Below, piece by piece: positions 1 to 64,000 of a DNA stretch of 64,000 nucleotides. Position numbers and translations under genes: made by a program. The stretch is from Hydrogenovibrio sp. (GTDB lineage Bacteria > Pseudomonadota > Gammaproteobacteria > Thiomicrospirales > Thiomicrospiraceae). The stretch spans positions 1-64,000 of the forward strand of contig WFMZ01000058.1 in NCBI GenBank assembly GCA_015484555.1. The letters run 5' to 3'. The notes beneath the pieces were generated by a model that saw only the letters and a list, made by a program, of their open reading frames with translations, did no database searches and was not told the DNA's origin. The first letter of the stretch is position 1; each line of letters opens with the position of its first letter.

Positions 1-2199
1 AGTTTGTTGTTGTGTGGGAAGTGTTTTTAAAAGCATTGTATTCCCCAAGGTCCAATTAAAAAGTGCTAAGGCAACGGCCTCATAAGGTAGTTTTTTGGAA
101 AAATAAGGGGTTGGAAACTCGGTTTTTGGAAAGGGGAGTTGGCTTAATATTTCAATGACTAAATCAGCTTCTAACTGGGCAAAGGTGGACGATAATAAAA
201 AAGCCCAATCGTTGGCATACTGGGCTTGGCGTTGTTCAGTACGTAATTGGCTTGAGGCATTCAGTGGGCAAACCATCGTAACGGAATGACAACCGCTGGC
301 TTGGTCTTTATGAATACCTAAGTGAAGGGCTTTAAAGCCTAGTTGTTGCCAAAAGCTTAATAAGCTGGGGGTTGCACCAAAGGTAACGGATAAGTAATCC
401 ATATCGGGTTGTGTGGAAACCTGCTGTATAAAATAAGCGGTTAAGGTGCTGCCTATTCCTTGCTGTTGAGCATTTTCTGCAATGGCAAGGCGGTTAATAC
501 GCCAGCTTTTTTGGGTCAGCCAGCTATTATCTAAGGTTTGGTTCTTTAATATTTGAGCGGACAAATGTCCTTTTAATCGACTAGTGTCAGCCTCTTCTTC
601 TGTAAAACCGCCTTCTGGTATCGCCAGTAAAACACCGACGACCACCCCTGGCGATTTTTGGGTTTGAGGTTTGTTTAAAGCTAACTGAATAGACATTTCT
701 GGGCTTTCCAATAACTGCATGAGATCATTGGGCGAGGTTTGATAGTGTGCACTAATTAATAACGTAAACACCTGCTGAAGTAAGGCTGGTTGGTTGGCTA
801 AGTCGGCAATGCTAATGTTCTGATAGCGAATATCATCTACCACGATTGGTTTTTCAGTTGTGTCGTTAGCCAAATCTTCTATTGTGCTAAACGGCTGCTC
901 TTCTAGTAACAAGGCTTTATTAATGCTTATTTCTAACGGGTCATTGGCTTGCCAGCGAATAGGGTTTGTCAGCGTTTTATGGTGCCACCCAGGGTGATGC
1001 TGATTTAGATATTGGGTAAACTTTAATTGAAACCCTTTCCCCGACCCTTCATAGCCAGAAGTGGTGCTGGCAAACACTATACGGTTAAATTTTTGGCTTA
1101 GCTTCTGCAACATTGGCAAAGGAATATGGGCGGCTTCATCTACCAATAAAAAGTCTGGTTGAAGGCAAAAATCGCCAGGGGTGGTCTTGGAGAGTGGGTT
1201 GAGTAGTTCATCAGGCGGGATAAACTTTAGGCTAAAGACGGTTGGGTTGGGTTTATTTAGTTCATCTAGGTTATCAGCTGCGATAAATTGTAGGTGGCTG
1301 TGTGTAGATTGTTGTCTGCCTTGTTGTTCGCCCTGTTTGTTGTACTCTGCCAGAAGGGTAAAGGGGGCATTCGCTTCTTGTGAGCTTAATAACACCTGTT
1401 TAAAGACGGCTTGTACTTGCTCTACATGAGCGGCGGAAATAACCACTTGTTTTTTGCCAAGTTTAAATAGGGCAATGACAGCAAATCCCAATAGGGTTGA
1501 CTTCCCTCGTCCACGATCAGCAGTGAGTAATAACGGGCGTTTTCGATGGCCTTTCGCGACTGAATGAATGGCGTCTAATCCTGTTTGTTGTTCCGCTGTT
1601 GGTTGTCGTTTATGGGATGTTAAATTTTTCGTGTCAGCATTCGCCAATTTTTCCAAAGGCTTTAACTTTTCTAGGCTAGGTAACGGTTGGTTCTCTTGAA
1701 TGAGTAGAGCCGTGTCAGCCAATGAATTGAATAAGTGTTGCCTAAAAAAGGAGTGCTCAATTAGCTTTTGTCCATGAGGGCGACTGCTTAAAAAGTTCGC
1801 CATGGCGGGGTTGGGTTGTGCTTGCCAGTCATTGTCTAAACAGAGGATGGCAATGTTGCCCGCTTGAATCATTCCCGTTGCTTGTGCCAAACTGTTTGGA
1901 AAAATGCCTTGTTGGCTTGTGAATAAAGCCAACTGAATTTCTTGCCCTAACTTATGTGCTAGTTGGTTGGGCTTAATGACTTCTAAGGGCGCGTTTGTTA
2001 CGTGATAAGTTGGCTGGCTGTTATTGCTAACTTCATAGGCGAGCCAATTAGTTTGTAAAGAACGGAAGTGTTGAATTGCTTGTTCGGCACATTGTTGTTG
2101 CCAGTTTTTTGAACCCTGAATAATTACCAATGCTCTGTGCTGTTGGTCAATTAATTGAGCTGAAAGCTGATGTAGCCAAGGTAGATACAGCGAGTTCAT
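1..2199 (-). CDS. tmcA: tRNA(Met) cytidine acetyltransferase TmcA (C-terminus runs off the window)
   Basis: Minus-strand reading from ATG at 2199 (MNSLYLPWLHQLSAQLIDQQHRALVIIQGS...), Walker A-like 'ADRGRGKSTLLGFAVIAL', 'FLLVDEAAHIPLP'; not in the ORF list because it is open at the window edge. Confidence 0.85.
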   Translation of the reverse strand, partial: MNSLYLPWLHQLSAQLIDQQHRALVIIQGSKNWQQQCAEQAIQHFRSLQTNWLAYEVSNNSQPTYHVTNAPLEVIKPNQLAHKLGQEIQLALFTSQQGIFPNSLAQATGMIQAGNIAILCLDNDWQAQPNPAMANFLSSRPHGQKLIEHSFFRQHLFNSLADTALLIQENQPLPSLEKLKPLEKLANADTKNLTSHKRQPTAEQQTGLDAIHSVAKGHRKRPLLLTADRGRGKSTLLGFAVIALFKLGKKQVVISAAHVEQVQAVFKQVLLSSQEANAPFTLLAEYNKQGEQQGRQQSTHSHLQFIAADNLDELNKPNPTVFSLKFIPPDELLNPLSKTTPGDFCLQPDFLLVDEAAHIPLPMLQKLSQKFNRIVFASTTSGYEGSGKGFQLKFTQYLNQHHPGWHHKTLTNPIRWQANDPLEISINKALLLEEQPFSTIEDLANDTTEKPIVVDDIRYQNISIADLANQPALLQQVFTLLISAHYQTSPNDLMQLLESPEMSIQLALNKPQTQKSPGVVVGVLLAIPEGGFTEEEADTSRLKGHLSAQILKNQTLDNSWLTQKSWRINRLAIAENAQQQGIGSTLTAYFIQQVSTQPDMDYLSVTFGATPSLLSFWQQLGFKALHLGIHKDQASGCHSVTMVCPLNASSQLRTEQRQAQYANDWAFLLSSTFAQLEADLVIEILSQLPFPKTEFPTPYFSKKLPYEAVALALFNWTLGNTMLLKTLPTQQQT
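642..658 (-). repeat. 17-mer AAAATCGCCAGGGGTGG, minus orientation, inside tmcA
   Basis: Exact CCACCCCTGGCGATTTT. Confidence 0.97.
1168..1184 (+). repeat. 17-mer, inside tmcA
   Basis: Exact AAAATCGCCAGGGGTGG. Confidence 0.97.
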
Positions 2200-2228
2200 T
2201 AAATTATCCTAAGGGCTTTGTGTCAAGG

Positions 2229-3602
2229 TTACTGGACGACAATAAGCGTTAGTTTGGTGTGAGCGGGTAAATATTCTATTTTAATTTTATCGCCAATTTT
2301 AGCGGTTTTCACCCTTAATTTTAAAGTTTGAGGGTCTATAAATTTTTGTGATAGCTTTAATTTAGAAGGGCGCCAAACTTTGATGGATACTTTTTTAGGG
2401 GCCTGACAGCTGTTAGGCTCAAAATACAATGTATTGATAGTGCCGACTTTAACGGGAATAGGTTTTCCGCTTGCTTGGTGATAGGTAATGCGAATTAAGT
2501 TGGGTTGTTTCGGGGTAAAAAACTGCCAACGTAAGGTGTGTATTTGTTGGTTTAGCTTATATTGCACGCGGGCTTCGTAGTGACCGTTCCATTTTAAACG
2601 TCGCTTGGGGAAAATAGCCGCCCAGCTGACTAATGATGTTTTGGACTTGTGGTTTGGGTCGGTTAAATTCGACATTCTGGCTTGTAAGGGAACGCTTATT
2701 TTTTGATGCCCTTTTAATTGGTAAAGCTTGAATGAACCGATAATAGGTTGAATTTTTTTAAGCCATAAGGGGTTTATTTGAATGTGAACTGGGTAGCCAG
2801 AAACATTGCAGTTGGGTAAAGGGTCGGGTGATTCTTCAAAAAACACCGGTGGTACGGTTGAATCAGCTACTGGCCAAACCAATAACTTAGGGTTATGTTT
2901 GGCAATATTACTTTTGGCTTTTAAAAAATCTTTTTCAAGAATTGAGGCTTTAGGATCACGACAAAATTTTGTGTAATAGCGCTCACTTTTTGGTGTAGCC
3001 TTGTCTGCTAGGCATAAATCATCTAGTTTCTGGTTACTTATTTCAGCGACAAACGCTCTTTTAACCACCCCTTTTTGCAGGGAAGAAACGGCAGAACCGA
3101 TGAGGTCGCTTTCCATATCTAATAACCCTAGACGATGGTAAATGGCTGACATTAAGACATCAACAAACTTCTCTGCACTCGGTTGGTTATAGCTAATGAC
3201 TTCACTAACGCCTGAATGATAACCTGCTTGAAAAGCTCTTTTTGAGGGTATTTTGCCACTAAACAAAGGTTTGCCTGATTGCTGATAGTGCCCTTGCAGA
3301 TTATTGAGAGCGCAATATTCGGCATGGTTTTGTGCAGCTTTATTGAGTGTAGAGTGTTGGGTAAGAGAAGTTAAGCCAGCAGACAGACGAAGTTGGTTGA
3401 TATAGTAGGCGCTGTTATTTGCTTGTTGACCAGGCGTTTTAGCAAGCTCCTTAGCTGAAAGGCTGTGTGAAGGTAAAGGCGTATTTGCCGGAATCTGTTG
3501 GACTAGGCTGTCAGGAGGGCTTAGCAGTAGGTTAAATGCTTGGAATATGCCAAATAGAGAGGCTACCAGTATGAGTAGCCCAAGTGTAAGTTTTATAACC
3601 AT
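2229..3602 (-). CDS. CAP/SCP-domain protein with N-terminal membrane anchor
   Basis: 457-aa ORF; 'LNKAAQNHAEYCALNNLQGHYQ...GVSEVISYNQPSAEKFVDVLMSAIYHRLGLLD' resembles a bacterial CAP domain; overlaps the next upstream gene by 10 bp. Confidence 0.7.
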   Translation of the reverse strand: MVIKLTLGLLILVASLFGIFQAFNLLLSPPDSLVQQIPANTPLPSHSLSAKELAKTPGQQANNSAYYINQLRLSAGLTSLTQHSTLNKAAQNHAEYCALNNLQGHYQQSGKPLFSGKIPSKRAFQAGYHSGVSEVISYNQPSAEKFVDVLMSAIYHRLGLLDMESDLIGSAVSSLQKGVVKRAFVAEISNQKLDDLCLADKATPKSERYYTKFCRDPKASILEKDFLKAKSNIAKHNPKLLVWPVADSTVPPVFFEESPDPLPNCNVSGYPVHIQINPLWLKKIQPIIGSFKLYQLKGHQKISVPLQARMSNLTDPNHKSKTSLVSWAAIFPKRRLKWNGHYEARVQYKLNQQIHTLRWQFFTPKQPNLIRITYHQASGKPIPVKVGTINTLYFEPNSCQAPKKVSIKVWRPSKLKLSQKFIDPQTLKLRVKTAKIGDKIKIEYLPAHTKLTLIVVQ

Positions 3603-5575
3603 TCGGTAAAAGGAATAGGTTTGCCCAAGTGATAACCTTGGCCATAGGTGATACCAATTTTGGTTAGTTCAATGACGTCTTCTTCCGTTTCAACATACTC
3701 GGCAACCGTTTTCTGGTTACGCAGTTCACTAATTTCGTGAATGTAGCGAATAACGGCTTTATCAGAAGGGTCTGTGTGCATATCTTTCACAAAGCTTCCG
3801 TCAATTTTAACCACATCAAAAGGTAAACTTTTTAGGTATTCAAAAGAAGACATGCCGGTGCCAAAGTCATCTAGTGCTAGGCCAATCCCTAGGTTTTTAA
3901 TGTATTCAATAAAGGGTTTGGCTTGGTTAAAATTGCCTACGGCAGAGGTTTCAGTTATTTCTAGTTCTAATTTGTTCCACGGGAAACTAAAGTGGCTGAC
4001 CGCTTCTTTTACCTTGGCTTGGAAGTCAGGGTTATTTAAGCTAGAACCGGCTAAGTTGACGTGGGCAGTATGTAATTTAGCAATATGTTCAGGAGAGCTA
4101 GTGGCCAGTTCTAAGAATTCCCACAGTACATACATATCAATTTCGGCCATTAATTGATAGCGCTCGGCCGTAGGTAAGAAGTTATCAGGCGGTACAAAAT
4201 TACCTTTGGAATCCCACATGCGAATGAGTATCTCGTAACCAATTTCATCTGTTTTGTATTGTAAAGGCACAATAGCTTGTGCAAACAGCTCAAAACGAGC
4301 ATCCCCTTTTTTAGCCAAGGCATCCTTAATATCATTTGCAACGTGAATTTCTAAATCATAGCGCTCAACAGTCTCATTATCTTCAGAATGAATGGCAAGT
4401 TTGCCTCTGCCTTGAGATTTAGCAATATAGAAAGCATTGTTTGCATACTTGATCAGTTGATTTAAGCTGTATTGGTTAGGTTTAAAAAATACCACTCCCA
4501 TTGACATGGAGACAGAGTAGGCGATACCTTCCCAAGAGAAACGAAAATCAGCCATTCTTTCTAAGCGTTTATTAATCATTTCTAAAGCACTTTCCTCTTC
4601 AATGTCTTCTAGTAAAAGCGTGAAGTCATCGCCGCCAATACGGGCAAAAGTAGCCTTATCAGGCAAGCCATTTGAACACTGGCTAGCAATCATTTTTAAC
4701 AATTCATCCCCCGCTTGAAAGCCTGCAGAGTTGTTAATAATATTGAACTGGTCAATGTCTAAAATAACCATCGCATTCAGCTTGTTGTTGGGGTTACTTA
4801 AGAGTTCGGTGGCTTTCTTTTCAACGTAAAATCGATTGTAGAGTTGGGTTAAATCATCGTGTTCAGATTGGAAGCGTAAATGTTCTGTTGTGTCTTTAAT
4901 GGTAGTTAACATCTCGTTGTAACCATCAAACAGTTGACCGATTTCATTTTTTGAACGTGTTGAAACAGGGTAGAACAGGTTATGACTCACATCATTTTTA
5001 GCCATAGACTGTGCTAGCTTAGAAAATGGCCGAGTAAAGCTTCTACTTAACCCACCACTAACGAATAACGCAAGTACCAAGCTGGCAGGAAAAATAACCA
5101 ATAGTTGATTAAAATTAGCAGATTGTTTCGCCAGGAACTGGGTTAAATCAATGTCGATAATCGAGTAGCCAAAGCGGTGGCCATCGGCAGAGATGACCTG
5201 TTTTAATAATAAGTTTTTAGGTAAAAATAATGGAGAGTCAACGAGTAAATTCTTGTTTTTCTCGATATTAACTTGCTCACCATATTTAAAAATAGGGTGG
5301 TTATTTTTATCTAAAATTAACAAGCCCTTTACGGTTTTAAAAGGGGAAATTCGCAAGGTGAGGTCGGAAAATATGGCTGCAGAGGGGGCTAAAATAACCT
5401 TTAATAAATCATTGTTTAATGACTTAGAGGTAATTTCAATCTGCTGAAAGGCAAAGTCTTTTTGATCTTTTTGGTCAATACGATGAACGACGGATAAGGT
5501 AAGCATAGAGATAACAGAAACCACAAAGGTCATCATTAAAATTAACTGTGTTCGAATACTAAGTTTACGCCACAT
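3593..5575 (-). CDS. Membrane GGDEF/EAL-domain protein (c-di-GMP turnover)
   Basis: TM plus HAMP-like region, 'RIGGDDFTLLLED', 'GYEILIRMWD', 'DDFGTGMSSFEYLKSLPFDVVKIDGSFV'. Confidence 0.88.
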   Translation of the reverse strand: MWRKLSIRTQLILMMTFVVSVISMLTLSVVHRIDQKDQKDFAFQQIEITSKSLNNDLLKVILAPSAAIFSDLTLRISPFKTVKGLLILDKNNHPIFKYGEQVNIEKNKNLLVDSPLFLPKNLLLKQVISADGHRFGYSIIDIDLTQFLAKQSANFNQLLVIFPASLVLALFVSGGLSRSFTRPFSKLAQSMAKNDVSHNLFYPVSTRSKNEIGQLFDGYNEMLTTIKDTTEHLRFQSEHDDLTQLYNRFYVEKKATELLSNPNNKLNAMVILDIDQFNIINNSAGFQAGDELLKMIASQCSNGLPDKATFARIGGDDFTLLLEDIEEESALEMINKRLERMADFRFSWEGIAYSVSMSMGVVFFKPNQYSLNQLIKYANNAFYIAKSQGRGKLAIHSEDNETVERYDLEIHVANDIKDALAKKGDARFELFAQAIVPLQYKTDEIGYEILIRMWDSKGNFVPPDNFLPTAERYQLMAEIDMYVLWEFLELATSSPEHIAKLHTAHVNLAGSSLNNPDFQAKVKEAVSHFSFPWNKLELEITETSAVGNFNQAKPFIEYIKNLGIGLALDDFGTGMSSFEYLKSLPFDVVKIDGSFVKDMHTDPSDKAVIRYIHEISELRNQKTVAEYVETEEDVIELTKIGITYGQGYHLGKPIPFTEWL

Positions 5576-5583
5576 GGAAGTCG

Positions 5584-6489
5584 TTACCTTATCATTTTTA
5601 ATAAAATACTATTTTTTTTGGGTTGGACAATCGGCAGGGTAAAGTCATTTCCCCACTCTTTCCAAGAAGAGTCATAATTTGACACGTTGTAACCGAGCTC
5701 ACGTAAAGCGAAATAGTTGGTAGAAGAAATTTTACCCACTGCACAATACAACACCACATTTTTGTCTTTAGGGATGTCTTTGTAAATTTCTTTTAGTTCG
5801 TTTAAAGGCTGTAAGCTAGCCGTATCATGTTCTGAATTAATGTTATGTGATGCAGGAATACTGATAGCGGAAGGAATATGTCCAAAGCGCTTGGCTGAAG
5901 AAAGTTTGCCTTCATAGGCTGGTACTGGGCGAGCATCAATGACAACCGAGTTAGGGTTTTGGGTGGCAATTTGAGTCGAAAATTTAGTGGCAATACGTTT
6001 ATGGTTGATAACAGGAACATATTGGCTAGAGTTTACTTTAGGGCTATCTAACCCTAAAGGGCGGTTATTTTGAATCCAGCTATCAAACCCTGAATTTAAC
6101 ACTTTTACTTGCTTTAGGCCATAAACTTCTAAGGTCCAAAACAGTCGAGCAGAATCAACCAAGGTACCATCATCATAAATGACAACGGGCGTATTGATAT
6201 CAATCCCTAAATCACGCAAAATAACTTGAATACGACCGGGTTTAGTAATCTTGCCGCTACCTTGTGTTTCGAAGGTCCAGCTGACAGGGAAGTTTAGCGC
6301 ATTTTTAATATGGCCTTGTGCATATAAACTAGGAGAGCGGGCATCTAAAATAGTCACCTTATCAATGTTGGCGACCAATTCAGTTGGCTGCATACGTAAC
6401 TGGCTTTCCGCATAGGCAGTTTGCGCTAAGGTGCTTAAAAATAGGCAACAAGCTATCAGTATAGGGGATGGCGGTTTCATGGGTAGCAT
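5584..6489 (-). CDS. Periplasmic sulfurtransferase with two rhodanese domains
   Basis: Signal peptide; 'VTILDARSPSLYAQGHIKNALNFP' and 'VVLYCAVGKISSTNYFALRELGY'. Confidence 0.87.
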   Translation of the reverse strand: MLPMKPPSPILIACCLFLSTLAQTAYAESQLRMQPTELVANIDKVTILDARSPSLYAQGHIKNALNFPVSWTFETQGSGKITKPGRIQVILRDLGIDINTPVVIYDDGTLVDSARLFWTLEVYGLKQVKVLNSGFDSWIQNNRPLGLDSPKVNSSQYVPVINHKRIATKFSTQIATQNPNSVVIDARPVPAYEGKLSSAKRFGHIPSAISIPASHNINSEHDTASLQPLNELKEIYKDIPKDKNVVLYCAVGKISSTNYFALRELGYNVSNYDSSWKEWGNDFTLPIVQPKKNSILLKMIR

Positions 6490-6628
6490 TCTCCGTTATA
6501 TTACTAATGCGAATGTTTAATGTGATATGGTAATATCTTTAGCGCGCAATTTTCTGTAGTTTGTTATTCTATTACGAAAATAGTATCAAATAAGGTTATT
6601 TAGTGCTAATTGAACAAAAGGAGAAGGG

Positions 6629-7903
6629 ATGCGAGGGTTAAAATATTTATTGAGTAGAAGGTTATTTGTTTTCATGGCTTTATCGCTAGTCACTATTTCG
6701 GCTAATGCGGCACAAAACACATTGGAAACAGGTATTGCTTATCAGTTATTTGAAGCAAAGCAACCCGTTGCCAAGATACTCTGGTTTCCTTCCGAACAAG
6801 GGGTGTTACCTGAAGAAGAAGCGGTAGCAACATCCTTGTCAAAAAAAGGCGTTGATGTCATCATTCCCAATTTATTCGACCAGTATTTCTTGCCGAATGT
6901 TCCCAGTAGCTTGTTTAAAGTACCGAGCAAAGACTGGGTAGATTTAATTCATGCAGCGCAAAATTTTCACCCTCAGTTGCCCCTGTTTATCGTGACCTCT
7001 AATTTAGCCTCCGCACAAGTTGTTAAAGCGTTGGTATCGGTGCAACAGTCAGAAATATCCAATGTGGGTTTAATTTTAGTCAATCCAAATTTATATACCA
7101 AAACTCCTGAACTAGGTGAGAAGGCAAATTATTGGCCTGAAACCGCACAATTAAATTTACCCGTCTATATTGTACAAGCCGAGCTTTCTCCTTGGCGTTG
7201 GCAGTTAGCTAATTTACAAAAAACGCTTATGACGGGTGGTTCAGATGTGTTTTTGCAGCTACAAGAGAATGTAAGAGACCGTTATTATTTTCGTCCAGAT
7301 GCACTTGCTATTGAAAAACAAGCAGCCAAACAGCTACCTCAAGAATTATTGGTTGCCATGCAGCGCTTAGCACCTTATATGCTCGAAAAAAGAGCCTCGG
7401 CTCTTCCTGTACAGGTAGCTCAAAAAAATAGCTTATTAGAGCAACCTAAGAAAAAGTCAGAGAATAGCATTCAAACTTATCAGGGTAACCAGCACCTTCC
7501 ATTGCGCTTGCTCGGTTTGAATGGTAAAAAATATGACATTAAACAGTACAAAGGCAAGGTTGTCTTATTAAACTTCTGGGCAAGTTGGTGTCCGCCTTGT
7601 GTTCACGAAATGCCTTCCATGGCACGGCTAAAAACTAAAATGAAAGGCGAGCCTTTTGAAATATTAGCGGTCAATTTGGCAGAAGGCAAGCCTGCTATTA
7701 AAGCTTTTACCCAAGCACATCCAGTTAACTTTCCTATTTTGTTAGACCCAAAAGGGTCAGCCGTTCAGGCATGGAAGGTGTTTGCCTACCCCAGCACCTA
7801 TATTCTAGATAAAAAAGGTCAAATTCGGTATGCCCTATTTGGCGGGTTTGAATGGGATTCTCCCGAAGCCTTGCAAAAAATACAGGCGTTATTGAATGAA
7901 TAG
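6629..7903 (+). CDS. Fusion: DUF3530/alpha-beta-hydrolase-like N-terminus plus TlpA-type thioredoxin C-terminus
   Basis: 'VVLLNFWASWCPPCVHEMPSMARL' in the C-terminal half; N-terminal half with 'IVTSNLASAQVVKAL...LILVNPNLY'. Confidence 0.78.
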   Translation: MRGLKYLLSRRLFVFMALSLVTISANAAQNTLETGIAYQLFEAKQPVAKILWFPSEQGVLPEEEAVATSLSKKGVDVIIPNLFDQYFLPNVPSSLFKVPSKDWVDLIHAAQNFHPQLPLFIVTSNLASAQVVKALVSVQQSEISNVGLILVNPNLYTKTPELGEKANYWPETAQLNLPVYIVQAELSPWRWQLANLQKTLMTGGSDVFLQLQENVRDRYYFRPDALAIEKQAAKQLPQELLVAMQRLAPYMLEKRASALPVQVAQKNSLLEQPKKKSENSIQTYQGNQHLPLRLLGLNGKKYDIKQYKGKVVLLNFWASWCPPCVHEMPSMARLKTKMKGEPFEILAVNLAEGKPAIKAFTQAHPVNFPILLDPKGSAVQAWKVFAYPSTYILDKKGQIRYALFGGFEWDSPEALQKIQALLNE

Positions 7904-8261
7904 CTTCGTCAATACGCCTATTGATATTGATACCTTAGATAGGTTGAAAGAGATTATTGGCGATGATTTAAAAGAGGTTTTGCTCACCTTTATGCAAGCC
8001 AGTCCAGCTCAAGTGTTGGCGATGGAACAAGCTCTTGAATCAGAGGAAATTGGGGCTATTCAGCATAATGCTCATACGCTACAGGGCAGTGCCAGCGCTC
8101 TCGGTATGCTAGGTTTAACGCTTTATTGTGCCGACCTTGAAGAAACCTGTAAACATAATCCCCCCGACGACCTAGAAGTATTCGCCCCTGCTATTGCAGA
8201 GATTCAAGCTACTTTACAGCAGGTACTGGTATTATTGGAGGACTATGTTCAAAAATTTTAA
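7896..8261 (+). CDS. Stand-alone HPt (histidine phosphotransfer) domain protein
   Basis: 'AIQHNAHTLQGSASALGMLGLTLYCADLEETCK' HPt signature (HxLKGxxxxLG-like). Confidence 0.82.
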   Translation: MNSFVNTPIDIDTLDRLKEIIGDDLKEVLLTFMQASPAQVLAMEQALESEEIGAIQHNAHTLQGSASALGMLGLTLYCADLEETCKHNPPDDLEVFAPAIAEIQATLQQVLVLLEDYVQKF

Positions 8262-8772
8262 TCACTATGTTTGGGTGGTAACTTCGTTGTTTGTCTGGCT
8301 CGCGTTGCTTAGCCAGTCAGCCAGAGCAGATGAGTGGGCGTTGGTTAATACGACCGATTTCCGTCCTGTGGTTGCCCAAGCTAAAAAAGATGGTTTGCCT
8401 ATCGCTATTTATTTTAATCGTGTGCGCTGTGGCGCTTGTGAAAAACTGAAAGAAGAGGCTATTTTACCCATGATTAATAATGGCTTATTAGACGGCTATG
8501 TGCACATGGTAGAAATAAAAGTGAATGCCAAAGATGAAGTTTTTTATGACTTTTATGGCGAAGAAACCGATGGGCTATTTTTTCAAGATCTCTACAATAT
8601 CACTACCTTTCCGAGCATTGTGTTTGTGAATGCAGAAGGCGATGAAATAGGTCATAGAATGGAAAATTCAGGTGCCTACGATTATGTGCCAGCAGAACTA
8701 ACCGACTTAATCAACCAAGCCCTAGTTGCCCTAGGAAAGCCACCCAAAATGAAAGTACCAGGGGCAGAATAA
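8245..8772 (+). CDS. Secreted thioredoxin-like protein (SoxW-like)
   Basis: ATG at 8245 preceded by ggagg; signal-like N-terminus; 'IYFNRVRCGACEKLKEEAI', 'TTFPSIVFVNAEG'. The ORF-track start at 8194 is probably too far upstream. Confidence 0.75.
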   Translation: MFKNFNHYVWVVTSLFVWLALLSQSARADEWALVNTTDFRPVVAQAKKDGLPIAIYFNRVRCGACEKLKEEAILPMINNGLLDGYVHMVEIKVNAKDEVFYDFYGEETDGLFFQDLYNITTFPSIVFVNAEGDEIGHRMENSGAYDYVPAELTDLINQALVALGKPPKMKVPGAE

Positions 8773-8789
8773 CCCCTATTCTAGGATAC

Positions 8790-8806
8790 CCACCCCTGGC
8801 GATTTT
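8790..8806 (-). repeat. 17-mer, intergenic, 17 bp after SoxW-like gene stop
   Basis: Exact CCACCCCTGGCGATTTT. Confidence 0.97.
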
Positions 8807-8841
8807 TGGCTTTGGGTTTTTTTTATACCTAAAATTTAAGC

Positions 8842-8879
8842 AAAAAAAACGGCACCTCTTTAAAAGAGACACCGTTTTA
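8842..8879 (-). terminator. Rho-independent terminator for deaD
   Basis: Hairpin aacggcacctctttaaaagagacaccgtttt, with the minus-strand 3' side running into the A/T tract just after the deaD stop. Confidence 0.7.
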
Positions 8880-8906
8880 TTAAAAGCAGTAAAGCTTTAG
8901 AGAAAA

Positions 8907-10658
8907 TTAACGCTGAGGCGCAGGCTTCTTCTTAGGCTTAATGCGACGCTTAACTGGAGACTTAGCACCATTCATTTTAGAGATCTTAAGTTGTTGTCCA
9001 CAAACCCAAGCGCCTTTTAAATCAGCCATAGAGTCTTTAGACATGCTAGATGGCAAGTCAATAGTACTGTAGCTATCTTCAATGTTTAGCTTCTGGATAG
9101 ATTCGCCGCCAATGTTGGCTTCGTTGGCAATACAACCAATGATGTTACCAGGCTTAACACCGTGGTTACGACCAACTTCAATACGGAATCTTTCCATGCC
9201 TTCGTTTGGCTCACTGGTACGACGATTATTACTGCGTCCACCACGATCGCCACCACGGTCATTACGACTGCCACGATCACGGTTGTCTTTACGACCACCT
9301 CTATCGCCACGATCTTCATTGTAGCTTTGCTTACGCATAGGCTTATCTTCTAAGAAGAAAGGAATATCACCTTGCATTAGCTTCGCTAGTGCAGCGGCAA
9401 TTTCAATAGCAGGGATGTTGTTAGTAGCTTCAAGGCTTTCTACCATTTCTTGGTAGAACTTTAAGTCGCCACTTTGAACACTATCGATAATTTTGTCTTT
9501 AAACTTTGTGACGCGGTTATCGTTAATGTCTTGAGTAGAAGGCAATTCCATCTGCTCAATTTTCTGCTTAGTAGTTTGTTCGATTGAACGTAGTAAACGT
9601 CTTTCACGAGGCGCTACAAATAAGATAGCCGTTCCAGAACGACCAGCACGGCCAGTACGACCAATACGGTGAACATAAGACTCGTTGTCATAAGGAATGT
9701 CATAGTTGATAACATGGCTGATACGCTCAACGTCTAGTCCACGTGCCACAACATCTGTTGCCACCAGAATGTCTAAACGACCTTTCTTCAACTGGTCAAC
9801 AATACGTTCACGGTTGTTTTGTGGAATATCTCCGTTCAAGGCTGCCGCTGCATAACCACGGGCTTCTAACTTTTCAGCCAAATCAACAGTCGCATTTTTG
9901 GTTCTAACGAAAATGATAATACCATCAAAAGTTTCTGCTTCTAAAATACGGGTTAGCGCATCTAGCTTGTGTAAGCCACTGACTAACCAATACTTCTGTT
10001 CAATAGTTGAAGCGGTTGCAGTCTTTTGCTTAATAATAACTTCAGTTGGGTTATTAAGGTAAGTAGACGCAATGCGGTGAATTTCTTTTGGCATGGTCGC
10101 TGAGAACAAGGCAATTTGACGTGTCTTAGGTGTGTGCTTTAACACCCACTCAACATCATCAATGAAACCCATGCGAAGCATTTCATCAGCTTCATCTAAG
10201 ATCATGGCTTTAAGGTCTTTAAGAACTAATGTTCCCTTGTCAATATGGTCCATCACTCGGCCAGGTGTTCCAACAACAACCTGAACACCACGCTTTAAAC
10301 CACGGATTTGTGTTCCGTAGTCAGCACCACCATAGATAGGTAGCACGTGTAGGCCTTTAATGTTACGCGCAAAAGTTTGAAATGCTTCAGCAACTTGAAT
10401 CGCTAGCTCGCGAGTTGGTGCAAGCACTAAAACTGAAGGGTTCTTTTGGCTCATGTCAATTCTAGCCAAAATAGGCAATGCGAAAGCAGCAGTTTTACCC
10501 GTACCTGTTTGCGCGGTTCCTAAAATATCTGAGCCTTTCAATAGCACAGGGATAGCTTGTGCTTGAATAGGAGAAGGGGTTTCATAACCGATTTCGGTTA
10601 AGGTCTTTAAAATATTATCTGGTAACCCAAGGTCACTAAATTTAATGTCTGTATTCAC
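8907..10658 (-). CDS. deaD: DEAD-box ATP-dependent RNA helicase DeaD/CsdA
   Basis: 'AQTGTGKTAAFALP', 'LDEADEMLRMGF', 'SAT', 'HRIGRTGRAGR', RGG-rich linker and DbpA-like RNA-binding domain. Confidence 0.93.
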   Translation of the reverse strand: MNTDIKFSDLGLPDNILKTLTEIGYETPSPIQAQAIPVLLKGSDILGTAQTGTGKTAAFALPILARIDMSQKNPSVLVLAPTRELAIQVAEAFQTFARNIKGLHVLPIYGGADYGTQIRGLKRGVQVVVGTPGRVMDHIDKGTLVLKDLKAMILDEADEMLRMGFIDDVEWVLKHTPKTRQIALFSATMPKEIHRIASTYLNNPTEVIIKQKTATASTIEQKYWLVSGLHKLDALTRILEAETFDGIIIFVRTKNATVDLAEKLEARGYAAAALNGDIPQNNRERIVDQLKKGRLDILVATDVVARGLDVERISHVINYDIPYDNESYVHRIGRTGRAGRSGTAILFVAPRERRLLRSIEQTTKQKIEQMELPSTQDINDNRVTKFKDKIIDSVQSGDLKFYQEMVESLEATNNIPAIEIAAALAKLMQGDIPFFLEDKPMRKQSYNEDRGDRGGRKDNRDRGSRNDRGGDRGGRSNNRRTSEPNEGMERFRIEVGRNHGVKPGNIIGCIANEANIGGESIQKLNIEDSYSTIDLPSSMSKDSMADLKGAWVCGQQLKISKMNGAKSPVKRRIKPKKKPAPQR

Positions 10659-10757
10659 TGTATTTCCTTTTTATCGTGCTTTAAATCGCGTTCAATTAAA
10701 ACGATCTAAACGTTAGGGGATAGAGAATTTGGCATAGTTAAAATGTGGGTATTGTTC

Positions 10758-10807
10758 GTTATTACAAGCGTGTAAACACACCCATTCAGGTGAGTGTTTG
10801 TAATAAC
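10758..10807 (-). promoter_or_regulatory. Structured element in deaD 5' region (hairpin A)
   Basis: GTTATTAC/GTAATAAC (8 bp) plus AAACAC/GTGTTT (6 bp) plus ACC/GGT nested inverted arms. Confidence 0.5.
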
Positions 10808-10862
10808 ATTCTTAGGTCACGATATTTGAAAGGGTTTTACTTTTTAGGGTGAAAGTACCAGT

Positions 10863-10941
10863 CATAGGTCGATAGTTCAAAACAACAACATACATTTGAG
10901 ATGACAATGTCTCTCATTCGTTGTCCTGAATATGGCCTATG
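10863..10941 (-). promoter_or_regulatory. Structured element in deaD 5' region (hairpin B)
   Basis: Nested arms CATAGG/CCTATG, TTCA/TGAA, ACAAC/GTTGT, TGAGA/TCTCA, GAC/GTC in correct order. Confidence 0.5.
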
Positions 10942-11084
10942 CTAGGGGTGTTCCCTGTGGGTTGCCGCGATAAGAGGTTGATTTATCAACTATTATCGAG
11001 CAATTATATATTCTGGACAATATAATTGAAGGCGCATTGTAACGTATTTAAATCGAAAATGTAAAATTAAATATTAGAAAGGGC

Positions 11085-13214
11085 TTATTTAGAAAGTTGA
11101 ATGAATTGTTTTTCAAATTCATCTGCGGGCATCGGGCGGCAGAAGTGGTAGCCTTGTAGAATAATGTGGGGGGATTTTTTGATTAAATAGTTAGCCTGTT
11201 GCTGTGATTCAACCCCTTCTGCTACCAGTTTTAAGTTTTTACTGTGCGCCAGTTGGATAATAGAGTTCACAATGGCATCATCGTCGGGATTATCTTGTAG
11301 GTGTTCAACGAAACTACGGTCTATTTTTAGCTCGTGAATAGGCAGTTTTTGTAAATAGCTAAGTGATGAATAGCCAGTACCGAAATCATCAATGGAGACT
11401 TCAAAGCCAAGAGAGACTAAATGTTGTATTTTTTGCAATGCCAGTTGGGCATTTTTAATTAATACGCCTTCGGTGAGTTCTAAGGTGAGGTGGTTGGCAT
11501 CTGCCTGGGTAAACTTAATTAAACCGATAATAATTTCGATAAAACTCTGTTCATGGAACTGAATAGGGCTGATGTTAATAGCAATACGGAAGTTAGGTTT
11601 TATCGCCTGCCAAGCTTTAGCTTGCAAAAACGCCTTGTGTAACACCCATAGCCCAATTTTGATAATTTGACGACCTTTTTCAGCCACCGGAATAAATTTA
11701 GACGGTGGGATAAGCCCTAACGTTGGGTGGAACCAGCGAATAAGGGTTTCAGCGGAGACCATATTCCCCTCAGCATCAACCTGACCTTGGAAATAAATTT
11801 GAAACTCATTATCCATTTCAGAATGGTTAAGCGCTTCAATAAGCTCTAGTTGGCTATGTGCCTTATCAACCAGCGCTTGTTCAAAGATATAGAAATGTTC
11901 ACGGGTTTCTTTACGTGCTTCTGCTAGCGCCATATTGGCATAGCTAATAAATTTTTCAGCAGAATTTTCGGTATGTTTTTTTTCTTCACTACTTTCATTT
12001 AATTCAACGATAATGGGTAGCATACAAACGCCTAAGCTAGCACCAATATGTAATGAATAATCACTGAGTTTATACTTACCTTTAATGGTTTTTAGCAGGC
12101 GAATGGCTAGCTGGGAAACCTCTGTTAAGGCTAATTCGCTATCATCATATTCAGTATTAAACAACACCGCAAACTGGCTAGATTCTAAGCGAGCCAATAT
12201 TGAATGTTTAGGGAGTTGTTCTTTAATTTTATCGGCGACTAAAATTAATAGTTCATCACCGACTTGTGCCCCGTAGGTATCATTAATCATGCTTAAGCCT
12301 TCTAGACCAATCATGATTAAACTGTGGCAAACGGAATCATAATCTTCTGTATTATCTGTCTCTGATAACAGGATTTTTAACTTAGTACGGTTGGCAAGCC
12401 CGGTTAAAGAATCAAAGTAAGAAAGTTTGGATATCTTTTCTTCGGCAGCTTTAATAGCAGTAAGGTCTTGGAGAATACCAATAAAGTGTTCAATGTTATC
12501 TTTAGGGTCCGTCAGCATGGTTAAGCTAAGTATGGCTTTAAAGGTTGCTTTTTCATCATTAAAAATTTGAACACTACCCGTCCAGTGATGGGTATGCAGT
12601 AAAGATGACATAACCTGGTCAAAAGGGACTTGAAAAGACACCTGCTTTTTTAACCAACTTAAATAATTCAGTTTTTGTAAGGCTATTTTTGATAACTTTG
12701 TGTATTCACAGAAAGCAGGGTTAGGTTCGGTAATAAAGCCCTTACTATCGGTAATAAACTGCCCTGCAAAGTGTTCTTCTATTAATTTGGTATGTGCATA
12801 AAACTGGCGAATTAAGGTTTGGTCTAAAATGGTGAGGAGTAATCTAGCCTGGCCATCTAGCGTAATATTGCAAATTTCTAGTTTAACGGGAATGGCGTAT
12901 TCGGAGTAACTGGCTTTTAACCAAACTTGTTCACTTAATAGGGTTTGCTTGCCCGACCGCGAAAAGTCTTGTATCCAAGATTGTAATGAAAATTTTTCGT
13001 GTTGGCGTTTTTGAGTTAGAAATAGAATATGTTGGTAAAAGCTAGGGGTCGCTTCAGCATCAGGGAAGTAGTCGACAAAGGGTTGGTTGAATAAGATCGG
13101 CTGACCTTGTTGGGTCAGTAAGACGAGCGCCTTGTCCATCTGATTAAACAGTTGAACAGTTTCGCTAGCAGAAGGGGTTTCTGCTTTAAGCTTAGGCACT
13201 TCAGGAAGGGGCAT
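11085..13214 (-). CDS. PAS-GGDEF(degenerate)-EAL protein, probable c-di-GMP phosphodiesterase
   Basis: 'ARLESSQFAVLF' in place of GGDEF; 'SAETLIRWFHPTLG' and 'DDFGTGYSSLSYLQKLPIHELKIDRSFV'. Confidence 0.87.
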   Translation of the reverse strand: MPLPEVPKLKAETPSASETVQLFNQMDKALVLLTQQGQPILFNQPFVDYFPDAEATPSFYQHILFLTQKRQHEKFSLQSWIQDFSRSGKQTLLSEQVWLKASYSEYAIPVKLEICNITLDGQARLLLTILDQTLIRQFYAHTKLIEEHFAGQFITDSKGFITEPNPAFCEYTKLSKIALQKLNYLSWLKKQVSFQVPFDQVMSSLLHTHHWTGSVQIFNDEKATFKAILSLTMLTDPKDNIEHFIGILQDLTAIKAAEEKISKLSYFDSLTGLANRTKLKILLSETDNTEDYDSVCHSLIMIGLEGLSMINDTYGAQVGDELLILVADKIKEQLPKHSILARLESSQFAVLFNTEYDDSELALTEVSQLAIRLLKTIKGKYKLSDYSLHIGASLGVCMLPIIVELNESSEEKKHTENSAEKFISYANMALAEARKETREHFYIFEQALVDKAHSQLELIEALNHSEMDNEFQIYFQGQVDAEGNMVSAETLIRWFHPTLGLIPPSKFIPVAEKGRQIIKIGLWVLHKAFLQAKAWQAIKPNFRIAINISPIQFHEQSFIEIIIGLIKFTQADANHLTLELTEGVLIKNAQLALQKIQHLVSLGFEVSIDDFGTGYSSLSYLQKLPIHELKIDRSFVEHLQDNPDDDAIVNSIIQLAHSKNLKLVAEGVESQQQANYLIKKSPHIILQGYHFCRPMPADEFEKQFIQLSK

Positions 13215-13288
13215 AATTTTGTAATGTTCGTCAATTTTAAAAGGTTATCTTACCCTACTATCATGAGGTTTTACAGCTTAAAATAAGA

Positions 13289-15412
13289 CTATTTTTCTTG
13301 TTTTATAAAATAGTTTTCAACCAGTTTTTTTGCACTAATGGGTTTGCTAAAATAATAACCTTGTAACAGGATGTCGGCATTTTTTGCTCTGAAAAATTCA
13401 GCTTGTTCTACCGTTTCTACCCCTTCAGCTACAATGCGTAAATGCTTACTTTTTGCCAAGGTAATAATGGTTTCAATAATGGCGATATCTTCAGAACTTT
13501 TAGGCAATCTAAAGACAAAGCTTTGGTCTATTTTAAGCTCTTGAATAGGTAGTTTTTGGAAGTAGCTTAAAGAGGAGTAGCCGGTGCCAAAGTCATCAAT
13601 TGAAAATTTATAGCCTAAAGCCGTTAAGGCTTCCATTTTGCGGAGCGCCAAGTCCATTTCCTTAATCAAAATACCTTCGGTAATTTCTAAGGTGATTAAA
13701 GTAGGGTCTACGCCTGTTAATTTTTGAATATCGTTAATTTGAGTAATGAAGTTGGTTTCATGAAATTGAACAGGGCTAATATTGATTGAAATATTCGTTA
13801 AACCATATTTTTCTGACCATTCTTTGACCTGCATAAAAGACTGGGCGATAATTTCTTTACCAATGACTAATATCTGACGCGTATCTTCGGCAATAGGGAT
13901 AAATTTCATGGGAGAAATTGTTCCTAATTCAGGGTGATGCCAACGAACTAAGGTTTCTACCGAGACAATCTTTTCGTCTAAATCAAATTGGGGTTGGTAG
14001 AGTAATTCAAATTCATCAATGTGTGCTTTGTCTAGCGCTGTTTCTAAGGTTAAACGGTCGTTCATTTCATCAGATAAAGTTTGCTCGTAAAAGTGAATAC
14101 GGTTACGTCCTTCACGCTTAGCTTGGTACATGGCTAAATCAGCAAAACCAATTAAGTCTTCAGCGGTTTCATTTTTGTGTTGCGGAAAAATACAAATACC
14201 GGTACTGAGTGTATTTTTAATAATTTGACCTTCGACAATAAAGTCTTCTCCAAAGGCTTCAATAATTTTGGTGCTTAAGCGTTGAGCATGGTGTGCGGCT
14301 TTATCTGCTGAACAGACATCAAAATGGGCAAGAATAACGAATTCATCGCCTCCAATTCTAGCCACTGTATCGTCGGTACGTAGAATTTTTTTCAGTTTAT
14401 GGGCGGTCAGCTTTAATAGATCATCACCCGTTTGGTGCCCAAATGCATCGTTAATAGCTTTAAAACGGTCTAAATCAAGAAATAAGATTGCGCTGTAAGT
14501 TTTCACTCTCAGGTGGTGTAATATGGAATGTTCTAAATGCTCTAATAATAGTCGTCTATTGGGTAGGCCAGTTAGCTCATCGTTAAAGGCTAAAAACTCT
14601 ACTTCAGCCTGGGCTTCTTTGATATCGGTAATATCTTGTAGTGTGCCCACATAACATTCGATATTTTTTTGAGCGTCGGTAATCATCGAGATGCTAAGAA
14701 CGGCATGAAAAGTGGTATCTGCATCAGGGTGTACTTGTATTTCCCCGCTCCAACGGCCATCCAGTAGCAGGGTTCTTAATACTTCTTCTTCAGATTGCTT
14801 TAGGGTGACTTGCTTTTGTAGCCAGTTTAAAATGCTCATACTTTTAAGTTGTTCGGGCATGAGTGCCGTGTAGGCTGAAAAGGCAAAATTGGGGTGAGTA
14901 ATGTAGCCTTTATCATTGGTGACAAACTGACCATCAAAACTATTTAAAGAGGCATCTAAAATACGTTGTCTTTCATCGGTGATGGCTTTGAGACGGCGGT
15001 CATAAATGATTAGCAGTACATTTTCTAACTGGTTATCTTGGTTAAAAATAGGCTTGCACGCTAGCATTAAAGGGCGTAAAGGTTTATCACTGTCTAGCTT
15101 TAACCAAACTAAAGTTTCTGTTGATTCATGGGCCGCATGGATACAGACTTTTTTTAGCCAGTCTTTAAGATGGAGGCGTAAGGTAGACTTTTTGTTTTTA
15201 AAAAGCTCTAGGCTGGTAAATAAGCTATTAGGCAGGTCGTAAAATTCCAAAAAAGATTTGGCACAGGGGTTAATTAGGTCTACATTTAATTGGTTATCGA
15301 ACACGATTATGCCATCGTGAATAGCATTCACAATATTGGCATGAAACTCATTTTCTTGCTCTAACCTTTTGATGGTTTGCAGTAAGTCTTCTTGTGATGA
15401 ATTCATTTCCAT
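13289..15412 (-). CDS. PAS-GGDEF-EAL protein
   Basis: 'ARIGGDEFVILAHF', 'SVETLVRWHHPELG', 'DDFGTGYSSLSYFQKLPIQELKIDQSFV'. Confidence 0.9.
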   Translation of the reverse strand: MEMNSSQEDLLQTIKRLEQENEFHANIVNAIHDGIIVFDNQLNVDLINPCAKSFLEFYDLPNSLFTSLELFKNKKSTLRLHLKDWLKKVCIHAAHESTETLVWLKLDSDKPLRPLMLACKPIFNQDNQLENVLLIIYDRRLKAITDERQRILDASLNSFDGQFVTNDKGYITHPNFAFSAYTALMPEQLKSMSILNWLQKQVTLKQSEEEVLRTLLLDGRWSGEIQVHPDADTTFHAVLSISMITDAQKNIECYVGTLQDITDIKEAQAEVEFLAFNDELTGLPNRRLLLEHLEHSILHHLRVKTYSAILFLDLDRFKAINDAFGHQTGDDLLKLTAHKLKKILRTDDTVARIGGDEFVILAHFDVCSADKAAHHAQRLSTKIIEAFGEDFIVEGQIIKNTLSTGICIFPQHKNETAEDLIGFADLAMYQAKREGRNRIHFYEQTLSDEMNDRLTLETALDKAHIDEFELLYQPQFDLDEKIVSVETLVRWHHPELGTISPMKFIPIAEDTRQILVIGKEIIAQSFMQVKEWSEKYGLTNISINISPVQFHETNFITQINDIQKLTGVDPTLITLEITEGILIKEMDLALRKMEALTALGYKFSIDDFGTGYSSLSYFQKLPIQELKIDQSFVFRLPKSSEDIAIIETIITLAKSKHLRIVAEGVETVEQAEFFRAKNADILLQGYYFSKPISAKKLVENYFIKQEK

Positions 15413-15598
15413 TGGGTTGTTTAATGCCTGGCTTATAATTTGAAGGACAGGCCATTTTTAACTTTTTATAAATGGCACAATAAAGATCATGGTATGCCAT
15501 TAGCAGGGGCTTGTACAACAGCAATTTTTAATTCGGTATGCAAGTTTTATTTATAATAAGTAAAAACTATTAGCTTATAATGCTTGGTCAATATTGCT

Positions 15599-16969
15599 TT
15601 AAGGTGCTGAAATAACACCTGGTAGCCAAGTAACCAACTCTGGCCAGATAGCAATAATGCCTAACACGGAGAGTTGAATCAGAATATAAGGCAGAACTCC
15701 TTTATATAGGTCAGTCGTTTTAATACTAGGCGCAACGCCCTTTAAGTAAAACAAAGCAAAGCCGAAAGGTGGGGTTAAGAAGGCGGTTTGTAAGTTGATT
15801 GCAATCATAATCCCTAACCAAATGGGGTCAACGCCCATCATGAATAAAACGGGGGCGACGACGGGCACAATGATGTAAGTTATTTCAATAAAGTCTAAGA
15901 AGAATCCTAAAACAAACATCAGCACCATCACGATTAGAACGGCGGTAAAAACACCACCGGGTAAATCGAGCAGTAGGTGTTCAATGAGCGTATCGCCACC
16001 CAGGCCTCTAAAGGTTAGCGAGAAGAAGATAGCGCCAATAAAGATGAGAAAAATCATACTCGTGACTTTTAAACTATTTTGCATGACACTCTGTAAAACG
16101 GGTAAAGACAGCCTGCGTTTTACAGCAGCCAGTAGCAATGCCCCTAATGCCCCTAATGCAGCGGCTTCAGAGGGGGTTGCAAAGCCTAGTAGAATAGAAC
16201 CCAATACCAGGCCAATTAACGCCAGGGGTGGGGCTAGGCTGAATAGAATTCGCTTACCCACCCCTGGCGATTTTTGGCTTTGCAAGGCGCTTGGTGCACG
16301 TTCTGGCCGTAAAAAAGCAATGGTGAAGACATATAACATATACAGCACCACCAACAACATAGCAGGGAAGAGTGCACCAATAAATAAGTCGCTGACCGCA
16401 AGGGTTTTAGGAGAGAAGATACCTTGGTTAAGCTGCGCTTGTTGGTAAGCTGACGATAAGACATCGCCTAAAAGAATGAGTACGATAGAAGGTGGAATAA
16501 TTTGCCCTAGTGTGCCAGATGCACAAATGGTTCCGCTGGCAAGCTTTGGGCAATAGCCTTGTTTCAACATGGTAGGCAGAGCAAGCAAGCCCATGGTAAC
16601 CACTGTTGCGCCGACAATACCGGTACTGGCGGCGAGCAAAGCGCCCACTAAAATAACTGAAATGCCTAGGCCTCCTGTAATGCCTCGCATTAATTCATCC
16701 ATGGTTTCTAATAACTGCTCGGCTATTTTAGACTGTTCGAGCATAATCCCCATAAAGACAAATAAGGGCACCGCCATCAGCGTGGTATTATTCATCAGCC
16801 CAAAGATTCGGCTGGGCACATTTTCAATAAAGGTCAGTTCAAACACCCCAAAAAAGGAGGCAACCAAAGCAAATAAAAGCGAAGACCCTGCAAGAGTGAG
16901 TGCAACAGGAAAGCCCACCATTAAAAAGATGAATACCAGAGCAAACAAGGCTAAAGATAAATATTCCAT
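15599..16969 (-). CDS. dctM: TRAP transporter large permease DctM
   Basis: 'PPSIVLILLGDVLSSAY', 'ATPSEAAALGALGALLLA', 'LQTAFLTPPFGFALFYLKGVAP'. Confidence 0.92.
   Translation of the reverse strand: MEYLSLALFALVFIFLMVGFPVALTLAGSSLLFALVASFFGVFELTFIENVPSRIFGLMNNTTLMAVPLFVFMGIMLEQSKIAEQLLETMDELMRGITGGLGISVILVGALLAASTGIVGATVVTMGLLALPTMLKQGYCPKLASGTICASGTLGQIIPPSIVLILLGDVLSSAYQQAQLNQGIFSPKTLAVSDLFIGALFPAMLLVVLYMLYVFTIAFLRPERAPSALQSQKSPGVGKRILFSLAPPLALIGLVLGSILLGFATPSEAAALGALGALLLAAVKRRLSLPVLQSVMQNSLKVTSMIFLIFIGAIFFSLTFRGLGGDTLIEHLLLDLPGGVFTAVLIVMVLMFVLGFFLDFIEITYIIVPVVAPVLFMMGVDPIWLGIMIAINLQTAFLTPPFGFALFYLKGVAPSIKTTDLYKGVLPYILIQLSVLGIIAIWPELVTWLPGVISAP
16258..16274 (-). repeat. 17-mer, inside dctM
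   Basis: Exact CCACCCCTGGCGATTTT; paired with partial inverted copy CGCCAGGGGTGGG at 16220-16232. Confidence 0.97.
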
Positions 16970-17583
16970 TACACCTTACCTACTTTTTCAATCACTTCTT
17001 CTGGTTGAATGGGATTACCTAGACCTTTAAGGAATAAACCGCTTTGTATAATGTTGCTGATAATTTGAAAGCTCATTAACCCAGTCATCACTAAAATAAT
17101 CGTTTTTAACAAGTAAACATAAGGCAGGCCACTACTTTCAACTGAGGTTTCTAATATGGCCCAACTGCTAGCAATGTAGCCCCAACTTGCCCAGGCAATG
17201 AAAATCATCACAGGCAAGGCAAAAATGAGACTGCCCACTAAATCGATGATAGCTTGTCGTTTAGGAGAGGTTTGGCCGTAAAAAATATCAACACGGACGT
17301 GTTCATTTTGTTGAAGCGTGTAGGCAAACCCCAGCATAAAAATTAAAGCATGGTTGTAAAGCGCGGTTTCTTGTAAAGCGATAGAGCCCATATTAAAACC
17401 ATAACGCAAAATAACCACCGAAGCAGACAGCAAGACTAAAGACAAAACACCCCAAGAAAGCCAGCGTCCGAAAGTGACTTGTAACCTATTTTGCACACGG
17501 ACAAAGGTTTGCAATGCATGGATTAATGGAGAGGTCACGGGTATATTGGTAGGCAGGGGCGATGGCGTTAATTTCATAGGCAC
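16969..17583 (-). CDS. dctQ: TRAP transporter small permease DctQ
   Basis: 'QNEHVRVDIFY' DctQ signature; adjacent to dctM. Confidence 0.87.
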   Translation of the reverse strand: MPMKLTPSPLPTNIPVTSPLIHALQTFVRVQNRLQVTFGRWLSWGVLSLVLLSASVVILRYGFNMGSIALQETALYNHALIFMLGFAYTLQQNEHVRVDIFYGQTSPKRQAIIDLVGSLIFALPVMIFIAWASWGYIASSWAILETSVESSGLPYVYLLKTIILVMTGLMSFQIISNIIQSGLFLKGLGNPIQPEEVIEKVGKV

Positions 17584-17628
17584 TATTTTACGGGTTTTAA
17601 TCCAAATGACACAACTTAAAAGGAATAA

Positions 17629-17667
17629 AAAAGTATAAAAGGGTAGCGTCCCCTTTTATACTTTTAT
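17629..17667 (-). terminator. Intrinsic terminator, possibly bidirectional, between alkaline phosphatase gene and dctQ
   Basis: aaaaagtataaaaggg tagcgt ccccttttatactttta long stem. Confidence 0.6.
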
Positions 17668-17709
17668 ATTTTATACCCTTTTATATATATTTTTGAATTT
17701 GTTTTATCG

Positions 17710-19329
17710 CTATTGCTTAGATAGGTTGCCCATGTAGTTCATGATGTGAAAAATAACATTTTGTTCTATCACGCCGGTTACTAAATGTGCGCCTGGGCCT
17801 GAAGCAAAAATTGCTACATCTTCTCCGCTGTGGGTTTCCGATGAGTGGGGAATAAGGGCTTCTTGGTGGTAACCGCTGTCTTGGGTGTCCACATCGGTTA
17901 GGTCTTGTCGTCCTGCTTCTATGGGGGTTTGGTATCGAATTGAAGCATTATGTGAATGCTCGTATTCTGCAAAACCACGGCCGTTGGTGTAGCCTAAGGT
18001 GGTGTAAGGTAGGCCGTCAGCATCTAAATCAAAGTCTTTTTTGGGTAGGCCTTTTTTATTATTTCCAATGACTTTTCCTAAAATAGGATTGCCACGGGTT
18101 GGGTAGCCAGCCATGGTAAATACGTGGCTGTGGTCGGCTGTGACCATAATTAAAGTGTCTTTATTTGATGTGTTGTTTAGCGCGACTTGCACGGCTTTTG
18201 ATAGCTCTATGGTTTCAGTTAACGCATTGTAGGCACTGCCTGCGTGGTGGGCTAAATCAATTCGGCCGGCTTCAACCATCAGTACATAGCCTTGTTTGTT
18301 TTGGCTTAATACTTTGATGGCTTTGGCGGTCATTTCTGATAAAGAAGGTTCACCCGCAATATCATTTTGTCGGTCGGTTTCATATTGCATGTGGGAGCTG
18401 TTGAATAATCCTAAAATAGGCCCTGAATGCTTGGTTTTAATGGCATTAAATTCGGCTTGAGTTTGAACCACTTGCCCAGTTGGGTGTTCGTGTTGCCAAA
18501 TTTGAATTAGGTTTTGACCATCTTGTCGTTTACCGTGTTTGCCTTCAATATCAATATATTTTTTAGGTAAAAAGTAGCGTCGTCCACCGCCCATCACTAC
18601 TTCAAAGCCATCGCCATGATCGTAGTTTATTAATTGCTGGGCAATATCTAAACAGCCATGGGCCTTAGCTTCAGCGCTTAATTTATTGTCGCCTTCCCAG
18701 TTGCGTTCGGTGGTTTTTGCATAGGTGGCAGCAGGGGTAGCATGGGTGATGCGGGCGGTAGAAACAATGCCTGTGGCCAAACCTTTGTCTTCTGCTAGGT
18801 CAAATATGCTGGTCAGTTCGGCTGCCTTAGAGCGAGCAGAACATTCTGTTCGATTGGGTATGCTTGAAACACTTAACACACCTGCTCTGGTTTTAACGCC
18901 CGTCATCATGGCGGTCATGGTGCCAGCAGAATCGGGTGTTTGTTGGTTGGTATTGTAGGTTTTCACCAAGCCTGTAAAAGGCATTTTTTCAAAGCTTAAT
19001 TGATATTCTTCGCCGGTTTGTCCTAACTGTTGCCCTGCTAAAATACGGGCAGCGGTAATAGTTGAAATGCTCATGCCATCGCCAATAAAGAGAATGATAT
19101 TTTTTGCTTTACCTGTTTCCGTCACAATGGGCTTGTGCAGTGCGAGTTGTACCGATGTTTGGCCTGCTTTAAACCAAGTGTTGTTAGCTTGTTTGGCAGC
19201 TTTTGCTGGCGATAACAAGGGTTTGGTTTGCTGGGTTTCACAGCCCGTTAAGAAAAGGGAAGGTACGGCCAAAATAAGGCCTAAGCTGGTCACTTGCGTT
19301 AACGAAAGAAGAGAGGGGAAGAAGCGCAT
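17710..19329 (-). CDS. Alkaline phosphatase, lipoprotein signal
   Basis: 'LFIGDGMSISTITAARIL', 'TPDSAGTMTAMMTGVKT', 'VMVEAGRIDLAHHAG', 'TADHSH'; N-terminal 'LTGCETQ'. Confidence 0.92.
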   Translation of the reverse strand: MRFFPSLLSLTQVTSLGLILAVPSLFLTGCETQQTKPLLSPAKAAKQANNTWFKAGQTSVQLALHKPIVTETGKAKNIILFIGDGMSISTITAARILAGQQLGQTGEEYQLSFEKMPFTGLVKTYNTNQQTPDSAGTMTAMMTGVKTRAGVLSVSSIPNRTECSARSKAAELTSIFDLAEDKGLATGIVSTARITHATPAATYAKTTERNWEGDNKLSAEAKAHGCLDIAQQLINYDHGDGFEVVMGGGRRYFLPKKYIDIEGKHGKRQDGQNLIQIWQHEHPTGQVVQTQAEFNAIKTKHSGPILGLFNSSHMQYETDRQNDIAGEPSLSEMTAKAIKVLSQNKQGYVLMVEAGRIDLAHHAGSAYNALTETIELSKAVQVALNNTSNKDTLIMVTADHSHVFTMAGYPTRGNPILGKVIGNNKKGLPKKDFDLDADGLPYTTLGYTNGRGFAEYEHSHNASIRYQTPIEAGRQDLTDVDTQDSGYHQEALIPHSSETHSGEDVAIFASGPGAHLVTGVIEQNVIFHIMNYMGNLSKQ

Positions 19330-19551
19330 AGCTCATACCTAAGGTTATTTTAAAAAAGCTTATTTTAAAGTAACTGTATTCAGATTGCAGGAATTTACGG
19401 GTTTGAGAAAAGCCGAGTTTTAGAAAGCATCTCAAAGCTTGCTAGTCCATTTTGTTTAACCAATCACTTAAAAAACAATTATTTAGAATAATTAAAGTAG
19501 TAAAATTACAGATTGTTAGTATTTAATTGGGTTTATTTAAAGTAATCAAAA

Positions 19552-21555
19552 ATGTTTAAATCTCTTAGAACGCCAGTTAATATCAGTATATTGTTGTCTT
19601 TCATTTTAATTTTTGGTTTGTCTTACCATTTTGTAATGGAGAAAGACACGATGCTACAAAATTTTAAAATGGCTAGTAAAACCTTAGAAAGTACCGCTAT
19701 TATTCAGAAGTTGACGGCTTCATTAGCGACAGAACGTGGTTTGCAATCGCTTAAAGAAGATGAGCCCTCTAAGTTTATCTTGAAAAATAATAAGCGCGAT
19801 TTAACTTTACAGTTAGCGGTTGCTTATCAGCAATCCGATAAGCTGATTAGTGAATGGGAGCAGCGAGTAGACATCAGTGGCGACCCATTCATGTTGAAGA
19901 TTAAATTAGCCCTAAAGCAAGTCCCTAAATGGCGGGTTAAGAAGGATGCGTTTGAACAGTATTCCTTTCTTATTAAACAGCTGTTAATACTCCATGCCGC
20001 TATTTCTGAGTCCTTACCCGTAGAGCATGTTCAGCTGGAAGCAGGGAAAATTAATAAGCTAATGTTAGCACGGGAAGCCGCCAGTATAGAGCGTGGATTG
20101 GTCACTAAAATAATTTTAAATCAAGATTTAGAAGTCGATCAATATTTTGAGCTAGCGGGGCAGGTTCAAATTCAAATGATAAACTTAAACTATTTGTTAA
20201 AAGAAGCATCTTTCCCTTTAGATAAAGAAGATCAGCAAGCTATGCGGGCCTTAAAGAAGGCGCTAGCATCCCCTCAAATATTGCCTTTTATTCAAACACG
20301 ATTTGCACTGCATCACCAGTTTGACTTACAAACCAAGTTGCTTGGTATATTGACCAAAATTGGGTATGGCGGGTTTATTTATCACCTTAAAAACTATCTG
20401 TTACGTCATCGTGATAGCGACTATCAGTTGGCAAAGCAAGAAGTGGCTGATGTGTTGCAGAAAATTGAACAACTGAAGCAGAGCTTGCCACCGAGCTCAA
20501 AAAATAAACAAATTTTAGCGCAAATAAAAGCTGTTTTTTTAAGTTACCAGCGCTCATTGATTAAAATTAAACATTATCACAATCAGCAGTTTTCTGTTTC
20601 TTTTATTGATAAAGCGGTTGCCATCAATGACTTACCCGCTATTGAAGGGTTGCTAACCTTACAAAAATTTGTTGGAAACGTATCATTATTTTCTTGGTGG
20701 CAAGCTTCTACCCTGCGTATTAATGCCATTAGTGACGCTATTTATTTTTACAATGACCAATTGGCGCTTTATGCTAAAAAGTCGCAAAGTCAATTAGAAC
20801 AAGAAATGTTTATTTATATTAGCATCATTTTATTGAGCTTGTTAATTACGCTCTTTATGGCCTGGTATATTCATAAACGAGTAGAAGCCTTACAAACGCT
20901 TTCTTTTGTATTGGAGGACATGGTAAAAAATAACCATTTTAAAGCAATCTATAATAGCGGCCAAGATGAAATATTTAGGTTAGGAAAAGCCTTTAATAGT
21001 TTGATTAAAGAGCGCGAGAAATATGAACTCATTTTATGGGAAGAGTCTAATTTTGATGCCTTAAGCCAGTTGCCTAATCGGAAGCACCTTTTTGAATTAT
21101 TAGAAGATCTGTTATTAGCCACTAAATCACCAGAACAAGAATTAGCGGTATTATTTATAGATTTAGACGGTTTTAAAAAAATTAACGATACCCAGGGACA
21201 CCATGCTGGCGACCTATTATTACAAACAATTGCCAAGCGTTTAAAGTTGGTGAGGGGTGACAAGGGAGTTGTGGGGCGTTTAGGGGGCGATGAATTTGTT
21301 ATTCTAGTACCTGATTTTACTGAAAAAAGTGACCTGGAAGTATTCGCAACCAAAGTGGTTGAAGTGGTTGCTAAGCCGGTGGTGTTAACCTCTGGCGAGG
21401 CGGTGAAGGTTTCTGCCAGTATCGGTATTAGCCTTTGCTCAGAAGATGCTTGTGATGCTGAAAATCTGTTAATGCATGCAGATATTGCAATGTATGCGTC
21501 TAAAGCCAACGGTAAAAACTGTTTTACCTTCTATCAGCAATGTATGTCGGTATAA
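19552..21555 (+). CDS. Membrane diguanylate cyclase with nitrate/nitrite-sensing (NIT)-like domain
   Basis: 'TASLATERGLQS', 'AREAASIERGLV' NIT-like; 'GRLGGDEFVILVPDF'. Confidence 0.82.
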   Translation: MFKSLRTPVNISILLSFILIFGLSYHFVMEKDTMLQNFKMASKTLESTAIIQKLTASLATERGLQSLKEDEPSKFILKNNKRDLTLQLAVAYQQSDKLISEWEQRVDISGDPFMLKIKLALKQVPKWRVKKDAFEQYSFLIKQLLILHAAISESLPVEHVQLEAGKINKLMLAREAASIERGLVTKIILNQDLEVDQYFELAGQVQIQMINLNYLLKEASFPLDKEDQQAMRALKKALASPQILPFIQTRFALHHQFDLQTKLLGILTKIGYGGFIYHLKNYLLRHRDSDYQLAKQEVADVLQKIEQLKQSLPPSSKNKQILAQIKAVFLSYQRSLIKIKHYHNQQFSVSFIDKAVAINDLPAIEGLLTLQKFVGNVSLFSWWQASTLRINAISDAIYFYNDQLALYAKKSQSQLEQEMFIYISIILLSLLITLFMAWYIHKRVEALQTLSFVLEDMVKNNHFKAIYNSGQDEIFRLGKAFNSLIKEREKYELILWEESNFDALSQLPNRKHLFELLEDLLLATKSPEQELAVLFIDLDGFKKINDTQGHHAGDLLLQTIAKRLKLVRGDKGVVGRLGGDEFVILVPDFTEKSDLEVFATKVVEVVAKPVVLTSGEAVKVSASIGISLCSEDACDAENLLMHADIAMYASKANGKNCFTFYQQCMSV

Positions 21556-21630
21556 TCTTTTAAAGATGGTTGTCAGTTAAGCCAGTACAGTTAAGCTGTT
21601 AGTTTCTTTAGCCAAGTTGAGACGTGTCTT

Positions 21631-23874
21631 TTGTTCCATATTTTTAAAATTGCCGTTCCAGGTCCTTTTCTAACGCCTTTAGACTATAAACTGCCAAGCA
21701 ACAGCATACCTTCTCCCGTTGTGGGTGGTCGTGTTTGGATAAAGCTACGTGGCAGAAAGTTAATTGGTATTGTATTGGCAGTGAATGCAGATACGGATTT
21801 AGCCATCAATAAAGTGGTCAAAATAGAATCGGTAGTGGATACCACGCCTTTGTTTTCTGAAACAGAGCTGAAGTTATTAAAGTGGGCTGCGCATTATTAT
21901 CATGAGCCTATCGGGAATGTCTTTCAAACCGCTTTACCTAAACGTTTAAGGCAAGGTGAAAGTCAAAAATCGCCAGGGGTGGGGTGCTGGGTGCTGAATG
22001 ATTTAGGGCAAAACAGTGCTGAGAGCATTCGTTCAAATGCCTTGCAGCAAATTGCCTTAATGAACTATCTTAAAGCTAACTCCGCTCCGCAAACAGAAGC
22101 CCTGTTAAACGCCGAATTAAGCCAGTGGCGCTCACCCATGAAACGTTTCGAGTCTTTGGGCTGGGTGGATAAAGCAGAGCAACCTTGCCTGCAATCCGTC
22201 CGAAGCAATGCCTTTTCTGACCAAGTGCAAAAACATCCTTTAAATGCAGAGCAACAACAGGCCGTTGATGAAGTATCTGCACAAGTCGGTTTTAAAGCTT
22301 TCTTGTTAGAAGGCGTCACCGGCAGTGGTAAAACCGAAACCTATTTAGGGATGATTGAACAGGTGATTGCACAAGGCAAGCAAGCCTTGGTGTTGATACC
22401 AGAAATAGGGCTGACACCTCAAACTGTTGCAAGATTTGAAGCTTATTTAGGGCAGCCAGTTGCAGTGTTGAATTCAGGTTTGTCCGATAAAGAGCGCCAT
22501 TGTGCTAGTTATATGATGAAGTCGGGGCAGGCAAAAGTATTATTAGGTACACGTTCAGCGGTGTTTACGCCTTTTCATGATTTAGGTATTTGTATCTTAG
22601 ATGAAGAGCATGACTTGTCTTTTAAACAGCAAGATAACTTTCGCTATTCCGCACGAGATTGTTTGGTTCGCCGAGCGCATTTAGAAAATGTACCGGTTAT
22701 TCTAGGGTCGGCAACCCCTTCATTAGAAACTTTGCACAATGCTATTTCGGGACGTTACGGCTATTTAAAGCTGGTTCAACGTGCCGGGGGCGCAAGCTTG
22801 CCCAAGATTCATTTATTAGATGTACGTGGTGATGAAGAATTGACAAAAAATGCGGGTATTTCGAGTCAACTCAAGCAAAAAATGGGCGATCATTTAGAGC
22901 AGGGTGGACAGGTTCTATTATTTTTAAACCGCCGAGGTTATGCCCCCGTTCTATTGTGCAGAGGCTGTGGTTGGCAAGCAGACTGTACAAGTTGTGATGC
23001 TCACATGACCTATCACCATCAGTATCAACAACTTAAATGTCATCATTGTGGTTTTCAACAACCGGCGCCTAAAACTTGCCCAAACTGTGCCAGCACCGAC
23101 CTCTCTTTTCAGGGCGTGGGCACAGAGCAGTTAGCCAACTTAGTACAAGATTGGTTCCCGAATGAAAAAGTGCTTCGGGTTGATAGAGATACCACACGTA
23201 ATAAAGGCCAGATGCAGGCCATCACCGCACAAGCTAGTGCGGGGGAAGCTCGAATATTGGTGGGTACACAAATGTTGGCAAAGGGTCACCATTTTCCGAA
23301 GGTAACTTTGGTGGCTATTTTAGACATTGACCAAGGTTTGTTCAGTTGCGATTTCCGTGCCGCAGAACGTATGGCGCAGTTGCTGGTGCAAGTGTCGGGT
23401 AGAGCAGGGCGTGCTAAACAAAAGGGTGAGGTATTTGTACAAACCTTTAACCCTGAGCATCCTTTGTTAACCACTTTGGTTGAAAAGGGGTATCAAGCCT
23501 TTGCAACGGCTGCCTTGGCGGAGCGAAAAATGGCCTCTTTGCCCCCTTTTAGTTTTCAAATTCTTTTGCGAGCGGAATCAACTGACCCTTATTTGGGCTG
23601 GGATTTTTTGCTAGATGTGCAAACCGCTTTGCAGGATGATACTTTGTTTGCCTCTGATGAAACATTAAATAAAGCCGAGCTAGAAGTGTTTGGTCCCGTT
23701 GCGGCACCGATGTTGAAGAAAGAAGCTCGCTTTCGCTATCAACTATTGATGCAAAGCGCTAACCGAGGGATGTTACACCATTGGCTAGGGGTGCTAGAAA
23801 GCCATATTTATGTCCATCCGAGTATTAGGCAGGTACGTTGGTCAATTGATGTTGACCCGCAAGATATGGCATAA
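21631..23874 (+). CDS. priA: Primosomal replication protein N' (PriA helicase); TTG start
   Basis: 'LLEGVTGSGKTETYLGMI', 'ILDEEHD', 'GSATPSLET', Cys-rich zinc-binding segment 'CRGCGWQADCTSCDAHMTYH...CHHCG'. Confidence 0.94.
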   Translation: MFHIFKIAVPGPFLTPLDYKLPSNSIPSPVVGGRVWIKLRGRKLIGIVLAVNADTDLAINKVVKIESVVDTTPLFSETELKLLKWAAHYYHEPIGNVFQTALPKRLRQGESQKSPGVGCWVLNDLGQNSAESIRSNALQQIALMNYLKANSAPQTEALLNAELSQWRSPMKRFESLGWVDKAEQPCLQSVRSNAFSDQVQKHPLNAEQQQAVDEVSAQVGFKAFLLEGVTGSGKTETYLGMIEQVIAQGKQALVLIPEIGLTPQTVARFEAYLGQPVAVLNSGLSDKERHCASYMMKSGQAKVLLGTRSAVFTPFHDLGICILDEEHDLSFKQQDNFRYSARDCLVRRAHLENVPVILGSATPSLETLHNAISGRYGYLKLVQRAGGASLPKIHLLDVRGDEELTKNAGISSQLKQKMGDHLEQGGQVLLFLNRRGYAPVLLCRGCGWQADCTSCDAHMTYHHQYQQLKCHHCGFQQPAPKTCPNCASTDLSFQGVGTEQLANLVQDWFPNEKVLRVDRDTTRNKGQMQAITAQASAGEARILVGTQMLAKGHHFPKVTLVAILDIDQGLFSCDFRAAERMAQLLVQVSGRAGRAKQKGEVFVQTFNPEHPLLTTLVEKGYQAFATAALAERKMASLPPFSFQILLRAESTDPYLGWDFLLDVQTALQDDTLFASDETLNKAELEVFGPVAAPMLKKEARFRYQLLMQSANRGMLHHWLGVLESHIYVHPSIRQVRWSIDVDPQDMA
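21966..21982 (+). repeat. 17-mer, inside priA
   Basis: Exact AAAATCGCCAGGGGTGG. Confidence 0.97.
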
Positions 23875-23917
23875 ACAAAATTTGTATAGCGCTAGGTAGG
23901 GTTCTATCCGCAATGAT

Positions 23918-23943
23918 GGGGGTAATATATCATGCATACCCCT
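23918..23943. terminator. Possible bidirectional terminator between convergent priA and RND gene
   Basis: GGGGTA...TACCCC inverted repeat (ggggtaatatatcatgcatacccc). Confidence 0.35.
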
Positions 23944-23959
23944 GTTAAGAGAATAAGTG

Positions 23960-26900
23960 CTAAGCAATTCTAATTTTATTCCATACTGCATATAACGCGG
24001 GTAAAAAGAGTACGGTCAGTAAGGTACCAACGCCTATCCCACCAATAAACACATAGGCCATAGGTCCCCAAAAAGTTGAATGGGTAAGAGGAATAAATGC
24101 CAACATAGCGGCAAGGGCCGTTAATAAAACGGGGCGCGCTCTCCGTATGGTGGCATCAATAACCGCTTCAGATTGTGAATAGCCTTGTTTTAAATTATCT
24201 TGAATCTGTCCAGTCAGGATAAGGGTATTACGCATTAGAATACCCGCTAATCCTAATAGTCCTAAGTTGGCCACAAAACCAAATGGCTGATTAAACAACA
24301 CTAAGGCGAGTACGGCACCAATCAAACCAAGCGGTGCGGTAATCAATACCATAAATAGGGTACTAAAGGATTTGACTAAGAGCATGATCAATAAGGTCAT
24401 CACTAAGATCATTAAGGGGACAAGTACCTTAATGGAAGCTTGCGCTTTGGCGGATTCTTCTACTGAGCCGCCTACATCAATACGATACCCTAAGGGTAAA
24501 TTGTCAATAATGGACTGCATCTGTTTTTGTATAATCTTTGTAGCCACAGGTGGTTGGATTCCTGGAATAATTTCGGTATTGACAGATAAATAAAGCTCCC
24601 TGTTTCGACGTTCTAGCAGAGGGTCTTCATACTGTATTTTAATGTTGCCTAGCTGCTCTAGGGGTAGTGTTGAGCCCTTAGCCGTTTTAATCATTAAGCT
24701 GCCAAGTTCTGAAACTTCTATGCGCTCGGTTTTATTCGCACGAATCATTACATTAACGGTTCTGATATTTTCGCCGACCTGAGCGGCAGTAATGCCTTGT
24801 AGCTTAGCTTGTAATTGTTGAGCAACCTCTTGGCTGGTTAACCCTAATTGCGCTAAACGGGCTTTATTCATATCCAAATATAAAGTGGGGACGCGTTCAC
24901 CCCATTCGAGATGTGGATCAACAGTAAAGCTTTGTTTGGCAACCAATAATCTAAGTTCTTCGGCAATGGTTCGTAGTTTTGTAGGATCGGGTCCCACCAC
25001 TCGAAAACTGACCGGCCAAGTAACGGGAGGTCCAAATAAAAGTGGATGGACTCTGACTCTTGCTTCGGGGAATTTACCTTCATCGACTAATTTTCGTAAT
25101 TTAGCTTGTAGTGCTTCACGCGGCTCTTTTCCTTGTGTTACCACCACTATTTGGGCAAAAGCAGGGTTGGTAAGCTCGGGGTTTAGCGCCAAGAAAAAAC
25201 GGGGTGCACCACGACCTATATAAGAAGATAAGGACTTCACTTCATCATACTGGCTAATAACGGCTTCTACTTTTTTAGTGACTTCATCGGTGACATTAAT
25301 CCCCGTCCCTTCTGGCAAAGAGATATCTACCATCAATTCTGGTCTGTCTGAGCTTGGAAAGAATTGCTGGACAACCAGTTTATCCATGCCGACTACGGAA
25401 AGGATGAAAATGAGTACGGTTAGTAATACCACTATAAATTTTCGGCGAACACAAAAGGTGATTAGGCGTCGTAATAGTCGGTAAAAACGAGTATCGTAAG
25501 GGTCTTTTTTATGAGGGAGTTGCTTGAATTTTTCTGGTAAGAGCTTCACGCCTAAATAAGGTGTAAAGTAAACCGAGACAATCCAAGAGGCCGTTAGTGA
25601 AATAGATAATACCCAAAATATATTGCCTGCATACTCGCCGACTCTTGACTGAGCCAAGCCAATAGGTAAAAAACCCGCAACGGTTACTAGGGTACCGACT
25701 AGCATAGGGGCGGCCGTTACGGTCCAGGAGTAGGCGGCTGCTTTTGTCTTCTCCATGCCTTCTTCCATCTTTACCAACATCATTTCAATAGAAATAATAG
25801 CATCGTCCACCAACAGCCCTAAAGAAATAATCAAGGCGCCTAGAGTAATTCGGTCAAAATTAAACCCGCTAAGAAACATAAACATAAACGTCATGGCTAA
25901 TGTTAAAGGGACCGCTAGTGCGACAATTAAGCCTGCTCGAATACCCAGTGCAATTAAGCTGACAATTAACACGACCAGTAATGCGGTCATAAACTTTAAT
26001 TGAAAGGTGCTAACGGCTTCATGAATAGCATTAGCTTGATTGGTTAATTTTTCTACTTTAACACCCAGTGGGAGTTGTTTATCGTATTGTTTTTCAAATG
26101 ATTTTAGACTTTTTTCTAGCTGTAACCCATCTGTTTTGGCGGCCATGACGACACCCAGTAAAACGGTCTCTTGGCCTTTGTTTCTAATTAGGTACGAGGG
26201 CGGAGATTCATAACCACGTGATACTTTAGCGATATCTTGAATCAAAATTTGTTGACCACCAACCACTAGTGGTAACTGCTTAATTTGTTCAATGGATCTT
26301 TTTTGAGGGTTTAGTCCCTGACCTGTCCGGACATATAATCTGGGGCCATTCGTATCAATAAATCCTGCCGCAGTGACGGCTAGTTGCGCATTAATCGCTT
26401 GGGTAAGTGATGCTAAGCTTAAGCTAAGCTGGGCGGCACGATCTTCATCAATATCAATAAAAATTCTTTCAGCACGCTCACCAATCAAGTCAACTTTTTT
26501 AACCCCCTTGACACGGCGCAGTGCAATTTGCATTTTGTCGGCTTCTTGTACCAGTTTTGCTTGGGGCCAGTTCTTGGCGGTAAAGCTGTAAAGGGTAAAA
26601 TAAACATCCTTAAAGTCATCGTTAAAAAATGGGCCTTGCACACCAATAGGTAAATGAATAGCTTCATCTCCTAAGCGTTTACGAATTTGGTAATAGAGTT
26701 CTGTGGAGATACCAGGAGGGGTATCATTTACAAAATTAATTAGCATATCCACACGACCAGGACGTGATTTGGTGATGACTTTGTCAAAGTATTGAATTTT
26801 TTCGAGTTGTTTTTCAAGTGGATTGGCAACTTGGTTTTGCATTTGTAAGGCTGTCGCACCAGGCCAGACGGCTGAAACTACCATGGTATTCACACTAAAA

Positions 26901-27025
26901 GAGGGGTCTTCTGCTCTTCCCATGTGTAAAAAGGCATAGATACCTGCAACGGTAATCATTAAAATAAAATATAGGGTTAGTGACCGCTCTTTTACCGCAT
27001 AGGCAGAAACATTGAACCGATTCAT
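23960..27025 (-). CDS. RND efflux transporter permease subunit
   Basis: 1021 aa, 'GLLVDDAIISIEMMLVKMEEG', 'GLLGLAGILMRNTLILTGQI'. Confidence 0.92.
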   Translation of the reverse strand: MNRFNVSAYAVKERSLTLYFILMITVAGIYAFLHMGRAEDPSFSVNTMVVSAVWPGATALQMQNQVANPLEKQLEKIQYFDKVITKSRPGRVDMLINFVNDTPPGISTELYYQIRKRLGDEAIHLPIGVQGPFFNDDFKDVYFTLYSFTAKNWPQAKLVQEADKMQIALRRVKGVKKVDLIGERAERIFIDIDEDRAAQLSLSLASLTQAINAQLAVTAAGFIDTNGPRLYVRTGQGLNPQKRSIEQIKQLPLVVGGQQILIQDIAKVSRGYESPPSYLIRNKGQETVLLGVVMAAKTDGLQLEKSLKSFEKQYDKQLPLGVKVEKLTNQANAIHEAVSTFQLKFMTALLVVLIVSLIALGIRAGLIVALAVPLTLAMTFMFMFLSGFNFDRITLGALIISLGLLVDDAIISIEMMLVKMEEGMEKTKAAAYSWTVTAAPMLVGTLVTVAGFLPIGLAQSRVGEYAGNIFWVLSISLTASWIVSVYFTPYLGVKLLPEKFKQLPHKKDPYDTRFYRLLRRLITFCVRRKFIVVLLTVLIFILSVVGMDKLVVQQFFPSSDRPELMVDISLPEGTGINVTDEVTKKVEAVISQYDEVKSLSSYIGRGAPRFFLALNPELTNPAFAQIVVVTQGKEPREALQAKLRKLVDEGKFPEARVRVHPLLFGPPVTWPVSFRVVGPDPTKLRTIAEELRLLVAKQSFTVDPHLEWGERVPTLYLDMNKARLAQLGLTSQEVAQQLQAKLQGITAAQVGENIRTVNVMIRANKTERIEVSELGSLMIKTAKGSTLPLEQLGNIKIQYEDPLLERRNRELYLSVNTEIIPGIQPPVATKIIQKQMQSIIDNLPLGYRIDVGGSVEESAKAQASIKVLVPLMILVMTLLIMLLVKSFSTLFMVLITAPLGLIGAVLALVLFNQPFGFVANLGLLGLAGILMRNTLILTGQIQDNLKQGYSQSEAVIDATIRRARPVLLTALAAMLAFIPLTHSTFWGPMAYVFIGGIGVGTLLTVLFLPALYAVWNKIRIA

Positions 27026-28134
27026 TCGGCAGACTCCCTAACAGCTTCTCCTTCATGAAGCCAATTTACGCCTAAGCTAACAAGGGTCTTGACTTGACTA
27101 AAGTCCCCTTCAACCCAAGCCCAGCGACTAGAAAGACTTTTAACCTTAACGGGTACTCGTAACACTTTTCCCTCTTTTACCTGCCAAACTGAGGCAAAAT
27201 CAGCTTGCTCATATAAAGCGGTATTTGGTATTTTGATTAAGGAGTGATTGGTTATAAAAATGAGTTTGGCTGTTTGCCCTAAACTTAATGAATTTAATGC
27301 TTTCTGTTCAGTTTTATTACTGGGTTTAAACGCATAATGGGCTTTCCACGTGCGGCTGAGTGGATCGGCTTGACCAGATAGGTCGCGTAATACCACCGGG
27401 TAAGTTTTGCCTGACCCTAAAATTTGGGCTTGTGCAATTTTGGGTAGGGTGGCTAAACGATTTTCTGGAATAGCTACTGCCACTTCTCTAAAGCCTTTTA
27501 GCGCTATAATAGCGACAGTATGACCCGCTGTAACGACTTCATCTTCTTGTGAATTAACGCTTAAAATTTTACCTAGGCCAGGTGATTTTAGCCTAGTATA
27601 TTGCAGTTGGTTTGCAGCTTGTTCTTGTGCAATTTTTTGAGCTTTTAAGCGTTCAATTAAAGTGGTTAGCTGGGTTTGAGATTGGTCGATGGTTTGTTGA
27701 GAAATTAAGTTACGTTTTAACATTTTTTTGTATCGTGCTAATTCAAGTTGAGCATTTTTAATTTCAGACTCTGTTGATCGAACATTCGCAACGGTAATAT
27801 TAACGGCCAATTTAAAATCAGTGGGGTCTAAGGTTAAAAGTACTTGCCCCTCTTTAACGCTATCACCAGCATCAATTAGGCGTTTTTCTATTTTCCCGTT
27901 CACTCTAAAAGCTAAATTAGATTGATAGCGAGCTGAAACAGTTCCTATTAATGACCAATTGGGTTGAGCCGCTGCAGGGCCAAGGGTAATTGTTTTAACA
28001 ATAGGCGCTACTTTAGCAGGTTGTTTGGCGTCATTGTTACAGCCTGTCAGTAAACATGCCATAGAGCTGGATACAAAAAGCCCTAATAGTAAACTACCAA
28101 CCGATTTTTTTGTGACTGACATTGTATTCTCCAA
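27022..28134 (-). CDS. RND periplasmic adaptor (MFP) lipoprotein
   Basis: 'LLTGCNND' lipobox, 'VNGKIEKRLIDAGDSVKEGQVLLTLDPTDF'; overlaps permease by 4 bp. Confidence 0.88.
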   Translation of the reverse strand: MENTMSVTKKSVGSLLLGLFVSSSMACLLTGCNNDAKQPAKVAPIVKTITLGPAAAQPNWSLIGTVSARYQSNLAFRVNGKIEKRLIDAGDSVKEGQVLLTLDPTDFKLAVNITVANVRSTESEIKNAQLELARYKKMLKRNLISQQTIDQSQTQLTTLIERLKAQKIAQEQAANQLQYTRLKSPGLGKILSVNSQEDEVVTAGHTVAIIALKGFREVAVAIPENRLATLPKIAQAQILGSGKTYPVVLRDLSGQADPLSRTWKAHYAFKPSNKTEQKALNSLSLGQTAKLIFITNHSLIKIPNTALYEQADFASVWQVKEGKVLRVPVKVKSLSSRWAWVEGDFSQVKTLVSLGVNWLHEGEAVRESAE

Positions 28135-28285
28135 CCTGTAAGGGTGCTTATGACTGTATTTTTTAAGAGGTATTAATTAACGGCTAATTTAATCTATTTT
28201 AGATAAAATTACTAGGTAGGAAAGAGCTTTAGTAGGGGGGGGTAGCGGTTTATCAAAACGGGTTCAGTGTTTTAAGCTGGGTTAG

Positions 28286-28753
28286 CTACTTTAAAGACAC
28301 CCAAATATAGACTCTTTGCTGGCGAACATCGTAGTATTTTCCCTGAATGTTATATTGAATTTTCTTTGAGCCTTTAGGAATGGTCAGTTGATAATGATTA
28401 TTTGCCTTGACCTGTGTTACGACCTTTTCGCCCTGTTGGTTGCGTGTAACTTGGGTGCTTTTCTTTAAGCTGCCATCGCCTGAAATAACTTTATCAGCCA
28501 GTTGAATTAAACAACTGTTAAGCGCAATATTTTCTGCTTTAAGGCGAGAATAAATACCACGGTCTTGTATGCAAACAGCCCCAGTTGAAACATTGCCATT
28601 AATCCAGGCTGGGGGCGCATTGCTTGAAACCATGGTTGCTTGTTTGGCTATTGGATGGGGCGGGGTGTGACAAGCGGATAATCCAGTAGACAGTAGTATA
28701 AGTGTGAGTTGTTTTTTGATTAAGTTAGCATTCATTTTAAGTGCTCGTGTCAT
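28286..28753 (-). CDS. Small lipoprotein, possibly LPP20 family
   Basis: Lipobox 'STGLSACHTPP'; 'PAWINGNV' and following region resemble LPP20-type lipoproteins. Confidence 0.5.
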   Translation of the reverse strand: MTRALKMNANLIKKQLTLILLSTGLSACHTPPHPIAKQATMVSSNAPPAWINGNVSTGAVCIQDRGIYSRLKAENIALNSCLIQLADKVISGDGSLKKSTQVTRNQQGEKVVTQVKANNHYQLTIPKGSKKIQYNIQGKYYDVRQQRVYIWVSLK

Positions 28754-28781
28754 TCATGATAAGGATTATTTAGGTAAAAAA

Positions 28782-28809
28782 AAAGCTCAGAAATTAATTT
28801 CTGAGCTTT
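28782..28809 (-). terminator. Intrinsic terminator
   Basis: aaagctcagaaat ta atttctgagcttt, followed on the minus strand by a T tract (ttttttttt). Confidence 0.75.
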
Positions 28810-28834
28810 GGCTAACGGTTTACCAAACAGTAGA

Positions 28835-29443
28835 TTACTGGTTGGCAATACCCGCAGCCATTTCATCAAAGCTTTGCTTGGCTTTAAACTGCTGCCATGC
28901 CGCTCGGTCATTTTTCATAGACGTTTTAACCGCTTCTTCAGCTACTTTATCTTTAGAAGACTCATTAAGACCTACTAATACGTATAAACGTCCATTAGGC
29001 CCCGTACGGCTCTTGTAAATTTTAGACCCTTCTAAGCTCTGGCTAGTGATAGAGCGAATAGTTGAACTACTGGCGGCATCAATACTTTGTGCATTGCCCA
29101 CACCTGTTGTACCTAAATACTTCTTAACCATCTTCTGAACAACGACTTGCATTTGTTCAGCTAAACGACCACGTGCATCCGTTGAAGCAATATCTTTCAT
29201 GTAGCTAATGCCGGCCTGAGAGGGTTCTGCAATCCCTAGTGCGCTCACGGCAACACCGGGTACTGGCTCGTCACATACCCAACCTGGGGCGGGAGTGTTA
29301 GTGGTTGGGAAAACACAGTCATATACTGCTTGCTTTGGTGCTGGCTTAGCTGCAACATCTGCTTTTTTAGCTGGTACGGTTTCAGTACAGGCGGTGAAAA
29401 ATAAAGTTGAACTAATCGCAATAATAAGCGCTTGTTTTTTCAT
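28835..29443 (-). CDS. LPP20-family lipoprotein
   Basis: Lipobox 'FFTACTET'; 'VSALGIAEPSQAGISYMKDIASTDARGRLAEQM'. Confidence 0.65.
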   Translation of the reverse strand: MKKQALIIAISSTLFFTACTETVPAKKADVAAKPAPKQAVYDCVFPTTNTPAPGWVCDEPVPGVAVSALGIAEPSQAGISYMKDIASTDARGRLAEQMQVVVQKMVKKYLGTTGVGNAQSIDAASSSTIRSITSQSLEGSKIYKSRTGPNGRLYVLVGLNESSKDKVAEEAVKTSMKNDRAAWQQFKAKQSFDEMAAGIANQ

Positions 29444-29470
29444 GGGAAACTATCCTTTTGGTTGGTTTAT

Positions 29471-30649
29471 TTATTGTGTAAATAGGGTCGAGTATTTAAG
29501 ATAAGAGTTATTTACTTTCTTTAAATAATGCTTGGTTTCATCATAAGGTAAATGAGATTGTAAATGGTTATAAACTTGTTTGGGTGTTTTAGTGTTAATA
29601 ACACGAGCAGACTGAGTCAGAGAATAATTGCCAGTAAAGGCTTTTGATACATTACCTGCGCCCGTATTATAAGCGGAGATAACACAGTAAATTCTAGACT
29701 GTGGGTTCTTAATGCGTCTTAGGTAGTTGTAATTCAAAATATGTAAGTAAGCGGCGCCAATTTTAATATTCTTTTTAGGCGTGTAAAGGTAGCTAGAACT
29801 GAGTAGCTTTTGTTCACCAAATAAATACTGTGTGGCATCTTTACCGGCCGAATGAGGCACAATTTGCATTAAACCATAAGCAGGAATATGTGAGCGTGCT
29901 AAGGGATTAAAAGCACTTTCATTTTTAACAATGGCTAGAATTAAAGCAGGTGATATTTTTTGTATTTTTGCTTCTGCCATCACCACAGGCAATAGCTTTT
30001 TAATACGATAATTAACGTCTTGCTTCTTTAGCGTGTAAGTTGCGCTAATGACGGTGTACTTTCCTAGTTTCCTTGGTGTGGAGACTTTAATATCTTCCTT
30101 TGCAGGTATTTTATTAAAAATAGGCACGGACTTATCACTCGCCTTAAAAGTTTTAAACAAGTTAGGTGCCACTTGTTGACGCATGGTTTTATCAACAGCT
30201 TGCCCAACGGGGTCTTGCTTGTAAGCTTGTTGATAGGTTAATTTATTTAAGGACGTTAGTTCTTTTTCTAAGCTTTTTTTAGCCTCAGAAATAGATTGAT
30301 TTTTATCCATAACGGAGGTCACCGTGACGGTTCCTTTTGGGTAGTCGATAACGGTTTTTTGCTTAAAATCATCTGAATAACTTACCCATCTTTTAGCAGA
30401 GCTGACGTCAGTTTTAGCCCAAACTTTTTTGATGTTACTTTTGTAATGGCTAAAAGCATGTTGGTAAGTTTTTTTATACAACTTAAAGGCGGCATGCTGA
30501 TCGGTAATATATTTTTTAAATTTTTTATTTTGTGACTGCTGATAGGCTTTGAAATCGGCTAACTCATCAGATGTGGCTGCAAAAGAAGGCGATAGGATAG
30601 AGAGCATTCCTAAGGTCAGTATCAGTTGGGTATAGGTATTAAAATTCAA
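29471..30649 (-). CDS. MltC-like membrane-bound lytic transglycosylase
   Basis: N-terminal DUF3393-like region and SLT motif 'NESAFNPLARSHIPAYGLMQIVPHSAGKDA...CVISAYNTGAGNV'. Confidence 0.85.
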   Translation of the reverse strand: MNFNTYTQLILTLGMLSILSPSFAATSDELADFKAYQQSQNKKFKKYITDQHAAFKLYKKTYQHAFSHYKSNIKKVWAKTDVSSAKRWVSYSDDFKQKTVIDYPKGTVTVTSVMDKNQSISEAKKSLEKELTSLNKLTYQQAYKQDPVGQAVDKTMRQQVAPNLFKTFKASDKSVPIFNKIPAKEDIKVSTPRKLGKYTVISATYTLKKQDVNYRIKKLLPVVMAEAKIQKISPALILAIVKNESAFNPLARSHIPAYGLMQIVPHSAGKDATQYLFGEQKLLSSSYLYTPKKNIKIGAAYLHILNYNYLRRIKNPQSRIYCVISAYNTGAGNVSKAFTGNYSLTQSARVINTKTPKQVYNHLQSHLPYDETKHYLKKVNNSYLKYSTLFTQ

Positions 30650-31089
30650 TGTTTACCTCCTATTGTGTGCTTTCGTCCAATCAGAGGCAGATAACGTACC
30701 TTTGTTTCGCTTTTAATATAACCTAAAAAACTAAGCGCGATAAGGTCATAGCGACTATTGATGGATAGAAAAGTGTTTTATCTTTATCTACGCCTATTGA
30801 AATTATTCTAATTTCCATGAGCTAATAAATGCCTTTTAGAAGATGAGCATTTATCCATATTAGGATTAGATGATTTATAAATTATTGTACATAAAAAGCC
30901 GTATATCGTAAATACTTTTGCTCATTAAAGTCGCTAGAAAGGGATGATAAGCCTATTATAAAAAACTTTTGATTTTTTGTGCCCTACAATTAATACGTAT
31001 CCATATTATAATTTGTTAGAATTTCTAAACTAGAATAGCCTGTCAATTATACCGTCATACCAAAATAGAAATAAAGGTGACTCAAACTC

Positions 31090-31593
31090 ATGACTATATT
31101 GTTAAAACTCTTTAAAGCCCTAAACGCTAACCAACAGCCCGGGCAATTAGCCCTTTCTTTTGTGTTGGGTATGATTTTAGGACTCACCCCTTTATTTTTT
31201 GCGCACACCTTATTAACGTTGGCATTGATATTTATCTTACGTATTAACTTATCAGCTGTGTTTGTCTCGTTTATTGGATTTACTGGCTTTGCTTATTTAT
31301 TAGACCCAGTTTTTAATCAAGTTGGCTTGTGGATTCTACACAGCTCGGCTTTAGAACCCTTGTTTACCGACCTTTATAACAATGCTTTCTGGCGTTTAAT
31401 GCACTTTAATAACACGTTGGTGTTAGGCAGCGTTTTGGTGGCTTACTTATTAAGCGTGCCAGCCTTTTTTGCTTTTCTTGCTTTTGTACGAAGCTATCGC
31501 CAACACTTTTTGAATTGGAGTAAAGACTTGGAGGTGGTCAAGTGGCTACAACGAAGTAGTAAGGTGAAATTTGTAGCGGAGGCGATGAAATGA
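31090..31593 (+). CDS. TIGR03546-like membrane protein
   Basis: 167-aa membrane protein 'PGQLALSFVLGMILGLTPL' overlapping the next gene; paired arrangement typical of TIGR03546/TIGR03545. Confidence 0.7.
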   Translation: MTILLKLFKALNANQQPGQLALSFVLGMILGLTPLFFAHTLLTLALIFILRINLSAVFVSFIGFTGFAYLLDPVFNQVGLWILHSSALEPLFTDLYNNAFWRLMHFNNTLVLGSVLVAYLLSVPAFFAFLAFVRSYRQHFLNWSKDLEVVKWLQRSSKVKFVAEAMK

Positions 31594-33536
31594 GCACCTT
31601 AAACAAAATTGATAAAGCTGTTAAACCCACCGCTAAGAAAGAAAAGCTACCAAAAGGGTGGATAAGATGGAGTGGTTTAACTGCATTTTTAAGCATAGTG
31701 GTCGTCATTATTGGCTTAACCTACCTAGGCATGACTTTATTTTTAAAAAGCACACTAGAAGATTATGCCAGTGAAGCTTGGGGGGCAAAGGTTGAAATTG
31801 GTAGTTTAGATTTGGGTATCTTGCCACTTCGCGTTGGCATATATGACTTGGCCGTGACCGACCCTGATAAGCCAATGGAGAACTTGGTAACCGTTAAGCA
31901 TATTGGCAGTTCGGTTAACTTCTACCAATGGGTGGTTGGGCGTACCGTTATTGAAGAGGTAGCGGTTCAGTCATTGGCTTTTCATCAACCTAGAACAAGT
32001 TCTGGTGCCTTATCTGATGCTAAGTTGAAATCAAGTAATGCGGGTCAGTCAGCATCAAACGCGAGTTCAGGCAATAAAAAATCTTCTGGCTTAGCCATGC
32101 CGACCACTGCCATTCCTAATTTAGACGATGTGCTGTCACGTGATAACTTACAAACCCTAAAAACAGCAGAAGCCGTTAAGCAACAGTTAAACGATTTGGC
32201 TAATGATTGGGAAAAGCTGCAAAAGGACTTACCTTCTCAAACAGAGCTAGACGGTTATCAAAAGCGCTTTCAAGATTTAACCAAGGGTAACTTTAATAAT
32301 TTAGCTGACATTCAGAAAAAGCAAAAAGCCTTTGAAAGCTTGAAAAAAGAAGTGGAATCCAAGAGCAAGCTGGTTGAAGAAGCAAACGACTTACTACAAA
32401 AACGTTTACCTAAGCTACAAGCCGATGTGCTTGCCCTAAAGGATTTGCCTGCGAAAGATTTAGCTCATTTGAAAAGCCAGTACAGCTTAGATGGCAATGG
32501 ATTGTCTAATGTTACCTACCTATTATTTGGCGATAAAATGCAGGGCTATATGACGACCGCACAACAATGGTATGGCAAGGCAAAACCTTTTATAGATAAC
32601 TGGAAAGCCAAGCAGGCCGAAGCAGATAAACGGCAAGCTACCTTAGCTAAAATTTTTCGCGGCGGCACAGAAGTTAAGTTTAAAGAGCGTGATCCACAAC
32701 CTGACTTTATTATTAAGCGCGTGATGGTATCAACCGATATTCCGTGGGGAACCTTGAAGTTAAAAGTGCTAAATGTTAACTTCGATCAACCCACTTCACA
32801 ACGCCCAATCACCTACTTTGCTGAAGTGCAGCCACGTGGCCAAACGGCAACCATGAAGTTGGTGGGCGAGTCTAACTTTACGAAGGCTGGGGCAGGTTTT
32901 TATATCGTTAATGTTAAGATGAAAGACTATCAAATTAAAGACTGGCCTTTGTCTGATGATAAAAGTATGAACATCCAAATGGATAAGGCGATCACTCAGG
33001 TGAACGGTCAATTTAGGTTAACAGAGCAAGAAGCCTTGTCGGGTAACCTGGCTTTAAACTATCAAAAAGTACAGTTTGATTTAAGCCAGAGCCAGTCAAA
33101 AGAGGTGAAGCGTTACATGGCGCCTATTTTCAAAAAAATACATGGCTTTACGGTGGATACACAGGTTAAAGGCAAGCTATTTGCACCTGATTTTTCAGCG
33201 AAGTCTAATCTTGATAAAAAGCTTGCAAAGGCTTTTAACCAAGCTTTAAATGGTGAAATGGAAGTGGCTAAAAAGAAAATGAAGGCTGAACTTGATAAAC
33301 GTGTGGCGGCTGAATTGGGGCCTATTAACAAACAGCTATCGGCTTTACTAGGCGATCAGGCCGAGGTAGGTGGACAAGCCAACGGTATTGAAAAAATACT
33401 GTCGACCGATTCAAACAGCTTTTTCAAAAAGCAACAAAAGCAGTTAGAAACCAAGTATCAAAAACAGGCAGAAGATAAGATAAATTCTGAAAAGAATAAG
33501 CTAGGGCAGCAGCTGTTAAACCAGTTTAAGTTTTAA
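31590..33536 (+). CDS. TIGR03545-like protein
   Basis: 648 aa, N-terminal TM, coiled-coil and AsmA-like content; start overlaps preceding gene by 4 bp. Confidence 0.7.
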   Translation: MSTLNKIDKAVKPTAKKEKLPKGWIRWSGLTAFLSIVVVIIGLTYLGMTLFLKSTLEDYASEAWGAKVEIGSLDLGILPLRVGIYDLAVTDPDKPMENLVTVKHIGSSVNFYQWVVGRTVIEEVAVQSLAFHQPRTSSGALSDAKLKSSNAGQSASNASSGNKKSSGLAMPTTAIPNLDDVLSRDNLQTLKTAEAVKQQLNDLANDWEKLQKDLPSQTELDGYQKRFQDLTKGNFNNLADIQKKQKAFESLKKEVESKSKLVEEANDLLQKRLPKLQADVLALKDLPAKDLAHLKSQYSLDGNGLSNVTYLLFGDKMQGYMTTAQQWYGKAKPFIDNWKAKQAEADKRQATLAKIFRGGTEVKFKERDPQPDFIIKRVMVSTDIPWGTLKLKVLNVNFDQPTSQRPITYFAEVQPRGQTATMKLVGESNFTKAGAGFYIVNVKMKDYQIKDWPLSDDKSMNIQMDKAITQVNGQFRLTEQEALSGNLALNYQKVQFDLSQSQSKEVKRYMAPIFKKIHGFTVDTQVKGKLFAPDFSAKSNLDKKLAKAFNQALNGEMEVAKKKMKAELDKRVAAELGPINKQLSALLGDQAEVGGQANGIEKILSTDSNSFFKKQQKQLETKYQKQAEDKINSEKNKLGQQLLNQFKF

Positions 33537-33596
33537 ACTACTTTTTAGACATTGTTTGTCCGCTTGATCATTGCTTTATGAGTAACAGGTTGCTTG

Positions 33597-34448
33597 CTAT
33601 TCGGCAACCAACTGCTCACAGCGGAAAGAACCGTTCTTGCCAGCCAGTAAAATCGCCAGGGGTGGTAAGGCTTGTTTGGCGGCTTTCATTAAGGTCCAAG
33701 GTGGGTTAATCACAATCATACCGCTGGCGGTCATGCCGGGTTCACGTTCGTCCTGTATGCCTAACTCAAACAGCTGAATGTTCTTCACACCACTATTAAT
33801 AAAGGCTTTCTCTAGTTTCTTAATGCGGTATCTATCCACAACGGGATACCAAAGTGCATAGGTGCCGGTGGCAAACTTTTTGTGGGCGGCAATCAAAGAT
33901 TCTACGGCCGTGTCATAGTCTTGTTTCACTTCGTAAGGCGGATCCATTAGTACATAACCACGGCGTTCTTTTGGTGGCAGTTGGCTTAAACAAGCATGAA
34001 AACCATCTTTTTGAAATGCCTTAATACGTCTGTCACCCCGAATGTTGGTCAGCAATGTTTTAAACTCTCTAGGGTGCAGTTCAAACAAGTTAAGCCTATC
34101 TGGCTGGTTCATCAGCTCCATGGCAAACCAAGGCGACCCTGGGTAAGTTTGCAGGCTCTCACTCTCATTAAAACGTTGAATTAACTGCAAGTAATTGCCC
34201 GTTAAGGGCGCTAGCTTAGCTTGTTCTGCAGGTGAAAGGTTCCACAGCTTAGCAATACCGTTTAGGTATTCTTGTGTTTTTTGAGATTCCCCTTTCGTTA
34301 GCGAAAAAGCCCCTACGCCCGCATGAGTATCTAGGTAGAAAAACGGCTTTGGCTTTTCGCCTAAATATTGCAAAATATGAATGCTAATGCTGTGTTTCAG
34401 GACATCGGCAAAGTTACCGGCATGAAAAGAGTGTAAGTAGCTGAGCAT
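33597..34448 (-). CDS. rlmJ: 23S rRNA (adenine(2030)-N6)-methyltransferase RlmJ
   Basis: 'MLSYLHSFHAGNFADVLKHSI', 'FYLDTHAGVGAF', 'LMDPPYE'; the 34688 start in the ORF track is too far upstream. Confidence 0.9.
   Translation of the reverse strand: MLSYLHSFHAGNFADVLKHSISIHILQYLGEKPKPFFYLDTHAGVGAFSLTKGESQKTQEYLNGIAKLWNLSPAEQAKLAPLTGNYLQLIQRFNESESLQTYPGSPWFAMELMNQPDRLNLFELHPREFKTLLTNIRGDRRIKAFQKDGFHACLSQLPPKERRGYVLMDPPYEVKQDYDTAVESLIAAHKKFATGTYALWYPVVDRYRIKKLEKAFINSGVKNIQLFELGIQDEREPGMTASGMIVINPPWTLMKAAKQALPPLAILLAGKNGSFRCEQLVAE
33649..33665 (+). repeat. 17-mer, inside rlmJ
   Basis: Exact AAAATCGCCAGGGGTGG. Confidence 0.97.
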
Positions 34449-34551
34449 AAGCATTCCTAGGCAAGGGTTGAAAGGTACAAATGATACTGGATTATGGCTA
34501 AAATAGCGCCAATATTTAAAGCGTTCAACAAAGAAGAATAAAATTAAGACT

Positions 34552-35937
34552 ATGCAAACACTCGCACAACTAGAATCTGGCGCCTTAAAAGGCATTACCA
34601 AACTGACCTTATCTGAAGGGCTGAGCCTCTTTCCAGAAGCTATTTTTGACTTGGCAGATAGCTTAGAAGTATTAGATTTGTCGGGCAATCAATTAAGCAG
34701 CTTGCCAGATAACTTGGCCGATTTAACACAGCTTAAAATTCTGTTTTGTTCAAATAACCTATTTACCAGTGTGCCGACTTGTTTGGCAGCTTGTCCAAAA
34801 CTGGAAATGATTGGCTTTAGAAATAACCAAATTACCAACCTTCCTGAAAACGCTTTGCCGTTGCAGACCCGTTGGTTAATTTTGACGGATAATGCCTTAA
34901 CCACCTTACCAGACTCTTTTGGTCAGTTAAGTCAGTTGCGTAAATGCGCCTTGGCGGGTAATCAGTTGGCGAGCCTGCCAGCCAGTATGAAAGGCTGTCA
35001 ACGTTTAGAGTTGCTAAGAATATCCGCAAACCGTTTAACGGCCTTGCCAGATGAACTGCTCACCTTGCCAAAGCTAACATGGTTGGCTTTTTCGGGGAAT
35101 GATTTTTGCCAATCTAAAGATTGCGCGGATGCAAACGAGCAACCTGAAAAAGTACATTTAGATGACCTGGAAATGCACGAGCCGTTAGGCGAAGGTGCAT
35201 CGGGTTTGATTTATCGTGCAAAATGGGCGAAAGAATATGCTGAATTACAGCGTTCAGAAGGGCATAGCTTGCCTAAAAATATTGCCGTTAAAATATTTAA
35301 AGGCGCTGTCACCAGCGATGGCTATCCAAAAGATGAGCTGGCGATTGGGCAACAAATTGGCCATCATATTAATTTGGTCGAAATGTTAGCTGAAGTATCA
35401 GACTGCCAGGTAAATCATTCAAGTCAGTCAAGCGAAATGGTGGCTGACACCGAAGTGCATGGCATGGTGATGAGCTTAATTCCTAAAAAGTTCTTTAACC
35501 TAGGTAATCCACCTAGTTTACAAACCTGTACGCGAGATACCTTTAGCGATGATAGCAGTTTGCCTGCAACCGGTATTTTGGAGGTATTAATTCAAACGGC
35601 AAACGCCATGGCGCACTTACACAGTCATCATGTTAGTCATGGCGATTTGTATGCACATAATATTCTAATTAATAAGAAACATAGCGTTTTACTGGGCGAC
35701 TTTGGGGCGGCCTCTAACTTTGGCGTATTGCCTGAAGCACAGCAAGCTTTAGTGAAAACCTTGGAAGTCCGTGCCTTTGCTAACTTAATAGAAGACCTAT
35801 TGACGATTGTTAAAGTCAGTCCAATGGGCACTTACTTACAAGAAATCTTGGTCGAATTTGTCGATTATTGCCGAACAGAAGCGGGTTTAAGTTTTGCTGA
35901 AGTCGCGCAAGAATTGATTAATTTACGCGAGCTTTAA
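34552..35937 (+). CDS. Leucine-rich-repeat protein fused to a Ser/Thr protein kinase
   Basis: Repeats 'LEVLDLSGNQLSSLPDNLADLTQLKILFCSNN'; kinase 'LGEGASGLIYRAKW', 'NIAVKIFKG', 'HGDLYAHNILINKKHSVLLGDFGAAS'. Confidence 0.85.
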   Translation: MQTLAQLESGALKGITKLTLSEGLSLFPEAIFDLADSLEVLDLSGNQLSSLPDNLADLTQLKILFCSNNLFTSVPTCLAACPKLEMIGFRNNQITNLPENALPLQTRWLILTDNALTTLPDSFGQLSQLRKCALAGNQLASLPASMKGCQRLELLRISANRLTALPDELLTLPKLTWLAFSGNDFCQSKDCADANEQPEKVHLDDLEMHEPLGEGASGLIYRAKWAKEYAELQRSEGHSLPKNIAVKIFKGAVTSDGYPKDELAIGQQIGHHINLVEMLAEVSDCQVNHSSQSSEMVADTEVHGMVMSLIPKKFFNLGNPPSLQTCTRDTFSDDSSLPATGILEVLIQTANAMAHLHSHHVSHGDLYAHNILINKKHSVLLGDFGAASNFGVLPEAQQALVKTLEVRAFANLIEDLLTIVKVSPMGTYLQEILVEFVDYCRTEAGLSFAEVAQELINLREL

Positions 35938-36857
35938 GGTTTAAATGGCTTAGCTGAACGAGTACCAATGTCATCTAAGCTAATTTCGTAAATGCCTTCT
36001 TTGCTTCTATTAGGGCCTTTCATTACTTCTTGTGCCGACCAAGCATGACCATGAATCACTTCATAGGTGGCGGGTACGGTATCGCCAGTACGGAATTGTT
36101 CATAGGCATTTAACATCGTAGCAAAGCGTTGCTTGCCCATTAAGCCTTTTTCACGTTTGGCGTTTGCTAAGGTTGCGCCAATGGCTTTCAAATCTTTCAA
36201 TACGCCAATGGGCTTGGCGTAAGTCAGTGTGTAGTGTTCCACATCCATGACTGGTTGGCCAAAGCCATTACGAATTAAGGCATCGCCTATGTCGTGCATG
36301 TCTATGAAAAAATTAATGTGTTCTTTGTCGTCCACTTCCGCCCAAGCTTGGCGAAGTTCTTTTAAAGTATCGGGTCCAAAAGTGGTGAGCATGAGCAAGC
36401 CTTCTGGGCGAATAACACGCTTAAATTCAGCCAACACCGCATCTAAATCATCACACCATTGCAACATTAAGTTGGTGACAATTAAGTCAACCGAACCGGT
36501 TTCTAGCGGAATATGGTTTGCATCAGCACACACAAAGGCATTGCGATTGGGTTTGAACAGCTGGTTTAATTTCCCTAGCAAGCTCGTATTGGCCAACTTT
36601 TGCTTAGCAAAATGAATCATATTGGGCGACATATCCATCGCAATCACTTGGCTGTCAGGATATTGTGCCAGTAGCTTTTCGGTCAAGATACCGGTGCCAC
36701 AACCCATGTCCAAAATGACATTGGGTGCTAGTGTGGTCAGCTCTAAACGTTCATCGACTCGGCTGGCCACTTCTTTTTGTAGCACGGCGGCTTCATCGTA
36801 AGACACGGCAGCATGGTTGAAGTGGTTTTGAATGTGTTGTTTGCTAAATTTTTGCAT
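35934..36857 (-). CDS. bioC: Malonyl-ACP O-methyltransferase BioC
   Basis: 'VILDMGCGTGILTEKL', 'DLIVTNLMLQWCDDLDAVLAEFKRVIRPEGLLMLTTFGPDTLKELRQAW'. Confidence 0.9.
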   Translation of the reverse strand: MQKFSKQHIQNHFNHAAVSYDEAAVLQKEVASRVDERLELTTLAPNVILDMGCGTGILTEKLLAQYPDSQVIAMDMSPNMIHFAKQKLANTSLLGKLNQLFKPNRNAFVCADANHIPLETGSVDLIVTNLMLQWCDDLDAVLAEFKRVIRPEGLLMLTTFGPDTLKELRQAWAEVDDKEHINFFIDMHDIGDALIRNGFGQPVMDVEHYTLTYAKPIGVLKDLKAIGATLANAKREKGLMGKQRFATMLNAYEQFRTGDTVPATYEVIHGHAWSAQEVMKGPNRSKEGIYEISLDDIGTRSAKPFKP

Positions 36858-36859
36858 GG

Positions 36860-37702
36860 TTATCCATGGTCATCATTATGTTCTAGTGCTGCCCAAAAAT
36901 GGCATAAATGTTGGCTGGTTTCTTCTGGGTGAGAGAAGAACAAAATATGGCTACCGCCTGCAATCACTTCAATACGCGCATTAGGCTGTAAAGCAGGCAA
37001 GTCGGTACGAATATCGAAAGGAATAAGCGGGTCTTTTTCACCCAATAACCAAAGGGTTGGTTGGGTTAGTTCTGATAAAATACTTCGGTTATCCATGTCT
37101 CTTAATAGGTGTAATCCTTGCGATAAGGCACCTAGGCTAGGAACCTTGGCTTGTTTCATGTGGCTGGTTAAGGCTTTCATTAAGGGACGGGAATTATCAC
37201 AACCTTGTAATTGCAAACGCCAAAACTTTTTCAGCACCATACCAACTTCATTGCTAATAGCATGAATAAAGTTGCCAATAATTTCAGGGTTAACTGCATA
37301 TTGCCAGTGATCATATTGGGTAAAACGGGGCGTGGAAGCCAAGCATACTAAGCTTTCTACTTGCTGTGGGCACTGTTTAGCAAGCTGTTGTGCCAATAAA
37401 CCACCTAGTGACCAGCCTAGTAAATGTGTTTTAGCCGGCAAGGTTTCTGCTAAGGCTTTCAGCCAGTCGGCTTGTAGGTTATCAGTTTCTTCAATCGCAG
37501 GGCTGTCACCAAACCCGGGTAAATCAATTAAAGTAATTGAATGGAAAGGGACTAAATAGGTGGTTGCCCAATCTTGCCAAATCAAACTTTCGGCCGCCCA
37601 ACCATGAATAAGCGTTACATGGCTAACCTGCTCAGGTTGCGGGTGGCTTGTGGCAATATCAATACGATTAAGGGGGTAAGTAAGAGGTTCAGCTAATTTC
37701 AT
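36860..37702 (-). CDS. bioH: Pimeloyl-ACP methyl ester esterase BioH
   Basis: 'HLLGWSLGGLLAQQLA' nucleophile elbow, 'SLVCLASTPRF', adjacent to bioC. Confidence 0.87.
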   Translation of the reverse strand: MKLAEPLTYPLNRIDIATSHPQPEQVSHVTLIHGWAAESLIWQDWATTYLVPFHSITLIDLPGFGDSPAIEETDNLQADWLKALAETLPAKTHLLGWSLGGLLAQQLAKQCPQQVESLVCLASTPRFTQYDHWQYAVNPEIIGNFIHAISNEVGMVLKKFWRLQLQGCDNSRPLMKALTSHMKQAKVPSLGALSQGLHLLRDMDNRSILSELTQPTLWLLGEKDPLIPFDIRTDLPALQPNARIEVIAGGSHILFFSHPEETSQHLCHFWAALEHNDDHG

Positions 37703-37770
37703 GCGGGTATTTTACAGCGGTTGTTTTGATTTGATGTGTTTTTTATAGATAAAACGATATTTGAAGCTTA

Positions 37771-37787
37771 AAAATCGCCAGGGGTGG
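37771..37787 (+). repeat. 17-mer, intergenic between bioH start and dynamin-like gene stop
   Basis: Exact AAAATCGCCAGGGGTGG. Confidence 0.97.
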
Positions 37788-37843
37788 TGTCTAAAACAGT
37801 CATTAAATGGGTATTTAATGACTGTTTTACACGCTTTTGAGGG

Positions 37844-39250
37844 TTATATAGTTTCGTTTTTTTGACCGGAAGGGTCTGCAAACTGGTCGGTTAGTTTTTG
37901 AATCGATTTTTTCGCATGTTGCTTCACCTCTTGCACTTTTTTAAGGGTGCGTTTATTCCAGCCTCTAGGGTTTGCATGGAACATACCACGCCAGAAACGG
38001 TTGTTAAATAGCAAGGCATTCGCAATAGCAGGCTCTTTTTTAACTAAACGATTAGCATCCCATTTGGCAATTTTATTGCGTAAATAGTAATGAATGGTAA
38101 AGATGATAACTAATGCAAAGGCTCCTAATATTCCTCCATTCATTAAGGACTGACTTGCCCAGTCTTGAATATCTTGAGTATTTGCAGGGTAGGTGAAGCC
38201 CATCCAAATAGCGGCAGCAGCAAGCGACCCTAAAATAGTAAAGTCGGCCAACATGACTTTGGTTCGCCAAGATTTAATGGCTTTATTTAGCTTAGGAATT
38301 TGCTCTTTTTCTAAATTTTCCGCAATATATTGCGCGGTGTCAGCAATACGATAAGCTCGTTCGATACTGACTTTTTGCATACGATCTGTAATTTCTGATA
38401 AATCAATATTCTTTTTGCGCTGAAATCTTTCTGCTAAAGCAGGATCAGAAATATTATTGGCTAGCTGTTCATTGTAGATAGCGTAAAAGTTGCCTCCCAT
38501 TAGGCCTTGTTGTGATAAGGCTCTTTGCCATGAAGCAATGACTTCTTCTGGGTTGTCTTCTTGTGCGGCGGTATCAATTTGATTCAAAATAAATAAGATT
38601 TTATGCGAGTCATTTCGGCCAATATTGGTTTTAACCAAGTGTTCTAATGTATCGCGCATGGCTCCTGGCTCTGGGTGGCGGGCATCAAAAAAGACTAAAA
38701 CCAAGTCTGACATATCAATAATGTGGTTAGTGATCTTTAAGGTAGAGTTCCTTTGGGAGTCGGCATCAAACCCAGGAGAATCAATTAAAATTTTACCTTT
38801 TAATATATCTTCAGGAACGGTTTTTAATTGAAGATAGGTGTCTATCTTATTGCCTTCTCCTGTTTCCACTTTATTGATTTCTTCAGAAATACCAAAAAAG
38901 GGAAAACGAGGGTCGGCATTTAAAGCAAGGCCAGGAAGGGTATTAACTTCCTCACCACTCCCATAACAAAGAACGGTAAATTTATCATCAATAGCTTGGT
39001 TACCAGAAGATTGTACCGTGCGGCCTAGGTATTGGTTTATAAAGGAAGATTTACCTGCTGAGAATGTACCCAGTATGGAAATAAGAGGCCACCATGAGAT
39101 GTCAGAGGCATAGGTTGCTTCTTGATTTAGCAATCCTGTTTTGTAGCCAAGGGCATCTAGCGCTTTGTAGGTTGTAATAATATCTATTAAAACGGGATTT
39201 TCTTCGGCTAAGTGTTGTTCTATTTTTAAGTATCTTTCGCTGGGTTTCAT
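37844..39250 (-). CDS. Dynamin-like GTPase with C-terminal transmembrane segments
   Basis: 'ILGTFSAGKSSFINQYLG' P-loop, 'ILIDSPGFDAD' G3, 'FILNQIDTA' G4-like. Confidence 0.82.
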   Translation of the reverse strand: MKPSERYLKIEQHLAEENPVLIDIITTYKALDALGYKTGLLNQEATYASDISWWPLISILGTFSAGKSSFINQYLGRTVQSSGNQAIDDKFTVLCYGSGEEVNTLPGLALNADPRFPFFGISEEINKVETGEGNKIDTYLQLKTVPEDILKGKILIDSPGFDADSQRNSTLKITNHIIDMSDLVLVFFDARHPEPGAMRDTLEHLVKTNIGRNDSHKILFILNQIDTAAQEDNPEEVIASWQRALSQQGLMGGNFYAIYNEQLANNISDPALAERFQRKKNIDLSEITDRMQKVSIERAYRIADTAQYIAENLEKEQIPKLNKAIKSWRTKVMLADFTILGSLAAAAIWMGFTYPANTQDIQDWASQSLMNGGILGAFALVIIFTIHYYLRNKIAKWDANRLVKKEPAIANALLFNNRFWRGMFHANPRGWNKRTLKKVQEVKQHAKKSIQKLTDQFADPSGQKNETI

Positions 39251-39822
39251 GGTGTTTGCCCTTTGTTATTTCGGGGTTGTATTTGTATGGTTGGTCTAGG
39301 GTAGTTTGAATTTTTATATCGGTTATTATTCGAACTGCTTGGCATCATTGACCAGGGCATAAAGCTGTTAAAAGACCCCATCGGTTTCGATATGTTGTCA
39401 TTAAGTTCTGATATGTGCGAGTTCATTTGCCCTGTAGTTTGTGCCATGTAATAAACAGATTGGTGTATACCGATTAAAGTTTGATTCATATTTTGAATAG
39501 AGTAATTCATTTCTTCAATATGTTTCATTTCAATATTAATACTGGTTAATTGTTTATCTAAATTTTTCTGCATGGTGACAACTGCTTCGGTCATTAACAC
39601 CATATTGTCAGTAATTTTAGTCATATCTTTGGTTAAATTTACAATTAAATAGAAGCCATAACCCGCTAATAAAATAAAGGCAAGCATCATGGGGTAAATT
39701 ACTTTTTCCCAACGTCGGATGCCTTTGGTCATGACATCGCTTAGTAAGGAGATTTTATCTTGCATGACCGATTCTGCTTCATGAAGCTCTTGATTAATTT
39801 GTGCTGGTTCTGGCGGGTTCAC
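39247..39822 (-). CDS. Single-TM coiled-coil protein of unknown function
   Basis: TM 'MMLAFILLAGYGFYLIVNL' then heptad-like Met/Asn-rich region; overlaps dynamin gene by 4 bp. Confidence 0.65.
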   Translation of the reverse strand: MNPPEPAQINQELHEAESVMQDKISLLSDVMTKGIRRWEKVIYPMMLAFILLAGYGFYLIVNLTKDMTKITDNMVLMTEAVVTMQKNLDKQLTSINIEMKHIEEMNYSIQNMNQTLIGIHQSVYYMAQTTGQMNSHISELNDNISKPMGSFNSFMPWSMMPSSSNNNRYKNSNYPRPTIQIQPRNNKGQTP

Positions 39823-39875
39823 TATAAAGGCTCTCTTTTAACTAAAATTTTAAGGTGATTAAATAGGGGTAAAAA

Positions 39876-40880
39876 TTACTGTGCTGGTGGGCGGTACCCT
39901 TGTGGCGCTTGCTGTTGCATGTCGTTATAGTAAAAACGTAGTCTTTGGTAATAATCTTGCATTTGCTTATTGTATTCATTTAAACGGGCTGCCTGTTGGT
40001 TTAAATAACTTTCTTTATTGGCAAATTGATCTTCTATTTGCGCGCGCCAATAAGCATTTTGTGCTTCTAATTGCTGTTTGATTTTTGCTTGATAATTTTT
40101 CAACATTTCTTCTCGTAACTTGGCTTCAGCTTGCCATTTTTTTTGTCTAGCATCGGCTTGCTGTTGCTGGTTTTGTTGGTCTGCTAGCAGGACCTTTTGC
40201 TGTTGAGATTGTTGCATGCTTAATGCCTGTTGCGCATTGTTTAAAATAGTTTGCGAAGCGTTACTAGAAATTGAACTAAGGTGGTTTCCTAAGCTAATCG
40301 CATCATATACTCGGTTAGTTTTAATCAGTATTTGGCCAGCTTCTATCCAGGCTATATTGGCTAGATCAAGCTTGCCAGACTGCGCTAATACATTGCCAAA
40401 TTCTAGCAATACTTCTGCTGTAGGGGTTTTTGCAACGAGAGAATAGTAAATTTCTTCGGCCTTAGGTAGGTCATGGGCATAAAAAGCGGATCTGGCGGCA
40501 TTAATAGCTTCTGGAAAAGAGTTGAAGTTGGATAGTACTGCGACGACATCGATAGCGGCATTATTTTGGGGATTAGCTGTGCTTGTTTCGTTTGCGGTTT
40601 TTGCTTTTACTTTTGCTTTTGTTGTTTGAGGCTTTTGATTGGCAGGGCTATCTTGATGAATAGTGGCCTTATTTAAACTGCTTACCTGTTTTTTTTCAAC
40701 GGCGTTTTGCGTGACGTTGGACGGCTTTGAAAACTCTTTATGGGTGGGCACTGCCTCCGTGTCGATATAAATACCATGATCTTTTTTAATATCATCTGAA
40801 TAGACCAAATAGAGCGTTACCGCAGTAATGAGTAACAGAATAAAAAAACCGTTATTTAAAAGGGCTCGTAAAATTGACAT
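39876..40880 (-). CDS. Membrane-anchored TPR-like protein with Gln-rich coiled coil
   Basis: N-terminal TM; helical repeats 'AEEIYYSLVAKTPTAEVLLEFGNVLAQSGKLDLANIAWIEAG'; Gln-rich C-terminus. Confidence 0.6.
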   Translation of the reverse strand: MSILRALLNNGFFILLLITAVTLYLVYSDDIKKDHGIYIDTEAVPTHKEFSKPSNVTQNAVEKKQVSSLNKATIHQDSPANQKPQTTKAKVKAKTANETSTANPQNNAAIDVVAVLSNFNSFPEAINAARSAFYAHDLPKAEEIYYSLVAKTPTAEVLLEFGNVLAQSGKLDLANIAWIEAGQILIKTNRVYDAISLGNHLSSISSNASQTILNNAQQALSMQQSQQQKVLLADQQNQQQQADARQKKWQAEAKLREEMLKNYQAKIKQQLEAQNAYWRAQIEDQFANKESYLNQQAARLNEYNKQMQDYYQRLRFYYNDMQQQAPQGYRPPAQ

Positions 40881-40923
40881 GTGGCATTCCTTGTTTCTAA
40901 TTGTTTTAAGTGCTTTTTAACCG

Positions 40924-41547
40924 TTAAACAGTAAAAATATATTGTGCTATTTTTATAAATTCTTTGCTAGCTTTTCCGTTAGGCTCCATTTCGAAAACGC
41001 CTAAGCCTTCGCTAAAAGACCGACGATAAGCGGTTCTATTATATAAGCGAATAGGGATACGTTTTACAATAGGTAGAAAGTCTAGTGCTTCTTCTGTTTC
41101 TTGTGTTTCGATTACCTTGGGGTGGGTGTCAGCTCTATTGACGATACCCAGCACCTTTGGCAGGTCTTTTCTCTCAGCTTTAATTAATTTAATAAATCGC
41201 TGGGTTGACCAAATATCTGCCTGGCTAGGGGCGACAGGTATAATGATTTGGTGACAAATTTGGATGGCTTTTTTCATGGCCAATTGGTTGCTCATACTGA
41301 CATCAATAATAATTTCGTCAGCTGAATCAGAGTTAACACAATCAATTGTGCTTTCATCTTTTGTGTTAGGTAAGCTAGGTTGGTAATTTTCTTCTGTTCG
41401 CACTTCAACCACATCGGAAAAAGTTTGTTGCGGATCAAAATCATACAAGCTAATGCTTTTATTTTGATGGGCTAGCCAGACAGCTAAATTAAAGGCGAAG
41501 GTACTTTTACCCGTACCGCCTTTCATGTTTCCAATTACCGTAATCAT
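40924..41547 (-). CDS. ParA/MinD-like ATPase
   Basis: 'GNMKGGTGKSTFAFNLAVWLA' deviant Walker A; 'EIIIDVSMSNQLAMKKAIQICHQIIIPVAPSQADIWSTQRF'. Confidence 0.88.
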   Translation of the reverse strand: MITVIGNMKGGTGKSTFAFNLAVWLAHQNKSISLYDFDPQQTFSDVVEVRTEENYQPSLPNTKDESTIDCVNSDSADEIIIDVSMSNQLAMKKAIQICHQIIIPVAPSQADIWSTQRFIKLIKAERKDLPKVLGIVNRADTHPKVIETQETEEALDFLPIVKRIPIRLYNRTAYRRSFSEGLGVFEMEPNGKASKEFIKIAQYIFTV

Positions 41548-41602
41548 TTAAGTTTTGCCTTTTTTAAAATATTTAACTTATATTAAATGGCTATGCTCAA
41601 CC

Positions 41603-41636
41603 TTTGAATAAACTAAGTAAACATAGTTTATTCAAA
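41603..41636. repeat. 13-bp perfect inverted repeat (8-nt spacer) between ParA-like gene and Gly/Asn-rich gene
   Basis: TTTGAATAAACTA agtaaaca TAGTTTATTCAAA. Confidence 0.8.
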
Positions 41637-41675
41637 ATAGTTAGGCTAACACTAGCTTTGAAGTGAAGTTACTCG

Positions 41676-42380
41676 TTATTTTTTGATTGGAGCAGGTGCA
41701 ACGGGCGCCATAGCTTGTGGTGGTCTCATCATTTGCTGTGACGGACGCATCATCTGTTGCGGTTGTCTCATCATTTGTTGAGGAGGGCGCATCATCTGTT
41801 GTGGTTGGTTATAAGCAGGTTGCCCTTGGTAACCATAGCCTTGTCCTCGATTATAATAATTGCCATTATTATATCCGTTATATCCGTTATACCCGTTGCC
41901 GTAGTAGTTTCCATTGCCATTGTAGTTGCTGTTTCCTCTAAACTGCTGCTGGCCGTTATACTTTTGGTTGCCATTATACTTCTGGTTGTAATTTTGCTTG
42001 CCTTGTCCCTGGCCTTGAAAATTAGATTCAGCATTAAAGCCCATGCTAAATTTCCCTTTACCAGAGCCCTTTGCATTTCCTTGGCCATTTCCTTGACCAT
42101 TTCCATTGTAGTTACCATTTTGGTTGCCGTTATAGTTGCCCTGGCCGTTTCCTGCGCCATTGCCCATACCGTTTCCTTGGCCATTATTATAGCCATTACC
42201 ATTATTGTTTCCATTTCCGCCCCAAGGTCCATTAAACCAGTTGGCCGATGCCGACTGTGCGCCAAATATAGCGGCTGAAACAATAGATGCTAATGCAATT
42301 TTCTTAATATTAATCATTTTCATTTTCAATTTCCTTTGATATTTTGTGCACGGTTTTTTGAGGTGGGAGGGTGTACACAT
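41676..42380 (-). CDS. Secreted Gly/Asn/Tyr/Gln-rich low-complexity protein (sulfur-globule-protein-like composition)
   Basis: Signal peptide 'IKKIALASIVSAAIFGAQSASANWFNGPWGGNGNN'; NGNGQGNGQGN repeats; C-terminal 'QMMRPPQQMMRQPQ' repeats. An internal start (MKMINIKKIALAS) is more likely the true N-terminus. Confidence 0.65.
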   Translation of the reverse strand: MCTPSHLKKPCTKYQRKLKMKMINIKKIALASIVSAAIFGAQSASANWFNGPWGGNGNNNGNGYNNGQGNGMGNGAGNGQGNYNGNQNGNYNGNGQGNGQGNAKGSGKGKFSMGFNAESNFQGQGQGKQNYNQKYNGNQKYNGQQQFRGNSNYNGNGNYYGNGYNGYNGYNNGNYYNRGQGYGYQGQPAYNQPQQMMRPPQQMMRQPQQMMRPSQQMMRPPQAMAPVAPAPIKK

Positions 42381-42460
42381 AGCCTCTTCACCGTTTTAAA
42401 TTTTATTTTTCTAGCGATATAGCTTGGATAAATAGTTAGTTAAGTTACAAGTCATTTTTG

Positions 42461-43030
42461 TTAATTACCCATAAAAGGCATGTTTGACCAGGGTGAATTG
42501 TTGCCGTTCCCCATAAAAGGCATATTGTTCATGTTGGGCATGTCAAAATCCATATTGGGCATAGAGGGCATATTCATGTTATTCATATTTGGCCAGCTAT
42601 TATTTTGATAGCCTGGATAGCTTTGAGGGTAGTAGCCATTTTGTCCGTTAAAAAAGTTATTTATTGGACGAGTAAAGTTATTCATAGGCCCTGTATAGTT
42701 ACCATTGTTATAACTGTTAAAAGGTGCTTGTCTCATTACCGGAGGCTGTACCATGTTCATTTGAGGCATGTAATATGGCATAGGGTTAGGCATGTAATAA
42801 GTGGGTGTGCCATACCCATTTTGATACCCTTGGTTACCATAATAGGGAGCTTGTGAGTAATTTCCCCGTGGCGTTTGTTGTGGCGCGCGCTCTATCCACT
42901 GAGGGTTCTGTGCAGTAGCTTGGTAAGCCTGTTCATTTTGTGGCCAGTTTTGTGCACTGGCTTGTGATAGGCTACCTGCTAAGGCTAAACCTACTAATAG
43001 CTTTGTTGTATTCATTCGTGTTTTATTCAT
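42461..43030 (-). CDS. Secreted Asn/Met/Pro/Tyr-rich low-complexity protein
   Basis: Signal peptide 'KLLVGLALAGSLSQASAQNWP'; 'NMNNMNMPSMPNMDFDMPNMNNMPFMGN' repeats; overlaps RND gene by 8 bp. Confidence 0.65.
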   Translation of the reverse strand: MNKTRMNTTKLLVGLALAGSLSQASAQNWPQNEQAYQATAQNPQWIERAPQQTPRGNYSQAPYYGNQGYQNGYGTPTYYMPNPMPYYMPQMNMVQPPVMRQAPFNSYNNGNYTGPMNNFTRPINNFFNGQNGYYPQSYPGYQNNSWPNMNNMNMPSMPNMDFDMPNMNNMPFMGNGNNSPWSNMPFMGN

Positions 43031-46000
43031 CGTCTAAGTCCTTTAGTTGAATGCCTCTTTTGCGCTTTGACGCAGGCTTTGTCGTTTTATTTAAATTTTG
43101 AGTTTTTGTTTTAGAAGGCGTTACCTTTTTGGCCGAAACTTTTTTAGGAATCTTAACGTCTGCTTTTTTTACCTTTTTAGGAGTGGGGTCATTGTCGGCC
43201 TCTACTGTAGTTACTTTTTTTGTGACTTTTGACTGTTGTTTATTATCTTTTTTGGGCTGTTCGGCATAGATAATAGGAGGATTCTCTAAGCTAGAAGTAG
43301 ATTCAATTATTTTGCCCTCTAGTGCTCCAGGTTGCTTGCTAGACTTGTGAACTGGAGAGGTTTTATCAGTTTTTTCTGTCATGTCACAGCTTGGTATGGC
43401 TCGGCCATTACTATCTGTCCCTGCAGGGCAAAAAGCAGATCTAGCTGTGACACAACCCAAGGGTATGACAACCAAGGTGAGTAGCGTGGCAATTAAAATA
43501 CCAAAGATAAGGGAGATAGCCATCCCTTGGAAAATAGGGTCAAATAGGATGACGCTTGAACCTAATATGAGTGCTACAGCTGTAATCATGATGGGACGTG
43601 TTCGCGCTTTGCAGGCAAAAATAACGGCATCTGTAATGGGTACACCCTTGGCAATTTCTTGGCGAGAGAAGTCAACGAGTAGGATGGAATTCCGCACGAT
43701 AATACCGGCGAGCGCGATAAATCCAATCATTGAGGTCGCTGTAAACTCTGCGCCCATTAGCCAATGTCCGGGTACAATACCTATAATGGTTAATGGAATA
43801 GGCGCCATTACAATTAACGGCAGCATAAAGTTCTTAAATTCCCAAACAACGAGCATGTAAATAATCAGCAGGGCAACCCCAAAGGCAATGCCCATGTCTC
43901 GGAAAGTTTGATAGGTTACAGTCCATTCTCCCGCCCAGAGAAATTTATTTTCTGTTAGCCCACTAGGTGTGAATACATAATTACCTGATAAACCTTCTAA
44001 TGAGGGGTCTTGATTGGCTAGTTTTTGTATGTCAATCATGCCATAAATAGGCGCTCCTAAACGCCCTTGGCCAGTTCCGGTAACGTACTGAACGGGCTTT
44101 AGGTCTTTATGATATAGTGAGGGTTGTTGTTGTTCAATAATGAAACGCCCTAGCTCATTTAAAGGGACTAAATTACCCTTGTTGCTTTGTACGGGAATTT
44201 GTCCCATTCTTGCAAATTCAGCTCTAATAGCTTCGGGTGCTTGAATAACAATAAAGGTAGGGCTACCACGCTTGAAGCCTTGCTTCACATCACCCAGTTG
44301 ATAACCTCCCATTGCCATTTGAACAGTGGCATTAATGGTGGCTACGTTTATGCCACTTTCCATTGCCTTTTGCTTATCAATAACAAAGCGCCAGGCGTTA
44401 TGAGGTTGAGTAATAGAATTATCTACATCCACCACCATAGGGGCTTTTTCAAATATTGTCGTTAGCTTCTCTGTCATTTCGTTACGTTCAGTTGCATTAG
44501 GGCCATAAACTTCCGCCACAATAGACTGCATGACGGGTGGTCCTGGCGGCATTTCAACAACTTGAACTTTAGCACCCGCTTCGGTAGCTTGCTGGTGTAA
44601 AATAGCTCGAATATTTTCGGCTATTTCATGGCTTGTACGCTCGCGATCACCCTTGTCTTTTAGATGGACTTGAATATCTGCTTGCCAAGGTTGGTTGCGT
44701 AAATAGTAATGTCTAACTAGACCGTTAAAGTCGAAAGGCGCAGCGGTGCCAACATAGCTTTCCATGGTCATTATTTCCGGCACTTTTGCTTGCAGTGTTT
44801 TAACCAGTTTGTGGGTTAAGTTAGCCGTAACAGGTAGGTCGGTTCCTTCAGGGAAGTTCACTACAACACTGAATTCAGGTTTATTATCATAAGGCAATAA
44901 TTTAACAGGTACCCTGTCGCTATATATCAAATAGGCGGCAATGAAAAAAGCCAGAACGATACTAATTAAAAACCCCCAGCCTTTAGCTTTCTCAATTAAT
45001 AAACTACCTAATAGACTGCGAAAGAATCGACCTAGTTTTTCTGATTGCTCATGTTCTTTCTCTTCGGCGGCTTTTAATATTGTCATTTTGGGTTTTAAGC
45101 GTTGTGCTAACCAAGGTGTAAAGGCAAAGGCTGCAAACAAAGAAATAACCATTGCAACGGAACCTAATGCCGGAATAGGTGCCATGTAAGGGCCCATCAT
45201 TCCACTAACAAACGCCATAGGCATTAAGGCAGCGATGACGGCTAAGGTTGCAATAATGGTTGGATTGCCTACTTCTGATACGGCAGAAACTGTAATGCTT
45301 TCATCTGTTGACCCTTCTAATAGCCACCGTCGATAGATGTTTTCTAACACCACAACAGCATCATCCACTAAAATTCCAATCGAGAATATAAGTGCAAACA
45401 AGCTTACCCTGTCAATGGTTAGCCCCATCATCCAGGCGGCAAATACGGTGGATAAAATAACGATAGGAATTACGATAGAAACTACGGCAGCGGCACGCCA
45501 TCCTAAGAATAACCAAATTAAAATAGTGACAGAGCCCGTGGCAATAAATAATTTAAAAATGAGTTCATTTACTTTGTCATTTGCAGACTTACCATAGTTT
45601 CGGCTTACTGAAACCAGCACATCACTAGGGATAATAAGCCCTTTCAGCTTATCCATAGCGGCTAAAGCATCGTTAGCCACACTCACCCCATTCGCACCGG
45701 CCTGTTTGGCAATGGCAATGGTGACTGCTGTTTGCCCATTTGTCATATCTTCTGGTATCGAGCTGGAAGAGCCCGTATAAAAAGTCACTAAATTGGTTGT
45801 ATCCTTAGCTTTTTCAGATACTTTTGCAACATCTCGTACAAAAACGGGAGCGCCATCTTTAACACCGACAATTAGGTCGCTGACGTCTTGAGCATTTTCT
45901 AAATATTCACCTGTATAAACGGTGTATTGTTGTTGCCAAGCCGCAAAATTACCCGCTGTTGTTTCATGGTTAGCGGCACGAATAACTTTGCCAATTTGGG

Positions 46001-46652
46001 TAAGAGAAATACCATATCCAGATAGTTTTTCTGGGCTAATGTCGATTACAACTTCGGAAGGTTCTCCGCCAACTACATAACCTTGAGAGGTGTGCGGAAT
46101 AGAAGCAAGGTTTTGTAAAACATCATATCCAAGTAAACGCAGTTGTGTACTGTCAAGCTTAGAGGAGGAGAGGGTAAAGGTGACAATTGGTACGTCGTCA
46201 GCTCCCTTGGGTTTAATAATGGGTTGCGACACGCCTTGAGGCATAACGTCCATATTAGAGGCAATTTTGTTGTAGACATTAACCAAAGATCTTTCCATGT
46301 TTTCGCCAACAATAAACTGCACTGTTACCATCGCCTGACCATGCTGAGAAATAGAATAGACATGTTCAACGCCTTTAATTTCTTTTAGTAAACGCTCTAA
46401 AGGTTCCGAAACTAAAGCCTCTACTTGCTTGTTAGAAGCCCCTGAATACTGCACCATAATATCAACCATAGGGACTGAAATTTGTGGGTCTTCTTGTCTT
46501 GGCGTGAACATAATGCCCATAATGCCAATAACAATACCGACTAATAAAAATAAGGGGGTAATAGGGGAATTTATATAAGATCTAGCTATGTTTCCAGCTA
46601 TATCACGTTTACTTTTGACTGAATTATTGGGCTGGTTTGCTTGGTTACTCAT
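43023..46652 (-). CDS. RND transporter permease with extended Lys-rich C-terminal cytoplasmic tail
   Basis: 'GILVDDAVVVLENIYRRW', 'GFIALAGIIVRNSILLVDF'; ~130-residue tail 'KKVKKADVKIPKKVSAKKVTPSKTKTQNLNKTTKPASKRKRGIQLKDLDDE'. Confidence 0.9.
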   Translation of the reverse strand: MSNQANQPNNSVKSKRDIAGNIARSYINSPITPLFLLVGIVIGIMGIMFTPRQEDPQISVPMVDIMVQYSGASNKQVEALVSEPLERLLKEIKGVEHVYSISQHGQAMVTVQFIVGENMERSLVNVYNKIASNMDVMPQGVSQPIIKPKGADDVPIVTFTLSSSKLDSTQLRLLGYDVLQNLASIPHTSQGYVVGGEPSEVVIDISPEKLSGYGISLTQIGKVIRAANHETTAGNFAAWQQQYTVYTGEYLENAQDVSDLIVGVKDGAPVFVRDVAKVSEKAKDTTNLVTFYTGSSSSIPEDMTNGQTAVTIAIAKQAGANGVSVANDALAAMDKLKGLIIPSDVLVSVSRNYGKSANDKVNELIFKLFIATGSVTILIWLFLGWRAAAVVSIVIPIVILSTVFAAWMMGLTIDRVSLFALIFSIGILVDDAVVVLENIYRRWLLEGSTDESITVSAVSEVGNPTIIATLAVIAALMPMAFVSGMMGPYMAPIPALGSVAMVISLFAAFAFTPWLAQRLKPKMTILKAAEEKEHEQSEKLGRFFRSLLGSLLIEKAKGWGFLISIVLAFFIAAYLIYSDRVPVKLLPYDNKPEFSVVVNFPEGTDLPVTANLTHKLVKTLQAKVPEIMTMESYVGTAAPFDFNGLVRHYYLRNQPWQADIQVHLKDKGDRERTSHEIAENIRAILHQQATEAGAKVQVVEMPPGPPVMQSIVAEVYGPNATERNEMTEKLTTIFEKAPMVVDVDNSITQPHNAWRFVIDKQKAMESGINVATINATVQMAMGGYQLGDVKQGFKRGSPTFIVIQAPEAIRAEFARMGQIPVQSNKGNLVPLNELGRFIIEQQQPSLYHKDLKPVQYVTGTGQGRLGAPIYGMIDIQKLANQDPSLEGLSGNYVFTPSGLTENKFLWAGEWTVTYQTFRDMGIAFGVALLIIYMLVVWEFKNFMLPLIVMAPIPLTIIGIVPGHWLMGAEFTATSMIGFIALAGIIVRNSILLVDFSRQEIAKGVPITDAVIFACKARTRPIMITAVALILGSSVILFDPIFQGMAISLIFGILIATLLTLVVIPLGCVTARSAFCPAGTDSNGRAIPSCDMTEKTDKTSPVHKSSKQPGALEGKIIESTSSLENPPIIYAEQPKKDNKQQSKVTKKVTTVEADNDPTPKKVKKADVKIPKKVSAKKVTPSKTKTQNLNKTTKPASKRKRGIQLKDLDDE

Positions 46653-46700
46653 GGTTTTGTTCCGTATTATTCATCAGGTTCTGGATAAAGATCAGTTTGT

Positions 46701-47870
46701 TTAATCTTTAGATTCCAAATTTGAAGGTTGTAGCTTTCCATCGGCATATAACCAGCCAGATACAATGTTGTACGGTGGGTTGACGATAATAGTTTCTCCT
46801 GCACGAACACCTGATAAAACTATGTCGTAACCAGAATGAAGTCCTTTTCCTAAACGAACAATTTTCATTTCAACTAGATTCGTCTTCTTATTCACGACAA
46901 AAAGACTCGGTAAGCTTCCGCGTTTTACAATAGCGCTTTTAGGTATGACGGGGAAGCTTTGACCCTGAGAGGAGGCATTAAGAACAGACACTTCAGCATA
47001 CATGCCTGGAGCCGCCGCGACGGAAGTGGGGAGATCAAATTTAACTATTACTGTGTGTTGCTGCGCATTTGCAACAGGGAATATTTGTGAAACACGTACG
47101 CTAATAGGCATTTTGTTGGCTAAACGAGCTTGAAAAATAGCTCCTTTTTGAATACCTAACATAAGCATGACCGGTACATTCACTTCTAAACTAAGATGGT
47201 CATTTTCAGCGAATATCATTAAAGGTTGGCCAGGTTGGACGATGTCCCCCGCTTCAACTAGTTTTTTAACAATAATTCCTGGAAAAGGGGCGACAGATTT
47301 CGTATCTAATAATAGGACGTCAATTTCATTTATTTTAGATTTTAATAATCGCAGCTGAGCTTCAGCTTGCTGTACTTTAGCACGTGCATTTGAAACGTTA
47401 GCTAGGCGATCAATGGATTCATTACCATACCCCATAGAATTAGCAAAAGGTCTGGTAAACATTTGATCCATTAACCCGGGTAAAGCCATGCCTGGCATGC
47501 TTTTTTCGGTTGAGGGACTCCAAATTTCGCGATTGTATTGTGTGATGGAGTTTCTGTAAGCAATGGCAGCTTGTTGCCACTTTGCCATGGCTGCGTTACG
47601 CTGGGTGCGTAAAATGTCATCATCAATAGATATTAATAATGCACCCGCATTGAATTTATCGCCCTCTATGCCAGCAATATAGTTAATTTGCCCAGCTTGT
47701 TGAGCGTTGATTGTTATTTCTTTATGCGGGATAATCGTACCGCCCAATCGAACAAAGCGGTCATAAACTGCTGATTGAACGATCTCGGTCTTAATTTCAT
47801 TTGCGTACGAACTCAATGGCAGTGCGCACAAATTAGCAATCATTAAAAAATAAACATACTTAAGTCTCAT
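46701..47870 (-). CDS. RND/HlyD-type periplasmic adaptor protein
   Basis: 'GDKFNAGALLISIDDDILRTQRNAAMAKWQQA', 'VAPFPGIIVKKLVEAGDIVQPGQPLM'; signal peptide. Confidence 0.85.
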   Translation of the reverse strand: MRLKYVYFLMIANLCALPLSSYANEIKTEIVQSAVYDRFVRLGGTIIPHKEITINAQQAGQINYIAGIEGDKFNAGALLISIDDDILRTQRNAAMAKWQQAAIAYRNSITQYNREIWSPSTEKSMPGMALPGLMDQMFTRPFANSMGYGNESIDRLANVSNARAKVQQAEAQLRLLKSKINEIDVLLLDTKSVAPFPGIIVKKLVEAGDIVQPGQPLMIFAENDHLSLEVNVPVMLMLGIQKGAIFQARLANKMPISVRVSQIFPVANAQQHTVIVKFDLPTSVAAAPGMYAEVSVLNASSQGQSFPVIPKSAIVKRGSLPSLFVVNKKTNLVEMKIVRLGKGLHSGYDIVLSGVRAGETIIVNPPYNIVSGWLYADGKLQPSNLESKD

Positions 47871-48233
47871 GGAAGCCTTTCTCCTAAAATATCAATTTAT
47901 CTGTCTATGCCGTTTACGATACTCGGTATAAAAACGATAAGCCAAATAAACTAATTGATGGCTTCTAAGTCCTATTTATATAATGAAATTATGATGTAAA
48001 TTACCTTTATAAGTATATGATAATATTAGATTATTACTGTTTTATAATATTAGAATAGTATGTTATTTATTTTTTTAATAGATTTACTTGTAGTTTTACT
48101 TGGGGTGTAATTTTATGGGTATAAGGTCTTATTATTGAGGTGTTTGATAGGTGTGCTGCGAGATGTTCTTGTGGTATGTTTCGTAAGTGTAAGCGTAAAA
48201 AAGCCCGACCAGGATAGGTGAGCTTTAAGAATT

Positions 48234-48310
48234 TGGTGCCTCCTCTGTGACTCGAACACAGGACCTACCGATTATGAGTCGGGTGCTCTAACCAACTGAG
48301 CTAAGGGGGC
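48234..48310 (-). tRNA. tRNA with CAT anticodon, probable tRNA-Ile2 (ileX-like)
   Basis: GCCCCCTTAGCTCAGTTGGTTAGAGCACCCGACTCATAATCGGTAGGTCCTGTGTTCGAGTCACAGAGGAGGCACCA: D-stem GCTC/GAGC, anticodon loop CTCATAA, T-stem CTGTG/CACAG, encoded CCA. Confidence 0.88.
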
Positions 48311-48783
48311 ATATTACTGGTGACAAGAGGCGAATACCACTTGATGGCGAGTATTATACCGATTGAATATAAAATTAAAATACTAAATGTTAAGTAAGTG
48401 CTGCTTAAAATAGAGTTTTAAGGAAAGGCTGGGAGTGAGTTCAAAAGATAAGGCAGTAAATATGATCACCCCTAGCACTTTTTACCTTTCAAAAGCTTGC
48501 CACTCTGGTTTGTATACTTAAAGGTTTCACTTGTCCTTAAATAAAAGCGAAGCGGTTGAATTAAAGGTTGAATGCTTTATATAAGTATTTTATGGCATAA
48601 GTTTTTTTTAACAACCCCAAATATTATTTGGGGTAAAAGCGCTTGAAAGCTAAAGTATTGCTAGGTTTCAGCAGGTTTATGGGTATTATAGTGGGCAGTG
48701 CATTTTTAGCGCTGGCTCGTGGTCAAAGAACTACGGACAGTAATGGCTTTAGATGCTTGGATACTTTTAAAAATCAGAGGAGA

Positions 48784-49087
48784 ATGATTTTGGAAAAAGA
48801 CATGATTGAGAAGATTAAAGTTCTTCCAGAATACCAGCAACTGGTAGCAGAGCGTACCGCGCTTGCTTGGACGTTGACGCTAGTGATGCTAGTGGTTTAT
48901 TATGCTGTTGGCATTTGACCCTGTATTTTTCACAACCATTGTTAGTGGTGAATATATTTCTATTGGCTTCCCTGTGGGGGTTTCTATCATTGTATTTTCG
49001 TTTTTATTAACAGGTTATTATGTTCGTAAAGCAAACAATGATTTTGATGAACTAACAGCTAAAATTAAAGAGGCGGTGGGAAAGTGA
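48784..49087 (+). pseudogene. DUF485 (YjcH-like) membrane protein split by a frameshift into two overlapping ORFs
   Basis: ORF 1 '...DMIEKIKVLPEYQQLVAERTALAWTLTLVMLVVYYAVGI*' (to 48918); ORF 2 (48902-49087) 'MLLAFDPVFF...[38 protein letters not shown]' together look like one DUF485 protein. Confidence 0.6.
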
Positions 49088-50736
49088 ACGCATTTCTAAA
49101 AACTTTACTAACTTTCTTAGTACTGGCACCAGCAACATTGATGGCAAGTGGCCTTGATGTGACGGCACCGGTTGAGAAAGTCACTAACTGGCCTGCTATT
49201 ACGATGTTTGTTTTATTTGTGGGTTTAACCATTTATATTACTTACTGGGCAGCGCAAAGAACCAAAACTGCAAAAGATTTCTACGCAGCGGGCGGCGGTA
49301 TTACTGGTTTTCAAAACGGTTTAGCGATTGCCGGTGACTATATGTCAGCAGCGTCTTTTTTGGGTATTACTGGACTGGTTTACTTAAAAGGGTATGACGG
49401 ATTAATTTTCGCTATTGGTTTCCTTGTGGGTTGGCCAATTATCTTGTTCTTAATGTCTGAGCGTTTACGTAACTTAGGTAAATATACCTTTGCCGATGTC
49501 ACTGCTTACCGTTTTAAGCAAAAGCCTATCCGCATCCTAGCGGCTGTTGGTGGTGTTGCCGTGGTTATTCTTTACTTAATTGCCCAAATGGTTGGTGCAG
49601 GTAAGTTAATTGAAGTGCTATTTGGTTTAGACTTTGACTATGCTGTTGTGATGGTTGGTGTGTTAATTATTGCTTACGTTTCATTTGGTGGTATGTTGGC
49701 GACAACTTGGGTGCAAATCGTTAAGGCGGTTTTACTATTATCTGGTGCAACCTTTATCTCAATCATGGTTATGTCTGAAATGGGCTTCAGTTTTGAAACT
49801 TTATTTAAGACCGCTGTTGAAAACCGTGGTGGATCAATGGACATCTTATATTCGGGTGGTTTTGTTTCAGATCCAATTAATGCGATCTCTTTAGGGATAG
49901 CCTTAATGTTTGGTACAGCTGGTTTACCGCATATCTTAATGCGTTTCTTCACTGTTCCTGATGCTAAAGAAGCTCGTAAGTCAGTATTCTTTGCGACGGG
50001 TTTCATCGGTTACTTCTATGTGCTTGCTTTCATTATTGGTTTCGGTGCAATCGCACTCGTGACGGCTTCTGAATACATGGATGGTGGAGCTTTAATCGGT
50101 GGTAATAATATGGCGGCAATTCACCTATCTCACGTAGTGGGTGGTAACTACTTCCTAGGGTTTATCTCTGCGGTAGCATTTGCAACGATTTTAGCGGTAG
50201 TATCTGGGCTAACACTAGCTGGTGCTTCAGCAATTTCACATGATATTTATGCAAATGTCATTAACCCTAATGCAACAGAAGGTCAAGAAACTAAAGTGGC
50301 TAAATGGGCTACGTTGGTGATTGGTGCAACGGCTATTGTCTTTGGTATTGGGTTTAAGGATCAGAATATTGCATTCGTGGTTGCCTTAGCCTTTACGATT
50401 GCAGCATCAGCTAACTTCCCTGTATTAATTATGTCAATGTATTGGAAGAATATGACGACTCGTGGTGCGGTTATTGGTGGTTGGTTAGGCCTATCATCAG
50501 CGGTTATTATGGTAGTTTTAGGGCCAGTTGTTTGGACTCAGATATTAGATATGGGGGCGGCGATTGTGCCTTATAAGTTCCCTGCATTGTTCACAGTAGC
50601 AATTGCCTTTATTGGCATTTGGTTCTTCTCTGTGACAGACAAGTCTGAAAGAGCGAAACAAGATAAAGCAGGCTTTGAAGCTCAATTTATCCGTTCTCAA
50701 ACAGGTATTGGTGCAGAAGGCGCTTCTGAACATTAA
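49084..50736 (+). CDS. actP: Cation/acetate symporter-like sodium:solute symporter
   Basis: '[43 protein letters not shown]', '[25 protein letters not shown]'; next to a DUF485 gene. Confidence 0.87.
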
Positions 50737-50759
50737 AAGTTAATTAATGTTTAATTGTT

Positions 50760-50788
50760 AAAAAGGGGGCCTAGGCCCCCTTTTTTTT
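50760..50788 (+). terminator. Intrinsic terminator of actP
   Basis: aaaaagggggcctaggccccctttttttt. Confidence 0.88.
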
Positions 50789-50847
50789 GGTCTCAATATT
50801 GATGGATCCTGTTGTCCTACTGAGGCGACTTATTCACAGGATGCCTT

Positions 50848-50885
50848 AAAATTGCCAGAGGTAGTAGACCACCCCTGGCGATTTT
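50848..50885. repeat. Inverted pair: degenerate 17-mer (3 mismatches) plus exact 17-mer (50869-50885)
   Basis: AAAATTGCCAGAGGTAG taga CCACCCCTGGCGATTTT. Confidence 0.93.
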
Positions 50886-50889
50886 TGGG

Positions 50890-51273
50890 TTAAGCTATAT
50901 CCTTAACCCAGTTAATCATTATCTCTTGTGCTACAGGGTTGGGTGCTTCCATAAAGTTAACGACAAAGTTATCTTGTTGTTCTGTTATGCCAATTGATCT
51001 TGGGCGTACCGCAATAGGGTCAGCTGATGGAATTTCCCAGCCAAAGCAAAAGATAATATTTTGAGCATCGGTAATGTTATTAGCGATGGTGCCATCCACC
51101 GTTTTAGTGTGTTTGAAGTGGTCAAATCTAGCAATGAAAACAGCCCTATCATGCGTCTCTATTTTGACTTGGAAGTAATTTAAAAATTCCTCGGTACTTT
51201 TAAAGCGACAGGTTTGCTTAGAAAATGTCTTTTCCCAAATAGGGTATTTATCTTTAAACTGCTTAGCTTGCAT
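50890..51273 (-). CDS. Conserved-looking hypothetical protein, 127 aa
   Basis: Intact ORF, followed by a 17-mer-based hairpin at its 3' end. Confidence 0.55.
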   Translation of the reverse strand: MQAKQFKDKYPIWEKTFSKQTCRFKSTEEFLNYFQVKIETHDRAVFIARFDHFKHTKTVDGTIANNITDAQNIIFCFGWEIPSADPIAVRPRSIGITEQQDNFVVNFMEAPNPVAQEIMINWVKDIA

Positions 51274-51589
51274 GGTAGCTCCTTTATAAGCTTTATTTTA
51301 AGTTCATAAATTATAGTTATAAGTTCTGTTCGTGTCCAATTTATCATTTTAATACTTGGCGATAAGCCTGTTTAGTGGATGTTGTGAGTAGGGATTGCGT
51401 AGCGTTCACCTTAAAATTAGTCGGATCAGGGCCAATAAAAAGAATGGGGTGAAATCTATTTGAAAATATTTAATAAACTCAAATTCAAGGAGTAAAATAG
51501 AGATAGAGCTATTAATAACGCATAATCTTATTGAATAATAAGTGGCGTACCGGCCTAATAAATTGTAAAACAATAAAGGATATTATCTA

Positions 51590-51847
51590 ATGAATAAGCA
51601 CAAAGCAAAGATAGGCAAGTTGTACGAGCACCCTATTTCAGGCAACATTGACACAACAAAGCTGTTGCATGCACTTGAGCATTACGGTGCAACAGTGGAT
51701 ATGAATAAGCAACACCGTGCGCTGATTCATTTGAATGGCAAAGAGCACTCTCTAGCGCTTTCTCACCGCAAGGAGTTATCGAAAGATGCTATCGTAAGTA
51801 TGCGTCATTTCCTTGAAGAAGTTGGGCTAACAGAAGATAAGCTTTAG
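51590..51847 (+). CDS. Hypothetical protein, 85 aa
   Basis: Intact ORF with upstream aggat region and 17-mer hairpin terminator-like structure 20 bp downstream. Confidence 0.5.
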   Translation: MNKHKAKIGKLYEHPISGNIDTTKLLHALEHYGATVDMNKQHRALIHLNGKEHSLALSHRKELSKDAIVSMRHFLEEVGLTEDKL

Positions 51848-51866
51848 GCAATAAAGACCGAACCTT

Positions 51867-51908
51867 AAAATCGCCAGGGGTGGGTAGTACACCACCCCTG
51901 GCGATTTT
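51867..51908. repeat. Perfect inverted pair of 17-mers (51867-51883 and 51892-51908), 8-nt loop
   Basis: AAAATCGCCAGGGGTGG gtagtaca CCACCCCTGGCGATTTT. Confidence 0.98.
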
Positions 51909-51932
51909 TGCATTTTGGCCTTATTGAAGACA

Positions 51933-51964
51933 TAAAAAAACCTGCATAAAGCAGGTTTTTTTAT
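51933..51964 (-). terminator. Intrinsic terminator of typA
   Basis: aaaaaaacctgcataaagcaggttttttta. Confidence 0.85.
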
Positions 51965-51980
51965 GGATTAGCGAAGGGGG

Positions 51981-53804
51981 TTATTTTTTACCACGACCCG
52001 CTTGCTTACGACCATTTTCAGTCAGTATCTTCTTACGGATACGAATGCTGTCTGGTGTTACTTCTACCAATTCATCATCATCGATAAACTCTAACGCTTG
52101 CTCTAGTGAGAAACGAATAGGGGGTGTTAGCACTTGTGCTTCATCTGTACCAGAAGCACGCATGTTAGTAAGCTGCTTGCCTTTCAATGCGTTAACCGTA
52201 AGGTCGTTTGCACGAGAGTGTAGGCCAACAACCATTCCTTCATAAATCTCTTCACCGTGGCCAAGATATAGACGACCACGCTCTTGTAGGTTGAATAAAG
52301 CGAATGTTAAGGCTTTACCTTGACCGTTAGAGATAAGTACACCGTTCTGGCGCTCACCTAATGTTCCTGCAAATTTTTCACCGTAGTGAGAGAAGCTAGA
52401 GAAGATAAGACCGTTACCCTGTGTAGAAGTCATGAACTCTGTACGGAAACCAATTAGCCCACGAGAAGGAATGGTGAAGTCAATACGTACACGTCCGTGC
52501 CCGTCTGGAACCATGTCTTCCATGATTGCTTTACGCATACCTAGTTTTTCCATGATAGTACCTTGAGCAGACTCAGGGACATCAACCGTTAGGTTTTCAT
52601 AAGGCTCTTGCATCACGCCATCTACTTCGCGGAAGATAACTTCTGGACGAGAAATTCCCATCTCAAATCCTTCACGACGCATCGTTTCGATTAGGACTGA
52701 AAGGTGAAGCTCACCACGACCAGATACACGGAACTTGTTAGCATCTTCAGTGTCATCAACACGAAGCGCTACGTTAGTAATTAATTCTTTGTCTAGACGC
52801 TCTCGAATCTGACGAGAAGTTAGTAACTTACCTTCTTTACCAACGAAAGGAGAGTTGTTAACTTGGAATGTCATGCTTACTGTTGGCTCGTCAACAGATA
52901 ACGGAGGCAATGCCACTACGCTATCAGGACTACAAATAGTATCTGAAATTAATAATGGATCAAAACCAGAGAATGCGATGATGTCACCCGCATTTGCTGT
53001 ATCAGCGTTGATACGCTCTAAACCAAGGTAACCGAATATTTCGCCCATTTTACCGTTGCGAATTTTACCTTCAACGTCAATGATCTTAACTGGCATACCG
53101 ACTTTCGCAATACCTTGCTTGATACGACCTGTTCCGATAACACCTTTATAGCTATCGTAATCTAAAGAGATCACTTGTAGCTGGAAAGGCGCGTTCATAT
53201 CAACTTGTGGTGCGCTAACGGTGTCAACGATAGTGTGGAAAATACACTCCATGTCGCCATCACGTACATCTTCTTCCATGCCAGCAAAACCGTTAAGGCC
53301 TGAAGCATAAATAACTTGGAAGTCCATTTGCTCATCAGTTGCACCTAGGCGATCAAATAAGTCAAAAGTTTGGTCTAGTACCCAGTCAGGACGAGCGCCA
53401 GGACGGTCAATTTTGTTGATAACAACAATAGGCTTTAGCCCTTGTGCTAATGCTTTTTCAGTTACAAAACGTGTTTGAGGCATAGGGCCTTCAACGGCAT
53501 CAACCAATAGTAAAACTGAATCTACCATAGAAAGAATACGTTCAACTTCTCCACCAAAATCCGCGTGACCAGGGGTGTCAACGATGTTGATACGGTAGTC
53601 GTTCCAGTTTACAGCGGTGTTTTTAGATAGGATTGTAATACCACGTTCTTTTTCAAGATCGTTAGAATCCATCATGCGCTCTGTATCGTTAATACGTACG
53701 TTGTCTAATGTGCCAGATTGCTTTAAAAGTTGGTCAACTAGGGTTGTTTTACCGTGGTCAACGTGGGCAATAATCGCAATGTTACGAATATGATCTGCGT
53801 TCAT
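51981..53804 (-). CDS. typA: Translational GTPase TypA/BipA
   Basis: 'IRNIAIIAHVDHGKTTLVDQLLKQSGT', 'DTPGHADFGGEVERIL', 'VINKIDRPGARPDWVL'. Confidence 0.95.
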   Translation of the reverse strand: MNADHIRNIAIIAHVDHGKTTLVDQLLKQSGTLDNVRINDTERMMDSNDLEKERGITILSKNTAVNWNDYRINIVDTPGHADFGGEVERILSMVDSVLLLVDAVEGPMPQTRFVTEKALAQGLKPIVVINKIDRPGARPDWVLDQTFDLFDRLGATDEQMDFQVIYASGLNGFAGMEEDVRDGDMECIFHTIVDTVSAPQVDMNAPFQLQVISLDYDSYKGVIGTGRIKQGIAKVGMPVKIIDVEGKIRNGKMGEIFGYLGLERINADTANAGDIIAFSGFDPLLISDTICSPDSVVALPPLSVDEPTVSMTFQVNNSPFVGKEGKLLTSRQIRERLDKELITNVALRVDDTEDANKFRVSGRGELHLSVLIETMRREGFEMGISRPEVIFREVDGVMQEPYENLTVDVPESAQGTIMEKLGMRKAIMEDMVPDGHGRVRIDFTIPSRGLIGFRTEFMTSTQGNGLIFSSFSHYGEKFAGTLGERQNGVLISNGQGKALTFALFNLQERGRLYLGHGEEIYEGMVVGLHSRANDLTVNALKGKQLTNMRASGTDEAQVLTPPIRFSLEQALEFIDDDELVEVTPDSIRIRKKILTENGRKQAGRGKK

Positions 53805-54042
53805 GATGATATCTCTAAGATTTGAAAAAAGCGTATTATACTGAAAACCCGGGAAGAATGTTAATTCTTTGAAATAATTGCATTTTTTTTATGGAAAACT
53901 GCGTGTTTTAACGTGACTTAATGGCTGAGTCAGAATAGGATTTACGCTAAGTATTTAATTAATCAGCGGGTTTTCTTTGGGTTGACTATATGTGTCTATG
54001 CGGATATACTGGTTTTGTATTTATTTTTGAAGGGAGTGCGTC

Positions 54043-55026
54043 ATGTTTGAGCAATTAGGTAATTGGGTCGCTTATGATGTGTTGAGGTTAAGTGTCCAGC
54101 AAGGCATGGGTGCCGCGGTACAGTTTTTTGTAATGGATGTGACTAAAATATTTATCATGTTGGTCATTATTATCTATTTAATGGGCTTGTTGAGGGCTTA
54201 TGTGTCAACCGAGCGGGTACGTCAAATTGTAATGGGGCGTCCAAAATGGCAGGCACGTTCTTTGGCGATAACGCTAGGCGGGATTACGCCTTTTTGTTCT
54301 TGTTCCTCGGTGCCTTTGTTTATCGGATTTGTAGAAGCTCGGATTCCTGTTGGCATAACCTTCGCCTTTTTAATTGCCAGCCCGATGATTAATGAAGTTG
54401 CCGTAGTGCTGCTTGTTGGAATGTTGGGTTGGGAAGTTGCTTTGCTATATGTATTGGCAGGCGTTGTGGTTGCTTATGTTGGTTCGATTGTAATGGAGTG
54501 GTTTAAGCCTGAACGTTGGATAGAGAGTTATGTTTGGGATATTAAAGTGCGTCAACAACAAGAGCAAACTGCCAATGCAGGGGGGATGTCCGATCGGCAT
54601 GATTTTGCCTTGAATGAAGTTAAAGTAATTGTGAAGCGTATTTGGCATTGGATTTTGATTGGGGTTGCTTTGGGTGCTTTGTTTCATGGTTATGTGCCTG
54701 AAGCTTGGGTGCAAACTTATTTAAGTGATGCTTCTAATTGGTGGAGTGTACCAGCAGCGGTATTGACAGGTGTTCCTTTATATTCAAATGCAACCGGGGT
54801 GATTCCTTTAATTGAAGCGATGATTGATAAAGGCGTGCCCATTGGTACCAGTCTGGCATTGATGATGAGTATTGCAGCCTTATCTTTGCCTGAAATGTTA
54901 ATTTTAAGAAAAGTAATTAGATGGCCAGCCTTAGCGGTATTTGTTGGGGTGTTAACGGCGGCATTTATTTTAGTTGGTTATGGTTTTAATTTTTTATATG
55001 CGCATTCAATTTTAATGGGCGTGTAG
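54043..55026 (+). CDS. Permease (DUF318/ArsP-like family)
   Basis: 'ITPFCSCSSVPLFIGFVEARIPVGITFAFLIASPMINEVAVVLL'; second half 'GVPLYSNATGVIPLIEAMIDKGVPIGTSLALMM'. Confidence 0.83.
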   Translation: MFEQLGNWVAYDVLRLSVQQGMGAAVQFFVMDVTKIFIMLVIIIYLMGLLRAYVSTERVRQIVMGRPKWQARSLAITLGGITPFCSCSSVPLFIGFVEARIPVGITFAFLIASPMINEVAVVLLVGMLGWEVALLYVLAGVVVAYVGSIVMEWFKPERWIESYVWDIKVRQQQEQTANAGGMSDRHDFALNEVKVIVKRIWHWILIGVALGALFHGYVPEAWVQTYLSDASNWWSVPAAVLTGVPLYSNATGVIPLIEAMIDKGVPIGTSLALMMSIAALSLPEMLILRKVIRWPALAVFVGVLTAAFILVGYGFNFLYAHSILMGV

Positions 55027-55058
55027 TTATATTTAGATAAATAACAGGAGACAGTAAG

Positions 55059-55664
55059 ATGAAAAATAATGTAATGGTTAGGTTAATGAGCACCTTTATT
55101 TTAGGGGCAATTGTATTAGCCCATATTTCAGGGCAAACAGATTTGTTTTCTGCAAACTGGTTATGGCTAGCTATCTTGCCTGCCTTTATGGGGTTACAAG
55201 CCACCTTTACCGGTTGGTGTCCTGCGGAGATGATTGGTAAGCTCTCTAAGAATAGCGATTGTTGCCCAGGTTCTAGTTGCTCAGGTGTTAAAAAAGAACC
55301 CGTAAAAACCAGTTGTTGTGAATCGAGCACGGATAAGGCTGTGAAAGAAGACTCAGCAGAGCTCGTTAAAACTGAGCAAACGGTTGAAACCCTAACCAAC
55401 TGTTGTGGTTCAGAAAGCCAAGATGAGGGTGATGTTATTAGGGTGCTGGGAACGGGATGTACGAACTGTGCTAGCACCGTTAAGTTAATTGAGCTAACCG
55501 CAGATGAACTGAATATTAAAGTGAATGTTGTTAAAGTGGAAGATATTGCAGAGATTGCTTCCTATGGTGTGATGAGTACCCCTGCCATTGTGATGGCTGA
55601 TGAAGTGGTGCATTCAGGCAGTATCCCAAGTAAAAATCAAGTGGTTACTTGGCTAGAAAAATAA
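55059..55664 (+). CDS. DUF2892-like membrane domain fused through a Cys-rich linker to an MTH895-type thioredoxin domain
   Basis: 'ATFTGWCPAEMIGK', 'NSDCCPGSSCSGVKKEPVKTSCCESS...LTNCCGSE', 'IRVLGTGCTNCASTVKLIELTADELNIKVNVVKVEDIAEIASYGVMSTPAIVMADEVVHSG'. Confidence 0.8.
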   Translation: MKNNVMVRLMSTFILGAIVLAHISGQTDLFSANWLWLAILPAFMGLQATFTGWCPAEMIGKLSKNSDCCPGSSCSGVKKEPVKTSCCESSTDKAVKEDSAELVKTEQTVETLTNCCGSESQDEGDVIRVLGTGCTNCASTVKLIELTADELNIKVNVVKVEDIAEIASYGVMSTPAIVMADEVVHSGSIPSKNQVVTWLEK

Positions 55665-55689
55665 ACGGTTTCAAATCGCAAAGGAATAA

Positions 55690-56619
55690 ATGATGAAGAA
55701 ATTTTATGTAATGGCTGTTTTATTCATGTCGTCCTTGGCTTTTAACGCCTGGTCGATGGATTTTAAAGCGCAAAAAGTGTCTGATGGCATTTATGCCTAT
55801 GTTGGGCCGCTTACCGATCGTACGCCTGAAAATTTGGGGCTTAATGATAATATTGGCTTTATTGATACGCAAGCAGGTTGGGTATTGGTTGATTCGGGTG
55901 GCGGAGATGTTGCCGCTAAAAAGCTAGAATCTATTGCAAAAGGGATTAAAGATCAGCCGATTGTTGCGGTGATTAACCTGGGAAGCCAAGATCACCGTTG
56001 GTTAGGAAATGACTATTTTTCTAAACAAGGTGCGAAAATTTATGCAACGGACAAAACCATAGCCACTCAAACCCGCATGTTTTCAGATTTAACAGCGAGT
56101 ATTGCTAAGAAAGTGCCACAGCTAAAAGGCACTAAGTTAAAAACAGCCGATGTGGTTTTAAACCAAGCTAAGAATAAGCTGGTGATTGGTGGCGTAGAAA
56201 TGAATTTGAACTTTTATGGCAATGCGCATTTTCCTGGCGACTCGGTTCTGTGGTTACCTAATTCAAAAGTATTGTTTACTGGCGATGTGGTGTATGTCGA
56301 CCGTATGTTAGGCGTGCATCCTTGGTCAAATACGATAACCTGGAACAAGGCTTATAAAGCTATGCGTAAGTTACCGGCCAAGACTATTGTGCCCGGGCAT
56401 GGCGCAGTGTCGGATTGGCAAAAAGTAGATGCTGATACGGGGGATTATCTTAATAAGTTAATCGTTACTTTAACGGAAGAAGCTGAAAATATGGCAGGGG
56501 TGGATCAAGCGGTGAATGCCAATCGTAATTGGCCAGCCTTTAAGCATCTTGAGCATTATGATTCGTGGCACCCACAAAACTTAAACAGAACCTATTTAAG
56601 GCTTGAATCAGAAATGTAG
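55690..56619 (+). CDS. Secreted MBL-fold metallo-hydrolase (SoxH-like)
   Basis: Signal peptide; 'NLGSQDHRWLGNDYF', 'FYGNAHFPGDSVLWLPNSKVLFTGDVVYVDR', 'PAKTIVPGHGAVSD'. Confidence 0.8.
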   Translation: MMKKFYVMAVLFMSSLAFNAWSMDFKAQKVSDGIYAYVGPLTDRTPENLGLNDNIGFIDTQAGWVLVDSGGGDVAAKKLESIAKGIKDQPIVAVINLGSQDHRWLGNDYFSKQGAKIYATDKTIATQTRMFSDLTASIAKKVPQLKGTKLKTADVVLNQAKNKLVIGGVEMNLNFYGNAHFPGDSVLWLPNSKVLFTGDVVYVDRMLGVHPWSNTITWNKAYKAMRKLPAKTIVPGHGAVSDWQKVDADTGDYLNKLIVTLTEEAENMAGVDQAVNANRNWPAFKHLEHYDSWHPQNLNRTYLRLESEM

Positions 56620-56660
56620 TGTTTGAATAAGCCGTTAGTTAACAGCGTATTTGATAGAAA

Positions 56661-56690
56661 AGTGCCAGGCAGAATGTCTGGTATTTTTTT
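56661..56690 (+). terminator. Intrinsic terminator of MBL gene
   Basis: gccaggcagaatgtctggtattttttt. Confidence 0.7.
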
Positions 56691-56713
56691 GCCTGCTATT
56701 TGGCGTTAAGCCG

Positions 56714-57076
56714 TTAGTCTATGTTACAGCGTTTAGGAGACTGCTCGTATTGCGCTAAAGCAGATTTATCTTGCTGGATAATCTCAAGAGGCTCTAGCAT
56801 GATAATGGACGCCTTCATGAGGTTAAGAGCAGGATGCTTGCTGTTTAACGCATAATGAATCCAGTTCCCTTCACGCCAAGAATTGACTATCTGTTGGTTC
56901 TTTAGATAAGCAAGGTGTCGAGAAACGGTACTTTGTGAAAGTGCCAGTACCGAGACTAAATCGCATACACAGAGTGAATCACGGGTTTGTAACAAGGCGA
57001 GTATCCTTAGGCGAACAGGCTCTGCCAAGGCTTTGTGAAACTGTGCATGATCCTCAAGGGATTTTAAAATAGTCAT
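56714..57076 (-). CDS. ArsR-family transcriptional regulator
   Basis: 'SLCVCDLVSVLALSQSTVSRHLAYLKNQQIVNSWREGNWIHYALN'. Confidence 0.9.
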   Translation of the reverse strand: MTILKSLEDHAQFHKALAEPVRLRILALLQTRDSLCVCDLVSVLALSQSTVSRHLAYLKNQQIVNSWREGNWIHYALNSKHPALNLMKASIIMLEPLEIIQQDKSALAQYEQSPKRCNID

Positions 57077-57594
57077 TCTTTATCAGTAGGCGGTTGCTGA
57101 CAAAAAGCATCTAAATCTAATTTTTCTTGCTCTGCTGCTGCATAGCGACGCGCCATCATTAGGTAACTTTGGAGTACGCCGTAGGTCATGGTGCCAATAA
57201 TGACACCAGCTAAAGCAAACAAGCCGGCTACTTTTCCTTCGCCAATCATGGCTGGAATAGTGCCTGGGCAAGAAGCGGTCATGCCCCATCCCACGCCAAA
57301 TAATAGCGCGCCTAGAACGAGCCCTTTTTGGTAAGGTTTTTTAACAAAATCGACTTCTTGGCCCGTCACAATAGACTTAACCTTAGAGCGCTTTAAAATA
57401 AAAACGCCAACCATCGCGACCGTTACAGAGGTGCCGATGACAATCATTAGTCTAAGGTTTTCCAATAAAAACATTTTGGCGTGAAAGTCATAAGTAGTCG
57501 CGCCCGCTTTACTCATTAAAAAGCCAAAGGTAATGCCCATTATCCAGCCAAAGAAGTTATTTCGATGGGTCGAGAAGAAATTCAATAATGCCAT
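57073..57594 (-). CDS. YeeE/YedE-like (DUF6691-type) membrane transporter half
   Basis: 'KGLVLGALLFGVGWGMTASCPGTIPAMIGEG'; overlaps arsR by 4 bp. Confidence 0.8.
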   Translation of the reverse strand: MALLNFFSTHRNNFFGWIMGITFGFLMSKAGATTYDFHAKMFLLENLRLMIVIGTSVTVAMVGVFILKRSKVKSIVTGQEVDFVKKPYQKGLVLGALLFGVGWGMTASCPGTIPAMIGEGKVAGLFALAGVIIGTMTYGVLQSYLMMARRYAAAEQEKLDLDAFCQQPPTDKE

Positions 57595-57603
57595 GTGTTT
57601 CTC

Positions 57604-58092
57604 CTATGAGCCAAACAGTAACTGAGTGGTAATGAAGGCACTAAAGAAGAAGACGCCGCCGGCTAATAAGCTAGGGGGGTTCAACATGGCACCGCCTACA
57701 AGCGCATGGCCAGTTGTACAGGCGCCAGCAAGACGGGCGCCGAAGCCTAATAATATACCACCAAATACAATCCAAATAGCCTTGCCGGCTAAGGTTTGTG
57801 GCAGAATGGTGTCATACATACCCATGCTGAATGAAAAGGTCCAGGGCTCGGGAGAGGTCATGGCGCTTAAGAAGCCACCAAGAGGAATGCCGAGTAAAAA
57901 CCATAATTTAGAGTTATTGATTTTGGCATACTCGCCCACACGGAAATACTCTATTTTAGAGGTAACCATGCCACAAAAGTTACCATAGCCTGTTGAACAG
58001 CCTGCTGGTTTGCCCATGAGCCAGAAATGAAAGATAACAAATAAACCGAGTGCAATGCCTGCAGGAACGGCTGGCCAGACGAGTATATCCAT
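57604..58092 (-). CDS. YeeE/YedE-like membrane transporter half
   Basis: 'GGILLGFGARLAGACTTGHALVGGAMLNPPSLLAGGVFFFSAF'. Confidence 0.83.
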   Translation of the reverse strand: MDILVWPAVPAGIALGLFVIFHFWLMGKPAGCSTGYGNFCGMVTSKIEYFRVGEYAKINNSKLWFLLGIPLGGFLSAMTSPEPWTFSFSMGMYDTILPQTLAGKAIWIVFGGILLGFGARLAGACTTGHALVGGAMLNPPSLLAGGVFFFSAFITTQLLFGS

Positions 58093-58378
58093 GCTTTTTC
58101 CTTGTGAAGCGAAGTTAACTAAATCAAAGTAAGGTAAATTAGTGAAATTAAATGTTTTATATTGGTCTTGCTTAATGAGGGACTATTCTAACGGATGCTT
58201 GGATGCCTTGCAAAGAGAGCTTTTTAAGCGTCATATAAAAAAAACTTATGAGGAGCTGTGTTTATTTATAGAAAGTTGCTGATATTCTAATATTATTAAA
58301 CCCTTATATGTATTTGTGAAAATAACCACTTGTTAGATGTCAGTGGTTAAAGTCTATATTTTAATTTTGCAGAGGCTG

Positions 58379-61300
58379 TTAGGTGGCAAAATCTTCAGGA
58401 TCATAACCTAGGTTAGGGGCTAACCAGGTTTCAGTCTTTTCAATGCTCCAGCCTTTACGCTTGGCATAGTCCTCAACTTGGTCACGACCAATAGAGCCTA
58501 CGCCAAAGTATTTTGCTTTAGGGTGGGCAAAGTAGGTTCCGGATACTGCCGCGGTTGGGTACATGGCAAAGCTTTCGGTTATGGCTAGCCCAATCGTTTC
58601 GGTTGGTTTAATTAAGTCCCAAAGTGTACCTTTTTCGGTATGGTCTGGGCAGGCAGGGTAACCCGCAGCAGGGCGAATACCTTGGTAGCGTTCACGAATA
58701 AGGTCTTCATTTTCTAAAGCTTCATCTGGCGCATAACCCCAGTCTTCTTTGCGCACAATTTCATGCAAAGTTTCGGCGAAGGCTTCAGCAAAACGATCCG
58801 CTAATGCTTTTAGCATAATGGATTCATAGTCATTAAAGTCGGCTTCAAAACGTTTAATATGTCCATCTATACCAATACCTGCGGTCACTGCAAAGAAACC
58901 AATATAATCTTTTAAACCAGAGCTAACAGGGGCAATGTAGTCAGATAAGCATTGGTTTTTTGCGTCTTTTTTCTTTTCCGCCTGCTGGCGAATATGGTGC
59001 ATGCGCGTCAGCTCTTCTGTACGAGAATCATCGGTATAAATAATGATGTCATCGCCGTCTCGGTTGGCAGGGTAGAAGCCATAAACCGCTTTAGCCGTTA
59101 GCCATTTTTCTTCAATAATTTGCTTAACCATCGCTTGTGCATCGGCAAATAACTTGGTGGCTTCTTCGCCGACAACTTTATCTTTTAAAATGCGAGGGTA
59201 AAGGCCGTGTAGTTCCCAAGATTGGAAGAATGGCGACCAATCTAAACGTTCTAATAGTTTTTCTAGCGGGAAGTCGTTTAAGACTTTGGTGCCTAAAAAG
59301 GTTGGCTTGGCAGGGGTAAAGTTGACCCAGTCGGCATTGTCAAAAATAGCATTTTCTCTAGCTTTTTTGATAGACACACGGCGCACTTGTTTGGCACGGG
59401 CTTTACGTTCTTCACGAACCTGTTCATATTCTGTTCGAATATCCGCAGCAAACCCTGCTTTTAAATCGACTGAGATAAGGCTTTGTGCCACGCCTACTGC
59501 TCGGGAAGCATCTTTAACATACACAACGGGGAAGTCATATTTGGGTTCTATTTTAACGGCGGTATGTGCCTTTGAAGTGGTAGCGCCTCCAATTAACAAG
59601 GGTAGGTTCATGCCTCTTTCTTGCATCAGCTTGGCTACATTCACCATTTCTTCCAGTGATGGGGTAATTAAGCCTGAAAGCCCAATGACATTTGCACCTT
59701 GTTCAATGGCGGTGTCTAGGATTTTTTCGGCAGGTACCATCACGCCTAAATCAATTACTTCAAAGTTGTTACATTGTAAAACGATGCCAACAATGTTTTT
59801 ACCAATGTCGTGAACATCGCCTTTGACGGTGGCCATGACAATCTTGCCGTTAATGTGTCCGGCTTGTTTTTCGGCTTCTAAATAAGGGTCAAGGTAGGCA
59901 ACGGCTCGCTTCATCACGCGTGCGGATTTAACTACCTGAGGTAAAAACATTTTACCGGAACCAAATAGGTCGCCCACTACGTTCATGCCGTCCATTAAGG
60001 GGCCTTCAATCACGTTAATAGGCGCGCCTAGTTTTTGGTAGGCTTCTTCTGTGTCTTCAATAATAAATTCGGTAATCCCTTTTACCAAAGAATGTTCAAG
60101 GCGTTTTTCAATAGAGGTTTCACGCCAAGACAAGTCGGCTTCTTTACTGGCTGTAGAACCATCGCCTAAAAATTCAGAAGCGACTTCAAGCAAACGTTCG
60201 CTGGCTTCTGGGTCTTTGTTTAAAATGACGTCATCAACGGCTTTGCGTAGTTTTGTAGGGATGTCATCATAAATAGCCATTTGCCCAGCATTCACAATGC
60301 CCATGTCCATGCCTTCTTTGATGGCATAGTATAAAAAGACCGAATGAATGGCTTCACGTACGGGGTTGTTACCACGGAAAGAGAAGGAGACGTTAGACAC
60401 GCCGCCTGATATTTTGGCATAAGGCAAGTTGGCTTTGATCCAGCGAACCGCTTCAATAAAATCTAAACCATAGCGGTTGTGCTCTTCAATACCGGTAGCA
60501 ACGGCAAAAATATTGGGGTCGAAAATAATATCTTGTGGCAAGAAGCCTACTTGTTGGGTTAAGACATCATAAGAGCGTTTACAAATTTCTGTTTTGCGCT
60601 CGAAGGTATCAGCTTGGCCGTCCTCATCAAATGCCATAACGATGGCTGCGGCACCATATTTTTTAACCAATTTAGCATGGTGAATAAAGGCTTCTTCGCC
60701 TTCTTTTAAAGAAATGGAGTTCACCACGCCTTTACCTTGAATGCATTGCAAGCCTGCTTCAATCACATCCCATTTTGAGGAATCCACCATGATAGGCACA
60801 CGAGACGCGTCGGGTTCTGATGCCAGTAGGTTTAAAAACTTAACCATGGAAGCTTTGGAATCTAGCATCCCTTCATCCATGTTGACGTCAATAATTTGTG
60901 CGCCATCTTGTACCTGTTTGATGGCAATGTCTATCGCTTCTTCAAAGTTGTCTTCAATAATAAGACGTTTAAACTTAGCAGAACCTGTGACGTTATTACG
61001 TTCGCCCACGTTCACAAACAGCGAACTTTCATCAATATTTAACGGCTCTAGCCCTGATAAGCGACAAACGGGTGCAATGTCTGGCAGCTCTCGGCGAGGG
61101 TAACTGTTAGCCGCATCCGCCATGGCTTGTACATGGTCGGGCGTGGTACCACAACAGCCACCAATCATGTTTAGCCAACCACGTTTTGCCCAAATATCAA
61201 TTTCATGCGCCATTTGCTCTGGTGTTTCATCGTATTCACCAAACTCATTAGGCAGGCCTGCATTGGGGTGAATGGATACATAGGTTTCACAAACACGACT

Positions 61301-62089
61301 GAGTTCTTCAACGTAAGGGCGCAGTTCTTTTGGCCCTAGTGCGCAGTTTAAACCAACCGTTAAAGGTTCTGCGTGTGCAATGGCGTTGTAGAAAGCTTCG
61401 GTAGTTTGCCCAGAAAGGGTTCGGCCAGAGGCATCGGTAATGGTACCTGAAAGCTGAATAGGCACTTCGTAACCGACTTCATCTTCGACTTCTTTAACAG
61501 CAAAAATCGCGGCTTTGGCGTTCAAGGTATCAAACACGGTTTCAATCAAAATAGTATCTACGCCGCCTTCTAGCAAAGCATGGGTAGCTTGTTTGTAGGT
61601 GGAAACTAACTCATCAAAAGAGGTATTTCGAAAAGAAGGGTCGTTCACATCAGGAGAAATAGAAGCGGTACGGTTAGTCGGCCCTAGCACGCCTGTAACA
61701 AAGCGTGGTTTGCCATCTTCAGCTTCGGCAATATCACAAGCTTCACGTGCTATTTTGGCAGCGGACAAGTTGATTTCAGACACATATTCTTCCATGTCAT
61801 AGTCAGCTTGTGCAATCACAGTCGCATTAAACGAGTTGGTTTCTAGCAGGTCTGTGCCATTGCGCAGAAACTCTAAATGAATATCTCGAATTAAGTCAGG
61901 TTTGGTGATAACAAGAATGTCATTGTTACCTTTAATGTCCATGTGGTAATCGGTGAAACGGTCGCCTCGAAAATCTTCTTCGCTTAATAATTTATCTTGA
62001 ATCATGGTGCCCATTGCGCCATCTAGCACGACAACACGAGTCGCCAATAAGTCTTTTAAAAGTTGAATTCTTTCGCTGCGATTTTTCAT
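58379..62089 (-). CDS. metH: Cobalamin-dependent methionine synthase MetH
   Basis: '[10 protein letters not shown]', '[14 protein letters not shown]', '[35 protein letters not shown]', activation domain '[20 protein letters not shown]'. Start probably ATG at 62089 ([15 protein letters not shown]). Confidence 0.95.
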
Positions 62090-62197
62090 AAGGATTGAGT
62101 CTGACAAAATTATAATAATAGCCCGATATTTTACCGCATTTCCAATCAATTTAGCTAAAACCTAGCGTAAGCTGCTTATAAAGGTAGCTAAACCTTA

Positions 62198-62214
62198 AAA
62201 ATCGCCAGGGGTGG
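62198..62214 (+). repeat. 17-mer, intergenic between divergent metH and trmA
   Basis: Exact AAAATCGCCAGGGGTGG. Confidence 0.97.
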
Positions 62215-62275
62215 GTGTCGGGTTTTGCTATAATTTAGCCAATTAAGATTAAATAAAGACACGCGAGAATAAGCC

Positions 62276-63385
62276 ATGCTTTGCCAAGTTTTCCCCGAAC
62301 AATATGCCGATCAACTGGCTGATAAAACAACCCGTTTTAAGACGTTAGTCCCTAGTTTTAAAGATTTAACCGTGTATGAATCAGCGCCTAAACATTATCG
62401 TGCCCGTGCCGAGTTTCGTATTTGGCATGATGGTGATGAGTCAGACTATATTATGTTTGACCAGGCGACTAAGGAAAAGGTCAAAATAAAGGCTTGTCCT
62501 ATGGCTTTGGCAAGCATTGATAGTTTAATGCCTAAACTGATGGCGGCTATTTGTAAGGTACCTGTGTTACGTGTAAGGCTTTTTCAAGTAGATTTCTTGG
62601 CAACCTTATCAGGTGAAATATTGGTCACTTTAATTTACCGTAAATCGATTGAAGAAGATGCCGATTGGTTACAGGCTGCAAAGGATTTGAAAGATGCTTT
62701 AGGGTTGACCTCTTTAATTGGGCGAGCAAGAAAACAAAAGATTTGTTTGCCGAATGACTTTATTGAAGAGCATTTGGAAGTGGATGGCAAACCATTTATT
62801 TACCAGCAAATTGAAAATAGTTTTACTCAGCCAAACGCTGAAGTCGCGCAAAAAATGTTGAGTTGGGCAAGGGCGATGTCTCAAAAAGGCAATGACCTTT
62901 ATGGCAAAGCCGACTTAATTGAACTTTATTGTGGAAATGGCAATTTTTCAATTGCCTTGGCAGAATTTTACAACCAAGTGTTGGCAACAGAGATTTCTAA
63001 AACCTCTGTTTATTCTGCGCAATACAACATTGAGAAGAATGCAGTACAAAACTTAGTGGTTGTCAAAATGGCGGCAGAAGAAATTTCGCAAGCAATGAAA
63101 GGCACGCGAGAATTCTTTAGAATGAAAGAGGTTGATTTAACGCGCTATGATTTCAAGACCTTATTTGTAGACCCGCCTCGTTCGGGGCTAGATGACTTGA
63201 CGCGTAGCATGGTTGCTGACTTTGACAGAGTGATTTATATTTCTTGTAACCCGGATACGTTGGCAAGAGATTTGGTTGAAATTGAAAAAACTCATGATAT
63301 TGTGGCGTCAGCTGTATTTGATCAGTTTCCCTATACGCATCACCTGGAAGCAGGTGTGTTTTTAATTAAGAAGGAGTTAGTATGA
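62276..63385 (+). CDS. trmA: tRNA (uracil-5-)-methyltransferase TrmA
   Basis: '[17 protein letters not shown]', '[12 protein letters not shown]', '[15 protein letters not shown]'. Confidence 0.94.
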
Positions 63386-64000
63386 TTTTAGCTTGGATAG
63401 GCGCCTTATTTATTGGCTTAAGCTTAGGTTTATTAGGCTCCGGCGGTTCTATTTTAACCGTGCCGACATTGGTCTATTTGGTGGGGCAAAACCCTAAGGT
63501 GGCGATTGCTGGTTCGTTATTAATTGTCGCTTTAATTAGTTTTACTTCTGCGATTGCCTATGCTCGTCAAAAAATGGTGGAGTGGCCAATTGTGTTTGCC
63601 TTTGGGCTTCCTGGTATGTTGGGGGCTGTACTGGGTGCCTGGACAGGGCAGTTTGTTAGTGTGGATGTCCAAATGTTATTTTTTGGTAGTTTGTTATTAG
63701 TGTCTTCTTACTTGATGTTTAAACCGCCTGTTTTAGAAACGGCTTCTGATCAAGCAGAAAGGCATATTATCAAAACTTCTATCGATGGTTTTTTGGTCGG
63801 GATTATTACGGGTTTAGTGGGTGTAGGCGGTGGATTTTTAATTATTCCAGCCTTGGTTTTATTGGCTGGTTTGTCCGTGCGTTTAGCGATAGGCACCAGC
63901 TTAGTTATTATTTCAATGCAAGCCTTTGCTGGATTTGTTGAATATTTACAGGTGCTGGAAAAATTACAGCTGTCGCTTGATTGGCAGATTATTGGCATAT
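63382..64000 (+). CDS. TauE/SafE-family sulfite exporter-like permease (3' end beyond window)
   Basis: ATG at 63382: [54 protein letters not shown]...; RBS aaggag. Confidence 0.85.

Follow-up and report, generated by a model that had tools for sequence, protein, structure and literature searches.

Results

A Conserved Envelope Gene Cluster

Eight consecutive minus-strand genes at positions 37844-47870 of the window, the whole 64,000-nucleotide stretch of Hydrogenovibrio sp. DNA that was analyzed, probably form a dedicated cell-envelope machine for the biogenesis and placement of sulfur globules. A first-pass annotation had suggested a spatially organized envelope machine that exports or assembles a low-complexity matrix, for example that of the sulfur-globule envelope. 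This proposal gains support from synteny, from matches to PF17228 ("Sulphur globule protein") in one slot of the cluster, and from the co-occurrence of ParA with sulfur-globule proteins (SGPs); for its alternative, a metal- or sulfur-binding surface layer, we found no support.

All eight ORFs were recovered with the boundaries first given to them, including the overlaps at 39247/39250 and 43023/43030, and domain searches agreed with the earlier dynamin-like, ParA-like, RND and adaptor identities. Transcription, on the minus strand throughout, begins with an RND-type periplasmic adaptor of the MFP type (46701-47870; RND_mfp TIGR01730, E = 1.9e-40; HlyD/RND_mfp), whose first position is kept across loci, and continues with an HAE1/AcrB-type RND permease (43023-46652; ACR_tran, 2e-152), whose cluster orthologues are 50-72% identical. 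There follow secreted protein 2, a low-complexity protein with a Sec-type signal and the motif WPQxExxY...PQW that occupies the same slot in family relatives (42461-43030), and a secreted Gly/Asn-rich, divergent SGP-like protein syntenic with PF17228 proteins (41676-42323), whose most likely start is the ATG at 42323 rather than 42380. The last four genes encode a ParA-like ATPase (40924-41547), a membrane protein of a TPR family (39876-40880), a membrane-anchored coiled-coil protein with one TM helix and the family motif RRWExVYP...FxxLAxYGFxLI (39247-39822), and a dynamin-superfamily GTPase (37844-39250). The TPR protein had been described as a Gln-rich membrane protein. It is indeed a membrane protein, anchored at its N terminus by one TM helix (residues 8-26) and Gln-rich in its C-terminal part, and is better placed in a family of TPR membrane proteins, within which it evolves fast, since its syntenic orthologues match TPR models. 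NCBIfam and PHROGs supplied no specific name for the cluster, and a literature search of full texts, mostly outside subscription journals, returned no description of it.

Between the SGP-like gene and parA lies a stable 12-bp RNA hairpin (41604-41635, minus strand; fold z -3.57), possibly a differential-expression or processing element that sets the level of coat protein against that of the machinery. Because the hairpin divides these two genes, a single transcript of all eight is not certain. An Rfam search matched solely a tRNA upstream, and promoter and terminator scans gave results no better than shuffles. Elsewhere in the window are a second RND permease gene (23984-27007) and a plus-strand gene (34552-35937) whose product joins leucine-rich repeats to a protein kinase domain of eukaryote-like type. 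The cluster lies immediately upstream of bioH (36860-37844), and same-genus relatives (L177, L179 and L182) have bioF directly before bioH; thus, either this site has undergone rearrangement or the cluster was acquired there.

Conservation of Gene Order

The first-pass annotation had proposed neighborhood conservation as a check, with homologues that never co-occur elsewhere as the refuting outcome; co-occurrence was seen widely. The order is kept across many gammaproteobacterial families, in same-family genomes and in two alphaproteobacterial MAGs, and the genes recur as a set in many sulfur oxidizers. The GTPase was present in 13 of the 56 genomes searched (the window's own counted), and neither it nor ParA was found in the eleven other same-genus genomes searched. 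The neighborhoods of the GTPase matches, together with those in Thiomicrorhabdus sp. Milos-T2, T. marina and two Rhodospirillales MAGs, mostly showed the same order, with a few orphan GTPases. In 369 gammaproteobacterial genomes, ParA was found as one copy each in 65, from 32 families, and in ∼30 of 40 sampled ParA loci the adaptor/RND genes and/or the coiled-coil/GTPase genes flanked it in fixed order. An arrangement that recurs this often is far from chance.

Other loci carry additional genes that the window cluster lacks. Many have a DUF302 membrane protein between the TPR and coiled-coil genes, in several a DUF4412-like periplasmic protein precedes ParA, and a conserved ∼131-residue protein (SEWMxxFxxAWNxEPxL...) without a Pfam match is encoded upstream of the adaptor (L122:759-1151, and in L109, L097, L104, L036, L038 and L052). 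The DUF4412-like and 131-residue proteins would fit a role in lipid or wax trafficking, in which they aid an RND permease that moves lipid and the link to sulfur arises from the needs of globule membranes or coats. We consider this quite unlikely for the locus, as both genes are missing from the window cluster.

The RND Permease Tail Tracks ParA

The ParA-like protein has a deviant Walker A motif, KGGTGKST, conserved among 52 aligned homologues, and matches AAA_31/CbiA, phrog_164 (ParA) and ParA_partition (4e-39, below the curated cut-off of that model). That its best family models are partition ParAs, and that bioF and bioH are split at this site relative to relatives, would be expected if it were a partition ATPase that a plasmid or mobile element had left behind on integrating. 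Such an origin is nevertheless extremely improbable: ParA occurs once per genome in a context conserved over many families, no ParB was seen beside parA, and GC content is not anomalous. A plasmid search returned generic RND homologues only, at about 43% identity.

The RND permease ends in a long, Lys-rich, disordered cytoplasmic tail (43026-43400, minus strand) that carries the C-terminal motif KRGIQLK (43041-43061). Similar tails in orthologues comprise about 100-350 extra residues, apparently disordered and usually Lys-rich, and end in (K/R)RGI(R/K/Q)(L/I)K. The strict pattern was found in 33 of 36 ParA-positive genomes and in 1 of 6 ParA-negative genomes (Fisher p = 4e-4, uncorrected), and it was absent from the other RND proteins of the window genome. 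The three ParA-positive misses have HRGIRLK (G367), RKGIRLK (G164) and a frameshift with the motif in the adjoining frame (G089). At locus L091 the RND gene (3851-7541) is frameshifted before the tail, with RRGIKLK in the adjoining frame, from either a sequencing error or a real frameshift.

No ParA was found in six RND-bearing genomes searched for it. T. marina and the two f80 genomes keep the rest of the cluster and lack both ParA and the tail motif. Among the other ParA-less genomes, one with only RND and coiled-coil genes has the degenerate RKSVRIK (G174), one has a lone RND without the motif (G374), and the one that retains the motif (G121) is an 88% complete MAG whose contig ends one gene downstream. 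Known partners of ParA work by way of basic peptides at their termini (PMC12204374). Because the motif tracks ParA and ParA partners use peptides of this kind, the RND tail is a candidate ParA-docking or -activating peptide. The coupling of motif and ParA is seen by comparing genomes; that the tail binds ParA is what we infer from these sequences.

The Gly/Asn-rich Protein Resembles Sulfur-globule Proteins

In many loci, the protein encoded between RND and ParA matches PF17228. Thirteen of 23 aligned cluster proteins matched at E <= 0.01, and two slot proteins scored 56 bits (L114) and 40 bits (L103) against a cut-off of 26.7. The Gly/Asn-rich protein of the window (P0005) had no Pfam match, falling below the PF17228 cut-off, and its genome yielded no PF17228 match even at E 10. 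Compared with a profile built from the SGPs at the syntenic position in other families, P0005 reached 13.4 bits, whereas the maximum among 500 composition-preserving shuffles was -7.3; its similarity to SGPs is therefore order-dependent and goes beyond composition. Secreted protein 2 (P0006), the control, scored within the range of its own shuffles. Judged by this profile comparison and by synteny, the Gly/Asn-rich protein is a divergent counterpart of PF17228 proteins.

ParA and SGPs also occur together across genomes. Among the 369 gammaproteobacterial genomes, 65 had ParA and 55 had PF17228: 49 had both, 16 ParA only, 6 SGP only and 298 neither (Fisher p = 4e-40, with kinship between genomes ignored). 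SoxB-positive genomes alone gave a table of 46/13/6/85 (p = 4e-20, kinship likewise ignored), and genomes with both proteins came from 25 families. A PF17228 match lay within about 3 kb of parA in 14 genomes, against ∼0.7 expected within 10 kb. Most SGP genes sit away from the cluster and 43 genomes also have SGP genes elsewhere, so that linkage alone is not enough to explain the co-occurrence.

The RND and adaptor genes could instead encode a conventional efflux pump for drugs or metals, placed beside unrelated genes by chance, as their membership in efflux families would allow. Synteny disfavors this explanation, which is very improbable given an order conserved over many families, the coupling of tail motif and ParA, and the co-occurrence with SGPs.

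Wherever members of the SGP family have been studied, they coat globules in the periplasm, and SgpD-mCherry was found on globules (PMC10386293). In Allochromatium vinosum, the gene for the most abundant globule protein, sgpD, adjoins a hydrophobic/amphiphilic exporter gene, and its knockout had no phenotype (PMC10386293). Two other loci (L171:11070-11990 and L172:5551-6498) encode, after RND, a secreted protein with a charged helical stretch and a Pro/Tyr-rich C terminus that resembles the published description of SgpD.

dsrA was present in 53 of the 65 ParA-positive genomes. A genome search did not find it in the window genome or in the cluster-bearing relatives of the same family, and a strict dependence of the cluster on dsr was rejected because these clusters occur without dsrA. 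With no dsrA in the genome and an SGP-like protein that scores below the Pfam model, sulfur globules in the window organism are putative only.

An Insertion at the Adaptor Tip and No Outer-membrane Factor in the Cluster

As first reported, no TolC-like gene lies within the window cluster; we noticed no outer-membrane factor in the other loci read. The coiled-coil hairpin of the adaptor bears at its tip a Met-rich, hydrophobic insertion with the motif MPGMxxPxxxDQMF (residues 118-150; 47421-47519, minus strand). In the AlphaFold2 model the hairpin is otherwise normal, with arms at residues 85-117 and 151-190, and the tip is predicted at low confidence. The insertion, which is conserved in the alignment, occupies the place of the TolC-docking tip and, on this model, may replace it.

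These features bear on the possibility that RND and adaptor work with an unlinked TolC-type channel to secrete sulfur or the low-complexity proteins. At the cell surface this material would template extracellular sulfur, with ParA and the GTPase positioning the exporter. A window lineage without dsrA and the long hairpin kept by the adaptor would suit such export. We nevertheless regard it as unlikely: the clusters read lack an outer-membrane factor, the hydrophobic insertion at the hairpin tip is conserved, the SGP family members that have been studied coat periplasmic globules (PMC10386293), and most ParA-positive genomes have dsrA. If the machine instead serves periplasmic globules, as we favor, the absent outer-membrane factor is no puzzle, because SGPs carry Sec-type signals and the globules studied are periplasmic.

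The Dynamin-like GTPase

The GTPase matched PF00350 (Dynamin_N; 55.8 bits, 7e-15), its P-loop and DSPG columns are invariant in the alignment, and it carries two C-terminal TM helices. Foldseek searches with its AlphaFold2 model (pLDDT 87.7) placed the fold closest to EHD4 (E = 3e-11) and EHD2, followed by BDLP and mitofusins. The EHD4, BDLP and mitofusin matches had E values of 1e-8 to 1e-11 with TM-scores of only 0.3-0.5 over the whole chain, and identity to the best solved relatives was 12-16%. A defense role was unsupported, PADLOC giving merely a weak LeoA match. Orphan homologues, 44-54% identical, occur in Sulfurovum/Campylobacterota MAGs and in Chromatocurvus (L025-L035, L037, L039 and L042), and ParA was not found in the six genomes with an orphan GTPase that were searched; the orphans indicate that the protein also works outside the cluster.

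Discussion

Taken together, the cluster suggests the following working model. SGP-like coat proteins, whose signal-like N termini are evident, would be exported to the periplasm by Sec. The adaptor and RND permease may form an envelope complex that loads a hydrophobic component, be it lipid, sulfane sulfur or coat protein, into the periplasmic globule as it grows, or moves it there. From its fold and the conserved linkage, the dynamin/EHD-like GTPase would act with the TPR and coiled-coil proteins in shaping an inner-membrane pocket that holds the globule. Nucleoid-bound ParA would bind the basic tail of the RND permease through RGI(R/K/Q)(L/I)K, and the RND complex would thereby connect ParA across the membrane with the globule in the periplasm. 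By analogy with McdA, which acts via the basic terminus of McdB, this contact could space globule sites and pass them to both daughters. Weighing against the model are the missing PF17228 match and the missing dsrA in the window genome, the eleven same-genus genomes without GTPase and ParA, the orphan GTPases, and the sgpD knockout that had no phenotype. We advance more tentatively, as a serious possibility, the view that sulfur globules are organelles whose assembly and inheritance are active processes, with a conserved multi-gene machine that couples nucleoid ParA across the inner membrane to periplasmic globules via the RND motif tail and an EHD-like GTPase that shapes their pocket.

Knowledge of sulfur globules goes back well beyond a hundred years. 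The literature searched describes coat proteins only and names no machinery that would build globules, position them or pass them on, and sulfur goes entirely unmentioned in a 2025 review of how bacterial organelles are positioned (PMC13052382). Because the locus consists of specific genes that can be deleted, and its transporter carries a short peptide that is a candidate for ParA docking, the question can be tested directly; if the model is true, ParA positioning would extend to a periplasmic inclusion.

Each part of the cluster has counterparts in known systems. HAE1 RND tripartite efflux pumps of the AcrAB-TolC type likewise combine an RND permease with an adaptor; the cluster differs from them in having no outer-membrane factor, an insertion at the adaptor tip, and a long Lys-rich permease tail with RGIxLK. 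SgpA-D of A. vinosum (PF17228 and SgpD) are Sec-exported low-complexity coat proteins, as is proposed for the window cluster, and sgpD adjoins an RND-type exporter gene. For ParA, dynamin-like, TPR and coiled-coil partners, however, no link to globules was found in the literature searched, and the SGP-like protein of the window, unlike PF17228 members, falls below the Pfam model. EHD ATPases and the bacterial dynamins BDLP, LeoA and IniA share the dynamin-superfamily fold with the cluster GTPase, which is set apart by its two C-terminal TM helices, an identity of about 15-16% and its linkage to SGP, RND and ParA genes. The McdAB system for carboxysome positioning similarly pairs a ParA-type ATPase with a basic terminal peptide on a cargo-side partner, a peptide that in the window cluster is proposed. 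The partner of McdA is the small soluble McdB, whereas here it would be the C-terminal tail of an integral membrane RND permease, and the cargo would be periplasmic.
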